Positions 1 to 64,000 of a DNA stretch of 64,000 bases are shown piece after piece (positions within the stretch are counted from its first letter, which is position 1; every line of letters begins with the position of its first letter). Below the pieces are notes generated by a model that was not told the DNA's origin, ran no database searches, and saw only the letters and a list, made by a program, of their open reading frames with translations. Made by a program: the position numbers and the translations under genes. The stretch is from Rhizobium freirei PRF 81 (GTDB taxonomy: Bacteria > Pseudomonadota > Alphaproteobacteria > Rhizobiales > Rhizobiaceae), in assembly GCF_000359745.1 (NCBI RefSeq), contig NZ_AQHN01000084.1:62001-126000 (forward strand). Direction: 5' to 3'.

Positions 1-408
1 TTTCCGAAGAAGCTCGCCAATCCGAAGATCGTCAACGAAGGTGAAGTCATCGTCGGCACGCTGCATTACGGCAGCGTCCTCTGCGCGACGGGAACGATGG
101 GTTACAAGCACAAGCCCGTCGATCAAGGGCCGCTTCTGGCCGCGCTGTCGGAGCCGAATTTCCTGATCAAGATCGTTCCGCATGTCGATGCCACGCCGCG
201 GATCTGCGAGCTGGTGCGCTATTACCTCACCGATATCACCATCAAGGAAGCCTGGACTTCGCCGGCGGCGCTCGATCTCCGCCCGCATGTCATGGCCGAC
301 GTCGCGCGACTGCCGGTTCTCGAAGTGGTTTCCGCCGTTCATTTCATCGCGGATCTGACGCTCGGTCTTGGCGAAGTCGTTCACGACTACCTCGCCGAGC
401 GCAGATAA
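1..408 (+). CDS. adc: Acetoacetate decarboxylase, 3' part (5' end outside window)
   Basis: The frame is open from base 1 and lacks its start. Decarboxylation of acetoacetate to acetone and CO2 is inferred from the motif FPKKL in the first codons, which corresponds to the active-site lysine region of acetoacetate decarboxylases (Schiff-base lysine plus neighbouring lysine). VGTLHYG and [10 protein letters not shown] follow, also typical of the family. About 135 residues are present, roughly the C-terminal half. The patatin-like gene begins 36 bp downstream on the same strand, so the two are probably cotranscribed. In rhizobia such genes often sit near 3-hydroxybutyrate/acetoacetate metabolism. 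The family is clear; the physiological substrate in this organism is inferred. Confidence 0.88.
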
Positions 409-444
409 CACAGCCTTATTTTTGCCCTTTGCAGGAGACGGACC

Positions 445-1602
445 GTGCTCGAACGAAACACCAAGGCCGCAGCGCCGACAATCCCGGAAATTGCCATTCA
501 ATATGATCGTGTCGCCCTGGTATTTCAGGGCGGTGGCGCACTCGGCGCCTATCAGGCCGGTGTCTATCAGGCGCTGGCCGAAGCGGAATGCGAACCGACC
601 TGGCTTTCCGGCGTCTCCATCGGCGCCGTCAACGCCGCAATCATCGCCGGCAACGAGCCGAGCCGCCGCCTGCAGCGCCTGGAGCAATTCTGGCAGATCA
701 TTTCCGGCCGCAAGATCTGGGCCTACACGCCGGAAGGCGATGTCTTTCGCGACATCCGCAATCGCACAAGCTCATGGATGACCATGACGATGGGCCAGCC
801 CGGCTTCTTCAAGCCGCGCTTTCCCAATCCCTGGTTAGAGCTGCCCGGCGCGGAGGGAGCGACCAGCTTCTATGACTCGTCGGAACTGAAGAGGACATTG
901 GAGATGCTGATCGATTTCGACGTGCTGAACGACGGCAAGAAGCGCTTCAGCGTCGGCGCGGTCAATGTCCGCACCGGCAACTTCGTCTATTTCGACACCG
1001 ACAATATCCGCATCGGCCCCGAACACATCATGGCGAGCGGCGCCTTGCCGCCCGCCCTGCCGGCCATCCGCATTGAAGGCGAATATTATTGGGACGGCGG
1101 CATCGTTTCCAACACGCCGCTGCAATATCTGCTCGATCAGGAAGAGGACCGCAGCTCGCTGGTCTTCCAGGTTGATCTGTTCAGCGCACGCGGCGTGCTG
1201 CCGCGCAGCATGCCGGACGTATTGTCGCGCCACAAGGATATCATGTATTCGAGCCGCACCCGGCAAAATACGGACAATTTCAAGCGCATCCACGGGCTGA
1301 AGATGAAGCTGCTCGGTGCTCTTAAGCGAGTGCCGAAGGACCAGCTGACGCCGGACGAGGAAGAGCTGATTGCCGACTATTCCGATGCCGGCGTGGTCAA
1401 CATCGTCCACCTGATCTATCAGCACAAGAACTATGAGGGTCACGCCAAGGACTACGAGTTCTCCGGCACCTCGATGCGCGAACATTGGGACATGGGTCTC
1501 GAGGACACCAAGCGCACGCTGCGCCATAGCGAATGGCTGCTGCCGCCACTCACCGACGACGCCGTCGCGATCCACGATCTGCATCGCGAAGACCCGGTCT
1601 GA
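445..1602 (+). CDS. Patatin-like phospholipase (with DUF3734-type C-terminus)
   Basis: Predicted serine acyl-hydrolase acting on lipids or polyhydroxyalkanoate-associated acyl chains. The 385-residue protein has the glycine-rich oxyanion motif GGGALGAY (about residues 29-36), the nucleophile elbow GVSIG with Ser58, and the DGG motif with Asp217, giving the patatin Ser-Asp dyad. The long C-terminal part resembles DUF3734-containing patatins. No signal peptide is evident, so a cytoplasmic location is likely. The start is GTG at 445, with AGGAG at 433-437. It follows the acetoacetate decarboxylase gene closely, consistent with a small lipid/ketone-body operon. The substrate is unknown. Confidence 0.88.
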   Translation: MLERNTKAAAPTIPEIAIQYDRVALVFQGGGALGAYQAGVYQALAEAECEPTWLSGVSIGAVNAAIIAGNEPSRRLQRLEQFWQIISGRKIWAYTPEGDVFRDIRNRTSSWMTMTMGQPGFFKPRFPNPWLELPGAEGATSFYDSSELKRTLEMLIDFDVLNDGKKRFSVGAVNVRTGNFVYFDTDNIRIGPEHIMASGALPPALPAIRIEGEYYWDGGIVSNTPLQYLLDQEEDRSSLVFQVDLFSARGVLPRSMPDVLSRHKDIMYSSRTRQNTDNFKRIHGLKMKLLGALKRVPKDQLTPDEEELIADYSDAGVVNIVHLIYQHKNYEGHAKDYEFSGTSMREHWDMGLEDTKRTLRHSEWLLPPLTDDAVAIHDLHREDPV

Positions 1603-1693
1603 GGGTAAGGCCGGCAATGTGGGGCGGTATCTGCTAACCCACGCCGTTTGCCGGTATAGCCTTTGAAGCCGCACGGATCGGCGCGCACAGGAT

Positions 1694-1738
1694 GACCAGC
1701 TTCACCTCGCGCTGAATGGCAGCGAGGCGAAGCTGGTC
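1694..1738. terminator. Long dyad between convergent genes, probable bidirectional terminator
   Basis: The arms GACCAGCTTC and GAAGCTGGTC (10 bp) continue, after one A/C mismatch, into CCTCGC and GCGAGG, with an 11-base loop. It lies between the patatin gene and the convergent exported-protein gene. Neither side has a clear T tract, so function as an intrinsic terminator is inferred from the stem strength and position only. Confidence 0.5.
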
Positions 1739-1760
1739 TGGTCAACGGTCACGTTTGGTA

Positions 1761-2654
1761 TCAGCGCGCTTTGTAGCTGACCGAAATTTTGGCACTCGCC
1801 AGGGCGGTTTGCGCCAGCTGTGTGGCGTCGAGACCGAGCGAACCGATCTGCAACGGCTTGGAAAAGGCGAGATCGAGGGTGAAGAAGCCGGTGGGATGGG
1901 GAAGATCCTGAAGGAAGCGGAGCAGGGCCTTCTTCGAGTCTGCGTCGATCTGGCTGTCCGGGAGGATCTGCAGCGCCGTCGAGGCATTGTCGCGCAGCTG
2001 GTTGATGCCCTGCGCTGGATCGTCCGAGCCCCCAGCCTGCTGCAGAAAAGAGGCCAGCGACGGCACGGCCATTCCTTCGAACAGTCCCTGATTGTCGAGC
2101 CGGAAGCGCAAATGCGTCAGGCCAGCGGAGCCGCCTTCGGCCAGTGCCTGCACATTGCTATTCTTGGGCAGGGTAAACTCAGCCGATAGCGATGCCTTGC
2201 CGAGGCGCAGATTGGTGAGCTGCATTTCCTGAATGTCGAGATAGCCGTCCTTGGGTTCGAAATGAAACGAGCCGGAAATATCCATCGGCCATTGCTGGAC
2301 CGTGGCGATATAGTTCGCAAAAGCATTATCCAGCAACGGTGTGAAGCGTATGCCTTCGACGGAAAAGCGCCCCCAGCTGGGGATATTGTCGGGCTTGGTG
2401 TTGATGGCTTTCAGGAAGGCGACGAGATCGTCGCCCTTCATTTCCGCACGTTCGAACGTCCATCCCAATCTGCTGCCGGACTTGAAAAGCCCATTCGTCA
2501 CGGCGCAGCCGTCATGTAGTTCGGACACGGCGAAACCATCCCTATGCTGAATGGCTTCGCTGCCATTGACGAGGTCGGCGCATGGCGTTTCGGCAGCTGC
2601 GGCGGAAAAAGGAGCGAGCAAAACCAGAAAGGGAAACAGGAGGAAGGGGCGCAT
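1761..2654 (-). CDS. Exported protein of unknown function
   Basis: A 297-residue protein that I do not recognise. The N-terminus has a clear Sec signal peptide: Arg near the start, a hydrophobic run of Leu/Phe/Val, and probable cleavage after SAAAA near residue 21. The mature part is soluble, with alternating beta-like stretches and no transmembrane segment. It has two cysteines close to the mature N-terminus (around residues 24 and 50) that could form a disulfide in the periplasm. It is transcribed alone on the minus strand, convergent with the patatin gene. Start ATG at 2654 has AGGTG about 9 bases upstream. No catalytic motif is visible. Confidence 0.75.
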   Translation of the reverse strand: MRPFLLFPFLVLLAPFSAAAAETPCADLVNGSEAIQHRDGFAVSELHDGCAVTNGLFKSGSRLGWTFERAEMKGDDLVAFLKAINTKPDNIPSWGRFSVEGIRFTPLLDNAFANYIATVQQWPMDISGSFHFEPKDGYLDIQEMQLTNLRLGKASLSAEFTLPKNSNVQALAEGGSAGLTHLRFRLDNQGLFEGMAVPSLASFLQQAGGSDDPAQGINQLRDNASTALQILPDSQIDADSKKALLRFLQDLPHPTGFFTLDLAFSKPLQIGSLGLDATQLAQTALASAKISVSYKAR

Positions 2655-2909
2655 TTTTCACACCTATCTGTTTGAGGCGATCGGCAAATACAAAACCGCG
2701 CCATGTTTCCGCCTGTGCTGCGCATGTCAAGTCACGATGCCTCTCGACGACCGGCAGCGAGGTCAAGGTGCTTTCCCTCCGTGCGCGTCTCAACCTGATC
2801 GGCTTCGCCCTGTCTGGGCTCTCCCCATGAAAGGCTGACCTTGTCTTGACGCTACCTTGACAATCCCAGCGCAGATGTTCCGGCGTAACAGGATGCGCCG
2901 GGTATTGGG

Positions 2910-3860
2910 ATGAATCAGAACATATCGATCGCGACTGCGCCGGATGGCGGCATGTCCAGTGCTGCTCTTCGCGGACCGATGCCGCGGACGCCAGGCGAAC
3001 CGCAGCGCTCCCGCCACCTCTTGCTCTTGAGAATATTGACCTTCAGTCTGCGGGTGCGCTTGAAGCGTGCGTTTCTCTTTTGGTTTCGCTTTGCTGCCAA
3101 TCCGTTGCTGACGATCCGATGGTGGCATTTCCTCGCGACGTTTACGGCAACACGGGCATTTCCTGCTCCGCACGATGAATTGTTGCAGAAGCCGCTGTCG
3201 AAATTTCTCGTCTACGGCTTGAGCAGTTCCAAGCGGCTCGCACTTCTCATCGACCATTTTTCGATTGCCGAGCGGATCCTGTCCCGCGAAAGCATGATCG
3301 GCCTTTGGCGCGGCGAGTGGCTCGACATGGGCACTGTCCAGGGACGCAGCGAAACATATGCATGTCTTATCGCACTTGCCGATCGCAGCGGCGGACGCCA
3401 TGAGGGTGCTTTTGCCATCAAGCTCGTTCGGCTGCGCGACAAGGCCGTTCTTTGCACGGCGCGCTTCATGTTTGTACATCACGGGGCGGAAGGCTGCTAT
3501 ACATTCGTCGTTGGCAGCATGCAGGGCCTGCGCAATGCCAAGCAGCGCATGGTCGAGGTGACCCGCGACCTCTACGGCTTGCGTCCGAAGGAGGCGATGC
3601 TGGTCGTACTGCAAGGTCTGACGGTCGAGGGCCGTGCGCAGCATTTCCTGGCCATCTCGCAAGCCAGGCACCCGATCCACTATCGGCGCGGCAGCAAGCA
3701 ATCGATGATGATGTCGAATATCGATGCTTTCTGGGCGGAACGCTCCGGCGAACCGGAAAGCACGTTCGGCTTCCTTGTCCCGCATTCGAAAACCTACGGC
3801 GCTGACAAGCGCAGCCAGAGCAAGCTGTGGTTCTACAATGTTGGTGAGCTCTTCTATTGA
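2910..3860 (+). CDS. VirK/YbjX family protein (DUF535)
   Basis: The 316-residue protein matches the VirK/YbjX (DUF535) family by its overall layout and by motifs such as LWRGEWLDMGTVQGRSE, the central AFAIKLVRLRDKAVLCT region and VVGSMQG. Enterobacterial members are linked to envelope or virulence phenotypes and antimicrobial-peptide resistance; no enzyme activity is established. A basic, hydrophobic stretch at about residues 36-70 could associate with membrane. The start at 2910 has only a weak ribosome binding site, and an in-frame ATG at 2952 is an alternative. It is monocistronic and convergent with the next kinase gene. Confidence 0.8.
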   Translation: MNQNISIATAPDGGMSSAALRGPMPRTPGEPQRSRHLLLLRILTFSLRVRLKRAFLFWFRFAANPLLTIRWWHFLATFTATRAFPAPHDELLQKPLSKFLVYGLSSSKRLALLIDHFSIAERILSRESMIGLWRGEWLDMGTVQGRSETYACLIALADRSGGRHEGAFAIKLVRLRDKAVLCTARFMFVHHGAEGCYTFVVGSMQGLRNAKQRMVEVTRDLYGLRPKEAMLVVLQGLTVEGRAQHFLAISQARHPIHYRRGSKQSMMMSNIDAFWAERSGEPESTFGFLVPHSKTYGADKRSQSKLWFYNVGELFY

Positions 3861-3969
3861 GGGGTGAGCTCAGGTGCCGCGAATTCGGCTGGATTTGCCA
3901 GCCGTAACTTGGCCGCGAGCTGAAGAAGGAAGCACGCTCTCATTCCGCGGCGTTCGATTGGCGAACCAT

Positions 3970-3999
3970 GAAGACCGAGCGCGTGAGGTGCCGGTCTTC
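3970..3999 (-). terminator. Hairpin just past the kinase stop codon
   Basis: GAAGACCG at 3970-3977 pairs perfectly with CGGTCTTC at 3992-3999, loop 14 bases, and the outer base overlaps the kinase stop codon. The following minus-strand bases have only a short TT, so this is a weak terminator candidate for the regulator-kinase operon. Confidence 0.35.
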
Positions 4000-5171
4000 T
4001 AGGCGTTCCGATCCGTCAGATGGATTGCGACCATTGCCCCGCCTTCCGGCCGGTTTCCAAACTCGAGACGCCCGCCATGGGCAATGGCGATGGCCTGCAC
4101 GACGGAGAGCCCCAGTCCGGTGCCGCCGGTTGCACGCGAGCGGGAGGATTCGCCACGCCAGAAGGGATTGGTGTCGATCGCATCCATGTCCTGCGGAAAT
4201 CCGGGGCCGCGGTCGAGAATGCGGATGATGACGCCTCCATCCCGCAGCCGCTCCGTCTCGCATCGCAGCCAGCCGCCCTCTGCAGCGTAGCGACAGGCAT
4301 TCTGGAGGAGTGCCAGGACCGCCTGCCGGATCCTTGGCGAATCCGCCGAAATCCGGGCGGGCCGCAGATTGGTCTCGACCAGCAGCTTGCTGGCATCCAG
4401 CATCGGTTTGGCCGAGGCAAGGACTGTCTCGACGACATCGGAAACATCGATCCGCTGACGCTCGATGACGAGCTTTTGCCCGATGGCCAGAGAAAGGGTG
4501 CGCAGATCTTCGACGATACGCCCCAGTCCTTCGACCTGCAGCAGAAGATCCGATACTATCTTCCGGTCCATCGGAAAGACGCCGTCAAGCATGCTCTGCA
4601 GCGATCCCTGCAGGATCGTCAGCGGTGTCCGCAGTTCGTGCGCCACCGCCATGTTGTTGAAGCGTAATCTCTTTTCCATGGTTTCGAGGCTGGTCGCAAG
4701 CGCGTTGAAGGTCGTGACCAGGCTCGCGACCTCACGCGTGCTGCGATAGGGTTCGGCGACCCGAACCGAGAAGTCTCCGGATTTCAGGCCTTCGGCCGCC
4801 GAAGTGAGTTCTCCGAGAGGGCTGGCGAGCCGTCGCGCCAGATATATGCCGATCAGGGCGCAGACCAGGGCCGAAAGCAGGCCGCAGACCAGAACCGAAA
4901 GCTGAACCTTCAGATCCGTCGGTCCCGTCAGCGCATTGAGGTGCTCGAAAAGCAGCGTCAGAGACTCTCCGTCGGGAACCTTGCCTTCACTCAGCATCGT
5001 ATAGGCGGCCGAGGCTTTCGGCGGCAGCGTCTGGGTAATGCTTTCCTCCAGATAGGAGGCATACCAGCTGACCCCCATATATGTCAGGCCGACGCTCAGA
5101 AGCAGCATGATGATTGTGACGATGGCGGTCAGCGTGGCGAGGGAGACGCAGGGAAATCTGAACTTCTTCAT
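3999..5171 (-). CDS. Membrane sensor histidine kinase (HAMP-HisKA-HATPase)
   Basis: Sensor of a two-component pair. The 390 residues comprise TM1 at about 10-32, a short periplasmic sensor loop, TM2 at about 90-112, and HAMP to about 165. Then come the dimerisation/phosphoacceptor helix with AVAHELRTPLT (His178) and an ATPase domain with N-box LLQNACRYA, G1 DRGPGF and G2 GGTGLGLSV. All catalytic motifs look intact. The start overlaps the end of the response-regulator gene by 4 bp (ATGA), so the two are translationally coupled. The small periplasmic domain (about 55 residues) gives no clue to the signal. A divergent PAP2 phosphatase gene suggests an envelope-lipid role, which is inference. Confidence 0.93.
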   Translation of the reverse strand: MKKFRFPCVSLATLTAIVTIIMLLLSVGLTYMGVSWYASYLEESITQTLPPKASAAYTMLSEGKVPDGESLTLLFEHLNALTGPTDLKVQLSVLVCGLLSALVCALIGIYLARRLASPLGELTSAAEGLKSGDFSVRVAEPYRSTREVASLVTTFNALATSLETMEKRLRFNNMAVAHELRTPLTILQGSLQSMLDGVFPMDRKIVSDLLLQVEGLGRIVEDLRTLSLAIGQKLVIERQRIDVSDVVETVLASAKPMLDASKLLVETNLRPARISADSPRIRQAVLALLQNACRYAAEGGWLRCETERLRDGGVIIRILDRGPGFPQDMDAIDTNPFWRGESSRSRATGGTGLGLSVVQAIAIAHGGRLEFGNRPEGGAMVAIHLTDRNA

Positions 5172-5860
5172 CTCGGGTCCGAAAAGCGGTAGCCAATGCC
5201 GCGTACAGCGGGAAAGAAACCGTCCTGCCCCATATCCTCCAGCTTGCGCCGAAGGTTTGAGATGTGCGTGTCGACGGTGCGCACCAGGGCATCGCTTTCG
5301 GGCAGGCAGGCATCGAGGATGTCGGTGCGCGCGAAAGCTTGTGTCGGGTGTCGGATCATATAGGCAAGAATCCGGAATTCGCTGAGGGTCAGGGGCAGCG
5401 GAACGCGACGCCCGTCGCTATTGATGAAGGCGGTGTAGCTGCCGAAATCGACTTCCAGAGCGCCGAAACGGCGAACCGTTTCAGCACGGTCCCCCTGCGT
5501 CCGGCGCAAGACTGCGCGGACGCGTGCGACAACCTCCTGCGGGTTGAACGGCTTGACGACATAGTCATCGGCTCCGAGCCGCAGTCCACTCAAGCGGTCT
5601 ATGTCGTCGGCGACCGCGGTGACCATGATGATCGGCGTCGAGCCGGCCTGACGCAGACGGCCGAGCACCCCAAAGCCGTCGAGCTTCGGCAGGCGAACAT
5701 CCAGGAGCACGATATCCGGTTTCAGAAGCGCATGATGCTGGAGTGCGGTCTCGCCATCGCCGGCGCGCACGGTGCGAAAGCCGTCCCGCGTCAGATAGGC
5801 TTCCAATATCTGCGCGATGGCCGGTTCATCCTCCACGATGAGAACGAGACTGTTGTCCAC
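5168..5860 (-). CDS. OmpR-family response regulator
   Basis: Receiver plus winged-helix DNA-binding regulator of 230 residues. The receiver has acidic residues in LIVEDEP, phosphoacceptor Asp54 in VLLDVRLP, and the conserved Lys in DDYVVKPF. The C-terminus shows an OmpR/PhoB effector domain ending RTVDTHISNLRRKL and VRGIGYRF. I chose the GTG at 5860 because it starts just before LVLIVEDEP and gives the usual family length. The frame stays open upstream to 5998, but those 46 residues do not look like a receiver extension. AGGGG lies about 15 bases upstream of the GTG. It is first gene of an operon with the kinase and divergent from the PAP2 gene, a likely target. Confidence 0.92.
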   Translation of the reverse strand: MDNSLVLIVEDEPAIAQILEAYLTRDGFRTVRAGDGETALQHHALLKPDIVLLDVRLPKLDGFGVLGRLRQAGSTPIIMVTAVADDIDRLSGLRLGADDYVVKPFNPQEVVARVRAVLRRTQGDRAETVRRFGALEVDFGSYTAFINSDGRRVPLPLTLSEFRILAYMIRHPTQAFARTDILDACLPESDALVRTVDTHISNLRRKLEDMGQDGFFPAVRGIGYRFSDPR

Positions 5861-6060
5861 TCTAGTGCCTATGCCCCTGATTTTCCTCTCGGCCTTGCCG
5901 CCGTGGAGAAGCACTATTGCGGACAAAACCGGCTTCTGCAAATTCGAAACAGTCCTTCGACCGCCCAATGGCCAAGTCTGAACATGGCCTTCATGCAATC
6001 TTCGTCATTTCTTGACAATCGGAGGTCAGCTTGCCGCCGTCCAGCCTCAGGAGATTCGGC

Positions 6061-6828
6061 ATGTGGAAATTTGCATCGCGTTCTTGGAGTTCCGTCTCCG
6101 GCGTAACGCGTCTGCGTCAACCGGAAATGCAATCGAACACTGACGGGGGGCTGGCCGTTCTCGGGATGCTGATCGTCTGGACCAGTTTCATCTTCGTGGT
6201 CTTCCCCAGGCTCGATCTTGCCGTGGCGCGTTTGTTCTTCCAGGGACATGCGTTCTGGCTGGCAGAGAACCCTTTCCTGAAGGCGGTGAGGGATGTTACG
6301 CGCGGCGGACAGGTTTATCTCCTCTCCGGCATGGTGCTGTTGATTGCATTGCATGTCTTCCTGCCGAAGCGGTTCAGGTTCTGCGCTCCGCACAAGCCCC
6401 TATTCGTGCTTCTGAGTTTTGCGGCAGGCCCGCTTGCCATCGTGCAAACGCTGAAGGTCGTGATCGGACGCGTGCGCCCCCGCGAACTCGTCGAGTTCGG
6501 CGGCAATGCGGATTTCACCCCTGTATGGCAGTTTTCCACGGCATGCAGCAGCAACTGCTCTTTTCCTTCGGGCGAAACCGCGGTTGCCGCCGCGGCGCTT
6601 TCCCTGCTGGTGTTCGTCCCCGGGAGGTATAGATGGGGTGCTGCGGCTGTCATCACGCCATGCCTGATGTTGGTTGCGTTCAATCGCGTCGTTTTCGGCG
6701 CTCATTTCCTGTCCGACGTGATGCTGGGCTGGCTGCTGACGGTTTTTGCCATGGCGTGGATTTGGCGCTGGGTCGACCTGAATGCGAAGGTGATCGATCG
6801 GTTCTTTTCGCGCCTGATAGTCAAGTGA
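6061..6828 (+). CDS. PAP2-type membrane phosphatase with altered PSGH motif
   Basis: Integral membrane phosphatase of the PAP2/lipid-phosphatase family, 255 residues with about six hydrophobic segments. The three phosphatase motifs are present: K132-x6-RP (KVVIGRVRP), PSGE at 169-172, and NR-x5-H-x3-D (Arg209, His215, Asp219). The usual motif 2 is PSGH, so here Glu172 replaces the histidine normally thought to act as acid; such variants occur in alphaproteobacteria. Likely substrates are lipid phosphates such as phosphatidate, undecaprenyl pyrophosphate or lipid A. The ATG at 6061 has AGGAG 7 bases upstream. A TTG at 6031 with GGAGG 5 bases upstream is a credible longer start. Divergent from an OmpR regulator. 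Confidence 0.87.
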   Translation: MWKFASRSWSSVSGVTRLRQPEMQSNTDGGLAVLGMLIVWTSFIFVVFPRLDLAVARLFFQGHAFWLAENPFLKAVRDVTRGGQVYLLSGMVLLIALHVFLPKRFRFCAPHKPLFVLLSFAAGPLAIVQTLKVVIGRVRPRELVEFGGNADFTPVWQFSTACSSNCSFPSGETAVAAAALSLLVFVPGRYRWGAAAVITPCLMLVAFNRVVFGAHFLSDVMLGWLLTVFAMAWIWRWVDLNAKVIDRFFSRLIVK

Positions 6829-7477
6829 GCACAGCTTGCAGCAGGCATTTGGCTATTTCCGCCGCTATAGCGGCAAGGCTTCATTCGCACGTGACATCAC
6901 TTACGACGGCCGGCCGGAATGGCGTGATCATCGGCCAAAGCATTGCGCTCTGCGGAATGGAACGCCATCGGCCGAAGGCATGTTACAGGCCTTAACAGAA
7001 CGTTTGTTCACCTTTCCTTTAATTAGGAGTTACCTATTTAGCATTGGCCGCGCCGTCGAATGCGGCACGGGCCTGTGCGGTGGACGACGCAAGGGCCTGC
7101 GGCAGGGGCTTTCGGGTGAGAGTGACGGGATGGTGTTGGTGGATTGGGCGCTACGCGGCTTGGCCGACATGGATAACCGATGTAGAGGGCGCGCGCGCAA
7201 GAGCCGTTACGAGCCGTGGATTGTGCACGCGATGGAGAGTTTTGAGCGGGAAATGGTGGTTTTTTACCGTCGTTCTCAGTTCAGGCTGGTCCGCACGAAC
7301 GCCGGGTGAGCACAGACGCGAGAAATATCGCGGGTAGCGTCGATACGGTTGTCGTCAGACGCCATTATGCCCTCATGAAGTATGTGGCTTTATTCTAAAT
7401 TAATGCTTGCGAACAACCTTGTCGGCTCTGGTCGTTGTGTTAGTCTGCCGTGACATTCCCCGTACGGAGAGCTTCAA
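6829..7477. other. 649-bp region without a convincing gene
   Basis: Open frames exist here (for example 6836-7309 and 7044-7337), but they have no family motifs, odd composition (Trp- and Arg-rich in one frame) and no ribosome binding site. A perfect 14-bp palindrome GCCGCTATAGCGGC lies at 6861-6874, 32 bp past the PAP2 stop, and may help end transcription. A short A+T-rich stretch at about 7010-7040 is the only promoter-like composition. Confidence 0.5.
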
Positions 7478-8107
7478 ATGGTTATGGTGCGCGAACCGGT
7501 TCTGAAACCTGTCCCGATCGAAGAACTGAGGCCCACCCAGATCACGGTTGGGATGCGCGAGGTCAAGGCCAAGCGAAAGGCATGGCGAGCGAAGGCGGAA
7601 GCCGACGGCGAGAAAGCCAGCGAATTCCTGGGAAACCATATGATCCCCGCCGTGCGTGGACCACGCGGTCGATACTATGTTGTCGATCATCATCATCTCT
7701 CCCTGGCGCTCCACGAGGAAGGCGTGAAGGATGTGCTGGTGACAACGGTCGCCGATCTCTCCCGGCTCGATCGTGAATCCTTCTGGTTCGTGATGGATTG
7801 CCATGACTGGATGCATCCATTCGATGCGGACGGAAAACGCCGCGACTATGACGACATTCCGAAAAGCATCAAGGATCTGATCGATGATCCCTATCGGTCG
7901 CTGGCGGGCGAATTGCGGCACGTTGGCGGCTATGCCAAGGATACGACGCCGTTCAGCGAGTTCCTCTGGGCGGATTTCCTGCGCCGCCGCGTCAAGCGCA
8001 AGGATCTCGACCGCGACTTCGAGGCTGCTCTGGCGAAAGCGCTCGATTATGCCAAGAGCAAGGATGCGGATTATCTGCCCGGCTGGTGTGGTCCGGTTGC
8101 CGAATAG
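7478..8107 (+). CDS. ParB-like nuclease-family protein (ParBc_2 type)
   Basis: A 209-residue protein resembling the 'putative ParB-like nuclease' family. It has an N-terminal PVPIEELRPTQITVG segment like the ParB entry strand, IPAVRGPRGRYYVVDHHH corresponding to the ParB core with its D-x-H-H signature, and a C-terminal helical half with FLWADFLRRR. It lacks the helix-turn-helix of chromosome-partitioning ParB and no parA lies nearby, so plasmid or chromosome partition is not supported. Start ATG at 7478 has CGGAGAG upstream. It is monocistronic and convergent with the methyltransferase gene. Members occur in many proteobacteria without an assigned role. Confidence 0.75.
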   Translation: MVMVREPVLKPVPIEELRPTQITVGMREVKAKRKAWRAKAEADGEKASEFLGNHMIPAVRGPRGRYYVVDHHHLSLALHEEGVKDVLVTTVADLSRLDRESFWFVMDCHDWMHPFDADGKRRDYDDIPKSIKDLIDDPYRSLAGELRHVGGYAKDTTPFSEFLWADFLRRRVKRKDLDRDFEAALAKALDYAKSKDADYLPGWCGPVAE

Positions 8108-8234
8108 GTCTCCCGTCGCGCAAGGCTTCGACGACGCTTGGTGCCGTGTGTAGCAGTTCTCGCGATTACCGCCTCCGAACATGATCGGTCTTGGTGCGAT
8201 GGTGCCCGTCCGTTGACACCCGTTCCCACGCTTC

Positions 8235-8828
8235 CTAAGAAGCGGCGAAGACGACGCCATAGTGATAGGGCGGCAGCTCTATCGCAGCCAGCAATCTGAA
8301 ACCATCGGCTTCGACGATAGCTGTGACATCTTCGGGAGCCATGCGCATGCCGGTCTTCGGCCCGCGCGGCTGGCCAAGTACGATCGTCTCTTCTCGCGGC
8401 CGGTTGACCCAATTGACGATGCCCAGCAGCCCTCCGGATTTCAGAACCGCGCGAATGACGCGCACAAGTGCCGGTTGGTCGGGCACGCCATGGAACGTGT
8501 TCGCCATCAGGACATAGTCGACCTTTTCGGGGAGATATGTGGCGACATCGCGTGCATCGGCACATATCCACTCTTTTACCGAGGCGCCTTGCCGCAGGCA
8601 TTCCGCTTTTGCCATTTCAAGCATGGCTGCATCCAGATCGAGCGCGTAGACGTTCCCGGCGACCAGTTTTGCCAGGGGCGCGGTGAAATATCCATCGCCG
8701 CAGCAAAGGTCGAGGACCGTCATTTCCGGGGTAATGTGCAGCGCTCGAAGCGTGTCCTGCGGGTCGGGCCAAAGCGCCGACCACCAGTCGCGATCCGGCA
8801 TCGATGTCGCTGGAAAAGCCTCATTCAT
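8235..8828 (-). CDS. Class I SAM-dependent methyltransferase
   Basis: A 197-residue Rossmann-fold methyltransferase. The SAM-binding motif I VLDLCCGDGYFT is at about residues 39-50, the acidic residue of motif II in ALDLDAAM, and motif IV in VDYVLMANTFHGV. Length and motifs fit the Methyltransf_11/25 families. The substrate is unknown. It is short and has no targeting signal, so cytoplasmic. ATG at 8828 has GGAG 9 bases upstream. The upstream minus-strand MFS gene ends about 100 bp... on the far side at 8926, so cotranscription of MFS and methyltransferase is possible, but no functional link is evident. Confidence 0.85.
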   Translation of the reverse strand: MNEAFPATSMPDRDWWSALWPDPQDTLRALHITPEMTVLDLCCGDGYFTAPLAKLVAGNVYALDLDAAMLEMAKAECLRQGASVKEWICADARDVATYLPEKVDYVLMANTFHGVPDQPALVRVIRAVLKSGGLLGIVNWVNRPREETIVLGQPRGPKTGMRMAPEDVTAIVEADGFRLLAAIELPPYHYGVVFAAS

Positions 8829-8925
8829 TTTCGATCTCCGCCGATGGTTGAACCGGGCGCGCCCGCGGCGTCACCCTAGCAACGATCATCCCGATATTAT
8901 AACCGAACGCAGCGCCATTGCGACG

Positions 8926-10122
8926 TCAGGCCGGCGCCTGCCGGAGGCGTTGCCGCTGACGATAATCGAGCCAGATCAGCGCGAGCGCAGCAAGGCCCAT
9001 CCATGGCAGCAGCATGATGTTGAGGTTTTGCCATCCGAAATGCTGCAGCAGCGCTCCGGCGCTGAAGGAGCAGGCAAGGCCGACGGCGAAGATCGTCATG
9101 TCGTTTGTCGCCTGCGCGCGCCCTTTCTCTTCCGGTGCATATGTCGTGGTCAGTAAGGTGGTCCCGCCAATGTAAAGGAAGTTCCAGCCAATTCCGAGCA
9201 TCACGAGCGCGCCGGCAAAGGAGCTGAAACCGGTGCCGGTCAGCGACATCGCGACATGACCGGCAAACAGGGCGAGCCCCGCCAGCATGATGCGCAGCAC
9301 GCCGAAGCGGGCGATCAACGAGCCGGTGAAGAAGGACGGCAGGAACATGCCGAGCACATGGAATTGGATAACCGTGGCGGTGACTGAGAGGTCATGGTGG
9401 TGATGCGTCATGGCGATCGGCGTCGCCGTCATCGCCAGGATCATGATGCCATAGCCTGTTGCCGCGCCGAAAAGCGCGACAAGATAGGTGGGTTGCGTGA
9501 CGATCGTGGCCCAAGACCGGCCTTTCTGGCGGCTATTTTGCGTGGCCTTTGTGTTCGGTATGTGCAGTCCGAGCAGTACGCCGGCAGCCATCATGGAGAC
9601 GAGGGCCAGCAACAGGAAGGAGCCGACATATTCCGGATGAAGGAGCGGCCCGCCGAGACGGCCGAGCATCGGACCTGCCAGTGCCGCGACGACACCACCG
9701 CCAAGCACAAGTGAAATTGCCCGTGGTTTGAAGGCTTCGTCCGCGACCTCGCTGGCGGCAAATCGATAGAATTGTGCGAATGCCTGATACGCGCCGACGA
9801 GGAAGGTGCCGAAGGATAGCAGCGACAGCGAGCTGAGCCATATGCTGAACGCCGCACAGAGGCCGCCGGCAACGCCGGACAGTGCACCGATGACGAAACC
9901 GGTGCGCCGACCGACGCGCGTCATCCAGATGGATGCCGGAAAGGTCACCGCCGCGGTTCCGAGAAACATTGCCGCGATCGGCATGGTCGCGAGCTCCGGG
10001 CGTGGCGAGATCTGTCCGCCCGCAAGTCCTCCGACGGTCATGACGAGGACGGATGCGGTTTGAAACAGCGCCTGAGCGATTGCGAGCAGGAAGACCTGCC
10101 GGTGCGTGGTGTTGCCTGTCAT
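8926..10122 (-). CDS. MFS transporter, 12-TM, divergent from ArsR-rhodanese regulator
   Basis: A 398-residue major facilitator with about 12 hydrophobic segments and a motif A-like MTRVGRRTGFVIG after TM2. A His-rich patch (HHHHD) lies in the central loop region. Overall it resembles YnfM/drug-resistance-type exporters. The start ATG at 10122 is chosen because GAGAGGAA lies about 7 bases upstream; the frame continues to 10155 without a better site. It is divergently transcribed from an ArsR-type regulator across a short interval with a perfect operator-like dyad. It is therefore probably repressed by that regulator and exports whatever the regulator senses. Substrate unknown. Confidence 0.87.
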   Translation of the reverse strand: MTGNTTHRQVFLLAIAQALFQTASVLVMTVGGLAGGQISPRPELATMPIAAMFLGTAAVTFPASIWMTRVGRRTGFVIGALSGVAGGLCAAFSIWLSSLSLLSFGTFLVGAYQAFAQFYRFAASEVADEAFKPRAISLVLGGGVVAALAGPMLGRLGGPLLHPEYVGSFLLLALVSMMAAGVLLGLHIPNTKATQNSRQKGRSWATIVTQPTYLVALFGAATGYGIMILAMTATPIAMTHHHHDLSVTATVIQFHVLGMFLPSFFTGSLIARFGVLRIMLAGLALFAGHVAMSLTGTGFSSFAGALVMLGIGWNFLYIGGTTLLTTTYAPEEKGRAQATNDMTIFAVGLACSFSAGALLQHFGWQNLNIMLLPWMGLAALALIWLDYRQRQRLRQAPA

Positions 10123-10154
10123 ATGCTGGTTCCTCTCGAAATGTTCGGCCGCCA

Positions 10155-10188
10155 CTTAAACAATCAAAGACTTGTTTGAATGTTTAAG
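10155..10188. promoter_or_regulatory. Nested inverted repeat, probable ArsR-type operator
   Basis: CTTAAACA (10155-10162) is matched by TGTTTAAG (10181-10188). Inside lies a second dyad, TCAAA (10164-10168) with TTTGA (10175-10179). The A+T-rich element sits between the two divergent start codons (10122 and 10209), the expected place for an autoregulatory operator of the ArsR-rhodanese protein that also controls the MFS gene. Confidence 0.6.
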
Positions 10189-10208
10189 GAATGCTAGGTT
10201 CCGCGTCA

Positions 10209-10868
10209 ATGACAAGCGCAAAAATTCTGATGTTCGAACAATTCGCCGCGCTGGCGCGCGTGCTGGGTCATGCGCACCGGCTGGAGCTTCTGGAGCATGT
10301 TTCGCAGGGCGAGCGGCCGGTTGAGCGGTTAGCGGAGCTTTCAGGCCTATCCGTCGCCAATACCTCGGCACATTTGCAGCAGCTGCGTAGAGGCGGCTTC
10401 GTCAAAACACGCCGCGATGGCAAGCATGTTCTTTATCGGCTTGCGGATGGGCCTGTCCTTGAGCTGCTTTCGGCGTTGCGCTGCTATGCCGAGCGCAACA
10501 GCGCGGAGGTGCGCGAGATCGCTGCGGACTATTTCGGCAAACTCGACACGCTGGAGCCGGTTACGCGTGATGAGCTGGTCGGTCGGTTAATGGATGGCGA
10601 TGTCACCCTTCTCGATGTCCGGCCGGATGACGAGTTTGCCCTCGGTCATCTGCCGGGTGCGATCAATATCCCGATGGAAGAGTTGGAACGGCGGCTCGCC
10701 GACTTGCCAAAGGAACAGGAAATCGTCGCCTATTGCCGCGGTCCTTATTGCGTCCTGTCCTTTGAGGCGGTCGCAGCACTAAGGGCAAAGGGTTACCGTA
10801 TTCGTCGGCTGGAGGACGGCTTTCCCGAGTGGAAGGCAGCCGGCCTCGATGTGGAAATGGCAGCCTGA
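10209..10868 (+). CDS. ArsR-family regulator fused to a rhodanese domain
   Basis: Fusion regulator of about 219 residues. The N-terminal 100 residues form an ArsR winged helix (LARVLGHAHRLELLEHV, then LSGLSVANTSAHLQQLRRGGFV as recognition region, split here as LSGLSVANTSAH and LQQLRRGG). Residues about 115-215 form a rhodanese domain with LLDVRPDDEF, GHLPGAINIP and the catalytic loop CRGPYC. The active cysteine is intact, so sulfurtransfer or sensing of reactive sulfur is possible. No classical ArsR metal cysteine box is visible. ATG at 10191 is also in frame but directly abuts AAGGA, so I prefer 10209. Divergent from the MFS gene, its likely target. Confidence 0.85.
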   Translation: MTSAKILMFEQFAALARVLGHAHRLELLEHVSQGERPVERLAELSGLSVANTSAHLQQLRRGGFVKTRRDGKHVLYRLADGPVLELLSALRCYAERNSAEVREIAADYFGKLDTLEPVTRDELVGRLMDGDVTLLDVRPDDEFALGHLPGAINIPMEELERRLADLPKEQEIVAYCRGPYCVLSFEAVAALRAKGYRIRRLEDGFPEWKAAGLDVEMAA

Positions 10869-10898
10869 TACAAGGAGCATCGCTCTTTGCGACCTGGA

Positions 10899-10942
10899 GC
10901 AATTCCAGCAAAAGTGCGCAGCGGTTTTGCGTCCGGAATTGC
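10899..10942. repeat. Rhizobial-type intergenic palindromic repeat
   Basis: GCAATTCC (10899-10906) and GGAATTGC (10935-10942) form the outer arms, with AAAA and TTTT blocks inside around GTGCGCAGCGG. From general knowledge, this sequence style recurs in many intergenic regions of Rhizobium genomes as a mosaic/palindromic element. Only this copy is seen in the window. It lies between convergent genes. Confidence 0.5.
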
Positions 10943-10961
10943 GAGAAAACAAAGAGATAGA

Positions 10962-10982
10962 GCCTCCGTCTGAAACGGAGGC
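10962..10982 (-). terminator. Intrinsic terminator of the peptide ABC operon
   Basis: GCCTCCGT (10962-10969) pairs with ACGGAGGC (10975-10982), 5-base loop. Read on the minus strand, the stem is followed by TCTATCTCTTTGTTTTC, a U-rich tail. It lies just after the ATPase stop codon at 10988. Confidence 0.75.
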
Positions 10983-10987
10983 GCTTC

Positions 10988-12811
10988 TCAGGCAGGGGCG
11001 CTCTCCGACCACGTTGCCGCCGTATCCTGCACGAAATGTCCGGGCGATACTTCCTGATAGGTCCGCTTCGGCGGCACATAATCATGTGGCCGGATCGCGC
11101 TCTTGATCTCCTCGCGCTGGGCTTGCGGCTGCATACCGCGTCGCCTGGGGTCGGGGATCGGCACGGCTGAAATCAGGCGGCGAGTATAGGGATGCTGGGG
11201 ATTGTCGAAGATGGCGGCGCGAGGGCCGATCTCGACGATTTCGCCGAGATACATCACGGCAACGCGGTGGCTCATGCGCTCGACGACGGCCATGTCGTGC
11301 GAGATGAAGAGATAGGCAAGCCCGTGCTTTTCCTGCAGGTCGAGCAGCAGGTTCGAGACCTGTGCCTTGACGGAAACGTCAAGCGCCGACACCGCCTCGT
11401 CGGCGATGATGAATTTCGGGTCAAGCGCCAGCGCCCTGGCAATGGAGATGCGCTGGCGCTGGCCGCCGGAAAATTCATGCGGATATCGGCTGGCGACGGC
11501 GGCCGACAGGCCGACCTGATCGAGCAGCTCGGCAACACGCTCCTTCGCCTCCCGCCGGCCCTTCAGCCCGTGCGACAGCATCGGCTCGGCAATGGCGGTG
11601 CCAACTGTCATGCGCGGATTGAGCGAGGCGAAAGGATCCTGGAAGATGATCTGGGCCATCCGGCGCATGGCCCGAAGCTCCCTGCTTCCGGCCTTGGTCA
11701 CATCCTTGCCGTCGATGGCGACGGATCCGGCGGTCGCTTCAATCAGGCGCATGATCGTGCGTCCGGTCGTGGACTTGCCGCAGCCGGATTCGCCGACGAG
11801 CGAGAGCGTCTCGCCTGGGCGAAGATCGAAGGAGACGTCTTCGACGGCGTGGATGCGGCCGTTCGGCAGGTCGAAGCGCACGGCGAGATTGTCGACCTTG
11901 AGGATCGGCGCTGCGCTTTGCGCCACCGGCTTCATCTCGCGGCCTTCCGTGGCTTCGCCGGTTTTTGCGTCGACTTCCGGGAAGCGCCTCGGAGCTTCGG
12001 TTTCGCCCATGGTGCCGAGGCGCGGGATCGAGGCCAGTAGCGATTTCGTATAGACTTCCTTCGGCGCGGCAAAAATATCCGTTGTGACACCGGTCTCGAT
12101 CATGTCGCCGCGGAACATGACGACCGTGCGGTCGGCCACTTCCGCCACCACACCCATGTCGTGGGTGATGAAGAGGACCGCCATGTTCTCTTCGCGCTGC
12201 AGTTCGCGGATGAGGTGAAGGATTTCGGCCTGGATGGTGACGTCGAGTGCCGTCGTCGGCTCGTCGGCAATCAGAAGCTTCGGGCGGCAGGCGAGTGCCA
12301 TGGCAATCATGACGCGCTGGCGCATGCCGCCGGAGAATTTATGCGGATATTCGTTGAGCCGCGTCTTTGCCGCCGGAATGCGCACGCGCTCCATCAGCCG
12401 CAGCGCTTCTGCTTCGGCCGCCTTCCATGAGAGGTTCTGGTGCAATACCAGCGCCTCCGCAATCTGGTTGCCGATCGTGAACACCGGGTTGAGCGAGGTC
12501 ATCGGCTCCTGAAAGATCATGCCGATGGAGCCGCCGCGGACGGAACGCATCTCCGCTTCCGAAACGGTGAGGAGATCCTTGCCCGCAAGCAGGATCTTGC
12601 CCTCGCATCGGGCTCTGCCCGGGGGCAGCAGGCGCATGGTTGAGAGCGCCGTCACGCTCTTTCCCGATCCCGACTCGCCGACGATGGCGACTGTCTCTCC
12701 CGCGGAGACCTTGAGGTTGATATTGCGGATGACCGCGCGCCAGCCTTCGGCCGTCTTGAACGAGGTCGTCAGGTTTTCGATCGAGAGAACCGGTTGGATC
12801 GTGTCGGCCAT
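10988..12811 (-). CDS. Peptide-type ABC importer, fused double ATPase (DppD-DppF / GsiA type)
   Basis: Energises import of peptides or related compounds. The 607 residues hold two complete ABC ATPase domains. Domain 1 has Walker A GESGSGKSVT and signature FSGGMRQRV. Domain 2, from about residue 300, has Walker A GESGCGKSTT and signature FSGGQRQRI. The C-terminal oligopeptide-transporter extension (PHPYTRRLISAVPIPDP) is present, so the OppD and OppF roles are joined in one chain. The ATG at 12811 lies 2 bp after the permease stop, so it is the last gene of a four-gene minus-strand operon ending at a clear terminator. Confidence 0.94.
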   Translation of the reverse strand: MADTIQPVLSIENLTTSFKTAEGWRAVIRNINLKVSAGETVAIVGESGSGKSVTALSTMRLLPPGRARCEGKILLAGKDLLTVSEAEMRSVRGGSIGMIFQEPMTSLNPVFTIGNQIAEALVLHQNLSWKAAEAEALRLMERVRIPAAKTRLNEYPHKFSGGMRQRVMIAMALACRPKLLIADEPTTALDVTIQAEILHLIRELQREENMAVLFITHDMGVVAEVADRTVVMFRGDMIETGVTTDIFAAPKEVYTKSLLASIPRLGTMGETEAPRRFPEVDAKTGEATEGREMKPVAQSAAPILKVDNLAVRFDLPNGRIHAVEDVSFDLRPGETLSLVGESGCGKSTTGRTIMRLIEATAGSVAIDGKDVTKAGSRELRAMRRMAQIIFQDPFASLNPRMTVGTAIAEPMLSHGLKGRREAKERVAELLDQVGLSAAVASRYPHEFSGGQRQRISIARALALDPKFIIADEAVSALDVSVKAQVSNLLLDLQEKHGLAYLFISHDMAVVERMSHRVAVMYLGEIVEIGPRAAIFDNPQHPYTRRLISAVPIPDPRRRGMQPQAQREEIKSAIRPHDYVPPKRTYQEVSPGHFVQDTAATWSESAPA

Positions 12812-12813
12812 GA

Positions 12814-13674
12814 TCAGCTCTCCTTTGCAAGGCGCGGATCGACCAGATCGCGCAGGCCGTCGCCCAGCAATTGCAGCGACAGGACCGAGAAGACGATGGC
12901 AAGGCCGGGGAAGACCATGAGCCAGGGTGCGTTGTTCATGAATTCCCGGCCGGAGGCGAGCATCGTTCCCCAGGTCGGCATGTCTGAGGATACGCCGACG
13001 CCGAGGAAGGAGAGGCTTGCTTCCGCCAGCATCGCCGAGGCAAAGACGAAGGTCGCCTGCACCAGAATGGGCGATGCCAGATTGAGCAGGACATGGCGGC
13101 CGAGAATTTGCCAGGTCGGCAGGCCCATCGAGATCGCCGCCTCGATATAGGGCAGTTCCCGCAGAACCAGCGTCGAGCCGCGAACGATGCGGGCAAGACG
13201 CGGCGCATAGGTAATGCCGAGCGCCAGGATGACCGTGACAAGCGACGGCCCGAGTGCAGCGACAAGCGCGATGGCGAGAAGAATATCGGGAAAGGACATC
13301 ATCGCATCGAGCAGACGCGAGATCGGTGCGTCGAGCCGGCGGAAATATCCGGCAATGACGCCGAGAAACACGCCGAGCACGGTGGAGATACAGACGACAC
13401 CGAGGCTGACCAGCAGCGAGATGCGGCCCGCGAAGATCGCGCGGGAGAAGATGTCACGCCCGAATTCGTCGGTGCCGAAGATATGGGCCGCCGATGGCCC
13501 CTTCAGCTTGTTGATGATCGAAAGCTTGTTGGGCGCATAGGGTGCGATCCAGGGCGCGAAGATGGCCGCAAGGATGACGATGAGCAGGATAATGGCGCCG
13601 AACAGCATGGCGCGATTGCCGAAGAGGCGCCGCAGGCTCGAAGCAAAGGGGAGGGTGAAGGAGCCGACGGTCAT
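12814..13674 (-). CDS. Peptide-type ABC permease (DppC-like)
   Basis: Inner-membrane permease of 286 residues with an N-terminal cytoplasmic tail, about six TM segments, the HIFGTDEFGRDIFSRAI motif typical of DppC/OppC, and the EAA loop around EAAISMGLPTWQILGRHVL. The ATG at 13674 overlaps the upstream permease stop (ATGA), which fixes the start. The frame stays open far upstream, but that part is out-of-frame shadow of the DppB-like gene. It pairs with the DppB-like protein to form the translocation channel. Confidence 0.93.
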   Translation of the reverse strand: MTVGSFTLPFASSLRRLFGNRAMLFGAIILLIVILAAIFAPWIAPYAPNKLSIINKLKGPSAAHIFGTDEFGRDIFSRAIFAGRISLLVSLGVVCISTVLGVFLGVIAGYFRRLDAPISRLLDAMMSFPDILLAIALVAALGPSLVTVILALGITYAPRLARIVRGSTLVLRELPYIEAAISMGLPTWQILGRHVLLNLASPILVQATFVFASAMLAEASLSFLGVGVSSDMPTWGTMLASGREFMNNAPWLMVFPGLAIVFSVLSLQLLGDGLRDLVDPRLAKES

Positions 13675-14621
13675 AGGCGCACCCGCGGATCGACGAGAAT
13701 ATAGAGCATGTCGACGGCGAAATTGATGAGCACATAGATGGCCGCGACCACCAGAAGCGCGCCCTGGATCACCGGATAGTCGCGCCTGAGAACGGCGGAG
13801 ACGACGAGATTGCCGACACCGGGGAGGCCGAAGACGGTCTCGGTCACCACCGCGCCGGCGACAAGCATCGCGACCGAAAGGCCGATGACGGTGATGATCG
13901 GGATCATCGCGTTTTTCAGCGCATGTTTCAGGATCACACGGCGCTCGCTCGCCCCTTTGGCGCGGGCGGTGCGGACATAGTCGTCGCCGAGCACGTCGAG
14001 CATGGCGGCCCGAGTGAAGCGCGTGATCATCGCGGAATTGACGACGCCCAGCGTGATCGCCGGCAAAATGAGGTGGTGCAGCCTCTCCAGGAAATCCGTA
14101 TCCGGGCCGCCATAGCCCGAAGCCGGAAACCAGCCCTGGCCGACGGCCAGGATCTGGATCAGCATCAGGCCGAGCCAGAAGCTCGGTACGCTCGCCGCCA
14201 CCATGGTGAGGACGACGACGACCTGGTCGAACACCGTTCCCCGCTTGACCGCCGAAATGATCCCGACGGGAAGCGCGATCGCTGTGGCGATCAGGATGGA
14301 AAACAGCGTCAGGAAGAAGGTGGGCTCGGCGCGGGATGCCAGTGCATGCGTGACCGGCTCGTTGAGAAAGATCGATTGCCCGAGGTCGCCCTTCAACAGG
14401 CCCAGAACGAACTGAACGTATTGAACGAGCAGCGGCGCGTCGAGCCCCATCTTGGCTCGCAGCTGCGCAATGTCCTGCGGCGTGGCGTCGGCCCCGAGCA
14501 TGACGGCCGCCGGATCGCCCGGGGTAACCCGGACGATGACGAAGACGACCGTCACGACGAGCGCGAGCACAATCACCATGCCTCCGAGACGTCTCAAAAG
14601 CGCCTGGGCGATCTTTGCCAT
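13671..14621 (-). CDS. Peptide-type ABC permease (DppB-like)
   Basis: A 316-residue inner-membrane permease, six TM segments. It shows the DppB/OppB N-terminal pattern (TVVFVIVRVTPGDPA), the loop LGLDAPLLVQYVQFVLGLLKGDLG (seen here as MGLDAPLLVQY and GLLKGDLGQSI), and the EAA motif region ARAKGASERRVILKHALKNA. It starts 12 bp after the binding-protein gene and overlaps the next permease by 4 bp. Together these make a standard binding protein-DppB-DppC-ATPase operon. Confidence 0.93.
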   Translation of the reverse strand: MAKIAQALLRRLGGMVIVLALVVTVVFVIVRVTPGDPAAVMLGADATPQDIAQLRAKMGLDAPLLVQYVQFVLGLLKGDLGQSIFLNEPVTHALASRAEPTFFLTLFSILIATAIALPVGIISAVKRGTVFDQVVVVLTMVAASVPSFWLGLMLIQILAVGQGWFPASGYGGPDTDFLERLHHLILPAITLGVVNSAMITRFTRAAMLDVLGDDYVRTARAKGASERRVILKHALKNAMIPIITVIGLSVAMLVAGAVVTETVFGLPGVGNLVVSAVLRRDYPVIQGALLVVAAIYVLINFAVDMLYILVDPRVRL

Positions 14622-14633
14622 GTGCGTTCAGCC

Positions 14634-16148
14634 TTATTTCTTCGGGGTGACGTTCCAGAAGTGCGGCCAATAGGTCGGCGTGTAGCCGGTGACCGAGCCT
14701 GATATGCCCGACAGAGCGTTGAAGTTGCCGACCTTATAGAGGGGAGCATCGTCGTAGATGACCGTCTGGATGCCTGCCCAAGCCTTCTGCTTGGCGTCGT
14801 CGGTGGTCGCGTCCATATAGGTGGAAACGGCCTTGGCTTTTTGGTCTGAAACGTACCAGCCGGGATAGGTGTCGGTGATGGTGTTGATCGTCGTCGGGTC
14901 GCCGGGGAAGTTGGAGTGGGTGATGAAGACATCCCATTCCTTCGGATCGGCGCGGCGGGTCGTCAGCGTGGCCCAATCGACGACCTGCATGTCGACCTTG
15001 AAGCCGGCGGCCTCGAGATAGGCCTTGGCGACTTCGCCGATCTTGTAATGGAATTCGTACTGGCGGCTGGTCAGGAGGCGCAGCGGCGTGCCGTCATATC
15101 CGGCGTCCTTCAGCAGCTTTGCCGCCGTCTCGGGATCGCCTTCGCCATAGCGCGCCACGCCGGCCTCGGTGTGCCAGAACGACCCCTTGGGGAAGATGGA
15201 GCCGTCGACGCTGAAGAAGCGCTGGTCGTTGAAGGCGGCAAGCATCATGTCGGAAGAATTCAGCGCTGCCTGCACGGCCTGGCGCAGCGGCTTCTTCACC
15301 AGCAGGCCCTGCTTCATGTTCATGTTGAGCGATACCCAGCCGGTGTTCTCGAAGATGACGGGCTTGGCATTGCCGCTCTTTTCGATGCGCTCATAAGCGC
15401 TGACGGGGAGCGAATCTGCGAAATCGAATTGTCCGGAGATCAGCCCTTCGACGCGGGTATTGGCATCCGGGACCGGTACAAAGCGGATCTCCTTGGCGAC
15501 GGCTTCGCGCTTGCCGGCATAGTTGTTCGGTTCGCCATCAGGCGACTTGTAGCCGTCGAAACGCACGAGCTGCGTATACTGGTCCGGCTTGCGCTCTTTC
15601 AGCATGTAGGGGCCGGTGCCGATGAAGTCGGTAATCGTGTCGGCGACCTTGGCTGCCGGAAGGATGATCGAGGCTTGGGAGAGCGTCGCCAGCAGCGGCG
15701 CATAGCGCGACTTCAGCTTGAAGACCACGGCATGATCGCCATCGGCCGTCAGGCTGTCGACGATGGTGGCAACCTGCTTGCCCTTGGAATTGACGTTCAT
15801 CCAGCGCTTCAGCGAGGCGACGACGTCTTTGGAGCCGAAATCGCTGCCGTCATGAAACTTGACGCCTTCGCGCAGCGGAATGCGATAGGTGAGGCCGTCA
15901 GCGGAAATCGTCGGCATGGCGGCTGCCAGCAGCGGAACGGACTTCCATTGAGCATCATAGGTGTAAAGCGTCTCGAAAATATGCTGATCGACCGTCAGCA
16001 CAATATCGGTGGGCGTCTGCATGGCATCGAGGGTCGGCAATTCGCCGATGGTGGCGACGGTCAGGACTCCGTCCGATGTCTGGGCAATTGCCAGATTGCT
16101 GGTGCCTGCGAGCATGGCCAGCGTGAGCAGAACGAATGCGCTTTTCAT
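14634..16148 (-). CDS. Peptide-type ABC substrate-binding protein (family 5)
   Basis: Periplasmic receptor for the importer encoded downstream. It has a Sec signal peptide MKSAFVLLTLAMLAG with cleavage near AIAQ/T, then a SBP_bac_5 fold: TVATIGELPTLDAMQTP at the mature start, the family motif LREGVKFHDGSDFGSKDVV at about residues 85-105, and GTGPYMLKE. Length (about 504 residues) is normal for DppA/OppA-type receptors. Three ATG codons in a row occur at 16154-16146, and I take 16148 because AAGGGG lies 6 bases before it. The open frame extends to 16244 without a better start. The ligand could be a di/oligopeptide, glutathione or another compound. Confidence 0.92.
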   Translation of the reverse strand: MKSAFVLLTLAMLAGTSNLAIAQTSDGVLTVATIGELPTLDAMQTPTDIVLTVDQHIFETLYTYDAQWKSVPLLAAAMPTISADGLTYRIPLREGVKFHDGSDFGSKDVVASLKRWMNVNSKGKQVATIVDSLTADGDHAVVFKLKSRYAPLLATLSQASIILPAAKVADTITDFIGTGPYMLKERKPDQYTQLVRFDGYKSPDGEPNNYAGKREAVAKEIRFVPVPDANTRVEGLISGQFDFADSLPVSAYERIEKSGNAKPVIFENTGWVSLNMNMKQGLLVKKPLRQAVQAALNSSDMMLAAFNDQRFFSVDGSIFPKGSFWHTEAGVARYGEGDPETAAKLLKDAGYDGTPLRLLTSRQYEFHYKIGEVAKAYLEAAGFKVDMQVVDWATLTTRRADPKEWDVFITHSNFPGDPTTINTITDTYPGWYVSDQKAKAVSTYMDATTDDAKQKAWAGIQTVIYDDAPLYKVGNFNALSGISGSVTGYTPTYWPHFWNVTPKK

Positions 16149-16715
16149 CATCATCCCCTTTTTGTCAGCCGCCCTGTCAGGGCCGTCGCTTTTGTCAATC
16201 AGCATGCATGCAACCGGCTTTTGTCCGGTCGATGTCAGGTTCAAGGCATCGCGGTTCGCTCAAGCGCGGCCGCTGCTTGCATGGCACCGCGATCTTCCGC
16301 AGGCTCATAGTGATCGAATATGGACAGCCACCAAGCCAAGTTCATCTTAAGAAGGCCTGCCGCTGCGCTGTTCACCCATTGACATCTTGTCATGTAATTT
16401 TTTTTCTTAATAACGACATGAAATTCGTCATTGTCAACGTGTTTTTGTATATTCGTGCGTCTGTATGTAAATAATTTTCGCAATTCGACAGATTTGTCCG
16501 CGGATTTTCACGGCGCAATTGTCCGGTCATGGAGGCGTTGAGGCGCAGAGCAGGTTCTGGATATGGGCCGTCCGGGTTGCGATCCACCGGCGAGCCGCGT
16601 TTGCAATCATCTCGAAACCGTAAGGTTCCGGCAAAGTGGGCGGCAGGAATGGGCGATAGGGTAGCATCGGCTCCAGTGAGCCTAGGAACTCAGATCCATC
16701 TGAAAGGAGTGAAGC
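16149..16715. other. 567-bp divergent regulatory region, A+T-rich
   Basis: It separates the peptide ABC operon (minus) from the DUF1344 gene (plus). The central part (about 16380-16490) is conspicuously A+T-rich and holds a good minus-strand promoter. One minus-strand open frame (16390-16587) has no family features, and I regard it as noncoding. No riboswitch structure is recognised. Confidence 0.5.
16408..16437 (-). promoter_or_regulatory. Sigma70-type promoter for the peptide ABC operon
   Basis: On the minus strand there is TTGACA (complement at 16432-16437), an 18-base spacer, then TTATTA (complement at 16408-16413), about 260 bp upstream of the binding-protein start. The -35 is a perfect consensus. 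The -10 is 4 of 6. Confidence 0.45.
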
Positions 16716-16976
16716 ATGTTCGGAAAACTGGTTGCAATCGGGATCGTCTCCGTCGTCGGATTGGCAGCGGGCGCGGCTTTGGCCCGCGACGAGGTGGGAA
16801 CGATCACCAATATCGATGCAAAGGCGGATCAGATTACCCTTTCCTCGGGCACAGTCATCAATCTGCCCGAAAGCATCGAGGTCGAATCCTTAAAGGTCGG
16901 CGAGCACGTCTCGGTAAAATACAGCGTGCAGAAATCCGGCCACGCCCTGGCTTCGCAAGTCAAACCGATGAAATAG
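16716..16976 (+). CDS. Small exported DUF1344 protein
   Basis: An 86-residue protein of the DUF1344 family, common in rhizobia. It has a signal-peptide-like N-terminus (VAIGIVSVVGLAAGAALA, cleavage after ALA near residue 23), then a compact all-beta domain with VGTITNIDAKADQITLSSG and VGEHVSVKYSV. It is probably periplasmic. The start at 16716 has a strong AAAGGAG about 9 bases upstream. Its function is unknown. It is convergent with the sensor kinase gene, whose own partner genes lie beyond. It may belong to the same envelope-stress theme, but nothing in the sequence proves this. Confidence 0.8.
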   Translation: MFGKLVAIGIVSVVGLAAGAALARDEVGTITNIDAKADQITLSSGTVINLPESIEVESLKVGEHVSVKYSVQKSGHALASQVKPMK

Positions 16977-16996
16977 GTTGAAACGACGACCGAGTT

Positions 16997-18355
16997 TCAG
17001 ATCTTTGGAAAGGACAGGCAGACCTGGAGCCCAGGCCTGCCATCCTCAAGCGCGATCGGGGCCGAGTGCAGATCCGCTATTGCCTTGACAAGGCTCAACC
17101 CCAATCCGCTGCCGGGCGTTGTGCGGCTCTTGTCCAGACGGTAGAGCCGCCTGAATACCAGCTCGCGCTCCTCCATCGGGATGCCCGGCCCGTTGTCCGA
17201 GACGCAGGCAAGATAGGCTTGCTCCGTTGCCGCAAGCGTCATCAGGATGCTGGTCCCGGCCGGGCAATGGGTGATCGCATTCTCGATGAGATTGACGAAG
17301 AGCTGGGTTAGCAGCTCGCGGTCGCCATTGACGGTAGATGGCGCCAATACCTGAAGGCTTAGTTCCAGCTTTTGCGCATTGTCCTCGGCGACATGTTCAT
17401 AGATTTCCGCCACCGAGGACATGACGTCGCGCAGGTCCAAACGCTTGAATCGGGCCTTGCCGGCGCCTGCCTCGATTTGCGATATCCGCAGAAGTGCGCC
17501 GAATGTCGCGTCGATCCTGTCGCATTCCTCGCGGGCGTCGAGAAGCAGGCCCTCGACGGTCTCGGTCTGCCCCTGCCGCTGCAAAGCTTGCTCGATCGTC
17601 ATGCGCAGGCGATTGAGCGGCGTTTTCAGATCATGTGCGATATCGGCACTGACCTGGCGCATGCCCTCCACAAGGCTGGAGAGCCGGCCGAGCGCATGGT
17701 TCATATGGGTGGAAACGACATCGATATCATCTCCATTTCCATGGATCGGAATCCGGCATGTAAGATTGCCGCCCGAAATCTCTATCATGGTGTATTCGAT
17801 GGATTCCAGCCGTCTCGTCGCCCGTCTGGCAAGCAGCGCGCCTCCGACAATCACGACAGCCACGATGAGGCCGGAAGCCCACAGGAAGCTTGCGAGGACG
17901 ATATGTTCGATCGCGTCGGTCTCACGGTAACTTTGTCCGACGAAGAGAGAATTGCCGCCGACATTGCCAGCCATAATCCTTATCGGATCACTGCCGCCCA
18001 ATCCGAGATTGGCCGCCGGCACCGTCGAAAGTCCAGGCTGGATTTGCGACACCCTGATATTGCCCGCAAGCTTCTCTCCTCTCGCGTTCAACAGCAGGAA
18101 TACCTGATCCTCGGCGTTCTTGAGCGCGGAATATGTATTGACGGCGGCGATCAGGTCTTCGAGGTCATCGGCCGAATACGTCGATGCGACGACGGAATAA
18201 GTGTCGCCTACCGACCGATCGATGGCGCGCGCAAGTTCCCGCTCCATCAGCCCATAGGCGATCGCGCCCGCCACGAGAAGGGCGAGGATGAAGAAAAGCC
18301 CGAAGGATAAGGCCAGCCTGAAAGGCGTGCTGCGCAGCAGTCTAGCGCGGCGCAT
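16997..18355 (-). CDS. Membrane sensor histidine kinase (second two-component system)
   Basis: A 452-residue kinase: TM1 at about 12-36, a 115-residue periplasmic sensor, TM2 at about 153-177, HAMP, then the phosphoacceptor VSADIAHDLKTPLNRL (His241) and an ATPase with N-box LIENAITHC, G1 SDNGPGI and G2 GSGLGLSLV. Motifs are intact. The ATG at 18355 overlaps the regulator gene by 14 bp; the longer open frame to 18493 lies inside the regulator gene and is unlikely to be translated. The layout resembles metal-responsive CusS-type kinases, but the signal cannot be read from sequence. Confidence 0.92.
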   Translation of the reverse strand: MRRARLLRSTPFRLALSFGLFFILALLVAGAIAYGLMERELARAIDRSVGDTYSVVASTYSADDLEDLIAAVNTYSALKNAEDQVFLLLNARGEKLAGNIRVSQIQPGLSTVPAANLGLGGSDPIRIMAGNVGGNSLFVGQSYRETDAIEHIVLASFLWASGLIVAVVIVGGALLARRATRRLESIEYTMIEISGGNLTCRIPIHGNGDDIDVVSTHMNHALGRLSSLVEGMRQVSADIAHDLKTPLNRLRMTIEQALQRQGQTETVEGLLLDAREECDRIDATFGALLRISQIEAGAGKARFKRLDLRDVMSSVAEIYEHVAEDNAQKLELSLQVLAPSTVNGDRELLTQLFVNLIENAITHCPAGTSILMTLAATEQAYLACVSDNGPGIPMEERELVFRRLYRLDKSRTTPGSGLGLSLVKAIADLHSAPIALEDGRPGLQVCLSFPKI

Positions 18356-19019
18356 GCATGCAATATCCCGTATTTCGGACCGTATGGACCAGCTGGACGT
18401 CAAACGGCTTGTCGATCTTCGTTCGCAGCCGGCTGATATGCGTTTCCACAACGCTCGTCTTGGGATCGAAATGGAAATCCCAGACCCGCTCAAGCAGCAT
18501 GGTTCGCGTCAGCACCCGGCCCTCGGCTCGCATCAGAACCTCCAAGAGCGTGAATTCCCGGGGCTGAAGATCAATCGGCGCGCCGCCCCGGCTGACTTGC
18601 CGCTTGATGACATCGAGCTCAAGGTCCGCGATCCGCAGCACCGTCTTGCGATCCTGTACGGGCGGCCGTCGCGCCAGCGCGTTCAGCCGCGCGAGCAATT
18701 CGGAAAAGGCAAAGGGCTTGGTCAGGTAGTCGTCGCCGCCTGCCTCGAGCCCTTCGACCCTGTCGTCGACGCCGCTCATGGAGGTCAGGAATATGGCCGG
18801 CGTCTCGACCTTGGCGGCCCTGGCGGCCTTGACCAGCGAAAGGCCATCCAGCCCGGGTATCATGCGATCGACGATGAGGACGTCGTAGTGTTCGCGCGTC
18901 GCCTGGAACAGCGCATCCGTGCCATCGCGGATCACATCGCAGACGTGCCCGGCTTCGCTCAGGCCGCGGGAGATGTAATCGGCAGTCTTCCGGTCGTCCT
19001 CGACGACAAGTATTTTCAT
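18342..19019 (-). CDS. OmpR-family response regulator (second two-component system)
   Basis: A 225-residue regulator with receiver start MKILVVEDD, phosphoacceptor Asp51 in VLIVDRMIPG, conserved Lys in DDYLTKPF, and an OmpR-type winged helix ending TSVVETHISRLRTKI and RNTGYCM. It is promoter-proximal in the regulator-kinase operon. Its start lies 248 bp from the divergent small exported protein/DUF347 operon, which is therefore its most likely target. A CTTAC-N6-GTAAG dyad in that interval is a candidate binding site. Confidence 0.92.
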   Translation of the reverse strand: MKILVVEDDRKTADYISRGLSEAGHVCDVIRDGTDALFQATREHYDVLIVDRMIPGLDGLSLVKAARAAKVETPAIFLTSMSGVDDRVEGLEAGGDDYLTKPFAFSELLARLNALARRPPVQDRKTVLRIADLELDVIKRQVSRGGAPIDLQPREFTLLEVLMRAEGRVLTRTMLLERVWDFHFDPKTSVVETHISRLRTKIDKPFDVQLVHTVRNTGYCMHAPR

Positions 19020-19094
19020 GCTTCGGCTGCGCTCCGTTGACCGTGATACGCGCGGAAGTATGGCTCCAGAAGGTGTCGGCAGCCTGAACGGGCG

Positions 19095-19110
19095 CTTACA
19101 AATCCGTAAG
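19095..19110. promoter_or_regulatory. Inverted repeat in divergent interval, candidate regulator site
   Basis: CTTAC (19095-19099), six bases AAATCC, then GTAAG (19106-19110). A second CTTAC half-site is at 19139-19143. Both lie between the divergent response-regulator gene and the small exported protein gene. Short, so only suggestive. Confidence 0.35.
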
Positions 19111-19267
19111 GTCGCGCCCGTCGGGAGGGCGCGCGTTTCTTACGAAACAGTATGCTCTCGGCAAAGACCATGTATAGGCGGCTCCGTAGAAGGGACGGCG
19201 CCGACGCGCAGTCAATGCGGTCGGCGGATCAACCTGAGACCACAGGTCACAAACCGGAGCCATCTTC

Positions 19268-19537
19268 ATGAACATGTCCAAAGCCGCTCAACGTATCACT
19301 CTCACCATCCTCGCGGGGCTCGTGATAGTGCCCGCCGCCGCCCATGCCGCGGCACCTCGTCCATGCGAAGACATGCTCAAGGAAATGCGCGCTGCAAAAT
19401 CAACCGCAAAACTCAGCGCGGACGATAAAGCCAAGGTCGATGCGCTCGAGGCGAAGGCAGTCGAACGCTGCAATGCCGATGACGACAGGCGGGCCGACGG
19501 CTTTCTGGACGATGCGATGAAGCTGATGAAGAAGTGA
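19268..19537 (+). CDS. Small exported helical protein, first gene of DUF347 operon
   Basis: An 89-residue protein. The signal peptide (TLTILAGLVIVPAAAHA, cleavage after AHA near residue 28) is followed by a charged, Ala/Lys/Asp-rich helical domain. Its two cysteines (in RPCEDML and VERCNADD) could pair in the periplasm. I do not recognise a family. GGAG lies about 8 bases upstream of the ATG, and a second ATG 6 bp inside is possible. The DUF347 membrane protein gene starts 25 bp downstream, so they form an operon, divergent from a two-component system. It could be a periplasmic partner or ligand buffer for that membrane protein, which is speculation. Confidence 0.75.
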   Translation: MNMSKAAQRITLTILAGLVIVPAAAHAAAPRPCEDMLKEMRAAKSTAKLSADDKAKVDALEAKAVERCNADDDRRADGFLDDAMKLMKK

Positions 19538-19562
19538 GACCGGTCAACGAGGCAGAAGCAAC

Positions 19563-20342
19563 ATGACCCAGCAATTTCTAGCAAGTCCGGAGCCGCTCTT
19601 GAACAGGGTTCCGCGCGTCACGATCGATTTCTGGCTGATCAAGCTGTTGGCGGTAACGATGGGCGAAACCGCGGCGGATTATCTCGCCGTCAACATGGGG
19701 CTTGGCCTTACGCTGACGTCGCTCGCCATGGCCGTAGTGCTTGTCGGTGTGCTTGCGATCCAGTTTCTGCAGGAGCGCTACGTTCCTTGGGCTTATTGGA
19801 TCGCCGTCGTCCTGATCAGCGTTGTCGGAACATTGCTGACCGATAATCTCTCGGACAATCTTGGCGTTCCGCTCGCTGTCTCGACGGTCGGGTTCAGCAT
19901 TGCGCTGGGCCTCACCTTCTTCGTCTGGTGGAGAATGGAAGGGACTTTGTCTATCCACTCGATTTACTCGGCCAGGCGCGAGCAGTTCTATTGGTTGGCC
20001 ATTCTCTTCACTTTCGCGCTCGGGACGGCGGTTGGCGATCTGATCGCTGAACAATTCGGCTTCGGCTATATAGCGACGGGTTTGATCTTTGCCGGCGTGA
20101 TTGCTGCTGTCGCGATCGCTTATTTCGGCTTCAGGCTCAACGCCATCCTGGCATTCTGGGTGGCCTATATCTTCACGCGGCCACTCGGAGCCTCGTTCGG
20201 GGATTATCTTTCGCAGCCGGTGGAATACGGAGGTCTCGGTTTCGGCACCATCTATACGAGTTGTCTGTTCCTCATAGCCATTGCGGCAACCGTCATCTAC
20301 ATGACGGTAAACCATGAGCCCGAAGTGTCGGTCGAGGTGTAG
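19563..20342 (+). CDS. DUF347 (COG4705) multispanning membrane protein with four repeats
   Basis: A 259-residue integral membrane protein with about eight TM segments, and a fourfold internal repeat each carrying G-x4-D: GETAAD (34-39), GTLLTD (89-94), GTAVGD (154-159) and GASFGD (209-214). This is the DUF347 repeat pattern. The acidic residues buried in membrane segments suggest transport of a cation or metal, but no function is established for the family to my knowledge. It lies in an operon with the small exported protein and is divergent from an OmpR-type two-component system. A perfect 13-bp hairpin follows the stop codon. Confidence 0.85.
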   Translation: MTQQFLASPEPLLNRVPRVTIDFWLIKLLAVTMGETAADYLAVNMGLGLTLTSLAMAVVLVGVLAIQFLQERYVPWAYWIAVVLISVVGTLLTDNLSDNLGVPLAVSTVGFSIALGLTFFVWWRMEGTLSIHSIYSARREQFYWLAILFTFALGTAVGDLIAEQFGFGYIATGLIFAGVIAAVAIAYFGFRLNAILAFWVAYIFTRPLGASFGDYLSQPVEYGGLGFGTIYTSCLFLIAIAATVIYMTVNHEPEVSVEV

Positions 20343-20351
20343 AGCTACTCT

Positions 20352-20384
20352 CCGTGAGATCGGGCAACCAACCCGATCTCACGG
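20352..20384. terminator. Perfect 13-bp hairpin after DUF347 gene
   Basis: CCGTGAGATCGGG (20352-20364) pairs perfectly with CCCGATCTCACGG (20372-20384), 7-base loop. It lies 9 bp past the stop. It has no T tract, so it may be a transcript end-protector or Rho-assisted terminator serving both this operon and the facing M20 remnant. Confidence 0.55.
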
Positions 20385-20396
20385 CTCGGCAGATGC

Positions 20397-20916
20397 TCAA
20401 TCATATCTCGCCAAAGCTGCGAGGATGCGCACCCAGGATCGGATCCCCTTATGAAAGCTCGAAAGATCGTATTTTTCATTCGGGCTGTGGACGCGATTGT
20501 CGAAGCGGGCAAAGCCGACCAATAGGGCATCCCAGCCAAGGCGACGCTTGAATTCGCCGATGATCGGGATAGAGCCGCCGGTTCCCGCCAGCGCCGCCTC
20601 GCGCTGCCACTCGGTAGTCAAGGCTTCCAATGTCTTACGCAGGAACGGGCTTGTCGAGCGGCATAATCGTTGCCGGCGAGAGGCCATGATCCTTGAAGCT
20701 GACCGAGCAGTCGGGCGTGCCGTCATAAAAGCCGGCAATGGCGACGACGCCATCCGGCGTGCGCAGACTGGAAACGATGTCGGCAAGGACCTGCAACAGA
20801 TTGCGGGCTGCATTGCCGAACATGCCGGAATGCAGATCGCGATTGGTGCAGCTCAACTCGATCTCCTCACCGACCATGCCGCGCAGCATGGTCGTGACGG
20901 CTATCAGAATCAATGC
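20397..20916 (-). pseudogene. M20-family peptidase remnant (truncated, internally deleted, frameshifted)
   Basis: Two minus-strand frames together spell the C-terminal half of an M20 metallopeptidase. Frame one (about 20916-20635) has AVTTMLRGMVGEE, RDLHSGMFGNAARN and HGLSPATIMPLDKP. Frame two (about 20633-20397) has ALTTEWQREAALAGTGGSIP and HSPNEKYDLSSFHKGIRSW. The N-terminal catalytic half is absent. A large piece between GFYDG and SVSFKDHG is missing, and a frameshift separates DKP from the next segment. The 5' break coincides with the end of the CDP-diacylglycerol pyrophosphatase gene, suggesting a deletion joined the two. Confidence 0.85.
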
Positions 20917-21629
20917 ATGATCGTGCAGCTGTGGTCCTGCACGTCTTCGCCGCCCATGCTGGGCCGGGCGACGTCCGTCAGCACGATGAAGCCAGGGCCA
21001 TCGGCAAAGTTCGCGCCGACGACAACGAGGTTGTGGTCGCCCATTTCCTTGGCAGGGTCCTTCAGCGTCTTGGCGAGTGCCAGGAACGGATTGAAATCGC
21101 CCAATATCTCCCCCTTGACGCGCAGTGCGGTGAACTGATGGCCTGCAACGGTATCGGGTAGGGGCGCCCAATCCGTGCCGATACGATCGGCATCCGCCTT
21201 CAGCGCGGCCTGGGCCTCGGCGCTGAGGCAGTCGACGTGGATGTGCAGCTGATTCTGCGAGCGGGCCTGCTGGGCGTTCACGGCAAGGCTCAGACCATCC
21301 CGCGGGACGGCGCGCGGCAGGCGGGCATCGACATCGCCATGTTCGGACCAAGCATCGGCGAAGAAATTGTGTGTGGCAGGGTCGAGGAGGGCGGCGCTTT
21401 CAATCCCTGTGATCTTGTCGGTGGGGATCAGAAGAACCTGTGCGACACCCCTCAGGTCCTTGAGGATTGCATAGTGCTCGGCGGTGTTGACCGAGAGGCA
21501 CGGCGCGGTCTGCACGACGCATTTGTCATGTACGATCTTCCACAGTACGTCGGAATCGGCAAAGGCCGGAGCAAAGAGGAGTGGAAGAAAGGAGGCGGTA
21601 AGGGCCGTGACGCGGCGCGAAATTGTCAT
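20910..21629 (-). CDS. cdh: CDP-diacylglycerol pyrophosphatase
   Basis: Hydrolyses CDP-diacylglycerol to CMP and phosphatidate. The 239-residue protein has a signal peptide/membrane anchor (VTALTASFLPLLFAPAFA, cleavage near AFA), the family stretch DVLWKIVHDKCV, LLIPTDKITGIES, and the HIT-like catalytic motif SQNQLHIHVDC (His129, His131). The C-terminus DVQDHSC matches the normal family end, so the gene appears intact although the M20 remnant abuts it. The start at 21629 was chosen for its signal peptide; the frame is open to 21842 but without coding character there. AAGGGA lies upstream. Confidence 0.9.
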   Translation of the reverse strand: MTISRRVTALTASFLPLLFAPAFADSDVLWKIVHDKCVVQTAPCLSVNTAEHYAILKDLRGVAQVLLIPTDKITGIESAALLDPATHNFFADAWSEHGDVDARLPRAVPRDGLSLAVNAQQARSQNQLHIHVDCLSAEAQAALKADADRIGTDWAPLPDTVAGHQFTALRVKGEILGDFNPFLALAKTLKDPAKEMGDHNLVVVGANFADGPGFIVLTDVARPSMGGEDVQDHSCTIMH

Positions 21630-21970
21630 GCACAAAGATTCCCTTGTTCGAACGGCTTGGCGTTCCTCGAAATTCTCTGGACCATAATCCGAGCCTGTAA
21701 GGCGGTTATGACGGTATGATGGAGAAGAGACCAGAGCGATGGTGATATCGGCATTGCTAACGATCGATATCATTCTCGCTTCATTCCGGCTTAAGGCCGT
21801 TTTCAGTTTGGTTGCCTGGATGGCAAGGGCCGGGGGAAACATGCCTCGCTCCAGGACGGAAAGGTTGCAGCCATGTCCAGTTCTGCGACCGTTCGGATGT
21901 CGAGGGCGGAGCGTTCATAACGCTCGAACGCCGCAATCCAGCAGCGGAGCGAAATAATCTGGAGCTTAAA
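21630..21970. other. 341-bp divergent interval
   Basis: It lies between cdh (minus) and the 67-residue protein gene (plus). I see no gene, and no dyad strong enough to name. The region should carry both promoters. The open frames that cross it are extensions of the flanking genes. Confidence 0.4.
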
Positions 21971-22174
21971 ATGGGTATCGGAAAGCTGATTGAAGAAGTA
22001 GCAGGCGCTGTCGCCGCCGAAGACGCGGTAGAGGCCGTCGATCCGAATGCAGGTATCCTGACAAAGGCAGCCGCCGCGGTCGCAGGTTTTGAGGGCGTGA
22101 ACAAGCTGACGGACGTCCTGAAGGAAAAGGAAGAGCAGCCGGCCGCCGACAAAAGCGGCGATCAGAACGGCTGA
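21971..22174 (+). CDS. Small hypothetical protein (67 residues)
   Basis: Unrecognised acidic, Ala-rich protein: MGIGKLIEEVAGAVAAEDA followed by a mostly helical segment and a hydrophilic Lys/Glu-rich tail. No signal peptide or membrane segment is clear. The ATG at 21971 has GGAG 6-7 bases upstream, which is the main support; the frame is open upstream to 21812 without a ribosome binding site. Its 3' end touches the IS6-family remnant on the opposite strand. Confidence 0.55.
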   Translation: MGIGKLIEEVAGAVAAEDAVEAVDPNAGILTKAAAAVAGFEGVNKLTDVLKEKEEQPAADKSGDQNG

Positions 22175-22244
22175 CCGGAAAGCGGCAGCCGCGCCTGCCG
22201 AAAAGATTTTAACTGTGAAGCTGGAAGCCGGGCATGTCCCGGCT

Positions 22245-22566
22245 TTCTGATTCTCTGGCGATAGCACCACTTGCCGCGGCTCTTGACATAGGTTTCATCG
22301 ATGCGGACCGAACCACAATGGGGTCGGCGAAACTGGCGCAACCACTTCCCGATCATCGGTGCATAGGCGAGGGCCCAGTGGTCGATCGTGCTGTGGTCCA
22401 CTTCGAAGCCGCGCTCTCGGAACATTTCCTCAACGTCTCGGTAGCTGAACGGATAGCGCAAGTGCCAACTCACCGCCTGTACGATCAGCCATGCCTCGAA
22501 AGGTCGATCCTTGAAAGCATTCTTCGATTGGCGCTTCAGCTTCTCGGCAATGGCATTCAAAATCAT
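22245..22566 (-). mobile_element. IS6-family transposase remnant, 3' truncated
   Basis: The minus-strand frame encodes the N-terminal part of an IS6/IS26-type transposase: WHLRYPFSYRDVEEMFRERG, VDHSTIDHWALAYAP and the first catalytic Asp region RIDETYVKSRGKWCY. Homology stops after KWCYRQRI at about 22245, where the reading continues into unrelated sequence. The rest of the DDE domain is missing, so it is inactive. No terminal inverted repeats or target duplication could be identified. With the M20 remnant it marks 20.4-22.6 kb as a rearranged patch. Confidence 0.85.
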
Positions 22567-22667
22567 TGGTACGCTCTACAATATCGGAGCGCGGTTTGCT
22601 CGTGATATCGCCAACATACAGTTAAGGATCCGAATTTGCGACAGGCCCATCAATCTTCTATCCGTCT

Positions 22668-23015
22668 TCAGTCATCGGCCTCGACGGAGATAAAGGGGCG
22701 AAAGAATCCAGTCGGCTGCAGGATCGAACTGGCGATATTGGCAATAATCTGGCCCGGCATCTCGCTCTTTGCCTTAGCCTCCTTCCAGGCCGGATCAGCC
22801 AGGAATTCCGCCCATTTCCGCTCGCGCTCCTCCAGCGATTGCCATTCGAGGAAATAGATGAGGTCGTTGCTGTAAGGTCCGATCATCGTCGTCCAGAAAC
22901 CGAGGGGGCGGATGCCGAGTCGATCCCAGATCGCCAGCGTCGCCGTTTCGAAACGCTCCTGGAGCGCTGGCAGCTTGCCGGGCAAGCAAGTATAGATACG
23001 CATTTCATGGATCAT
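22668..23015 (-). CDS. NIPSNAP family protein
   Basis: A 115-residue alpha+beta-barrel (dimeric ferredoxin-like) protein. The start MIHEMRIYTCLPGKLPALQ is the characteristic NIPSNAP opening, followed by LGFWTTMIGPYSNDLIYFLE and the W-x2-LEER-x-RKW pattern. NIPSNAP proteins are small and of unknown enzymatic role, sometimes next to oxidoreductases. It is probably cytoplasmic. A strong AAGGAGG lies 8 bases upstream of ATG 23015. It is monocistronic and divergent from the aldehyde oxidoreductase operon across a 546-bp interval. Confidence 0.87.
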   Translation of the reverse strand: MIHEMRIYTCLPGKLPALQERFETATLAIWDRLGIRPLGFWTTMIGPYSNDLIYFLEWQSLEERERKWAEFLADPAWKEAKAKSEMPGQIIANIASSILQPTGFFRPFISVEADD

Positions 23016-23561
23016 GGAAAATCCTCCTTGAGTGAATTCAGAACAGACCGAGCCTGTCCATGAGAGCCCGATTTAAATGTAGTTGAGCGATAACAGCAGG
23101 TTGTGATTCCTTTTTGTGCTGAATCAAAATGGGGTTTCCGATGACCTGGATTGCTAATACTCTATTTGAGCATAACTGAGACGCGCTTCATTTTTCAAGT
23201 GATTTGACGGACCGGGAATGGGCGTTGATCGATCCCCTAATCCCGCCGGCACGCAGTGAGGGCGACCGAGGACAAATAGCAGCGGCCCTTTCGGCCCCGC
23301 CTCTTGCCCATCCTCCATCTCGATCGGTTCAAAGCTAGACTAGCCTAAATGTCGGGGCTTGACGAAAACAAGCTAGGCATTAATTTAAACGGAGGCCCCT
23401 CCGTTTATCCGAGGCGCCCCTTGCTTCCTAATTCAGACGAGAGCCGACCATGACGCCAGAATTCCATCGTCCTCGTCTTTCCGAAAGAAACCCATAGCAA
23501 TCGGTAGATCGAGGGATAGATCCCGCAGGTCTCATCTTCGTGACGATAGCAGGAGCTTATC
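23016..23561. other. 546-bp divergent regulatory region
   Basis: It lies between the NIPSNAP gene and the aldehyde oxidoreductase operon. It holds a promoter and palindrome at 23359-23406 followed by a 155-base leader. The minus-strand open frame at 23405-23680 runs into the oxidoreductase gene and has no family features. No regulator gene lies in the interval. Confidence 0.5.
23359..23406 (+). promoter_or_regulatory. Promoter with overlapping palindromic operator
   Basis: TTGACG (23359-23364), a 16-base spacer and TAATTT (23381-23386) form a sigma70-like promoter facing the oxidoreductase operon. Directly at the -10 begins AAACGGAGG (23387-23395), matched by CCTCCGTTT (23398-23406) with two bases between. 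A dimeric repressor bound here would block initiation. Confidence 0.5.
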
Positions 23562-24035
23562 ATGACACGGACCATCCATATCGCACTCGATATCAACGGG
23601 CAGCGACACGAACTCGATCTTGAGCCACGCGTGACCCTGCTTGATGCCCTGCGCGAACATCTCTCGCTCACCGGCACCAAGAAGGGCTGCGATCAAGGCC
23701 AGTGCGGTGCCTGCACCTGTCATGTCGACGGCAAGCGCGTGCTCTCCTGTCTAACGCTTGCCGCTCAGGTCGAGGGGCGCGCAATCACGACGATCGAGGG
23801 TATCGCCGGTGACGGCGGCGATCTGCATCCCGTGCAGGCGGCCTTCATCGAGCAGGACGCCTTCCAGTGCGGCTATTGCACGCCGGGCCAGATCATGTCG
23901 GCGGTTGCCTGCATTCGCGAGGGACATGCCGGTTCGGATGCGGAGATCCGCGAATATATGTCCGGCAATCTCTGTCGGTGCGGGGCCTACAACAGCATCG
24001 TCGCGGCGGTGCGCCAGGCAGGGGAGGTGGCGTAA
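23562..24035 (+). CDS. Aldehyde oxidoreductase, 2Fe-2S subunit (PaoA/YagT-like)
   Basis: Electron-transfer subunit of a molybdenum hydroxylase, 157 residues. An N-terminal plant-ferredoxin domain carries KGCDQGQCGAC and VLSC. A C-terminal domain holds the second cluster with CGYCTPGQ and LCRCGAY, giving all eight cysteines. Unlike E. coli PaoA it starts directly at the ferredoxin fold with no twin-arginine signal, so the enzyme is likely cytoplasmic. AGGAG lies 6 bases upstream of ATG 23562. The stop codon shares a base with the FAD-subunit start (TAATG). Confidence 0.93.
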   Translation: MTRTIHIALDINGQRHELDLEPRVTLLDALREHLSLTGTKKGCDQGQCGACTCHVDGKRVLSCLTLAAQVEGRAITTIEGIAGDGGDLHPVQAAFIEQDAFQCGYCTPGQIMSAVACIREGHAGSDAEIREYMSGNLCRCGAYNSIVAAVRQAGEVA

Positions 24036-25018
24036 TGCGGAACTTTTCGTATTTGCGGGCTAACTCCGCGACTGAGGCCAGCCAGGCGGCGCAACAGGCC
24101 GGTGCCATGCTGCTTGCCGGCGGCACGACTTTGCTGGACCTCGCCAAATGCGGGGTGACTGAGCCCGAGACGGTCATCGATATCATCAATCTTTCCGGCA
24201 TGAGCGACATTACGGCCGAGGCAGCCGGTGTCCGGATCGGAGCGCTCGCCAGGATGAGCGAGGTTGCCGATCACAAGGATATTCGCGCGGCTTTTCCGGC
24301 GGTTTCGGAATCGCTGTCGCTTGCCGCCTCAGCCCAGCTTCGCAACATGGCAACAATCGGCGGCAATCTCCTGCAGCGGACGCGCTGTTCCTATTTCCGC
24401 GATCCCGGCGCCTTCCCGGTCTGCAACAAGCGTAACCCCGGTTCCGGCTGTTCGGCGATCGGCGGCATCACGCGCAATCATGCGGTGCTCGGAACGAGCG
24501 AGGCATGCATTGCTTCCTATCCCGGCGATCTGGCGGTCGCCCTGGTGGCGTTCGACGCAGTGGTCGAGACGGATGGCCGCAAGATTGCTGTCGACGATTT
24601 CTTCCTCATTCCCGGCGATACGCCGAATAAGGAAACGATCCTTCAGCGCGGCGAGATCATTACCGCCATCGCTATTCCTGCTTCCGCTGCTGCACGGAAC
24701 TCGACATACATCAAGGTCCGCGACCGGCAATCCTATGAATTCGCCGCTGCGAGTGCTGCCGTTGGCCTGGAATTTGAAGCGGATGGCAGAACTGTGCGCG
24801 ATATCCGCGTGGCGCTCGGCGGCGTCGCTACCAAGCCCTGGCGTGTGCGTGATGTCGAGCGGGCGCTCATCGGCAAGGCTCTTACTGCGGAAGCCGTGGA
24901 AAAAGCCAGCCGGCTCGCCATGGAGGGCGCCGTCGCGCATGGCGGCAACCGTTACAAGATCGAACTTGCGCCGCGCGTCATCGCCCGCGCCATTTTGAGG
25001 ATGGGAGGCTTGGCATGA
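24035..25018 (+). CDS. Aldehyde oxidoreductase, FAD subunit with 4Fe-4S insert (PaoB/YagS-like)
   Basis: A 327-residue FAD-binding subunit. The flavin-binding LLAGGTTLLDLAKCGV is near residues 28-43, and QLRNMATIGGNLLQRTRC follows. The cysteine-rich insertion beginning at TRCSYFRDPGAFPVCNK and continuing NPGSGCSAIGG is the feature that in E. coli PaoB binds a 4Fe-4S cluster, so this is the PaoABC subtype and not a standard xanthine dehydrogenase. The C-terminal CODH flavoprotein domain contains IRVALGGVATKPWR. The start is fixed by the 1-bp overlap with the upstream gene; the stop overlaps the large subunit by 4 bp. Confidence 0.92.
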   Translation: MRNFSYLRANSATEASQAAQQAGAMLLAGGTTLLDLAKCGVTEPETVIDIINLSGMSDITAEAAGVRIGALARMSEVADHKDIRAAFPAVSESLSLAASAQLRNMATIGGNLLQRTRCSYFRDPGAFPVCNKRNPGSGCSAIGGITRNHAVLGTSEACIASYPGDLAVALVAFDAVVETDGRKIAVDDFFLIPGDTPNKETILQRGEIITAIAIPASAAARNSTYIKVRDRQSYEFAAASAAVGLEFEADGRTVRDIRVALGGVATKPWRVRDVERALIGKALTAEAVEKASRLAMEGAVAHGGNRYKIELAPRVIARAILRMGGLA

Positions 25019-27303
25019 CCATGATGGAACCACGTAAACATGGCGATGCTTCCGACGGTACGGTCGGCGGTCGCCAGTCGCGCTTCGAAGGCAATATGAA
25101 GGTGACAGGGAAGGCGACCTATGCGCTGGAATACCCTGTCGAAAACCTCGCTTACGCCGTTCTCGTGCAGAGCACGATCCCGGCCGGCCGTGTCGTGACC
25201 GTCGACGCGTCGGCGGCGCTTGCCATGCCGGGCGTGCTTCTGGTGCTGACCCCCGAGGATGATCTTGGTCTCAAGCTTTCTGCCGACTGGGGCGGTAACA
25301 AGCCGGTCGATGGCCCCTATTATCCGCTGCCGCGCGAGGTGCAGTTCAACGGTCAATCGATTGCTGCCGTGGTGGCGGAGAGCCGCGAGCAAGCGACGGA
25401 GGCCGCCAGGCTGGTGCGCGTCACCTATGAGGCGAGCAAGCACGTCGCCGATCTCAACGATCCGCATGCCGGCGAGGGCAAGCTCGTGGAGCCGCTTTCG
25501 GTTGCCTGGGGCGATGCCGAGGCGGCGCTTGCGGCATCCCCGGTTAAGGTCGAGGCCGAATATTCGACGCCGCGCGAATATCATGTGGCCATGGAGCCGC
25601 ACGGACTGACGGCAAAATGGGATGACGACCAGCTGACGATCTGGGAACCGAGCCAATGGTCGCACGGCATGGCGCGCATGTATTCCGAATGGTTCGACAT
25701 GCCCTATGAAAATGTCCGGATCATCTCGCCCTTCATCGGCGGCGGTTTCGGATCGAAGGGGCAGCCGCTCGCCTATGGCGCGGTCGCGATCGCGGCTGCA
25801 AGAAAGCTCGACCGGCCGGTCAAGCTTGCGGTCACACGCCCGCAGAACTTTACGAGCTACGGCGGCCGTGCGGGGACCAGACAGACGATCGCGCTTGGCG
25901 CGACGGAAGACGGCATTCTGCAGGCGATCGTTCATCGCGGCGCCAGCGAGACCTCGGTCTATGCCGACTGGCCGGAGCAGACGGGTGCGGCAACGTCCAT
26001 CCTCTACAAGGTCGAGAATTTCTCCTCGCAGCATCGCATCGTGCCGGTCAATAGCGTCACGCCCGGGGCCTTGCGCGGTCCGGGCAAAAATCCGAGCGCC
26101 TACGGCATCGAATGCGCCATCGAGGAGCTTGCCTACAAGCTCGGCATGGACCCGCTGGAACTTCGTCTGAAGAATGATGCCGATCACGACTACCAGTCGG
26201 GCAAGCCGTGGTCGACACGCCGGTTGCGCGAGGCGCTGACCGGAGGGGCCGAAGCATTCGGCTGGTCGCGGCGCAGTCACGCGCCGCGCTCGATGCGCGA
26301 CGGCAAGACCTTGATCGGCTGGGGCATCGGCTGCGGCACCTTCCCGGTTATCCGGGCGCCGAGCGAGGCCATGATCCGCATCCTGTCCAACGGCCGGGTC
26401 GAGGTCGTCAGCGGCGCCATCGACATGGGGCAGGGGACCTATACGATCCTCGCCCAGAGTGCGGCGGAAGTCTTCGGCATTCCGGTGGAGCAGGTCGAAG
26501 TGCATCTTGGCGATTCACGGCTGCCGGGTTCGGCGATTGCCGGCGGTTCGATGCTCGCCGGCTCGATCATGGGGGCCGTGCACAAGGCTGCGGTCGCCGC
26601 CCGCGACGAGCTTATCGGCCTTGCGCTCAGCGACGCCAACTCGCCATTCCGCGAGACGGGTGCGAATACGCTGAATTTCGCCGAGGGCCGCATCGGAGCG
26701 CCCCGCGGTGAGGCACCATCGCTCACGTTGGCGGAGCTCATGTCTGCGCTCAAGCGCGAGGAGATCGAGGTCCGGCGGAATACTTTGCCGGACGGCGCGA
26801 ACGCCCAGGAGCAGCTCCAGGCCTGGACCACCATGGCTAGGGTTCAAGGGCCGACCATGGGCGATTATTCCATGCACAGCTGGTGCGCCCATTTCGCCGA
26901 AGTGCGGGTCGATGAGGATTTCGGCACGGTGCGGGTCTCCCGCATGGTTTCCGCCTTCGATTGCGGCCGCCTCTACAATCCCAAGCTGGTCGAAAGCCAG
27001 TGGCGCGGTGGCATCATCATGGGCATCGGTCAGGCTCTTCTCGAAGAGGGGTTGATCGATCCGCGTAACGGGCGAACCGTCAACAACAATGTGGGCGACT
27101 ACCTCGTGCCGACGAATTCCGACGTTCCGGATATTCAGGTGATCTCCGTCGGCGTGCCGGATCACAATGCCTCGGCACTCGGCGGCAAGGGTGTCGGCGA
27201 AGTCGGCATCGTCGGCGTTGCGCCGGCCATTGCCAATGCCGTGTTCCATGCGACGGGCAAGCGCATCCGCGACTTGCCGATCACGCTGGAAAAGCTGCTC
27301 TAA
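25015..27303 (+). CDS. Aldehyde oxidoreductase, molybdopterin subunit (PaoC/YagR-like)
   Basis: Catalytic subunit of 762 residues that oxidises an aldehyde or N-heterocycle with water as oxygen donor. It has the N-terminal hydroxylase domain (about residues 20-130), FIGGGFGSKGQ in the cofactor region, GALRGPGKNPS, and the C-terminal GGKGVGEVGIVGVAP with the active-site Glu of the family. The subunit order 2Fe-2S, FAD, Mo matches PaoABC. No maturation chaperone (XdhC/PaoD-like) gene follows, so maturation must be supplied elsewhere. The substrate is unknown; aromatic aldehydes are plausible given the aromatic catabolism 16 kb away. Confidence 0.93.
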   Translation: MTMMEPRKHGDASDGTVGGRQSRFEGNMKVTGKATYALEYPVENLAYAVLVQSTIPAGRVVTVDASAALAMPGVLLVLTPEDDLGLKLSADWGGNKPVDGPYYPLPREVQFNGQSIAAVVAESREQATEAARLVRVTYEASKHVADLNDPHAGEGKLVEPLSVAWGDAEAALAASPVKVEAEYSTPREYHVAMEPHGLTAKWDDDQLTIWEPSQWSHGMARMYSEWFDMPYENVRIISPFIGGGFGSKGQPLAYGAVAIAAARKLDRPVKLAVTRPQNFTSYGGRAGTRQTIALGATEDGILQAIVHRGASETSVYADWPEQTGAATSILYKVENFSSQHRIVPVNSVTPGALRGPGKNPSAYGIECAIEELAYKLGMDPLELRLKNDADHDYQSGKPWSTRRLREALTGGAEAFGWSRRSHAPRSMRDGKTLIGWGIGCGTFPVIRAPSEAMIRILSNGRVEVVSGAIDMGQGTYTILAQSAAEVFGIPVEQVEVHLGDSRLPGSAIAGGSMLAGSIMGAVHKAAVAARDELIGLALSDANSPFRETGANTLNFAEGRIGAPRGEAPSLTLAELMSALKREEIEVRRNTLPDGANAQEQLQAWTTMARVQGPTMGDYSMHSWCAHFAEVRVDEDFGTVRVSRMVSAFDCGRLYNPKLVESQWRGGIIMGIGQALLEEGLIDPRNGRTVNNNVGDYLVPTNSDVPDIQVISVGVPDHNASALGGKGVGEVGIVGVAPAIANAVFHATGKRIRDLPITLEKLL

Positions 27304-27313
27304 GAGCAGGTTG

Positions 27314-27348
27314 GTTTGAGCCGTACTGCGTGAGCAGGCGGCTCAAAC
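27314..27348 (+). terminator. Hairpin after the aldehyde oxidoreductase operon
   Basis: GTTTGAGCCG (27314-27323) pairs perfectly with CGGCTCAAAC (27339-27348), 15-base loop, followed by GTTTTGAGG. It begins 10 bp past the stop codon. The tail is short, so efficiency is uncertain. Confidence 0.55.
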
Positions 27349-27459
27349 GTTTTGAGGCCGCGAAGGTTGATCTGTTCTATACCAAGCGTCGCGGTCAGTC
27401 GCTTGCGCAACTCGCCCTCGTCTGGGTTCTCTGGGATCCGCGCGTCACCTCTGCCTGGA

Positions 27460-28494
27460 TCAGGCCTTGCCGCGGCTGACGCCATAGGTAAGTGCAAGAG
27501 CACCGACGAGAACGGCGCCCTTGATGAAATCCTGCGTGTAATAGGGAGCATTCAGCATCGTCAGGCCGTTGAGGAGAATGCCGACGAAGACTGCGCCGAT
27601 CGTCGTACCAAGGACGTTTGGCCGACGCAGGCCGAGAACCGCAAAGCCGATGAGCGAGGCGGCCACGGAGTCCATCAGCAGCGAGGCGCCGGACGAAACA
27701 TCGCCGCGTCCAACACGGGCGGCAACGATGATGCCGCCGAGCGAGGCTAGAACGCCGGACAACACATAGGCGAAGGTCTTCAAACGGGCGATATTGGCGC
27801 CGGCCAGTCGTGTCGCGGCTTCGTTGCCGCCGGTTGCATAGAGCAGGCGGCCAAGGCGTGTCCGCTCGGCCAGGATATGGAGCACCAGCGCGACAACCAG
27901 CATCAGAATGACAGGCAGAGGAATGGTTCCAAACAGGCTCGATCGGCCGATGGTCAGGAAAGCAGGGTCGACCTTGCCGGTGGCCTTCGTCCCATCGGGA
28001 AGAATCAAGCCCACCGAGATCGAACGCCCAGCCGTCGGGATGAGCTGGAGGCCGGTCAGCAGGAACATCGTGGCAAGGGTCGCAAGCAGGTCCGGCACTT
28101 TCAGACGAACGATCAACAAAGCATTCGCGAGCCCGACCAGCGCGCCGAAGGCAAGCACCAGAGGCACGGTCTGATAGGCATTGAGATCAAGCACGATCAT
28201 GGCATAGCTGGCGGCCATGACACTGGAGGCAGCAACCGCGCCGACGGACAGATCGAAACCGCCGATGGCAAGCGTGATGGTGACGCCTGCGCCGATGACG
28301 GCGACGACAGAGACCGCCTGCAGGATGCTCATCAGATTGTTGATGTTGATGAAGGCCGGCTGCGCAAAGCCGAAGATGAGGATCAGGGCGAAGAGCAGGA
28401 AAAAGACCGCACCTCGGCGCACCAGTTCCTTGGGCGAGAGCGCTTCGCTTGCCGGCTTTCCCTTTTCCCCGATTTGGGCAGTGCCTTCACTCAT
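27460..28494 (-). CDS. Sugar-type ABC permease (RbsC-like)
   Basis: A 344-residue inner-membrane permease of the ribose/xylose/AI-2 class (BPD_transp_2), about nine to ten hydrophobic segments. It has the conserved stretches NINNLMSILQAVSVVAVIG and GGFDLSVGAVAASS near the N-terminus, and ATGGNEAATRLAGANIARLK plus LGGIIVAARVG in the second half. It lies 5 bp after the ATPase gene. No periplasmic binding protein gene is next to it. The substrate cannot be named; the family takes pentoses, hexoses, polyols, nucleosides and autoinducer-2. Confidence 0.92.
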   Translation of the reverse strand: MSEGTAQIGEKGKPASEALSPKELVRRGAVFFLLFALILIFGFAQPAFININNLMSILQAVSVVAVIGAGVTITLAIGGFDLSVGAVAASSVMAASYAMIVLDLNAYQTVPLVLAFGALVGLANALLIVRLKVPDLLATLATMFLLTGLQLIPTAGRSISVGLILPDGTKATGKVDPAFLTIGRSSLFGTIPLPVILMLVVALVLHILAERTRLGRLLYATGGNEAATRLAGANIARLKTFAYVLSGVLASLGGIIVAARVGRGDVSSGASLLMDSVAASLIGFAVLGLRRPNVLGTTIGAVFVGILLNGLTMLNAPYYTQDFIKGAVLVGALALTYGVSRGKA

Positions 28495-28499
28495 CTGGC

Positions 28500-29975
28500 C
28501 TATTCCTTATTTTGCCGGTCGCCGGTGATCGCGGGAGCGAAGTCCTTCAGGCTGTGATGGTCCATGATCAGCACCCTGTCGGCGACTTCGAGCGCTTCTT
28601 CCGGATCGGATGTTGCAATCAGGGTGGCGCGGTCGGTATGGGCGCGTATGGCTGCGATAATGTCCTGGCGAGCCCCGACATCGACGCCCTGAAATGGCTC
28701 GTCGAGCAGCAATAGTCGGCTCGGCTCGGCCTCCCAGCGCGCCAGCACGGCCTTCTGCTGGTTGCCGCCCGAAAGCGACCATACCGATGCGCCCGCTCCA
28801 GATGCCTTTATGCCAAGGCGCCCGATTGCCTTCTCTCCTTCGCGGGTTTCCCGCCCGGAAAACAGGAAGCCGGATGGATACCATTGCTTCAGATGCGGCA
28901 GGCTTATCGTGGCTGCAATGCTCTCTCCCGGCCAGTCCGGCGGCATGAGCGAAGAGCGATGACGGTCCGCGGCGGCCATGACGCCGCCGCGTGCAATCGC
29001 CTCGGCCGGTGACGCCGGCTGATAGGGCACGCCATCCAACAATGCATCGCCAGCCGCGAGGTGCTGGATGCCGAAGAGCGCGGAGAGAAGCCGGCTCTTG
29101 CCCGCCCCTAGAACGCCGGTGATGGCCACGACTTCGCCGGCGTGAAGCGTAAGATCGAAAGGTGCGCTGTCGGAAAGAAGTCTTATGCCCCGAAGCTCAA
29201 GCACTATCCTGTCGAACTGCTCGCGCCGATGCGGGCGAGCGGCTTTCATCGATCGGCCGATCATGGTCTCGATGGCGGCGTCGAAATCGATCGGTCGCGC
29301 GAAGGCACCGACGTTACGGCCGCCGCGCAGGATGACGACGCGATCGGCAAGCGCATCGAGATCGGCGGTGCGGTGGGAAATATAGAGAATGCCCATCCCG
29401 CGGGCTTTCAGCTGACGGACGATTTCATAAAGCCGCCCTGCCTCGCGGGCGGAAAGGCTTGCCGTGGGTTCGTCGAGGATCAGCAGTTGCGCCTTGTTCG
29501 ACAGGGCGCGGGCAATGGCGACCATCTGGCGGTCGGCCGTGCCTAGATCGCCGAAATCCCGATCCAGCGGCAGGTCGAATCCGGCCTCCTTCAGAATGGC
29601 CGCCGCTTTCCTTCGCACCGAACGTTTCGACAGGAAGAAAGGCTGACGGCCATCGACGAATTGATTGAGCAGAAGCGCGTCCGCCACCGAAAGGCCGGCG
29701 ACGCCGACAACATCGGTCGACTGATGAACGGTAACGATACCCTGGGCGGCTGCCTCAGCGGGGCTATCGGCGCGATAATTTCTACCATTCCATAGAATGC
29801 TGCCTGAATCGGCCGGGTAAATGCCTGAAAGGATCTTCACCAGCGTCGATTTGCCGGCCCCGTTGGCTCCCATCAGCGCAACGATCTCGCCGCCGTCGAT
29901 GATTAGCGATGCGCCTGCCAGGGCTTGTGTCGAGCCGAAAGCGCGGGACAGATTTTGTATGCTCAGCAAGGTCAT
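28500..29975 (-). CDS. Sugar-type ABC ATPase, double domain (RbsA/XylG-like)
   Basis: A 491-residue protein with two ABC domains in tandem, as in RbsA. Domain 1: Walker A GANGAGKSTLVKIL, Walker B LLILDEPTASL. Domain 2, from about residue 255: the degenerate Walker A GVLGAGKSRL, signature LSGGNQQKAVLARW, Walker B LLLLDEPFQGVD. ATG 29975 has no recognisable ribosome binding site, unusual for this window. A perfect 16-bp palindrome lies about 80 bp upstream and a related one inside the gene near its start. It is first gene of a two-gene operon lacking a binding protein. Confidence 0.92.
   Translation of the reverse strand: MTLLSIQNLSRAFGSTQALAGASLIIDGGEIVALMGANGAGKSTLVKILSGIYPADSGSILWNGRNYRADSPAEAAAQGIVTVHQSTDVVGVAGLSVADALLLNQFVDGRQPFFLSKRSVRRKAAAILKEAGFDLPLDRDFGDLGTADRQMVAIARALSNKAQLLILDEPTASLSAREAGRLYEIVRQLKARGMGILYISHRTADLDALADRVVILRGGRNVGAFARPIDFDAAIETMIGRSMKAARPHRREQFDRIVLELRGIRLLSDSAPFDLTLHAGEVVAITGVLGAGKSRLLSALFGIQHLAAGDALLDGVPYQPASPAEAIARGGVMAAADRHRSSLMPPDWPGESIAATISLPHLKQWYPSGFLFSGRETREGEKAIGRLGIKASGAGASVWSLSGGNQQKAVLARWEAEPSRLLLLDEPFQGVDVGARQDIIAAIRAHTDRATLIATSDPEEALEVADRVLIMDHHSLKDFAPAITGDRQNKE
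29787..29798. promoter_or_regulatory. Second, imperfect copy of the ATTCTATAGAAT box inside the ATPase gene
   Basis: ATTCCATAGAAT differs by one base from the core of the palindrome at 30055-30070. It lies about 270 bp downstream of it, inside the coding region. Two sites at this spacing could allow looping repression, or the match may be chance. Confidence 0.3.
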
Positions 29976-30054
29976 AAGGATAGATTCGATGAAAGCCTGT
30001 CACACTCCTAGGCTTCTGCTATCCGATCACAAGGAGCGGTCTTCTTTTCATGAC

Positions 30055-30070
30055 TTATTCTATAGAATAA
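30055..30070. promoter_or_regulatory. Perfect 16-bp palindrome upstream of sugar ABC operon
   Basis: TTATTCTATAGAATAA is fully self-complementary and lies 80-95 bp upstream of the ATPase start. This is a typical operator for a dimeric regulator (GntR, LacI, ROK or IclR type). No such regulator gene lies next to it. Confidence 0.55.
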
Positions 30071-30201
30071 ATTTCTTTTCCCCGTCGGAGGCTGCTTGAT
30101 CGATGGCATTTCGCCACGGCCCAAGGCGGAAAGGTGCCAACCGGTCACCAAAATCACTCGAAGGGGGAAGGATTACGACTTCGCCGCTTGCGCAGCGGAA
30201 A

Positions 30202-30227
30202 GCCCGGCGTGGATTGACACGCCGGGC
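30202..30227 (-). terminator. Strong hairpin terminator after MHS transporter gene
   Basis: GCCCGGCGTG (30202-30211) pairs perfectly with CACGCCGGGC (30218-30227), 6-base loop GATTGA. On the minus strand the stem is followed by TTTCC. It lies 11 bp after the transporter stop codon at 30238. Confidence 0.7.
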
Positions 30228-30237
30228 CTTATTCTCG

Positions 30238-32121
30238 TCAGTCGATTGCGTCGAGATCGACGCCCTTGGTCTCACGGACAAAGATGATGCCGATGACCAG
30301 GGTCATGGCGGCAATCGCGATGGGATACCAGAGACCATAATAGATATCGCCCGTGGCAGCGCTCATGGCAAAGACCGTTGCCGGCAGCAGGCCGCCGAAC
30401 CAGCCGTTGCCGATGTGATAGGGCAGCGACATGCCGGTATAACGGATGCGGGTCGGGAACATCTCCACCAGGATCGCGGCAATCGGACCGTAGACCATGG
30501 TGACGTAGATGACGAGGATCGTCAAAATGGCGATCGTCAGCGGCCAGTTGATGGCCGAAGGGTTGGCGACCATCTTGAAGGCGCCGCCGCTGGCGACGGT
30601 ATAGACCGGCATGTCCGTTGCTCCGCCTGCCTGTTCCGCCGTCAGGAGCTTGGCCTTGACGAGGTCGGCGACCGGCGTGACGGTCTTTTCGCCTGCCCGC
30701 ACCGTTGCCGCATTGAGCCCGAGCTCGGGGTTTGCGGCGATGAAGGCATCAAGCTTGGCATCTGGCACCTTGGCGGGATCGCGCGCCAGCGGGAAGCCGG
30801 CCTTTTGTAGCGCAAGGCTCATGTCGTGCGTAAACGCCGCACCCTTGGCCGTCGCGTCTTTGCCGGCGGCTGTGGCATCATAGGATGTTACCGTGGCGTC
30901 GCCGACCTTGACGATTGCCGGCTGGCCTGCGGGGCCTGCTGAAATCGTATAGGGAACGGAGGACTTCGCCAAGAAAGACGTGGCGATATCGCAGGAATTG
31001 TTGAACTTCGCCGTTCCCACCGGGTTGAACTGGAATGTGCAGTCGCCGGGAGCAGCCGTCACCGTGGCGCGGACGGTTTGCTCCGCCTGGGCGAGCGCCG
31101 GATTTGCCGCGCTCGTCAATGCTTTGAACAGCGGGAAGTAGGTCAGGATTGCGAGTAGGAGACCCGCCATGATGATCGGCTTGCGGCCGATCTTGTCCGA
31201 AAGCCAGCCGAAGAACACGAAAAAGCCGCTGCCGATCAGAAGCGCGATCGCGATCATGATGTTGACCGATTGGCCATCGACCTTCAGCACGTTCTGCAGG
31301 AAGAACAAGGAGTAGAACTGGCCGGCATACCAGACGACCGCCTGGCCGGCGGTGAGGCCGAGCAGCGCGATAAGGGCGATCTTGGCGTTCTTCCACTGGC
31401 CGAAGGCTTCCGAGAGCGGAGCCTTGGAACCCTTGCCCTCTTCCTTCATCCTCTTGAAAGCCGGCGATTCACTGAGCGACAGCCGGATCCAGACGGAGAT
31501 GGCAAGCAAAACGCAAGACACAAGGAAAGGAATGCGCCAGCCCCAGGCGGCAAATGCGTCCTTGCCGAGGGCATTCTGAACGACCAGAATGACGATCAGC
31601 GACAGGAACAGTCCGAGCGTCGCCGTTGTCTGGATCCAGGACGTATAGTAGCCGCGCTTGTTGTCGGGTGCATGCTCGGCAACATAAGTGGCGGCGCCGC
31701 CATATTCACCGCCAAGCGCCAGGCCCTGCAGCAGGCGAAGGATGATCAGGATGACAGGGGCGGCGATGCCCCAGCTTGCCGACCCGGGGAGAACGCCGAC
31801 CAGGAAGGTCGAAAGACCCATGATCAGGATCGTGACGAGGAAGGTATATTTGCGTCCGACAAGATCGCCAATCCGGCCGAAAACCAAGGCGCCGAAGGGC
31901 CGGACGAGGAAGCCCGCCGCAAAGGCGAGCAGGGCGAAAATGTTGCGGGTTGCCTCCGGATAGTCGCTGAAGAAGGTCGTGCCGATGAAGGCAGCCAGAG
32001 ACCCGTAAAGATAGAAGTCGTACCATTCGAAAACTGTTCCGAGCGAAGAGGCGAAGATGACCTTCTTCTCTTCCCGGGTCATGCCTCCACCCGTCGTCTC
32101 GGTCGCGGACGTGATTGCCAT
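30238..32121 (-). CDS. MHS-family MFS transporter with ~190-residue periplasmic insertion
   Basis: Metabolite:proton symporter (MHS group, cf. ShiA/ProP/KgtP), 627 residues instead of the usual 430-450. Family hallmarks: SLGTVFEWYDFYLYGSLAA at the N-terminus, GRIGDLVGRKYTF (motif A), ALGGEYGGAATYVAEHAP, and GWLSDKIGRKP in the second half. Between TM9 and TM10 (about residues 336-525) lies an extra hydrophilic domain with two cysteines (361 and 377), topologically periplasmic. The remaining TM segments resume at INWPLTIAILT and include VEMFPTRIRYTGMSLPYHIG. GGGAGG lies 8 bases before ATG 32121. The substrate is probably a carboxylate. Confidence 0.9.
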   Translation of the reverse strand: MAITSATETTGGGMTREEKKVIFASSLGTVFEWYDFYLYGSLAAFIGTTFFSDYPEATRNIFALLAFAAGFLVRPFGALVFGRIGDLVGRKYTFLVTILIMGLSTFLVGVLPGSASWGIAAPVILIILRLLQGLALGGEYGGAATYVAEHAPDNKRGYYTSWIQTTATLGLFLSLIVILVVQNALGKDAFAAWGWRIPFLVSCVLLAISVWIRLSLSESPAFKRMKEEGKGSKAPLSEAFGQWKNAKIALIALLGLTAGQAVVWYAGQFYSLFFLQNVLKVDGQSVNIMIAIALLIGSGFFVFFGWLSDKIGRKPIIMAGLLLAILTYFPLFKALTSAANPALAQAEQTVRATVTAAPGDCTFQFNPVGTAKFNNSCDIATSFLAKSSVPYTISAGPAGQPAIVKVGDATVTSYDATAAGKDATAKGAAFTHDMSLALQKAGFPLARDPAKVPDAKLDAFIAANPELGLNAATVRAGEKTVTPVADLVKAKLLTAEQAGGATDMPVYTVASGGAFKMVANPSAINWPLTIAILTILVIYVTMVYGPIAAILVEMFPTRIRYTGMSLPYHIGNGWFGGLLPATVFAMSAATGDIYYGLWYPIAIAAMTLVIGIIFVRETKGVDLDAID

Positions 32122-32491
32122 TCCTCAATCCTCCCAATTGCGCCAGGGACATCGTCAACAAATCTGTCCCATGTCCTCCATGATGACATTATGCAGGGCC
32201 CCCGCGCCGAAGAGGCGCGGAAAGTCGTGCCAGCGGGTGCTCTCCCGATTCCCTCCGCGAGGAGATCACGCCCCTGATGCGTTGGTGAGTGTTGGCCAAA
32301 AATTGAAAATTGCAATGCCTGCAACTGCTGCCGCTTATGGAAAACTGTGTGTAAGCATCGAGAGACACGAATATATCGCGGTCCGGCGCCGCAGCGCCGT
32401 ATTCAGTCCGGAAAGGCGGCGCCAGGCACGTCGAAATGCGACGCACCCGGCGAACCGCGGAGGTGCCGATCCGGACCGTTTTCGGCCTTTA
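32122..32491. other. 370-bp interval between two minus-strand MFS genes
   Basis: Two perfect hairpins are visible: CGGCGC/GCGCCG (32384-32399, 4-base loop), which may end the upstream MFS transcript, and CCGCGCC/GGCGCGG (32202-32220, 5-base loop) in the leader of the MHS gene. An A-rich stretch lies at about 32300-32350. No gene is supported. Confidence 0.45.
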
Positions 32492-33691
32492 TCATGCGGC
32501 TTGCAGCCGCAGGCGCCGCATCGGCGGGAAGGCGAAGGCGATGGCCGCAGCACCCAGTCCCACCACGGACGATCCGATGAACAGCCAGGAGTAATTGGCG
32601 AAGGTATCGAATATCCAGCCGCCGATCAGGGGGCCAGCGGCCATTCCGATGCTCGACAGCATCGAAGCGGCGCCGAAGACCGTGCCGATGACGCGAGGTC
32701 CGAAATACTCCCTCGCCAGCACGGCATAGAGCGGCATGACGCCGCCATAGGCGCTGCCGAAGACGACGGCCAGCGCATAGAATTCCCCGAGTTCGCTCAC
32801 CAGCAGATAGGTGGCAAGCGCGGCGGCCTGAACCAGAAGGCCGGCGATCAGCACCGGCTTGACGCCGACCCGATCTGCAAGCGTCCCGTAAAACAGGCGA
32901 CCACCAAGGCCCGCCAGCCCCTCGACGCTATAGATGCTGACGGCGGCCATCGGCCCGACGCCGCAGATCGTCGCGTAGCTGACCATATGAAAGATCGGGC
33001 CGGAATGGGCTGCGCAGCAGGCAAAGAAGGTCGCCCCAAGAACGAGGAATTGCGGTGAGCGGAAAATCTGGCCAAGCGGCAGGCTTTGTTCCGTCGCCTG
33101 CCCGTCTGAACCGGCTTTATCGGCAAGAATAGGCGCCCGCCGCACCAGCAGCGCTGCCGGTATGAGAAGGACCCAGGCCATGATGCCGATGACAAGCATG
33201 GCGAAGCGCCAGTCATAGGCGGAAATAAGGTAACGGGCAAAGGGCGATACGGTCATCGGGGCGACGGCCATGCCTGCGGAAACCAGGGATACCGCAAGGC
33301 TCCTGCCTTTGTCGAACCATGCGGTCGTTGCCGCAATCATCGGCGCGAAAAAGGCGCTGGCGGCGACACCGACGAGGATGCCGTAGGTCAGCTGGAATTG
33401 CAGAAGCGATCCTGCCCTGCTCGCCAGGACAAGCGCCAGCCCAAGCAGCAATGCTCCGATGACGACGACGATGCGTATGCCGAAGCGATCGCTCGCAGCA
33501 CCCCAGGCGAAGGCGCCCAGCCCCATGACGAGAAAGTTCAGCGTCATGGCCGCGGCAATACCGGCATGCGACCAACCCGTGTCGGCAGCGATCGGCACCT
33601 GAAAGATCGCCAAGGAAAACATTGCGCCGAGCGCGACGCAGGTCATCAGCGCCCCGGCACCGACGATTACCCAACGATATGATGAACTCAT
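32492..33691 (-). CDS. MFS transporter (MCT/OFA-like)
   Basis: A 399-residue, 12-TM major facilitator. The N-terminal VIVGAGALMTCVALGAMFSLAIF with SDRFGIRIVVV after TM2 and SLAVSLVSAGMAVAPMTVSPF in TM5 resemble monocarboxylate/oxalate-formate-type transporters. The second half contains GRLFYGTLADRVGVKPV. The ATG at 33691 has AGAGGAA about 8 bases upstream; a TTG 21 bases earlier is a less likely start. It is transcribed on its own ahead of the MHS transporter. The substrate is unknown, likely an organic acid. Confidence 0.88.
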   Translation of the reverse strand: MSSSYRWVIVGAGALMTCVALGAMFSLAIFQVPIAADTGWSHAGIAAAMTLNFLVMGLGAFAWGAASDRFGIRIVVVIGALLLGLALVLASRAGSLLQFQLTYGILVGVAASAFFAPMIAATTAWFDKGRSLAVSLVSAGMAVAPMTVSPFARYLISAYDWRFAMLVIGIMAWVLLIPAALLVRRAPILADKAGSDGQATEQSLPLGQIFRSPQFLVLGATFFACCAAHSGPIFHMVSYATICGVGPMAAVSIYSVEGLAGLGGRLFYGTLADRVGVKPVLIAGLLVQAAALATYLLVSELGEFYALAVVFGSAYGGVMPLYAVLAREYFGPRVIGTVFGAASMLSSIGMAAGPLIGGWIFDTFANYSWLFIGSSVVGLGAAAIAFAFPPMRRLRLQAA

Positions 33692-34012
33692 CTCCCAGTT
33701 CCTCTTTGACAATTCGACTTGTGGCAGGAAGGATCCGGTGTTCCTCTCTCGCGACCCGCCTCAATGAAGACGATTGCGTCTCGGCCATTTCGACATTGTC
33801 GTCCGAAAAAAACTCTGGCGGCCTGAAAACGTGCGTGACAGATTGCCAATATCGCCCGCAGTTTTTAATTTTGGGCTCATGCAGGGCTGCTAATGCTGCC
33901 TTCCTGTTGAAAGCCGCTTTGCTGCTCCAATGCCAGCGCAAGCGGCACGAATGACATGCAAGCTTGACATAGTACCGAACCAGATCTTCGCAGTCATGGA
34001 GCGGCATATTCA
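33692..34012. other. 321-bp divergent interval
   Basis: It lies between the MFS gene (minus) and the radical SAM gene (plus). A perfect -35 TTGACA is at 33964-33969, but no good -10 follows at normal spacing. There is an A+T-rich stretch near 33860. No gene or dyad worth naming. Confidence 0.35.
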
Positions 34013-35572
34013 ATGGCTCATATCGTCATTATCAATCCGCGTTTCGAAACCTCCTATTGGGGGATGGAACACGCACTGCCGCTGTTCGACGTGAAGGCTA
34101 ATCTTCCGGTGGCCTGCCTGCCCTTGCTGGCGGCACTTACGCCTTCGGAACATACCGTCACCCTCGTCGACGAGAATGTCGAACCGCTGGACTTCGACCT
34201 GTGCGAGAAGGCCGATATCGTCGCGCTGACCGGGATGATCGTCCAGCGCTTCCGGATGACGGAAATCCTGACCGAACTCAAACGACGCAATTGCTTCACC
34301 GTCGTCGGCGGACCTTGGATTACGGTCAAGGAAGATTATTTCGGCAATCTCGTTGATGTCTCCTTCATCGGCGAGGCGGAGGAGACCTGGCCGAAATTCC
34401 TCCTTGAATGGGAGGAAGGCAACCACGCGCGGCGCTACGAACAATCCGACAAGACGGATATGAGCAAGGTTCCGGTGCCGCGCTTCGATCTCCTGAAGAT
34501 GGATGAATATGCCGTTGGCAGCGTGCAGTTCTCGCGGGGCTGTCCCTTCACCTGCGATTTCTGCGATATTATCGTCGTCTTCGGGCGCAAGCCGCGCATC
34601 AAACAAAGCGCCCAGGTCATCGCCGAAATGGAGGCTCTGCTGGCCTCCGGCATGGATACGGCCTTCATCGTCGACGACAATTTGATCGGCAACAAAAAGG
34701 CGATCAAGGAGGTCTTGCGCGATGTCGTCGCCTGGCAGGAGAGCCGTCATTATCCGATGACCTTCCTGACGGAAGCGTCGATCGATCTGGCCGACGATGC
34801 CGAGCTGATGCAGTTGATGGTCGACGCCAATATCCGCGTCGTCTTCATCGGCATCGAGACGCCGAACGAGGAGGCGTTGCGAGAAACCAAGAAGCTGCAG
34901 AACCTGCGCAAGGGCGGGACGATGCTGGAGAAGATCCACAGCATCCAGCAGACCGGCATGGAAGTCTGGTGCGGCATGATCCTTGGCTTCGACAGCGACG
35001 ATGCGACGATTTTCGATGCGCAGCGTGTGTTCATCAAGGATGCCCGCATCGTCAATGCCATGATCGGGATGCTGGCCGCTATCCCGAAGACGCCGCTCTA
35101 TACGCGTCTCGCCAAGGAAGGGCGGCTCGATCACGACGATCCGCCAGCCTACGGCACGAATGTCATTCCCCTTAATCTTTCCCGCGAAACCTTGCGGGAC
35201 GGATATCTCTCGGTCCTCAGCGACCTGCATCAGCCGGCCGCCTATTTCGATCGGCTGGACGCGCTCTATATCGATGGGAATATCAAACCGGAAAGCACGC
35301 GCTTACGGCATCTGCGCCGTCATCCACTACGGTTGCTCGCTCTCAACGCGACATGGGCGTTCGAAGCGTTCGGCATCTTCGTCAGGCTGATGAGCCGGGT
35401 GAAGGAAGCGGATTTGCGCGCCGTGTACCGCCAGCGGTTTCTGAAGCTGCTGCGGCATCGCCGGTCCCCGATCATTCTGCAGATCTACGCGATCAAGTGC
35501 GCCATGCATTATCATGCTCATATCATGGTTCAGCAGATGCGCACCGGCGGCGGGATCGTCAACTCGTTCTAG
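34013..35572 (+). CDS. Cobalamin-binding-domain radical SAM protein (DUF4070-like C-terminus)
   Basis: A 519-residue iron-sulfur enzyme. Residues about 1-145 form a B12-binding-type Rossmann domain (LVDENVEPLDFD, ADIVALTGMIVQRFRM, TVVGGPWITV, FIGEAEETWP). The radical SAM core starts with SRGCPFTCDFCDI, the CX3CX2C cluster motif (Cys177, 181, 184). About 400 onward is a DUF4070-like tail with an apparent C-terminal extension. The layout is shared with HpnP-type C-methylases and many uncharacterised homologues, so a methylation or other radical reaction on a lipid-like substrate is possible but unproven. The gene stands alone. The usual DxHxxG cobalamin-ligand motif is not evident. Confidence 0.9.
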   Translation: MAHIVIINPRFETSYWGMEHALPLFDVKANLPVACLPLLAALTPSEHTVTLVDENVEPLDFDLCEKADIVALTGMIVQRFRMTEILTELKRRNCFTVVGGPWITVKEDYFGNLVDVSFIGEAEETWPKFLLEWEEGNHARRYEQSDKTDMSKVPVPRFDLLKMDEYAVGSVQFSRGCPFTCDFCDIIVVFGRKPRIKQSAQVIAEMEALLASGMDTAFIVDDNLIGNKKAIKEVLRDVVAWQESRHYPMTFLTEASIDLADDAELMQLMVDANIRVVFIGIETPNEEALRETKKLQNLRKGGTMLEKIHSIQQTGMEVWCGMILGFDSDDATIFDAQRVFIKDARIVNAMIGMLAAIPKTPLYTRLAKEGRLDHDDPPAYGTNVIPLNLSRETLRDGYLSVLSDLHQPAAYFDRLDALYIDGNIKPESTRLRHLRRHPLRLLALNATWAFEAFGIFVRLMSRVKEADLRAVYRQRFLKLLRHRRSPIILQIYAIKCAMHYHAHIMVQQMRTGGGIVNSF

Positions 35573-35702
35573 TCACGTCTCAACACCGGGCAGCCTTTCC
35601 GAGGGCGCGATTTTGCACCGCGCCGCGCTCTCATCATGCGGCGTCTGCTGTTGTATCAATGCAACACATTGCGCGAGATGGCTGCAATTCGAAATTGTGG
35701 GG

Positions 35703-35734
35703 TTGCCGATCCTCGGATCTCGCGTATTATACGC
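35703..35734 (+). promoter_or_regulatory. Promoter with 13-bp palindrome at the -10
   Basis: TTGCCG (35703-35708), a 16-base spacer and TATTAT (35725-35730). The -10 is embedded in GCGTAT-T-ATACGC (35722-35734), a perfect 6-bp inverted repeat. It lies 30 bp ahead of the short gene's start. Confidence 0.45.
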
Positions 35735-35765
35735 ACGTCCGCAAATCAAACAGAGGAGGCGTGCA

Positions 35766-35861
35766 ATGCAACATCCACGAATGCATAACAACGCCTCTGG
35801 CGGACTGATCTCGATGAATATGGTGTGTGCTGCACCGAATTCGCGACGTATCTTTAACTAA
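35766..35861 (+). CDS. Very small protein, 31 residues, with strong ribosome binding site
   Basis: ATG at 35766 is preceded by AGAGGAGG (35752-35759) at 6-base spacing, one of the strongest Shine-Dalgarno sequences in the window. A promoter-like element lies 30 bp upstream. The protein starts MQHPRMHNNASGG and ends NSRRIFN, with one cysteine and no hydrophobic segment. I do not recognise it. It could be a small regulatory protein or a leader peptide for the DUF1127 gene 156 bp downstream. Translation is inferred only from the initiation signals, so existence is plausible but unproven. Confidence 0.45.
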   Translation: MQHPRMHNNASGGLISMNMVCAAPNSRRIFN

Positions 35862-36017
35862 AGCTCCTAAACGCTTTATCTGCCGCCACTTAGGCACTTT
35901 TCCGTTAAACCCATAAGACTTGCTGCGGGAATAATTTGATGCGTCTTCGACGTATCAGCTCCTGAAGCCGGTCAAGCTTCAGAGGACCTGGCCGCTTGAT
36001 GGCGCCAGGAAAAGATA

Positions 36018-36260
36018 ATGACGTCTTCACAATTACTGGTTGCTGAGAGCTTAACGGCAACGGTCGATGAACTGTACCAGAAATTCGGTGCGTGGAGGAC
36101 CGCGCGCGCCTTGCTGTTTGTCATCTGGAGGCAGCGGCAGACGCGCATGCGGGTCGCTGAGCTGTCGGACTACCAGCTTCGCGATATCGGTCTTCCCGAG
36201 CGGCAGAGCACCTCGCGCTTGCCCTATTTCACGCCGCCGCATCTGCGCCGCTTCGATTAG
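36018..36260 (+). CDS. DUF1127 small protein
   Basis: An 80-residue basic protein. The C-terminal half has the DUF1127 signature: RMRVAELSDYQLRDIGLPER, with the L-x-D-x2-L-x-DIGL core. In alphaproteobacteria, DUF1127 proteins are small, Arg-rich, and in some cases bind RNA or influence phosphate/carbon metabolism and stress responses; the role here is not known. GGAAAAG precedes ATG 36018. A hairpin lies just upstream and a terminator-like hairpin about 170 bp downstream, so it is probably monocistronic. Confidence 0.85.
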   Translation: MTSSQLLVAESLTATVDELYQKFGAWRTARALLFVIWRQRQTRMRVAELSDYQLRDIGLPERQSTSRLPYFTPPHLRRFD

Positions 36261-36432
36261 GATGGAACCGATGCGAATGAGCGCTTCATGGCATTCGGCC
36301 GGCTGGGAAGGCCGGTTTGGAAATGGCCTTTGGCCGACGGTTCGAGGGAGCCGAGAGCGTGAGCTGCTGCACGCAGCCAAGCGACTGCGTGTGCCGTGGC
36401 TTACGCTTGAAAATCATCCCGTCGCAACCCAG

Positions 36433-36463
36433 ACAGGGGAGGGTAATCGCTGCCTTCCCCTGT
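36433..36463 (+). terminator. Terminator-like hairpin between DUF1127 gene and two-component operon
   Basis: ACAGGGGAGGG (36433-36443) pairs with CCTTCCCCTGT (36453-36463) through 11 bp including one G-T pair, 9-base loop, followed by TGCGCC. The strong stem sits between independent transcription units, but the T tract is poor. Confidence 0.5.
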
Positions 36464-36560
36464 TGCGCCGCCGGCCCTAGTTGTCATCGATATTGCCTGC
36501 CCGATCGTCACCGGCGTTCCTCGTCAGCGACGGCGGCATGGGTGGGGCAAAATCGGGGTC

Positions 36561-36576
36561 GCAATGTTCCCGCAAT
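36561..36576 (+). promoter_or_regulatory. OmpR-type direct-repeat box, copy 1 (before regulator gene)
   Basis: GCAATGTTCCCGCAAT is a tandem of GCAAT half-sites whose first bases are 11 bp apart, the helical repeat used by OmpR/PhoB-type regulators. The identical 16 bp recurs at 38667-38682. This copy lies 43 bp upstream of the regulator start, consistent with autoregulation. Confidence 0.6.
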
Positions 36577-36618
36577 GAGCCTATGCAATTCGAACATTCT
36601 TTGCGCAAAGGGGTGACA

Positions 36619-37293
36619 TTGCGAATTCTGCTGCTTGAGGACGAGCCGGAAATGGCTTCCGCACTTTGTAGTGCGTTGCGCACGCGCGATGCTCTTGTGG
36701 ACCATATGACAACGCTTGCCGATGCCGAAGAGGCGGCAATGATCGTCGTCTACGATGTCATCCTGCTCGACCGGCAGGTTCCCGATGGTGACGGCCTCTC
36801 GCTCATTCCCAAGCTTCGATCGAATGGCGTGAGCGCACCCGTCATCATGTTGACCGCCCGCGGTGAACTCGACGACCGCATAGACGGCCTTGACTCCGGG
36901 GCCGATGATTATCTCGTCAAGCCTTTTGCCGTCGAGGAGCTTCTCGCGCGCCTGCGCGCCGTCATGCGCCGGCCGGGCGATGTCCGTGTCGACGTGGTCA
37001 ATTTCGGCCGGGTATCCTACGATTTCGACGGCCGCGAAGCGCTAATCGACGGCTGCCGGCTCGATTTGCCGCGTCGGGAACTGCTGGTATTCGAAACGCT
37101 CGCCCGCCGGCTCGGCCGCACCGTTCAGCGGCATATGCTCGAAGAGGCCGTTTACGGCTTCGATGACGATATTCAATCGAATACGCTCGACGCCCATATC
37201 TCCCGCCTGCGCCGGAAGCTCATTTCCGTCGATGCCGGCCTCGAAATCCATCCGGTGCGCGGCATCGGCTACCTCATGAAGCCGACCTCATGA
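36619..37293 (+). CDS. OmpR-family response regulator (third two-component system)
   Basis: A 224-residue regulator: MRILLLEDEPEM at the start, phosphoacceptor Asp51 in VILLDRQVPDGDG, conserved Lys in DDYLVKPF, and an OmpR-type effector domain ending SNTLDAHISRLRRKL and VRGIGYLM. I chose the TTG at 36619 because AAAGGGG lies 5 bases before it and it gives the normal family start and length. ATG 36583 and GTG 36613 in the same frame are alternatives. The stop overlaps the kinase ATG (4 bp). A 16-bp direct-repeat box upstream is duplicated before the methyltransferase gene, the predicted second target. Confidence 0.91.
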   Translation: MRILLLEDEPEMASALCSALRTRDALVDHMTTLADAEEAAMIVVYDVILLDRQVPDGDGLSLIPKLRSNGVSAPVIMLTARGELDDRIDGLDSGADDYLVKPFAVEELLARLRAVMRRPGDVRVDVVNFGRVSYDFDGREALIDGCRLDLPRRELLVFETLARRLGRTVQRHMLEEAVYGFDDDIQSNTLDAHISRLRRKLISVDAGLEIHPVRGIGYLMKPTS

Positions 37294-38645
37294 GTGCAAG
37301 CCAGCCTTCGTTGCGTTGGCGCCTGGTGCGGCAACTTGCCTCCCTGCAGGCGGTTTTTCTGAGCATATTGGCGCTCCTGATCGTTGCGGCCCTCTGGACG
37401 ACTGGAAGCGTCATCTCGCTTCAGCCGGAAGACGAAACCATCGACGCGATCGCGCAATCGATCGAGCGAGACAAAGATGGCGCACTTGCCGTCAAGGTAA
37501 CGCCTATGCTCGTGGCGCGGCGCGCCGAGCTGCCGGGTCTCTGGTTTGTGGTAAGGGACCGCAGCGGGGCGACGATTGCCGAGGGTGCCGTGCCGCAGGC
37601 CTATGCCAACATCGGCGGCACGCTCGACGGCATCGGCCAGGGTCGCTTCGGCGGCAATCTTGGCGGCAATGCCGTGCCTGCCGCGCGGCTTCGATGGGTT
37701 GGATCCCCGATCGGCGAGGTGCAGGTTCTGACCGGGATTGACGGTGGCGTTTCGCCGTCCCGGGTCATGGCCGCTACCAGCCTCATTTTTTTCAGTACCC
37801 TCTTGCCGCTGCTCGCCGTAACGGCGGTCGCGACCATGGTTGCGGCGCCGATGGTGGTTCGCCGTGCCTTTTCCTCGCTCGATTCCGCCGTCGCCCGCGC
37901 CGGGCAGATCGACATCGATCGACAGGGGACGCGGCTGCCCGTCGACAATGTCCCGCAGGAGATTTTGCCGCTCGTCGAAGCCGTCAATGACGCGCTCAGC
38001 CGGCTGGATGAAGGTCACGAGCGCCAGAAGCGCCTGTTTGCTCACCTTGCGCATGAGTGGCGTACGCCCGTCGCAATCCTGCAAGCCCGCCTTGACGGCC
38101 TTCCTTCCGGGCCGCTGAAGGAGAGGATCTTCGAGGACACCGTGCGGCTTGCGACGCTGGCGGAGCAGTTCCTCGATCTGCAGCGTCTCAACCATCGTTT
38201 CGAGCCCGCTCCGGTCAATCTCGTCGATGTCGCGCGCCACGTCGTTTCCGAATTGGCGCCGCTTGCCATCGCCGCCAATTACGAGCCCTGTTTCCTGGCG
38301 GATGAGGATGCGGTCGAAATTTTCGGCGATCGCGTCGCACTTGAGCGCGCCGTTACCAATCTGGTGCAGAACGCGATCCAGCATGGCGGGCGGCAAGGCA
38401 GCATTACGGTGCATGTCGGCCGGGCAACGGGCATCACGGTGACGGACGAGGGCAACGGCATTCCGGCCGAGCAGCGGGGGCGCGTCTTCGAGCCATTTCA
38501 CCGGCTGTCCGGCCACGGCAAGGGGTTCGGTCTTGGTCTCAACCTCGTCCAGGAAATTGCCCGGCTTCATGGCGGACAGGTTCAGGTGCTGGAGGGGCCG
38601 ACTGGCGGCGCGGCCTTCAGATTGAGTTTCCCTTTGGCGGGATAG
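37290..38645 (+). CDS. Membrane sensor histidine kinase (third two-component system)
   Basis: A 451-residue kinase with TM1 at about 18-38, a 115-residue periplasmic domain rich in Gly near 108-127, TM2 at about 160-185, HAMP, and phosphoacceptor AHLAHEWRTPVAI (His255; Trp replaces the usual Leu after HE). The ATPase domain has N-box NLVQNAIQHG, G1 DEGNGIP and G2 KGFGLGLNLV. All catalytic motifs are present. The ATG overlaps the regulator stop, so expression is coupled. It probably senses an envelope condition, inferred from the methyltransferase and DedA genes that follow. Confidence 0.92.
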   Translation: MSASQPSLRWRLVRQLASLQAVFLSILALLIVAALWTTGSVISLQPEDETIDAIAQSIERDKDGALAVKVTPMLVARRAELPGLWFVVRDRSGATIAEGAVPQAYANIGGTLDGIGQGRFGGNLGGNAVPAARLRWVGSPIGEVQVLTGIDGGVSPSRVMAATSLIFFSTLLPLLAVTAVATMVAAPMVVRRAFSSLDSAVARAGQIDIDRQGTRLPVDNVPQEILPLVEAVNDALSRLDEGHERQKRLFAHLAHEWRTPVAILQARLDGLPSGPLKERIFEDTVRLATLAEQFLDLQRLNHRFEPAPVNLVDVARHVVSELAPLAIAANYEPCFLADEDAVEIFGDRVALERAVTNLVQNAIQHGGRQGSITVHVGRATGITVTDEGNGIPAEQRGRVFEPFHRLSGHGKGFGLGLNLVQEIARLHGGQVQVLEGPTGGAAFRLSFPLAG

Positions 38646-38666
38646 AGCGACGTTCTCTCTGAGGAT

Positions 38667-38682
38667 GCAATGTTCCCGCAAT
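38667..38682 (+). promoter_or_regulatory. OmpR-type direct-repeat box, copy 2 (before methyltransferase gene)
   Basis: Identical 16 bp, GCAATGTTCCCGCAAT, to the box at 36561-36576. It lies in the short gap after the kinase gene and 65-80 bp upstream of the methyltransferase ATG at 38747. This supports a second promoter controlled by the same regulator. Confidence 0.6.
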
Positions 38683-38746
38683 CGGCGCGACGGTAGGAGT
38701 GGCGAGTGAAATAGCCGAAACTCCAGGACCGCACGGACGGGAACTC

Positions 38747-39337
38747 ATGTCCAATACGTCATTATTCATTCGAACTCTTCTTTCCAATCCGCGGATGGTG
38801 GGCGCAATAGCACCGTCCGGCGCGATGCTGGCGGATCTCATCACGAGCGAAGTGGACCCCGCCGCAGGGCCTGTTCTCGAACTTGGGCCGGGAACGGGCG
38901 TTTTCACCGAAGCGCTGCTTGCTCGCGGCGTTCGCGAAAGCGACCTGACGCTGGTGGAGTTCAGTACCGACTTCGCGGATATGCTGCAACGGCGCTTTCC
39001 CCATGCGCGCGTCCTATGTGCCAATGCCGCAAGGCTCGACATGCATATCTCGCCCGAAGATCTCCCATTCGGCTGCGCGATCAGCGGCCTGCCGCTCTTG
39101 AACATGTCGCCAAGAGTGGTGGTTGCGATTCTCGACGGCGCCTTGTCGCGGCTGCGCGAAGGGGGCGCGCTCTATCAGTTCACTTATGGGCTTCGCTGTC
39201 CGGTGCCGCATCGGCTGCTCGATCGTTTCGGCTTCAAGGCGACGCTGCATGGGCGCGTGCTGCGCAACTTTCCGCCCGCCCGGGTCTACAAGATCGTCAA
39301 GCGGAAGCCGCCGAAGCGGCTGGTGGCCAAGGCATGA
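38747..39337 (+). CDS. PmtA-like phospholipid N-methyltransferase family protein
   Basis: A 196-residue class I methyltransferase. SAM motif VLELGPGTGVFTEALL is near residues 43-58, and AISGLPLLNM corresponds to the substrate-loop region. The early segment FIRTLLSNPRMVGAIAPSG is typical of proteins annotated phosphatidylethanolamine N-methyltransferase (PmtA) in alphaproteobacteria and of related rRNA-dimethylase-like enzymes. It may methylate phosphatidylethanolamine or another lipid; this assignment is moderate. An in-frame GTG at 38699 exists, but AGGAG abuts it, so ATG 38747 is preferred. It overlaps the DedA gene by 4 bp and follows a copy of the two-component regulator box. Confidence 0.78.
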   Translation: MSNTSLFIRTLLSNPRMVGAIAPSGAMLADLITSEVDPAAGPVLELGPGTGVFTEALLARGVRESDLTLVEFSTDFADMLQRRFPHARVLCANAARLDMHISPEDLPFGCAISGLPLLNMSPRVVVAILDGALSRLREGGALYQFTYGLRCPVPHRLLDRFGFKATLHGRVLRNFPPARVYKIVKRKPPKRLVAKA

Positions 39338-40002
39338 TCGATCAGTCCGATTTCCTCGACTTGTTGCCTGCCCTGGCTGCATGGGGGCTGTTCGGTTTTC
39401 TCCTCTGTGCCGCGGTGGAAAAGCTTATACCTATCATACCCTCGGGCGGCATGCTCATTGCGCTTGGGATGTTCGGCGTGTCGGATCCGAGCGATCTGCC
39501 ATGGGTGGTCGCCATTACGGCCACGGGATCAACGGCAGGTTCGCTGTTTTGGTACGTGTTGGGCCGATGGTTCGGCGCTGAGCGCGGTGACCTTCTTGCC
39601 GTGCGGCTCGGCCGGCGTCTCGGCATCGGCGGCGAATGGTATTGGCGACTGAAAGACGGCTACCGTCATCGCGGGTTTGCCCTGACGTTCGTCAGCCAAA
39701 TCATACCCTTTGCAAGGGCCTATATCGCCTTTCCCGCAGGGGTGCTTGCCGTACCTGCAAAAGGCTTTGCCACCGCGACCTTCTTCGGGGCGGTTCTCTG
39801 GAATACGCCATATCTGATATCGGGCTACATGCTGCGCAAGCACATGTTCGATCGGGATATAGCGCTGCCTGCGGCCTTTGCCGTCATCGTACTGGCTTAT
39901 CCTCTATTGTTCACGGTGTTCCGACTCCGCCGGCCAAGCCGCTATGCGGCTCGGTCGGCAGTGACGATCCGATGCGCTACACGGTCAGCACGGCGTAGAT
40001 GA
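39334..40002 (+). CDS. DedA/SNARE-associated family membrane protein
   Basis: A 222-residue integral membrane protein of the DedA family. IPIIPSGGMLIALGMFG is near the N-terminus, then GSTAGSLFWYVLGRWFGAE, the conserved basic motif FVSQIIPFARAYIAFPAGVL (F-x-R-x2-P region), and ATFFGAVLWNTPYLISGYM. DedA proteins are implicated in lipid-carrier scrambling, proton-motive force and membrane homeostasis. Translationally coupled (ATGA) to the PmtA-like gene, it supports a membrane-lipid remodelling unit under the upstream two-component system. Its 3' end overlaps the convergent methyltransferase gene by 26 bp. Confidence 0.9.
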   Translation: MIDQSDFLDLLPALAAWGLFGFLLCAAVEKLIPIIPSGGMLIALGMFGVSDPSDLPWVVAITATGSTAGSLFWYVLGRWFGAERGDLLAVRLGRRLGIGGEWYWRLKDGYRHRGFALTFVSQIIPFARAYIAFPAGVLAVPAKGFATATFFGAVLWNTPYLISGYMLRKHMFDRDIALPAAFAVIVLAYPLLFTVFRLRRPSRYAARSAVTIRCATRSARRR

Positions 40003-41008
40003 CGCCGCCGTTTTCGCCGCGCGTGACGGCGCTGTCGGTAATCGGGTGCTTGACCTTGTCGATGATCGATTGGACTTCCCTGTCCGTTCGCCATATCAGC
40101 GGCCAATTCATGAAGGTTTCCATGTAGCCTTCCACGCCGATATCCTGTGCAAAATTTGCCAGAAGGAACTTGCCGCCCGGTTTCAGCATCTGCAGGCAGC
40201 GCTCCGTCAGCTTCACCGCAACGCTTTCGGCCAAGTAGTCGTAAAGGCCGGCCGCATAGATGAAATCGAAGGTCCCAAGCTTCTGCGCGCGTCCGAGAAT
40301 GGTACGAACGGAGCCGTTGACCGCTTCGATGCAGGTGCCGCGAAAGGCCGAACTGACCGTTCCAACGCTGATGGGATCCTGGTCGAGTGCGACCCAGCGC
40401 TTGAGCTTGTTGCTCTTGAGAGCGTTGGAACGCTCCGCCTCGCGAAGATGCCCGGCGGCGATCGCCAGAACTTCCGCGTTCTCCGTCCCATCGGCCACAG
40501 TGTCGACATGCGCGGCAAGGAGATCACGCCTTTCGCGCACGGCGACTGCGGATGCTGCCATGCGGGTGAAGTCGTAGATCTCGGCGCCGAGCGGCGACGC
40601 CGCCTTGACTTGAACGTCAACTGCCGGATGTTCGTAAATAAAATCCAGCAGTTGGGCGTCGCCGCTATAGCCGCGCGGCTTCTCGAAAGACCAGCGGGTC
40701 AGGGGGTCCTGAAGCAGGAAAGACGAGACCGGATGCACCTGTGCCAGGGAGGTGAGATGTGCCCAGGTCATGGGTGTCGTCTTGCTTTTCAGTGCCTGCA
40801 GCCGTTCGGTCAGGGCTTTCATCGTGTCTTGAACAGGGGCATTCGCTTCGAATGCCTGCTGCGCCAGGGAAAGAACGAGGGCGAGTTCGGCCTCGCCCTC
40901 CTTGATCTGATCGTTCGAAAATTTGCTAACCGCCGATCTCGTATGTTTCGAGATCGATTGCGCGGTCACAAGGCTGTAGCCGTCGAGAGCAGTTTGGAAT
41001 TGTTTCAA
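39977..41008 (-). CDS. SAM-dependent methyltransferase, 3-OH-PAME-biosynthesis-like family
   Basis: A 343-residue protein. The N-terminal about 110 residues are helical; then comes KPRGYSGDAQLLDFIYEHP, a motif of proteins annotated as extracellular-factor (3-hydroxypalmitate methyl ester) biosynthesis methyltransferases. It is followed by a Rossmann domain with EVLAIAAGHLREAER and WVALDQDPIS, FDFIYAAGLYDYL and MLKPGGKFLLANF. In Ralstonia a related annotation applies to the PhcB quorum signal pathway, but similarity there is not proof of product. It is divergent from a GGDEF-EAL gene across a 39-bp dyad, suggesting a signalling link. Convergent with and overlapping DedA. Confidence 0.78.
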   Translation of the reverse strand: MKQFQTALDGYSLVTAQSISKHTRSAVSKFSNDQIKEGEAELALVLSLAQQAFEANAPVQDTMKALTERLQALKSKTTPMTWAHLTSLAQVHPVSSFLLQDPLTRWSFEKPRGYSGDAQLLDFIYEHPAVDVQVKAASPLGAEIYDFTRMAASAVAVRERRDLLAAHVDTVADGTENAEVLAIAAGHLREAERSNALKSNKLKRWVALDQDPISVGTVSSAFRGTCIEAVNGSVRTILGRAQKLGTFDFIYAAGLYDYLAESVAVKLTERCLQMLKPGGKFLLANFAQDIGVEGYMETFMNWPLIWRTDREVQSIIDKVKHPITDSAVTRGENGGVIYAVLTV

Positions 41009-41034
41009 TTTTAAATGATTCCGTGAAGACTATA

Positions 41035-41073
41035 AAAACCATATCGCACATAAAATGTGAGCGCTATGGTTTT
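41035..41073. promoter_or_regulatory. 39-bp interrupted dyad between divergent methyltransferase and GGDEF-EAL genes
   Basis: The outer arms AAAACCATA (41035-41043) and TATGGTTTT (41065-41073) are perfect complements. The inner arms CACAT (41047-41051) and ATGTG (41055-41059) close on AAA. It begins 27 bp upstream of the methyltransferase start. It could be a double operator. The A- and T-tract flanks also make it look like a bidirectional intrinsic terminator. Confidence 0.5.
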
Positions 41074-41174
41074 GTTAATGTCACTGCTGCAACGCTGTCG
41101 CTATCAAACGAACCAAAGTAGCAGCCCGGTAAAGCAAGCAATCTGTTCAATAGAGCGACGCAAAGCTAACTGCG

Positions 41175-43205
41175 GTGGACATGAAGTCTCGGCGAACTCG
41201 GGTAATGGTGAACATGCGTCGACTGTCGAGAGGAAGCGATCCTGGCCGGGAAAAGGCACGCCCGACAAGCGGCGCCATCGGACTTCGCGCTCTTTATAAG
41301 GACTATAGCAACGAGGCACGCCGCGCCGTAGCGCGCAGCGGTCTGTGGCTTGCTGTGCCCGTCTATATCCTTTTCCTGATAACGGACTTGGTTTTCATTC
41401 CCGACGTCTCGCAGGTGACGATTCCGGCGCGCTTCATGATCGGGCTCACCTCGCTTCTGGTTCTCGAAATCCAGTTTGCGCGCAAGCGTCCCGCAGGCGA
41501 GCTTGAAGCCACATGCGCCACCGCAGTGGTTTTGGGATATGTCGTGTGGCTGGTGCCGGCGCTGCAGACCAGCAATGCCGAGGCATTTTCCTATTATGCC
41601 GCCTTCGGCGCGATCTTCATGATGGGCGTCAATCTGTTCTTCAGTCTCGAATTCGGCCTGGCAATCGCCTCGTCCGGCCTGATCTTCGCCTCTTTCCTGC
41701 TGTCGCTTGCCGAGTTTCACTACAGCACCGCCTACTGCCTGGCTTTCACGACCTTCTATCTCTGCTGCTTTGTTTTCACGTCCTATGTGAACTGGAAACT
41801 GAACAAGGAGCGTTTCAACGTCTTTCTCAATGCCAGAGAAGCCGAGCTGCAGCAGCGCCAGGCGGCGGAGCGCGGTGAGGCCCTTCTGCGCCTGTCGATC
41901 ACGGACTCCCTCACGGGGATGGAAAATAGAAGAGCTGCCGATATTCGTCTGAAGCAGTTCTGGGAGCGCTGGCGCCAGGACGCAGTGGCATTTGCCGTGC
42001 TGCTCGTCGACGTCGATTTCTTCAAAAAATACAATGACTACTATGGGCATCAGGAAGGCGACCATTGTCTCGTCACCGTCGCCAACGCCCTGTCCGATAT
42101 CGTGGTTCCTTTAGGCGCGACGGTGGGGCGGTATGGCGGCGAAGAGTTCATCGTCATTCTCGATCTGGACCGCGGCGCGGATGCCCTTGCTCTGGCGGAC
42201 GCCATCTGCCAGGGGATCGAAGCTCTCGATATCGTCCATGCGCAGCGGCTGGATGGTTTCCAGCACGTCACGGTCAGCGTCGGTGCGACCATTACCAGAG
42301 ACGTGGCCGGCACCAAGCTCGAAAACGTCATCAACGAAGCCGACCGTGCCCTTTACTCCGCGAAGGCCAGCGGCCGGAATTGTGCAAGACTATTCGATCC
42401 GAACGAATTGCCCGGCGGCGATGCGAGCGAGAATATCGCGGCTATTTTGAAGATCGCCATTCAGCAGAACCTTGTTTCGCTGGTCTATCAGCCGATCCAA
42501 TATCTCGACACCGGGGAAATCGGCGCCTACGAGGCCCTGATGCGTCTGCAATTGCTCGACGGGTCGAGTGCGTCGCCGGCAATGTTCATTCCGATAGCGG
42601 AGCGTACCGGCGCCATCATAGAGCTCGGCTACTGGGCGATCAGACGTGCGTGCTGCGAGCTGCTCTCTCGCAACATCGTCGAAACGGTCAGCGTCAATGT
42701 CTCGCCGATCCAGCTGCGGGCGCCCGGCTTTGCGGCGCAAGTTGCCGCCATCCTCGCCGAAACAGGCATTTCAGGGCACAGGATCGCCTTCGAGATCACC
42801 GAGGGCGTCGATATGGAGATCCGTCCGGACGTGCTCGACAGCATTCAGGATCTGAAGCGGCTGGGCATCAAATTCTGGCTGGACGATTTCGGAACAGGAT
42901 TTGCGGGCCTCTCCTGGCTGCGCCTGATGGAATTCGAGACCGTCAAGATCGATAAGTCGTTCCTGCACGATGCGGCAAGCAGCGAGGGCGCCAAGATCCT
43001 TCTCGAGGACATTATCGGCCTGGTGCGCAATCGCGGCCATCGCATCCTGGTCGAGGGCGTTGAGAATGAGGAGCAACTGGACCTGGTCAAATCCTTTGGC
43101 ATCGACGCTGTCCAAGGATACTTTATCGGCCGGCCGGCTCCGCCGCTCAAGCATCCGATTGCCGTCAGGCAGCCAGAACGGCGCCGGTGGCAGGCATCGG
43201 CTTGA
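41175..43205 (+). CDS. Membrane GGDEF-EAL cyclic-di-GMP enzyme
   Basis: A 676-residue bifunctional c-di-GMP protein. The N-terminus has about six TM segments (residues 56-205) forming an integral sensor. A short coiled linker leads to a GGDEF domain with LLVDVDFFKKYND and active-site RYGGEEF (321-325). The EAL domain has YEALMRLQ (453-455), LDDFGTGFAGLS and EGVENEEQL, with its acidic residues retained. No RxxD inhibitory site precedes GGEEF. Both activities could therefore be functional. The start is GTG 41175, with weak upstream signals; ATG 41181 or 41205 are alternatives. It is divergent from the 3-OH-PAME-like methyltransferase. Confidence 0.91.
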   Translation: MDMKSRRTRVMVNMRRLSRGSDPGREKARPTSGAIGLRALYKDYSNEARRAVARSGLWLAVPVYILFLITDLVFIPDVSQVTIPARFMIGLTSLLVLEIQFARKRPAGELEATCATAVVLGYVVWLVPALQTSNAEAFSYYAAFGAIFMMGVNLFFSLEFGLAIASSGLIFASFLLSLAEFHYSTAYCLAFTTFYLCCFVFTSYVNWKLNKERFNVFLNAREAELQQRQAAERGEALLRLSITDSLTGMENRRAADIRLKQFWERWRQDAVAFAVLLVDVDFFKKYNDYYGHQEGDHCLVTVANALSDIVVPLGATVGRYGGEEFIVILDLDRGADALALADAICQGIEALDIVHAQRLDGFQHVTVSVGATITRDVAGTKLENVINEADRALYSAKASGRNCARLFDPNELPGGDASENIAAILKIAIQQNLVSLVYQPIQYLDTGEIGAYEALMRLQLLDGSSASPAMFIPIAERTGAIIELGYWAIRRACCELLSRNIVETVSVNVSPIQLRAPGFAAQVAAILAETGISGHRIAFEITEGVDMEIRPDVLDSIQDLKRLGIKFWLDDFGTGFAGLSWLRLMEFETVKIDKSFLHDAASSEGAKILLEDIIGLVRNRGHRILVEGVENEEQLDLVKSFGIDAVQGYFIGRPAPPLKHPIAVRQPERRRWQASA

Positions 43206-43452
43206 ACGTCAGCTCGGTACGACAAGACCGCAAAGGCAAGGAGCATAGCGAATTTCGTCCGTGACGATGCCGATGCTCAAGACAACGGTGATTAGACCGG
43301 GCGATCCGGTTATCGCGACATGCTCGAAGGCGATTTCCGCGCGATCCCGATCTTCATTTCAACACGCGTGTACGGTCTGCGAGCCGCCTGCATTTCGCTG
43401 TATGCCGAAGACCTCCACGCCAGCCCGGCATTTTAGAATCGTCAGCAAACAT

Positions 43453-43476
43453 GGCCCGCCGCCCATGCGGCAGGCC
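43453..43476 (-). terminator. Hairpin after pcaF, candidate terminator of pcaIJF
   Basis: GGCCCGCCGC (43453-43462) pairs with GCGGCAGGCC (43467-43476) with one mismatch and a 4-base loop. On the minus strand it is followed by ATGTTTGC. A second perfect hairpin, CTGATCG/CGATCAG (43481-43497), overlaps the pcaF stop codon. Confidence 0.4.
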
Positions 43477-43493
43477 GGGGCTGATCGGAGCGA

Positions 43494-44698
<1,205 letters not shown>

Positions 44699-44699
<1 letters not shown>

Positions 44700-45469
44700 C
44701 AGGCTGCCTCATGGGCTTTCTTGGTGCGCGCGTTGATGTCGCGCAGGACGGATAGTTCGGTTTCGGTTGGCGGGGGCGTCTCGATGACCTCGTCGGCAAA
44801 CTTGATCGCCCAGCCGCAATTCTCAATGATCTGTTCGCGGGCTACACCTTCGTGGATCGACACGACAGTCAATTCCTTGGTGACCGGATCAGGTTCGAGA
44901 ATGCAGAGATCGGTAATAACGCGAGTCGGGCCTTTCGTCTTCATGCCCAGGCGCTCGCGATGATTGCCGCCCTCGCCGTGGCCCATCGAGGTGATGAAAG
45001 GCAGCTTTTCGACGAAGCCGCGCTTGGAGAGCGCCATGGTGATGAAAATCTGGCCGCAATTGCTGGCGATTTCCGGTGCGCCGCCGCCGCCAGGCAGGCG
45101 AACCTTGGGGTGATCGTAAGGGCCGACGACGGTCGTGTTCAGATTGGCGAACCTGTCGATCTGCGCGCCGCCGAGGAAGCCCGTGGTGATGCGGCCGCCC
45201 TGCAGCCAGTAACGGAACATCTCAGGCACGGAAACAGTGAAGAGTGCGGTGTCGCAAAGCTCGCCGTCGCCGATCGACAGCGGCAGCACATCGGGCTTGG
45301 TGCCGACCGTGCCGCTTTCATAGATCAAGGTGATGTCGGGCGCATGGGTCAGCCGGGCGACGTTACAGGCAGCTGACGGCGCACCGATGCCGACGAAGCA
45401 GACGTCGTCATTCGTCAGCGCGCGGGCGGCTGCAATCGTCATCATTTCGGTAGGCGTAAAATCGCTCAT
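44699..45469 (-). CDS. pcaJ: 3-oxoadipate CoA-transferase subunit B
   Basis: Beta subunit of the enzyme moving CoA from succinyl-CoA to 3-oxoadipate. The 256-residue protein contains the catalytic glutamate motif LIYESGTVG near residue 48, GGGGAPEIASNCGQ, and a C-terminal EVIETPPPTE. The start is ATG 45469 with AGGAGGTCAAG just upstream; the open frame beyond it overlaps pcaI and is not needed. It lies 10 bp after pcaI and overlaps pcaF by one base. Confidence 0.95.
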
Positions 45470-45479
45470 CTTGACCTCC

Positions 45480-46340
45480 TCACGCCGACTTGACCGGCTG
45501 CTTGCCGGCATATTTGGCAAAATCCTCCGGGCCGGCCTTCATCACATGCTCGTCGATCCATGCCTGGAAGCTGTCGCGATCGCGGGCGATTTCGTCCCAG
45601 GCGATATAGAAGGCGTTGGAGCGGGCATAATAGCCCTGCGCATAGGAGGGGAATGCGCCGCCCGGCACGACTGCGACCGCGGTTACCGCCCATGTCGGCA
45701 ACACGACGGAGTTCGGCGAGGGCGGGTTCAATTCGTCGACGATTTCCTCGACCGTGACGATCGAGCGCTTGGCGGCGAGCACCGCCTCCTTCTGGACGCC
45801 GACGATGCCTTCGAGCAGCACATTGCCCTTCCGGTCGGCACGCAGCGCATGGATGATGGAAACGTCTGGCCGGATGGCAGGGACGGCGGCCAAGACTTCG
45901 CCGGTGAAGGGGCAGGTAACGCTCTTGATGTTCGGGTTGACCTTGGGCAGGTCGGCGCCGATATAGCCGCGCAGCATGGCAAAGGGCAGATTGGCCGCGC
46001 CGGCCTCATAGGCATTGGCCATGGCGGCGTGCGAATGCTCCTCGATCTCAAGCGGACGAGGCCACTGGTTCTCGACCGCGTCGCGGAAGCGATGGAGCGA
46101 GCCGACGCCCGGATTGCCGCCCCACGAAAATTTCATGCCTCGGGCTGCGCCGACGCCAATCAACTGGTCGTAGAGAATGTCCGGCGTCATGCGGATCAGG
46201 AACAGATCCTTTTTGCCCTGACGGATGATTTCGTGGCCGGCGGCGTAGGGAATGAGATGGGTAAACCCTTCCATCGCGACGGTGTCGCCGTCCCGCACAT
46301 TCTCCGCCACCGCCTGCGAAAGCGATAGGATCTTCGCCAT
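45480..46340 (-). CDS. pcaI: 3-oxoadipate CoA-transferase subunit A
   Basis: Alpha subunit partner of PcaJ, 286 residues, longer than the about 230-residue Pseudomonas PcaI. It has the N-terminal VRDGDTVAMEGFTHLIPYAAG (CoA-transferase family I), GMKFSWGGNPGVGSLHRFRD and a C-terminal CoA-transferase domain. GAGGAG lies 6 bases before ATG 46340. It is first gene of the pcaIJF operon, divergent from pcaR, with a perfect PcaR-type inverted repeat in the interval about 70-110 bp upstream. Confidence 0.93.
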   Translation of the reverse strand: MAKILSLSQAVAENVRDGDTVAMEGFTHLIPYAAGHEIIRQGKKDLFLIRMTPDILYDQLIGVGAARGMKFSWGGNPGVGSLHRFRDAVENQWPRPLEIEEHSHAAMANAYEAGAANLPFAMLRGYIGADLPKVNPNIKSVTCPFTGEVLAAVPAIRPDVSIIHALRADRKGNVLLEGIVGVQKEAVLAAKRSIVTVEEIVDELNPPSPNSVVLPTWAVTAVAVVPGGAFPSYAQGYYARSNAFYIAWDEIARDRDSFQAWIDEHVMKAGPEDFAKYAGKQPVKSA

Positions 46341-46410
46341 AGGGTCTCCTCAACAAATGCAGTCCTCTGTGCGCGTCAATAAGCGCCTTCGGTTCGGGAT
46401 CGTCAACGAG

Positions 46411-46449
46411 TTTGTGCGATATTTGACATTTGTTCATATATCGCACAAA
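46411..46449. promoter_or_regulatory. Perfect 12-bp inverted repeat, predicted PcaR operator
   Basis: TTTGTGCGATAT (46411-46422) and ATATCGCACAAA (46438-46449), separated by 15 bases containing TTGACA. It lies between pcaI and pcaR. The half-site resembles the known Pseudomonas PcaR target built on GTTCGAT/ATCGCAC. It is well placed for autorepression of pcaR and control of pcaIJF. Confidence 0.7.
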
Positions 46450-46473
46450 ATGGCCAAGATTTGGGGATACGAG

Positions 46474-47229
46474 ATGCGCGAAACAGATTTCGTCAGTGGC
46501 TTTGCCAGAGGATTGAAAGTCATCGAGGCCTTCGGCGAGACGCGGCAGCGCCTGACGATTGCCGAGGCATCGAAGCTGACCGGGCTCGACCGCGCCACCG
46601 TGCGCCGCTCGCTACTGACGCTCTCGGAGCTCGGCTATGCGGTCTTTGACGGGAAATTCTTCACGCTGACGCCGAAGATCCTCCGGCTCGGCCATGCCTA
46701 TCTGGCCGCGACGCCGCTGCCGATCATCATTCAGCCTCATCTCGATCAGCTTGCCGAGCGCGCCGGGCAGAATGCTTCCGCTTCGGTGCTTGACGGAACG
46801 GAAGTCGTCTACATCGCCCGCGCCTCGCAGCGCCGGGTGATGTCGATCAACCTGACGCCGGGCAGTCGCCTTCCTGCCTTCTGCGCCTCGATGGGCCGCG
46901 TTCTGCTGGCGGCCCTGCCGGAAAGCGAGGCGCGTTCGGTGCTTGAGCGGACCGACCTCAAGGCGAATACACCAAATACCAAGACCGATCCCGAGGAACT
47001 GATGGCCGAGTTCCGCCGGGTGAGGGAGCAGGGTTATGCCGTTATCGACCAAGAGCTGGAAATCGGCCTCTGCTCGATTGCCGTCCCGGTCGAAAACGAT
47101 CGTGGGCAGACCGTTGCGGCGATCAATATCGGCGCACCCGCCGCCTACGTCGCAGCCGCCGAGATGGCGGAGCGGTTCCTGCCGCTGCTGAAGGAGACAC
47201 AGAAGGCGCTGCGGCTGGTGCTGCCGTAA
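46474..47229 (+). CDS. pcaR: IclR-family regulator of pcaIJF
   Basis: A 251-residue IclR-type regulator: N-terminal helix-turn-helix LTIAEASKLTGLDRATVRRS with FARGLKVIEAFGE before it, and a C-terminal effector domain with GTEVVYIAR, GSRLPAFCASMGRVLLA and YAVIDQELEIGL. In the PcaR/PcaU group the inducer is beta-ketoadipate or protocatechuate. The ATG at 46474 has GGGGA 6 bases upstream; ATG 46450 in the same frame overlaps the operator. Divergent from pcaIJF, the expected target. Confidence 0.93.
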   Translation: MRETDFVSGFARGLKVIEAFGETRQRLTIAEASKLTGLDRATVRRSLLTLSELGYAVFDGKFFTLTPKILRLGHAYLAATPLPIIIQPHLDQLAERAGQNASASVLDGTEVVYIARASQRRVMSINLTPGSRLPAFCASMGRVLLAALPESEARSVLERTDLKANTPNTKTDPEELMAEFRRVREQGYAVIDQELEIGLCSIAVPVENDRGQTVAAINIGAPAAYVAAAEMAERFLPLLKETQKALRLVLP

Positions 47230-47232
47230 GCT

Positions 47233-48120
47233 TCACATCCCAAGCCTCTCCCGCTCCTCGATACGCCAGGCGCGGGGCGTCTGGCCGGTCTGCTTGACGA
47301 AGAAGCGGGAGAAATAGGCTGGGTCGGCAAAGCCGAGGCGATAGCTGATTTCCTGCACGGTCGCGAAGGTGAAGACCAGCTCGCGTTTGGCCTCGTCCAA
47401 TAATTTGCGCGTGATCAGCTCATGTACGCCGTGCCCCGTTCGGCCGCGCACGATGCGGCTGAGATGCGCTGGCGAGATGCCGAGGCTTTCGGCATAAAAG
47501 GCGGCAGGCTTGTGCGAACGGAAGTGGCGCTGGATGAGGCCTTGCAGCATCTCCATCCGGCGTTCGCCTTCATCATCAGGGTTCGACCCTTCATCGGCGT
47601 TCTGGGCGATGCGCGCCGTCAGCAGCAATGCGGTGGTCAGATAGGCTTCGAGCAGATCGGTACGGCCATTGCGGTGGCTGGCAAACTCCTTGCCCAGGCG
47701 CCTCAGCGTGCCGGCGACATGCGCTGCATCTTCGTTTTGCGTATCGAGTAAGGTCAGATGCGGATCGGCAAGCCAGGTGCCCAGCCGGCTGCGATCACCC
47801 GGTGAAGCCTTGAGATGCGAGATCAGCACCGTGATGACGAAACCATCGATATCACGCGAAAATCGGAAGCCGTGATTGAGGCGTGGCGGCACCGTAATGA
47901 TCGCGGGTGGGGTGATGGCGTGAGGAGTTCCGTCAAAGATGGCGTCGCCGGATCCGGCGTCTATGTACAAGATCTGAAAGAAGCTCTCATGCCGATGCGG
48001 GCGGATTTCCCAGTGATGAAGGCTGCTGCGGGATGGGATAGTCTCGCAATGAAGCCAAAAATCCGGCTTTCGGCCGGTATTTTCGCCGTAGAGATCATAG
48101 ATCGGCACGTTCTTCGTCAT
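47233..48120 (-). CDS. pobR: AraC-family regulator of pobA
   Basis: A 295-residue regulator. The N-terminal cupin-like effector domain (about 40-160) contains HESFFQILYIDAGSG. The C-terminal AraC DNA-binding domain has ESLGISPAHLSRIVRGRTG and VQEISYRLGFADPAYFSRFF. AraC-type PobR proteins in Agrobacterium and Rhizobium activate pobA in response to 4-hydroxybenzoate, and this gene is divergent from pobA. It is convergent with pcaR with only 3 bp between the stop codons. Confidence 0.92.
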   Translation of the reverse strand: MTKNVPIYDLYGENTGRKPDFWLHCETIPSRSSLHHWEIRPHRHESFFQILYIDAGSGDAIFDGTPHAITPPAIITVPPRLNHGFRFSRDIDGFVITVLISHLKASPGDRSRLGTWLADPHLTLLDTQNEDAAHVAGTLRRLGKEFASHRNGRTDLLEAYLTTALLLTARIAQNADEGSNPDDEGERRMEMLQGLIQRHFRSHKPAAFYAESLGISPAHLSRIVRGRTGHGVHELITRKLLDEAKRELVFTFATVQEISYRLGFADPAYFSRFFVKQTGQTPRAWRIEERERLGM

Positions 48121-48162
48121 GGCTATTCTCCCTCGCCATGTTCGATTTGTGCAATTTCATGA

Positions 48163-49404
<1,242 letters not shown>

Positions 49405-49411
49405 GCTGGCT

Positions 49412-50338
49412 TTACAGCTTCCTTGCAACCTCGCTTGCCGCTTCGCGGATCGTCTGCATCAGGATCGACAGGGGTAGGGTTGGGATCCCGTCGGTGCGCA
49501 TGGTCAATCCCACCGGTCCCTTCGTCTCGCTGGTGTCGATCGGCAGGAGCGCCAGCAGCCCGTCATCGACGTCGCCGGCAACGACGCCGGCCGAGATGAT
49601 CCAGATGGCATCGCTCGCGCGGACGAAGGCGCGGCCAAAGGAGTCGGAAACGGTTTCGATCTGGTTGGGCAGGCCGCCGGCGCCGTTGGCAATCAGGAAG
49701 CTCTCGACGAAGGGGCGGATGATCGAGCCCCGCGTCGGCATCAGGATCGTGTAGCGGCTGAGATCGGAAAACGGCGATTGCTTGTCGGATAGCAGCGGAT
49801 GGCCGGCTCTTACGGCGAAGACGACTTGTTCGGAATAGAGGTGCTCGAAGGAAAAGCCTGCCATGTTTTCGGGGCTGGCAAGCCGTCCGACGACCAGGTC
49901 GAGATCGCCGACGCGCAGCTGTTCCAGAAGCACGGCGTTCTCGCCGGTCACGATTTTGATGCGGCTCCAGGTCTCCTCTTTGAGAAACAAGTCCATCGCG
50001 CGAGGCATAATCCGCGTCGAAACCGTCGGCAGCGCGCCGACGCGGATCGGCGGCGCTTCACCGGAACGCTCCTGCGAGACGGAATCCAATCCCTGGCGGA
50101 GTGCGGTCAGCGCAGCACCGGCATGGCGCAGGAAGACCTCACCGTAGCGGGTAATGCGGATGCCGCGCCCGTCGCGTTCAAAGACGGCGACACCGAGCGC
50201 CTCCTCCAGTTCGCGGATCGTCTTCGTCACCGCCGGCTGGCTGATATTCAGCAATCCCGCTGCCTTGATGACGCTTTTCTGGCGCGCAACCTCGACAAAG
50301 GTTTGTAGATGGCGGAACTTAATGCGCGCGTCGAGCAT
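49412..50338 (-). CDS. pcaQ: LysR-family activator of pca genes
   Basis: A 308-residue LysR regulator: winged helix FVEVARQKSVIKAAGLLNIS and QPAVTKTIRELEEALGV at the N-terminus, then a two-lobe effector domain (about 95-300). Rhizobial PcaQ activates pcaDCHGB in response to beta-carboxymuconate-type intermediates. It is divergent from pcaD, and a recognisable PcaQ box (ATAACC-N4-AGTTAT) sits immediately upstream of its own start. Convergent with pobA, 7 bp apart. Confidence 0.94.
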   Translation of the reverse strand: MLDARIKFRHLQTFVEVARQKSVIKAAGLLNISQPAVTKTIRELEEALGVAVFERDGRGIRITRYGEVFLRHAGAALTALRQGLDSVSQERSGEAPPIRVGALPTVSTRIMPRAMDLFLKEETWSRIKIVTGENAVLLEQLRVGDLDLVVGRLASPENMAGFSFEHLYSEQVVFAVRAGHPLLSDKQSPFSDLSRYTILMPTRGSIIRPFVESFLIANGAGGLPNQIETVSDSFGRAFVRASDAIWIISAGVVAGDVDDGLLALLPIDTSETKGPVGLTMRTDGIPTLPLSILMQTIREAASEVARKL

Positions 50339-50341
50339 GTT

Positions 50342-50362
50342 TATTCATAACCGCTGAGTTAT
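50342..50362 (+). promoter_or_regulatory. PcaQ binding site at pcaQ-pcaD
   Basis: ATAACC (50347-50352), GCTG, AGTTAT (50357-50362) closely matches the published rhizobial PcaQ motif ATAACC-N4-GGTTAA (four of six in the second half). TATTCATAACC, its left end, recurs exactly upstream of pcaM at 54089. It lies between pcaQ and pcaD. Confidence 0.75.
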
Positions 50363-50432
50363 CGTAGGGCAAAGAAATATCATTTTACCTAACCAGATTA
50401 TAGATCCAATCTCGTGTCCGAGGAGATTTCCA

Positions 50433-51238
50433 GTGCAGTTTGCCCGCATCAACGACGTCACGATCCACTATCAGATCATCGGTGGCCCTGCCGACAAGCC
50501 GGTGCTTGTCTTTGTCAATTCGCTCGGCACCGATTTCCGGATCTGGCGGGATGTCATCGTGCGTCTGGCCGGCGATTTTGCCATCGTGCTCTATGACAAG
50601 CGCGGCCATGGCCTCTCCGATCTCGGCCAGATGCCTTATTCCATCGAGGATCACGCGACCGATCTTGCCGGCCTGCTTGATTTCCTTTCGGTCAAGAACG
50701 CCATCATTTGCGGCCTGTCGGTCGGCGGGCTGGTTGCACAGTCGCTCTATCAGCGGCGTCCGGATCTGGTGAGGGCGCTGATCCTTTGCGATACCGCTGC
50801 GAAGATCGGCACCGCCGAGAGCTGGAATGCCCGCATTGCGCAGGTCGAGGCACATGGCATCGAATCCATCGTCTACGCGATCATGGAGCGCTGGTTCACG
50901 CCGACCTTCCGCCGTCCGGAAAACATCGCCTATGCCGGCTATTGCAATATGCTGATCCGCCAGCCGATTGCAGGTTATGTCGCCACCTGTGCGGCACTCC
51001 GTGATGCCGACCTGACTGAAGCCGCCGCCAAGATCGCGGTGCCCACCATCTGCATCGTCGGCGACCAGGACGGCTCTACCCCGCCGGAACTGGTGCTGTC
51101 GACGGCAAAGCTCATTCCGAATGCGCGCTATGAAGTGATCAAGGACGCCGGCCATATCCCCTGCGTCGAACAACCCGAGGCGTTGACCGAAGTCATCCGT
51201 GCCTTCATCGACGTCGTCCTGCGTGGAGAACAAGCCTG

Positions 51239-51239
<1 letters not shown>
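50433..51239 (+). CDS. pcaD: 3-oxoadipate enol-lactonase
   Basis: Hydrolyses 3-oxoadipate enol-lactone to beta-ketoadipate. The 268-residue alpha/beta hydrolase has oxyanion region FVNSLGTDFRIW, nucleophile elbow CGLSVGGLVAQ (Ser about 96), Asp in VGDQDGSTP and catalytic His in DAGHIPCVEQPE. Length is typical of PcaD. It is first gene of the pcaDCHGB operon. Its stop shares a base with the pcaC start (TGATG). It is not fused to PcaC, unlike the PcaL form in some actinobacteria. Confidence 0.95.
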
Positions 51240-52405
<1,166 letters not shown>

Positions 52406-52406
<1 letters not shown>

Positions 52407-53020
52407 TGGTACAGGAACTCGGCTATCTCAAGGAAACTCCGTCGCAGACGGCAGGGCCTTACGTTCACATCGGCCTTACGCCGAATTACAGCGAGATCGG
52501 CGGCGTCTATGAGGCCGATCTCGGCTCCGCCATGGTCAATGACAAGACGCTCGGCGAGCGCATCACGGTGACGGGCAGGGTTCTCGACGGTGCGGGCGCA
52601 CCGGTCAAGGATGCGGTCCTCGAGATCTGGCAGGCCGATGGCGCCGGGCTTTATAACAGCCCCTCGGAACTGCGCGGCGCGGCCGATCCGAATTTTGCCG
52701 GCTGGGGGCGTTGCCCGACCAGCTCTACCGACGGCGTCTTCCGTTTCGAGACGATCAAGCCCGGCCGCGTTCCCTTCAAGGACGGCCGCAAGATGGCGCC
52801 GCACATCACCTTCTGGATCGTCGCACGCGGTATCAATATCGGCCTGCACACGCGGATGTATTTTCCGGAAGAGGCTGCAGCAAACGCAGAAGATCCCTTG
52901 CTTGCGCGCATCGAACACAGGGATCGCGTTGCGACGCTCGTTGCCGTCAAGGAGGGCTCCGTCTACACCTTCGATGTCCATTTGCAGGGCGACAAAGAGA
53001 CGGTTTTCCTCGATATATAG
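52406..53020 (+). CDS. pcaG: Protocatechuate 3,4-dioxygenase alpha subunit
   Basis: Structural partner of PcaH, 204 residues. It shows LKETPSQTAGPYVHIGL at the start and VKDAVLEIWQADGAG (intradiol fold), but lacks the full Tyr/His iron set, as expected for the alpha subunit; the second half contains PHITFWIVARGINIGLHTRM. It begins within the pcaH stop codon (TGATG). pcaB follows 3 bp after its stop. Confidence 0.95.
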
Positions 53021-53023
53021 GTC

Positions 53024-54076
53024 ATGAGCGTTTCTCCTTTCGATCATCCGTTTCTCTCGGGTCTCCTCGGTGACGAGGAGATGGCGGAATATTTTTCCGC
53101 TAAGGCCGACATTCGTTCCATGCTCGTCTTCGAGGCCGCACTTGCCAAGGTCGAGGCGCAGCATGGGCTGATCCCGCCGGCCGCGGCTCAGCGGATCGCG
53201 GAGGTCTGCACGAATTTCGAGCCTGATCTGCCGAGCCTGAAGACGGCAACGGCGTCGGATGGCGTCGTCGTACCGGATCTTGTAAGGCAGCTGCGCCAGG
53301 CTGTCGGCGAAGAGGCGGGCAAGCATGTTCACTTCGGCGCCACCAGCCAGGACGTCATCGATACCAGCCTGATGATGCGGCTGAAGGCGGCGGCTTTTAT
53401 CCTGAGCGGCCGTCTCTTTGCCGTATCATCCGCGCTCGCCAAGCTGGAGGAGCGTTTCGGAGCGAACAGGCTTATGGGCCACACGCGGATGCAGGCGGCG
53501 ATTGCCATCACCGTGTCGGATCGGCTGCGGGCATGGCGCCATCCGCTCGATCAATATCGCGACCGGCTGACGCAGGAGACCTTCCCGCTGCAGTTCGGCG
53601 GTGCCGCCGGCACGCTGGAAAAATTCGGGCCGCTGGCGGCCGAAATCCGGAGCTCGCTGGCGCAGGCGCTCGGCCTGACGGACGAGCCGCAATGGCAGAG
53701 CCAAAGGGGGCGCATTGCCGAGCTTGCCGGGCTCTTGTCCATGATCTCCGGCAGCCTTGGCAAGATCGGTCAGGATGTTGCACTTCTGGCGCAGGCCGGC
53801 GACGAGATCGAGCTTGCCGGTGGCGGTGGCTCCTCGGCCATGCCGCACAAACAAAATCCGGTCTCGGCCGAAACGCTGGTTACGCTTGCCCGGTTCAATG
53901 CCGTCCAACTTTCGGGCATTCACCAGTCGCTGGTGCACGAGCAGGAGCGCTCGGGGGCTGCCTGGACATTGGAATGGCTGCTATTGCCGCCTATGGTGGT
54001 GGCGACGGCGGCATCGCTGCGCCATGGGCTGCAACTGATCGGCACCGTGAAGCGCCTGGGAACGATAACTGAGTAG
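53024..54076 (+). CDS. pcaB: 3-carboxy-cis,cis-muconate cycloisomerase
   Basis: Cyclises beta-carboxymuconate to gamma-carboxymuconolactone. A 350-residue member of the fumarase/aspartase superfamily. It has the signature GGGGSSAMPHKQNPV near residues 266-280, HFGATSQDVIDTSLMMRL, and GHTRMQAAIAITVSDR. Length is close to other alphaproteobacterial PcaB (shorter than the about 450-residue Pseudomonas form). Last enzyme gene of pcaDCHGB. The transporter operon starts 145 bp on. Confidence 0.94.
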   Translation: MSVSPFDHPFLSGLLGDEEMAEYFSAKADIRSMLVFEAALAKVEAQHGLIPPAAAQRIAEVCTNFEPDLPSLKTATASDGVVVPDLVRQLRQAVGEEAGKHVHFGATSQDVIDTSLMMRLKAAAFILSGRLFAVSSALAKLEERFGANRLMGHTRMQAAIAITVSDRLRAWRHPLDQYRDRLTQETFPLQFGGAAGTLEKFGPLAAEIRSSLAQALGLTDEPQWQSQRGRIAELAGLLSMISGSLGKIGQDVALLAQAGDEIELAGGGGSSAMPHKQNPVSAETLVTLARFNAVQLSGIHQSLVHEQERSGAAWTLEWLLLPPMVVATAASLRHGLQLIGTVKRLGTITE

Positions 54077-54088
54077 AATACTCATCGC

Positions 54089-54113
54089 TATTCATAACCA
54101 TATAAATATGGTT
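54089..54113 (+). promoter_or_regulatory. Candidate PcaQ site / palindrome upstream of the pca transporter
   Basis: TATTCATAACC (54089-54099) is identical to the left part of the pcaQ-pcaD site. It continues as a perfect dyad AACCATAT (54096-54103), AA, ATATGGTT (54106-54113). It lies about 110 bp before pcaM. PcaQ control of the protocatechuate ABC genes is known in Sinorhizobium; the right half here departs from the canonical motif. Confidence 0.55.
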
Positions 54114-54221
54114 TGCGGCTTTTATTTCATTTTACATCACCATTTCCTATGAGAAATTGGTGGTGATCGGAATTTGAACGATCATGGGCGGCTCGAGAAA
54201 CGGCTGCCGGGAGGAGAAAGA

Positions 54222-55394
54222 ATGAAACGGTTTGTCTTGGCCGCTATTGCGGCCGTTGCCCTTGGCGGTGCTGCCTATGCCGATACCATCAAGGTCGGCG
54301 TCATCGGTCCTTTCTCGGGACCGTTCGCTCTGCAGGGGAAGAATTTCAAGGCCGGCATCGACGCCTATATGGCAATGAACGGCAAGAAGGTGGGCAAGGA
54401 CGAGGTGGAAGTGATCTACCGCGACGTGCCGCAGGCCGATCCCGCCCAGTCAAAGGCGCTGGCCCAGGAACTCGTGGTCAAAGAGAAGGTTCAGTATCTC
54501 GCCGGTTTCTACTTTACCCCGGACGCGATGGCCGTGACGCCGATCCTCAAGCAGGCCAATGTGCCGATGGTGATCTTCAATGCCGCCACTTCGGCAATCG
54601 TCACCAAGAGCCCGCTGGTCGTGCGCACCTCGTTTACCACCTGGCAGACCTCGACGCCGATCGCCAAGGTCGCCTCTGACGCAGGCGTGAAGAAGGTCAT
54701 CTCCGTCGTCAGCGATTACGGCCCGGGCGTCGATGCCGAAAATGCCTTCAAGGCCGGTTTCGAGAAACAGGGCGGCCAAGTGGTCCAGGCGATCCGCATG
54801 CCGCTTTCGACCAATGATTTCAGCCCGATCATGCAGCGCATCAAGGATTCCGGCGCGCAAGGCGTCTTCGCCTTCCTGCCGTCCGGTCCAACGACGCTCG
54901 GTTTCGTCAAGGCCTATAACGAAAACGGCCTGAAGAGCGCCGGCATCAAGCTGTTCGCGCCCGGCGACCTGACGCAGGAATCCGATCTGCCGGCGCTTGG
55001 CGACGCCGCCCTCGGCATGCAGACGACCTTCCATTATGCGATTTCGCATGACTCAGCCGAAAACAAGGCCTTCGTCGCTGCCGCCGGCAAGGCGATCGGC
55101 AATCCGGCCGAGCTGACCTTCCCGGCTGTCGGCGCCTTCGACGGCATGCACGTCATCTATAAGATGATCGAGGCGACCGGCGGCAAGCAGGATGCGCAGA
55201 AAGCGGTCGATGCCGTCAAGGGCCTGTCCTGGGTCAGCCCGCGCGGTCCGGTCGCCATCGATCCGGAAAGCCGGCATATCACGCAGAACATCTATCTGCG
55301 CGAAGTCGCCAAGGGCAGCGACGGCAAATACTACAACAAGGAAATCCAGACCTTCGAGAAGCAGGGCGATCCCGGCCTTGCTGCCGCGAAGTAA
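54222..55394 (+). CDS. pcaM: Protocatechuate-type ABC transporter, substrate-binding protein
   Basis: Periplasmic receptor of a branched-chain-amino-acid-type (HAAT) importer, 390 residues. Signal peptide MKRFVLAAIAAVALGGAAYA, then KVGVIGPFSGPFALQGKNF, the LIV-binding-protein fold opening, and SDYGPGVDAENAFKAGFEKQG in the second lobe. The gene name follows the PcaQ-regulated protocatechuate importer pcaMNVWX of Sinorhizobium meliloti; here the position right after pcaB and the PcaQ-like site support the same role. GAGGAG lies 5-6 bases before ATG 54222. The exact ligand is inferred. Confidence 0.88.
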   Translation: MKRFVLAAIAAVALGGAAYADTIKVGVIGPFSGPFALQGKNFKAGIDAYMAMNGKKVGKDEVEVIYRDVPQADPAQSKALAQELVVKEKVQYLAGFYFTPDAMAVTPILKQANVPMVIFNAATSAIVTKSPLVVRTSFTTWQTSTPIAKVASDAGVKKVISVVSDYGPGVDAENAFKAGFEKQGGQVVQAIRMPLSTNDFSPIMQRIKDSGAQGVFAFLPSGPTTLGFVKAYNENGLKSAGIKLFAPGDLTQESDLPALGDAALGMQTTFHYAISHDSAENKAFVAAAGKAIGNPAELTFPAVGAFDGMHVIYKMIEATGGKQDAQKAVDAVKGLSWVSPRGPVAIDPESRHITQNIYLREVAKGSDGKYYNKEIQTFEKQGDPGLAAAK

Positions 55395-55410
55395 GTGCTC
55401 CAGAGCCTGA

Positions 55411-55442
55411 TACCCCTGATCGGAAGCCTCCGTTCAGGGGTG
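55411..55442 (+). other. Stable hairpin between pcaM and pcaN
   Basis: ACCCCTGA (55412-55419) pairs with TCAGGGGT (55434-55441). Inside, after a T-T mismatch, CGGA (55421-55424) pairs with TCCG (55429-55432), loop AGCC. No T tract follows and pcaN starts 45 bp on. It probably protects the pcaM transcript or attenuates read-through, giving more receptor than permease. Confidence 0.6.
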
Positions 55443-55485
55443 TGACGACAGCGGTCGCGCAACAACAACCGGACCAGCGATATCA

Positions 55486-56349
55486 ATGCAAACCGTGCTC
55501 AGCATAGCAGTCGATGCCCTCGCTTACGGCATGGTGCTGTTCGTCATCTCCATCGGCCTCTCGGTCACCATGGGCCTGATGCGCGTCGTCAATCTGGCCC
55601 ATGGCGCTTTCGCCATGATCGGCGGCTATATCGCCTCTTATGCCGCACATGATCTTGGTCTTGGTTATGGCGCTGCCGTCTTGCTGGCCGTGGTGGGCAC
55701 CGTCATCATCTCCATCCCGATCGAGCGGCTGCTCTATCGGCGCATCTATGGTGCGCCGGAGTTGACGCAGGTGCTGATGACGATCGGCATCACCTTCTGC
55801 ATCATCGGCATCGCCAATTACGTCTTCGGCCCGACCTTGAAGACCATCCCCTTGCCGGGTAGCCTGCAAGGCTCCGTCGATCTCGGCTTTCGCACTATCG
55901 GCACCCATCGCATCTTCGCGATCGTTTGCGGCCTCATCGTCGCTTTGGCGCTGTGGTACACCATCGAGAAGACCTCCTTCGGCGTGAAGCTGCGCGCCTC
56001 CGTCGACAATGCCGCAATGGCGGCGGCTCTCGGCGTTCGGACGGAAGTGGTCTACGCGGTCAGTTTCGCCGTCGCCGTCGGGCTTGCCGCCTTCGGCGGC
56101 GTCGTCGGCGCCGAGCTGCTACCGGTCGAGCCCTATTATGCCCTGCGCTATATGGTGACCTTCCTCGTCGTCGTCTCCGTCGGCGGTGCTGGTTCGATCT
56201 CCGGCGCATTGCTCGCCTGCCTCATCCTCGGCTGCATCGACACGACCGGCCGTTACCTCATGCCGGAATATGGGGAATTCTTCTTCTATCTGGCCGTCAT
56301 TGCCATTGTCTGCGTCTTCCCGCGCGGCTTTGCCGGGAGAATGAAGTAA
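55486..56349 (+). CDS. pcaN: Protocatechuate-type ABC transporter, permease 1 (LivH-like)
   Basis: A 287-residue inner-membrane permease of the LivH class, about eight TM segments. It has LAYGMVLFVISIGLSVTMGL at the N-terminus, the family motif VVNLAHGAFAMIGGY, and the loop SFGVKLRASVDNAAMAAALGV. It ends VFPRGFAGR, as usual. ATG 55486 lacks a clear ribosome binding site. It forms the channel with the following LivM-like protein, one bp downstream. Confidence 0.9.
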   Translation: MQTVLSIAVDALAYGMVLFVISIGLSVTMGLMRVVNLAHGAFAMIGGYIASYAAHDLGLGYGAAVLLAVVGTVIISIPIERLLYRRIYGAPELTQVLMTIGITFCIIGIANYVFGPTLKTIPLPGSLQGSVDLGFRTIGTHRIFAIVCGLIVALALWYTIEKTSFGVKLRASVDNAAMAAALGVRTEVVYAVSFAVAVGLAAFGGVVGAELLPVEPYYALRYMVTFLVVVSVGGAGSISGALLACLILGCIDTTGRYLMPEYGEFFFYLAVIAIVCVFPRGFAGRMK

Positions 56350-56350
56350 C

Positions 56351-57355
56351 ATGGCTTTGACCCTTGAAAGAGAGACGGCTGTGACCGTGACCAGACATCG
56401 TACATTCGGGCTGGACCTGATCGCGGTCGCGGTCATCGTCGTCGCGGCTGCCGCCGGCTACCTGCTATTTCCCGATAACCTCGCGCTTCTCACCCGTCTG
56501 ATCGCGATCGCGCTTCTCGTGCTGTCGCTCGATCTCGTCACAGGCTATTGCGGCGTAGCGACCCTCGGCCACGCAGCGCTGTTCGGCGCCGGCGCCTATG
56601 CCGCCGGCATAGCGTCTGCTCATTACGGCATCAACGATCCGCTGCTGATGACGCTTGCCGGCATTGTCGCCGGAGCCATCGCCGGCCTGGTCTGTGGCGT
56701 CGTTATCTTGAGAGCGCATGGATTGCCGCAACTCGTGCTGTCGATCGCCCTGGTCTATCTATTCCACGAATTCGCCAACAAAGCGTCGAGCTGGACGGGC
56801 GGCAGCGACGGATTGTCGGGCATTTCAGCCGATCCGCTGTTCGGCACTTTCGAATTCGATCTCTACGGGCATACGGCTTACCTCTATGGCGTTGCGCTGC
56901 TGTTGATCGCGCTTGTGCTGCTGCGCTTCCTCGTGCGTTCGCCCTTCGGGATGCTTTGCCGCGGCATCCGGCAGGATCCTTTGCGCATCCGCGCCATGGG
57001 TGCCTCGCCGACAGTGGCGCTGATCAAGATGTATATGATTTCCGGTGCGGTTGCAGGTATCGGTGGCGCGCTGAACGCGATCTCGACGCAGGTCGTCGGC
57101 CTCGACAGCCTCTCCTTCACGCAATCGGCCGAGGCGCTCGTCATGCTCGTGCTTGGCGGCACCGGGTCGCTGTTCGGCGCACTCGTCGGCACGCTGATAT
57201 TCATGCTGTTCGAGGATTACGTCTCCGCCGCCAATCCCTTCCATTGGCTGACGATCGTCGGCGCTTTGTTGATCCTCGTCGTTCTCTTCGCGCCGAAGGG
57301 CATCTACGGCACGGCCGCCGCCTATGTGGCTCGCCGCAGCGAGGCGCGGACATGA
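56351..57355 (+). CDS. pcaV: Protocatechuate-type ABC transporter, permease 2 (LivM-like)
   Basis: A 334-residue LivM-class permease. After a hydrophilic start it shows LSLDLVTGYCGVATLGHAALF, the LivM counterpart of the LivH NLAHG motif, then SPFGMLCRGIRQDPLRIRAMG (cytoplasmic loop contacting the ATPases), and ends FAPKGIYGTAAAYV. It overlaps the ATPase gene by 4 bp. Together with PcaN it makes the heterodimeric channel. Confidence 0.9.
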   Translation: MALTLERETAVTVTRHRTFGLDLIAVAVIVVAAAAGYLLFPDNLALLTRLIAIALLVLSLDLVTGYCGVATLGHAALFGAGAYAAGIASAHYGINDPLLMTLAGIVAGAIAGLVCGVVILRAHGLPQLVLSIALVYLFHEFANKASSWTGGSDGLSGISADPLFGTFEFDLYGHTAYLYGVALLLIALVLLRFLVRSPFGMLCRGIRQDPLRIRAMGASPTVALIKMYMISGAVAGIGGALNAISTQVVGLDSLSFTQSAEALVMLVLGGTGSLFGALVGTLIFMLFEDYVSAANPFHWLTIVGALLILVVLFAPKGIYGTAAAYVARRSEART

Positions 57356-58116
57356 GCGCGATCTTCGAAGTCAGCAATCTGAAGAAGGCATTCGGCGGTC
57401 TGACGGTGACGAACAATGTCAGCCTGTCGATGGCGCCGGGAGATCGCGTTGCCCTGATCGGCCCGAACGGCGCCGGCAAGACCAGCTTCGTCAATCTTGT
57501 AACAGGCAATCTGCCGGCGGATTCTGGCGAGGTGCGCATCGCGGGGCAGAACGTCAACAAAGTCGATGCCATCGGCCGGGTGAGGCGCGGTCTGGTGCGT
57601 TCGTTCCAGGTGACGCGGCTGTTTCAGGACATGACGCCGGCCGAACATGTCGGCATGGCTGTGCTGCAGCGGACGGGCCGCTCCGGCCGCATGTTCGGCA
57701 ATTTCCTCGCCATGCGCGATGTCATGGCCGAGACGGAGGAACTGCTCGGCACGCTCGGTCTCGCAGCCCTCGCGCATCGCAAAGTCAGCGAGATTGCTTA
57801 CGGCCAGCAGCGGCTGTTGGAAATTGCCGTTGCCATGGCCTTGAAGCCGAAAGTGCTTCTGCTCGACGAGCCTGCCGCGGGCGTGCCGCAGAGCGATACC
57901 GGCCGCATCGAGCAGGCACTGGCCGATCTGCCCGCCGATCTCGCCGTGCTGATAATCGAGCATGACATGGATCTCGTCTTCCGCTTCGCCAAGCGCGTGG
58001 GCGTGCTCGCCGCCGGTACGATCATATTCGATGGATCACCGAAAGACGTGACGCAGGATGCGCGTGTGCGCGAAGCCTACCTTGGGAGCTACGCCAATGC
58101 CGGCCACGCCGCTTGA
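57352..58116 (+). CDS. pcaW: Protocatechuate-type ABC transporter, ATPase 1 (LivG-like)
   Basis: A 254-residue ABC ATPase: Walker A GPNGAGKTSFVNLV, Q-loop region SFQVTRLFQDMT, LivG-type signature IAYGQQRLLEIA (as usual for the class, not LSGGQ), Walker B VLLLDEPAAGV, and the switch His in IIEHDMDLVF. It energises the PcaNV channel with PcaX. The end overlaps the start of the next ATPase gene by 20 bp. Confidence 0.92.
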   Translation: MSAIFEVSNLKKAFGGLTVTNNVSLSMAPGDRVALIGPNGAGKTSFVNLVTGNLPADSGEVRIAGQNVNKVDAIGRVRRGLVRSFQVTRLFQDMTPAEHVGMAVLQRTGRSGRMFGNFLAMRDVMAETEELLGTLGLAALAHRKVSEIAYGQQRLLEIAVAMALKPKVLLLDEPAAGVPQSDTGRIEQALADLPADLAVLIIEHDMDLVFRFAKRVGVLAAGTIIFDGSPKDVTQDARVREAYLGSYANAGHAA

Positions 58117-58813
58117 AGTGGAAAATCTGTCGGCCGGCTACGGTCCGACGCGCGTGCTGGAAGGAGTTTCGTTTTCCGTGCCGGCCGGCGGCCGGCTCGC
58201 CGTGCTCGGCCGTAACGGCATGGGCAAGAGCACGCTGCTTGCCACGCTTGCCGGGCAGACCCGGCGCTATGATGGCCGTATCCGGTTGGGTTCGGCCGAC
58301 ATCGCCGGCCTGCCAAGTGCCAGGCGTGCCCATCAGGGCCTTGGCTATGTGCCGCAGACGCGCGACGTCTTTCCGACATTAACGGTCGAGGAAAATCTCT
58401 CCGTCGGGCTAAAGGGACGACCCAAAAGTGCTCTGCAGGAAGCCTTTGACATGTTCCCGCGCTTGAAGGAGCGCCGCCGGAACCTTGGCGGCCAGCTTTC
58501 CGGCGGCGAGCAGCAGATGCTGTCGACCGCGCGCACGATCCTCGGCCGTCCTTCCGTCCTGCTTCTCGACGAGCCGCTGGAGGGGCTTGCTCCCGTCATC
58601 TGCGAGGAGTTGATGGCCGCCTTCGCCAAGCTCGCCAAATCGGGCGACATGACGATCCTGCTCGTCGAACAGCGCATCCAGAGTGCGCTCGATTTTGCCA
58701 GCGATGTCATCATTCTGGAGCGCGGCCGGCTTGCCTGGAAGGGGACGCCCGAGGCGCTCGCCAAGGATCATCATGCGGTCGAACGCCTGCTCGGCGTCGG
58801 CGGGTTGCACTAG
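58097..58813 (+). CDS. pcaX: Protocatechuate-type ABC transporter, ATPase 2 (LivF-like)
   Basis: A 238-residue LivF-class ATPase with Walker A GRNGMGKSTLLATL, Q-loop YVPQTRDVFPTLTVEENL, signature LSGGEQQMLSTARTI, Walker B LLLDEPLEGLAP and switch region LVEQRIQSAL (Gln replacing His, normal in LivF). The ATG at 58097 follows MPATPLEVENLSAGYG logic and lies inside the end of pcaW. Last gene of the transporter operon. Confidence 0.92.
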   Translation: MPATPLEVENLSAGYGPTRVLEGVSFSVPAGGRLAVLGRNGMGKSTLLATLAGQTRRYDGRIRLGSADIAGLPSARRAHQGLGYVPQTRDVFPTLTVEENLSVGLKGRPKSALQEAFDMFPRLKERRRNLGGQLSGGEQQMLSTARTILGRPSVLLLDEPLEGLAPVICEELMAAFAKLAKSGDMTILLVEQRIQSALDFASDVIILERGRLAWKGTPEALAKDHHAVERLLGVGGLH

Positions 58814-58945
58814 CGCTCCCGCCGCTTCCGGCTCGATAGCAGCAGTGCGGCTCGGCGATGGCGCGATGCGTGTGCAGGCGCAATTGCGGTGGCTGTTCCG
58901 TTTGTCGTAAGCATTACGCCTGCTTGGTTTCAGAGGAGATGAGAC

Positions 58946-59338
58946 ATGGACCGGTTCACCGGTGGCTGCCTGTGCGGCAAAGTAAGATTTGTGGCGTTGG
59001 GGCACCCCTACCGGGTCGGCATCTGCCATTGTCTCGATTGCCGCAAGTTTCATGGCGCGCTTTTTCACGCCTCCGCGATCTTTCCTGAGGATGCCGTGAC
59101 GAGCGAGGGCGAGACGAGCAACTACGGCGGACGGTTTTTCTGCCCCCACTGCGGCTCGTCCGTCTTCTCGCGAAGCGCAGATGAAATTGAAATCAATCTC
59201 GGGTCACTCGATGCTCCTGATCAGCTGACGCCGACTTACGAACTCTGGACCATCCGCCGCGAATCCTGGTTGCCGCCGTTTCCGCTCGCAAGACGATACG
59301 AGCGCGATCGCGAGGCGGCGGGCCGCTCGGAGGATTAG
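58946..59338 (+). CDS. GFA-family (glutathione-dependent formaldehyde-activating-like) protein
   Basis: A 130-residue zinc-binding protein of the GFA/CENP-V fold: [29 protein letters not shown] and [13 protein letters not shown] provide the Cys ligands of two zinc sites. The original GFA enzyme condenses formaldehyde with glutathione, but most family members have unknown substrates. GAGGAG lies 7 bases before ATG 58946. It stands alone between the pca transporter and a 5-oxoprolinase gene, which also relates to glutathione, perhaps coincidentally. Confidence 0.9.
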
Positions 59339-59472
59339 GGCGCACTCGCACCGGGGATTATACTGATAAAACCAGTCGACGGCGCTCGCCTTCAGGAATT
59401 CATGTTGACGACAAAACGTTGACGATTTATCGATATATTATCATTGTTGGCGTCGTTCTGCTGGAGGCGGAT

Positions 59473-62400
59473 TTGTCGGAGAACATTTCGGGTCGTTGGG
59501 ATTTCTGGATCGATCGCGGCGGCACCTTTACCGACGTCGTCGGACGCGATCCGTCCGGCACGCTCCACGCCCGCAAGGTTCTCTCGGAAAATCCCGAGGC
59601 CTATCGCGATGCGGCCGTTCACGGCATCCGCCTGCATCTCGGTCTCGGCAAGGGCGAGCCGGTTCCCGAAGATGCGATCGGCGAGGTCCGCATGGGCACG
59701 ACGGTTGCCACCAATGCGCTGCTCGAGCGCAAGGGCGAGCGCCTCGCTCTGGTGACGACGAAGGGGTTCCGGGACGCGCTGCGCATCGGCTATCAGGAGC
59801 GCAAGAAGATCTTCGCGACCGAGATCGTCAAGCCGGAAGCGCTCTATGAAGATGTCGTCGAGATCGAGGAGCGCGTGCTTGCCGACGGCACCGTCGAGCT
59901 TGCCCTGGACGAGAAAGCCGCCGAGGCGGCGCTGCTCAAGCTTCTCGCCAAGGGCTATCGCTCTGTCGCCATCGTCTTCATGCATGCTTACAAGTTTCCG
60001 GCACATGAGGCTGCTGTTGCTAAAATCGCGAGATCTATCGGCTTCGAACAGGTCTCGGTCAGCCACGAAGTCTCACCGCTGATCAAGCTCGTCGGCCGTG
60101 GCGATACCGCTGTCATCGACGCCTATCTCTCGCCGGTGCTGGGTCGTTATATCGGTCAGGTCTGCGATGAGCTCGATGTTGAGCGCACCGGCGCGCGCGT
60201 CATGTTCATGATGTCGTCGGGCGGGTTGACGGCCGCCGATATGTTCCAGGGCAAGGACGCCATCCTCTCGGGTCCGGCCGGCGGCGTGGTCGGGCTAGCA
60301 AAGACCGGCGAGCAGGCAGGCTTTGCCAATGTCATCGGCTTCGACATGGGCGGCACCTCGACCGACGTGGCGCATTTCGACGGCGAATACGAGCGTGCCT
60401 TTGAAACAGAAGTGGCCGGCGTGCGCGTGCGTGCGCCGATGATGCTGATCCATACGGTGGCGGCAGGCGGCGGCTCGATCCTGCATTTCGATGGCGATCG
60501 CTTTCGCGTCGGCCCGGATTCGGCAGGCGCTTTTCCAGGTCCGGCTTGCTATCGCAATGGCGGACCGCTTGCCGTCACCGATGCCAACGTCATGGCCGGC
60601 AAGCTCCTGCCGGAGTTCTTCCCCTCCATCTTCGGTCCCAACCAGGACCAGCCGCTGGATGTCGAAACGGTGCGAGCCAAGTTCGCGGTACTCGCAGCCG
60701 AAATCGGCGACGGCCGCAGCCCGGAAGATGTGGCCGACGGCTTCATCCGCATCGCCGTTGCCAACATGGTCGAGGCGATCAAGAAGATCTCGGTGCAGCG
60801 CGGCTATGACGTGACGCGTTATGCCCTGAACTGCTTTGGCGGCGCCGGCGGGCAGCACGCCTGCCTCGTGGCCGATGCGCTCGGCATGAAGAGCATTCTT
60901 CTGCATCCGATGTCCGGCCTTCTCTCGGCCTATGGCATGGGACTTGCCGACATCAGGGCAACGCGCCAAAAGGCGCTTGGCGTTCCGCTCGATGATGCCG
61001 CACCGGCGGCGATCGCGGCGCTTGGCAGCGAATTGCGCGGCGATTGCGTGCCCGAACTGGAAGCGCAGGGCGTCGCAACAGCTGAAATCAAGACAGTGCA
61101 GCGCGCCCATATCCGCTATGCCGGCACCGACACGCTGCTCGCGGTCGAGACGACCTTCCCCGAGATCGACGATCCCGCGCGGCTGCGCAGCCAGTTCGAG
61201 ACGTTGCACAAGCGCCGCTTCGGCTTCGTTGCCGAGGACAAGCCGCTCGTCGTGGAAGCTGTCGAGATCGAAACCATCGGCGGCGCGGCTGCCGATATCG
61301 CGGTCGAGTTGGGGGCGCCTGCAGAGGGCGAGGCTGAAGCCGCAAGGCGCACTGTCTTCTATTCGAACGGCGAAAGCCACGGAGCGGCCGTTGTCCTGCG
61401 CCAGGCGATCAAGCCGGGCCAGACCGTGACCGGCCCGGCCATCGTCATCGAGCCGAACCAGACGATCGTCATCGAGGACGGCTGGCAGGCGCAGCTGACC
61501 GCCAAGGATCATATCGTCCTCAAGCGGATCAAGGCGCTGCCGGAACGCAACGCCATCGGCACCAAGGCCGATCCCGTCATGCTGGAGATCTTCAACAATC
61601 TCTTCATGTCGATCGCCGAGCAGATGGGCATGACGCTGCAGAACACGGCCTATTCGGTCAACATCAAGGAGCGGCTGGATTTCTCCTGCGCCGTCTTCGA
61701 TGCGGAAGGCAATCTGGTTGCCAACGCGCCGCATATGCCGGTTCATCTCGGCTCGATGGACGCGTCCGTGGCAACCGCGATCCGCGAAAACGCGGTCATC
61801 CATCCGGGCGATGTTTTCCTGATCAATGCGCCTTACAATGGCGGCACGCATCTGCCCGATCTCACCGTCTGCACCCCGGTCTTTGACGATGCCGGCCAAA
61901 TGATCCGCTTCTGGGTCGCCAGCCGTGGCCATCACGCCGATATTGGCGGCATTTCGCCGGGATCGATGTCGCCGCTCGCCACTCATATCGAGGAGGAAGG
62001 CGTCTATATCGACAATTTCAAGCTGCTCGATCGTGGTCGCTTCTGTGAGGCAGAGCTTACTAAGCTGCTGACCGGCGCGCGCTATCCGGTGCGCACGCTC
62101 GCGCAGAACATCAATGATCTGAAGGCCCAGGTCGCCGCCAACGAAAAAGGCGTGGCCGAACTGAAGAAGATGATTGCGCTCTTCGGCGAAGATGTGGTCG
62201 ACGCCTATATGGGTCACGTTCAGGACAACGCCGCCGAAAGCGTGCGCCGCGTTCTCGACCGTCTATCGGATGGCGAATTCAGCTATGAGATGGATCAGGG
62301 CTGCAAGATCGTCGTCAAGATCTCGATCGACAAGGACAAGCGCGAGGCAACGGTCGATTTCGCCGGTACATCCGCACAGCGCCCGGACAATTTCAATGCG

Positions 62401-63099
62401 CCGCAGCCGGTAACGCGTGCCGCCGTGCTCTATGTCTTCCGTGTTCTCGTCGAGGCCGATATTCCGATGAATGCCGGCTGCCTGCGGCCGATCCGGATCA
62501 TCATTCCCGAAGGCACCATGCTGACGCCGAAATATCCGGCAGCTGTCGTCGCCGGCAATGTCGAGGTCAGCCAGGCCGTGACCAACTGCCTGTTCGGCGC
62601 GGTCGAGGCGCTTGCCGCTGCGCAAGGGACGATGAACAATCTGACCTTCGGCAACGACGCCTATCAGTATTACGAGACGATCTGCTCCGGTGCGCCGGCA
62701 GGACCGGGCTTCAATGGTGCCGATGCCGTCCACACGCACATGACCAATTCGCGTCTCACCGATCCCGAAATTCTCGAGACGCGTTTTCCGGTCGTGCTGG
62801 AGGATTTCCACATTCGCCCGAATTCCGGCGGGCGCGGCAAATGGAATTCGGGCAACGGCACGCAGCGCACCATCCGCACCCGCGAAAAGCTGGAATTCGC
62901 GATCCTGTCGGGCCATCGGCGTGTGGCGCCCTTCGGCGTCAAGGGCGGTGAGGCGGGGCAGACCGGGCGCAATTATGTCCGCCGCAACGATGGCAAGATC
63001 GAGGAATTGATCGGCTCGGCCCATACCGTGCTTGAGGCCGGCGAAGCCTTTACCGTCGTGACCCCGACCGGCGGCGGTTACGGAAAGCGGGGCGAATAG
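59473..63099 (+). CDS. 5-oxoprolinase (fused hydantoinase A/B)
   Basis: ATP-dependent hydrolase for 5-oxoproline (pyroglutamate) or a related hydantoin, 1208 residues, the full length of OplA-type enzymes. The HyuA half opens [18 protein letters not shown] and contains [28 protein letters not shown] and [19 protein letters not shown] (nucleotide-binding). The HyuB half starts near residue 700 at [20 protein letters not shown], with [13 protein letters not shown] and [15 protein letters not shown]. No ATG is available. I chose TTG 59473 with GGAGG 5 bases upstream over TTG 59419. 5-oxoprolinase versus N-methylhydantoinase cannot be settled by sequence. Confidence 0.93.
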
Positions 63100-63185
63100 G
63101 AATGTAATGCCGAGGCAGGGCGACAGTCGACGCCCGGCTTCGGCGATCTTGAAGGTGTCGTGATCCGGTTCGAAGGAGTTTTCAG

Positions 63186-63713
63186 GTGACGTCTGAGGAA
63201 AAGAGTAAGCGACGCGAATTGATCGTATCGTCGGCCCATCTTGCAGGTGGCAGTTCGCCGGCTCTCTCAGAGCTGGAATACGGGTCGATCCTCTTTTCCC
63301 ATGCCTTCAATCGGTGGCTTGTCCGCTGCATGGCGGCGGCCGGCGTGCCCGGCCTTTCGCCGGTCGAGATCCTCATCATCCATTCGGTGCGGCATCGCGA
63401 CAGGCCGAAAACGCTTGCCGATCTCTGCCTCGTCCTCGACATCGAGGATACGCATGTGGCCAATTACGCCATCAAGAAGCTGGAGGCGGCGGGCCTCGTC
63501 AAAAGCGGCAAGGCCGGCAAGGAAAAGACGATCCGGGTTACCGACAAGGGCCTGGACGCGCTGAAGCGCTACACCGAAATTCGCGAGCGGCTGCTGGTGG
63601 AGGCGACCAAGGTGTCAGGTCTCTCGCAGGACGGCCTCTCTGATATCGCCTCGCATCTCAGAGCACTGTCCGGCTATTACGAACAGGCCGCACGCTCGGC
63701 AGCTACGCTGTAA
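63186..63713 (+). CDS. MarR-type winged-helix regulator
   Basis: A 175-residue regulator. The winged helix is visible as LSPVEILIIHSVRHRDRPKTLADLC (read in two parts LSPVEILIIHSVR and KTLADLCLVLDIED), then HVANYAIKKLEAAGLVKSGKAGKEKTI as recognition helix and wing (HVANYAIKKLE, GLVKSGKAGKEKTI). A C-terminal helix probably dimerises. The start is GTG 63186 with AAGGAG 7 bases upstream. Lying 86 bp after the oxoprolinase gene on the same strand, it may be cotranscribed and regulate it. Confidence 0.87.
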   Translation: MTSEEKSKRRELIVSSAHLAGGSSPALSELEYGSILFSHAFNRWLVRCMAAAGVPGLSPVEILIIHSVRHRDRPKTLADLCLVLDIEDTHVANYAIKKLEAAGLVKSGKAGKEKTIRVTDKGLDALKRYTEIRERLLVEATKVSGLSQDGLSDIASHLRALSGYYEQAARSAATL

Positions 63714-64000
63714 AGCAGCAATAGGGACGAATCTGTCTTGGCCCCGATCCTCCCAAGATCGGTCTCCCGTTCCGCGAGTAATTTCGCGCTGAACGATCGG
63801 GCCGCGACAGTTGATCCCGGCCCCTTATCTATTTTGTCATAGCATACCTATATTAGATCCGTGCGATCCGTTGGCGGTACTCGCCCAACGATCCTTATCG
63901 ACAGAACGATGAGATCCAGTTTTTACCACCGCGCAACTTTTGGAAATTGCTGGCTTCGCACGATAGCAAAAGTGTGCTTTTTTTGACCGAAAGGGGAATG
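63714..64000. other. Noncoding tail of window
   Basis: It contains a short dyad CCGATC/GATCGG about 40 bp past the regulator stop, and near the end AAAAG-TGTG-CTTTT followed by a T run, a weak terminator-like element. No gene is supported; the last bases GAAAGGGGAATG could be the start of a gene beyond the window. Confidence 0.3.

Follow-up and report, generated by a model that had tools for sequence, protein, structure and literature searches.

A gene set of the kind analysed here is already in print, namely the lead- and zinc-induced mmf cluster of Tn6048 in Cupriavidus metallidurans, which is also carried by plasmids pMOL98, pHB44 and pBS64. The available excerpts of PMC2864759 and PMC12029693 describe the genes of Tn6048 as highly induced by Zn and Pb in C. 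metallidurans CH34; those of the latter call the function of mmf unknown and report equal growth in Cd, Co and Zn for strains with and without it. MmfC, named an MFS-type permease in print, belongs to the DUF347 family, which is distributed over several bacterial phyla and, according to excerpts of PMC9756366 and PMC6249206, occurs in eukaryotic algae. A Frankia member, described as a protein of six segments, was proposed as a 'new potential metal transporter' in PMC4531530. The sections of that paper available also tell of Pb-induced UppP-DUF347 operons in a Bacillus and of a diatom in which DUF347 was, of the genes specific to divalent metals, the one most strongly induced, and describe neither a partner nor an operator. 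The literature found on DUF347/COG4705/PF03988, Tn6048 and the mmf genes holds no transport assay and no tested DUF347 function. The accessible parts of three further papers on Tn6048 (PMC8299993, PMC6210171 and PMC13192273) say nothing about function, and in those of a Mesorhizobium Zn/Cd transcriptome (PMC3668242) no DUF347 gene is recognisable by its label.

The stretch of Rhizobium freirei PRF 81 DNA analysed here, 64,000 nucleotides in length and referred to as the window, contains a related locus. As the original prediction had it, and as the open reading frames confirm, a two-component system is divergent from a small exported protein and a DUF347 protein. The minus strand encodes a sensor histidine kinase with HAMP, HisKA and HATPase_c domains (16997-18355) and, overlapping it by 14 bp, a response regulator placed by profile scores in the OmpR/CopR class (18342-19019). 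On the plus strand lie the genes for the 89-residue exported partner (19268-19537) and, after a gap of 25 bp, the 259-residue DUF347 membrane protein with eight predicted transmembrane helices (19563-20342); the two are probably co-transcribed. A codon-usage gene caller kept the last three frames as predicted and also that of the kinase, which lies outside the interval originally considered. This caller was custom-written, trained on RefSeq genes from six plasmid loci and checked by eye against two annotated loci, of which one had served in training. Calling by longest open reading frame overlooked many of the DUF347 genes where loci were rich in GC and was dropped. Rfam gave zero matches at gathering scores between positions 16000 and 21000 of the window. 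Like mmf, the locus unites a DUF347 protein (MmfC1 of pBS64 is identical to it in 126 of 261 columns, 48%) with an exported partner of the same family and an adjacent two-component system, and is putatively mobile. It differs in having one DUF347 gene rather than two, in a regulator that is divergent rather than co-directional (MmfR is 35% identical and of another branch), and in the presence of operator boxes, which are absent from both mmf loci examined. The genes for MmfA (PepSY) and MmfB (a UPP phosphatase) are both missing from the window operon; the PepSY profile found zero matches among the called window genes, and the only gene with a PAP2 profile match lies 13 kb off, at 6127-6828.

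The window protein is a clear four-repeat member of the DUF347/PF03988/COG4705 family, matching PF03988 in four stretches (E 5.8e-58, 193.4 bits against a gathering score of 28.2). Its four predicted internal repeats, all read from the plus strand, are borne out: residues 20-74 (19620-19784, with GETAAD), 75-127 (19785-19943, GTLLTD), 137-191 (19971-20135, GTAVGD) and 194-250 (20142-20312, GASFGD). The G-x4-D motifs fall at residues 34-39, 89-94, 154-159 and 209-214. Every one of the 57 aligned homologues, selected by hand from the window and related loci, keeps the four motifs intact. Structure prediction, suggested as a check on this protein together with its partner, succeeded for the DUF347 protein alone, giving eight helices at a pLDDT of 92.9, two more than the six segments of the Frankia account. 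The model of the partner, made from a single sequence without an alignment as input, was too poor (pLDDT 45.3) and was discarded. The DUF347 model supports an arrangement of the eight helices as four hairpins running the same way, the odd helices carrying G-x4-D near what would be their periplasmic end. In the 57-sequence alignment, the three internal loops on the N-terminal side hold 2.86 Lys and Arg residues per protein, against 0.49 on the other side, and this charge bias, together with the model, supports a placement of the four invariant Asp at a roughly common depth, facing the periplasm. The DUF347 profile found zero sequence matches in the PDB at E<=10, and Foldseek comparison of the model with the PDB gave none at E<=0.001. 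VIA-align gave as its best match SotB, an MFS protein (Z 6.7 over 130 residues), with 32 of 1000 chains at Z>=5 and none at 8; for such MFS pieces, a Z of at most 6.7 is lower than we would trust.

For comparison, 79 DUF347 loci were kept from the best 80 among the matches listed. They are nearly all from Alphaproteobacteria and, because many are close kin, are not independent. The 89-residue protein had been reported as unrecognised, and indeed it matches no Pfam family at E<=1. An alignment of 31 partner rows, one of which (L111) is a wrong-strand reading and no partner, underlies a further Pfam search, the PDB search of the partner, the hhalign comparisons and the count of co-occurrence in genomes. 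By that count, the partner is present in 20 of 20 genomes with DUF347, its own included, and in 1 of 41 without. Among the matches listed, 61 adjacent partner genes occur in 60 of the 79 loci; 60 of these genes lie upstream on the DUF347 strand, 10 overlapping the DUF347 start by a few bases, and in 19 loci an adjacent partner gene is absent from the genes as called here. Two types of partner domain, N and C, can be distinguished, which occupy the same slot before DUF347 and are joined in one chain in 11 of the adjacent genes among the matches listed. The window partner consists of the C-domain only, with two conserved Cys (CED...ERCNADDDxRAD), whereas MmfD contains the N-domain (hhalign E 5.6e-21), which also forms the tail of a Priestia DUF347 protein (E 8.8e-12), a natural fusion. 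The small exported protein is, as these sequence comparisons support, a true and nearly obligatory partner of DUF347. Pfam matches over the 31 rows (best E 0.0013, with any one family seen in few of the rows) and five PDB sequence matches (best E 0.095) were judged to be due to chance.

Heavy-metal sensor kinases of the CopRS, CusRS and CzcRS systems conserve metal-ligand His, Cys or Met residues in the sensor segment. The description of the window pair as 'CusSR-like' holds only loosely: the best-scoring subfamilies are indeed those of heavy-metal systems (TIGR01387, CzcR/SilR/CopR, for the regulator at 255.7 bits; TIGR01386, CzcS/SilS/CopS, for the kinase at 178 bits), but both scores miss their cut-offs, of 279.2 and 292.55, respectively. 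Among 56 aligned kinases, no His, Cys or Met is conserved at >=70% in the extracytoplasmic segment (residues 21-189), and direct metal sensing of the CusS/CzcS type is therefore unsupported; conserved acidic residues there are D46, D64 and D67. These systems and UzcRS share with the window system an OmpR-class regulator, and its box, described below, resembles those given in the excerpts available for CzcR (GAAACn6GTAAT) and CopR (CTGACAn5GTAAT) in PMC11195947 and for UzcR (CATTAC-N6-TTAA) in PMC8963506.

The dyad seen originally between the divergent units is real and belongs to a conserved pattern, TTAC-N6-GTAW, that is likely to be the operator of the regulator. Box 1, CTTACAAATCCGTAAG, is a perfect dyad at 19095-19110, and box 2, CTTACGAAACAGTATG, is an imperfect copy at 19139-19154 on the plus strand. 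TTACN6GTAW has three matches at two sites in the window, the perfect dyad scoring twice, once per strand, against 0.13 expected in shuffles. The boxes do not appear in the output of a repeat search of the intergenic region; the 5-base arms of the dyad fall below its length limits. The pattern was generalised only after intergenic regions had been inspected; among the matches listed, 61 of 77 loci have one or more boxes in the 300 bp before the DUF347 operon, compared with 48 of 1063 other upstreams of the same loci and 8 of 735 upstreams of genes from 40 control stretches. Of the 79 loci among the matches listed, 60 encode, no more than 5 kb from DUF347, a regulator at least 55% identical to that of the window. 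A box is present in 59 of 64 loci with a regulator of this identity but in only 2 of 13 without one. At the level of sequence, these counts establish a candidate operator and its tie to the regulator, and make regulation of the operon by TTAC-N6-GTAW boxes a well-supported prediction. The strict box CTTACNAANNNGTAW has two matches across the 7.08-Mb genome, both at this locus; its reversed control pattern has five, and weight is placed on the location of the two matches, not on their number. Judged by this strict form, the only one scanned genome-wide, the regulon looks like a single promoter, although a wider one may exist. In this, the system differs from UzcR, for which 57 binding regions are reported in the available text of PMC8963506.

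A system with the strict box at this promoter only would mainly control its own accessory, as would suit a DUF347 protein that acts with its partner as a non-transporting membrane stress sensor, a kinase-tuning accessory or a membrane stabiliser. Such a role is improbable, given that invariant polar residues recur in four predicted helices of a protein of transporter-like build, that the mmf DUF347 protein pairs with another two-component system (that of MmfR, at the 35% identity noted above), and that 6 of the 79 loci among the matches listed have no regulator match within 7 kb of DUF347.

Neighbouring genes were compared by profile search of 985 kb around DUF347 and 800 kb in 40 control stretches, with families chosen for being frequent in those same listed loci. 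Among the matches listed, 25 of 79 loci have a PAP2 phosphatase within 7 kb of DUF347, 14 a DedA/VTT protein (nine DedA-PAP2 fusions and five stand-alone; the PAP2 and DedA-PAP2 profiles partly match identical genes, and the counts were never added up) and 5 MprF, each against 1 of 40 controls. EptA, UppP and DgkA occur in 3, 2 and 2 of the 79 loci among the matches listed and in no control. On an Enterobacter plasmid, mcr-10.1 adjoins DUF347, and mmfB, annotated as an undecaprenyl-diphosphatase, adjoins mmfC1. Such envelope-lipid enzyme neighbours point to envelope stress as the setting, with a lipid substrate possible. The substrate taken across the inner membrane by DUF347 might then be a phospholipid or the lipid carrier undecaprenyl phosphate; the excerpts available report DedA and DUF368 proteins as C55-P flippases. 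In that case, the operon would protect the envelope from cationic peptides, from agents like bacitracin and from metals with affinity for anionic lipids. We regard this as unlikely, though it deserves serious weight. In 90 loci (the 79 among the matches listed and 11 plasmid loci), a box precedes 3 of 6 MprF first genes (two of the three loci, L119 and L120, are near-identical in that region), 7 of 14 in the FtsX-ABC row and 7 of 17 of DUF1344, against 16 of 654 other first genes, but few of those of PAP2 (2 of 17), EptA (1 of 4), DedA (0 of 4), UppP (0 of 2) or DgkA (0 of 2). According to the available parts of PMC4914505, the bacitracin MIC was 300 μg/ml with the mmf plasmid pHB44 and 40 in the cured strain, yet pMBUI8, which has only mmfA and mmfB, also gave resistance, and pBS64, with the whole mmf set, gave none in its host. 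The invariant charged residues in the DUF347 helices of the 57-sequence alignment are mostly acidic, which would be odd at a site for a phosphate lipid, and the presence of DUF347 in eukaryotic algae, as reported in the excerpts cited above, speaks against an undecaprenyl carrier as substrate. DedA and DUF368 proteins are, like DUF347, inner-membrane proteins of an envelope-lipid setting, but Pfam shows no link between the families and membership is not proposed.

A role in the capture of scarce metals has been proposed for pHB44, and the available text of PMC4914505 reports better growth of its host at low Fe and an effect of V. Uptake of iron or vanadium by the DUF347 set could also be read from an OFeT_1-like membrane gene near DUF347 in 13 of 79 loci among the matches listed, against 0 of 40 controls. 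However, the reported effect came from the whole plasmid and not from the mmf genes alone, the inducers of mmf, in the excerpts of PMC2864759 and PMC12029693, are Zn and Pb, and a box precedes 0 of 12 OFeT_1-like first genes in the 90 loci mentioned above, all of which leaves this very improbable. A Pfam search over 140 of 225 further neighbour groups found general families in the lead among the 25 commonest of 175, and metal exporters may be present among the rest.

The best explanation, to which we give a probability of about 45%, is a putatively mobile, dedicated operon for cation stress at the envelope, in which DUF347 has eight helices, exposes four Asp to the periplasm and acts as a transporter or channel for cations. 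Its role would most likely be the relief of envelope stress caused by metal ions or similar positively charged agents. The original prediction, a sensed transport system for an unidentified ion, stands as regards the tie to the regulator, the operator, the partner and, by sequence, a transporter-like repeat protein, whereas an ion as the substrate goes further than these; the signal, the substrate and transport are what we infer. It had missed the mmf cluster of Tn6048, the Frankia metal-transporter proposal and the strong neighbourhood of envelope-lipid enzymes. In the proposed cation-stress mechanism, the locus would be a self-contained envelope-stress operon of the mmf kind, whose phosphorylated regulator would bind the TTAC-N6-GTAW boxes between the units and induce the genes for the partner and DUF347, with probably few other targets in this genome. 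The four Asp would form the mouth of an exporter or channel for cations, at which the exported partner might dock, gating it or capturing the ion; in relatives, DUF347 would work beside enzymes that trim or mask envelope phosphates. Counted towards a cation were the heavy-metal subfamilies as best matches, the Zn/Pb induction of Tn6048 as given in the excerpts, the metal induction in a Bacillus and a diatom as told in PMC4531530, and the OFeT_1-like neighbours. On the other side of the account stand the equal growth in Cd, Co and Zn with and without mmf, lipid enzymes at least as common beside DUF347, the lack of conserved His, Cys and Met in the sensor segment, the 19 of 79 loci among the matches listed without an adjacent partner, and the absence of boxes at two mmf loci.

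A bolder proposal sees in DUF347/MmfC the founder of a novel class of cation channels or exporters, each a single pseudo-tetrameric chain (4 x 2-helix) that has a ring of four Asp at its periplasmic mouth and comes with a dedicated exported subunit, made of the N-domain, the C-domain or the two together. Plasmids and transposons would have spread this class as a relief valve against cationic envelope stress, under its own single-promoter two-component switch; at this breadth, the proposal is speculative and unlikely to hold in full. What DUF347 moves is a testable question, given a precise candidate operator, an almost obligatory partner and a regulon of apparently one promoter. Plasmid copies of DUF347 have resistance genes as neighbours, and a metal-induced transposon carries the family too; should the protein connect metal stress to cationic-peptide resistance, this would help to explain the joint travel of both traits. 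Adjoining the kinase gene is that of a DUF1344 exported protein (16716-16976, plus strand). It is a probable associate, since 10 of 79 loci among the matches listed, but 0 of 40 control stretches, have a DUF1344 gene within 7 kb of DUF347.

In the window, a histidine kinase gene (16997-18355, minus strand) overlaps by 14 bp a response regulator gene (18342-19019, minus strand), and a 248-bp gap separates the latter from a divergent unit. As predicted from the sequence, this unit comprises a gene for an 89-residue protein whose start resembles a signal peptide (19268-19537) and, beginning 25 bp after it, one for a 259-residue DUF347 protein (19563-20342). Next to the kinase lies a DUF1344 gene (16716-16976). 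The closest named locus among the matches listed is that of Rhizobium miluonense, with a DUF347 protein 92% identical to that of the window. Just past the DUF347 gene lie short ORFs (20397-20913) with no Pfam match and the appearance of gene remnants, and a minus-strand CDP-diacylglycerol pyrophosphatase gene (CDH, PF02611, 4.8e-72; 20910-21629).

The original prediction of four internal repeats with a G-x4-D motif in the DUF347 protein is borne out, as PF03988 matches four times, and alignment of the repeats gives the common pattern [FY]W...G-x4-D-x-[LI]. The four Gly and four Asp of these motifs are invariant in 57 homologues, as are E35, E140 and R206. An AlphaFold2 model built with the alignment of these homologues (mean pLDDT 92.9, pTM 0.89) predicts a four-repeat topology of eight helices (residues 21-44, 48-70, 75-99, 104-126, 137-164, 169-190, 194-217 and 229-250), in which every G-x4-D motif sits near the end of an odd-numbered helix. 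Three internal loops on the N-terminal side carry 2.86 K+R per protein across the homologues, against 0.49 on the opposite side; by the positive-inside rule the motifs would therefore face the periplasm. In a Priestia DUF347 protein (L046), helix 8 is followed by a hydrophobic stretch, taken here as a ninth helix, and after that by the N-domain of the exported partner, elsewhere preceded by a signal-like start, so a cytoplasmic end after helix 8 fits; this architecture would lend the orientation independent support. No solved structure was related to DUF347 by sequence at E ≤ 10, and Foldseek with the model returned none at E ≤ 0.001.

Relatives of the 89-residue protein belong to a single family built from two parts: an N-domain (LGDLS...RITDFE.AWD...W..ID), matched by the Priestia fusion tail (hhalign E 8.8e-12), and a C-domain (CED...ERCNADDDxRAD), the only part present in the window protein. 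Among 79 DUF347 loci kept from the best 80 matches listed, 61 adjacent partner genes were classified by motif as C-only (36), N+C (11), N-only (8) or unclear (6), and 60 of the 61 lie upstream of DUF347 on the same strand. No adjacent partner was called in 19 of the 79 loci, yet one of these (L115) has an upstream N-domain motif. In 61 genomes (the own genome and 60 relatives), DUF347 occurs in 20 and the partner in 21, namely all 20 with DUF347 and one weak match (G018, 5.7e-10) among the 41 without it. Sequence shows the exported protein to be a partner of DUF347. Contig C22 of the own genome (7.08 Mb, Rhizobium-like) carries a further DUF347 copy (locus L174, 11203-19761), which ends a row consisting, in order, of another two-component system, an accessory protein, two ABC-ATPase-like ORFs, an FtsX-type permease, DUF1344, an N-domain partner and DUF347.

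Of the 79 listed loci, 60 encode a regulator with ≥55% identity no more than 5 kb from DUF347; this regulator is downstream and co-directional in 33 and upstream and divergent in 27. The dyad originally noted between regulator and operon is present, and is one of two copies there of a putative operator, TTAC-N6-GTAW (19095-19110 and 19139-19154). Of the 77 listed loci with enough sequence, 61 have this box in the 300 bp preceding the operon, with 63 of the 80 boxes situated 90-175 bp ahead of the first start codon; the box precedes other genes of those loci in 48 of 1063 upstreams, and genes of 40 control stretches, drawn from contigs of same-genus genomes, in 8 of 735. It is present in 59 of 64 loci with the ≥55% regulator vs 2 of 13 without, an association inflated by kinship. 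The strict form CTTACNAANNNGTAW has two matches in the own genome, both at the window locus, and its reversed control five. Sequence shows this operator and its tie to the regulator, and the box is a candidate site for binding by that regulator. In species other than this one, boxes are also seen ahead of MprF, an FtsX-ABC row, DUF1344 and PepSY genes; they are rare before PAP2 first genes (2/17) and absent before OFeT_1-like first genes (0/12). Similar half-sites are reported for CzcR and CopR (PMC11195947) and UzcR (PMC8963506). In the outer segment of 56 kinases, Asp residues are conserved and His, Cys and Met are not.

Genes within 7 kb of DUF347 (79 listed loci vs 40 control stretches) include regulators (73 vs 8), kinases (66 vs 8), PAP2 (25 vs 1), PEMT-like methyltransferases (21 vs 0), PepSY (15 vs 0), DedA (14 vs 1; nine of the 14 are PAP2 fusions), OFeT_1-like (13 vs 0), DUF1344, FtsX permease and DSP-type phosphatase (10 vs 0 each), MprF (5 vs 1), EptA (3 vs 0), and DgkA and UppP (2 vs 0 each). 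Annotated plasmids show the same envelope-lipid-enzyme theme: EptA, DgkA and PAP2 accompany DUF347 in Agrobacterium vaccinii, as do MprF together with a DedA-PAP2 fusion in Thioclava and DedA and PAP2 in Azospirillum, and an Enterobacter kobei plasmid carries mcr-10.1 and then DUF347 (L129, 3501-6741). These lipid-enzyme neighbours make a lipid a serious rival as the DUF347 substrate. We nevertheless lean towards a cation, because relatives are induced by metal, the acidic motif is repeated and the family is present in algae. Metal genes also occur nearby, as mbfA and chrB on a Bradyrhizobium plasmid island, ter genes in Enterobacter, and a multicopper oxidase and cation transporter in Sphingobium; some loci, e.g. 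in Cronobacter, have neither lipid-enzyme nor metal neighbours. Cation and lipid readings both fit one theme, in which anionic envelope groups would be defended against cations; we infer the signal, regulator binding, transport and substrate alike.

Systems of this kind are already known. The mmf cluster of Tn6048 (PMC2864759, PMC12029693) comprises PepSY, UPP phosphatase, DUF347, secreted protein, DUF347, regulator and kinase genes; Zn and Pb are reported to induce it in C. metallidurans, and its function is reported as unknown. It is carried by Variovorax plasmids; PMC4914505 attributes Fe/V growth effects and bacitracin resistance to whole pHB44, and no such bacitracin resistance to pBS64. 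Both pBS64 and a Delftia plasmid show the mmf gene order, and MmfD of the former matches the partner N-domain (hhalign E 5.6e-21). A Frankia survey proposed DUF347 as a metal transporter (PMC4531530). The window variant differs in its C-domain partner, CopR-branch regulator and defined operator, a combination not described in the portions consulted of the DUF347, Tn6048 and mmf literature.

The PEMT-like methyltransferase genes (one in L052, at 8767-9396, the others, called by the PEMT profile, in 20 more loci) are often divergent from the DUF347 unit; their products are weakly similar, below cut-off, to the Leptospira lipid A phosphate methyltransferase LmtA, and the box lies upstream of 18 of 21 such first genes, where the DUF347 unit usually shares it. 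In the Enterobacter kobei locus, a single box-like sequence (TTACCGGTCCGTAA) stands roughly 0.2 kb ahead of DUF347. A second two-component system in the window (best NCBIfam AdeR/AdeS, below cut-off) is divergent from a PAP2 protein nearest, below cut-off, to the lipid A 4'-phosphatase LpxF; the TTAC-N6-GTAW box is absent from this set (3999-6828), beside which lies a DUF535 gene (3054-3860). By hits of our own profiles only, a third such system is separated by roughly 0.7 kb from a DedA gene (39334-40002), both within 36583-40002.
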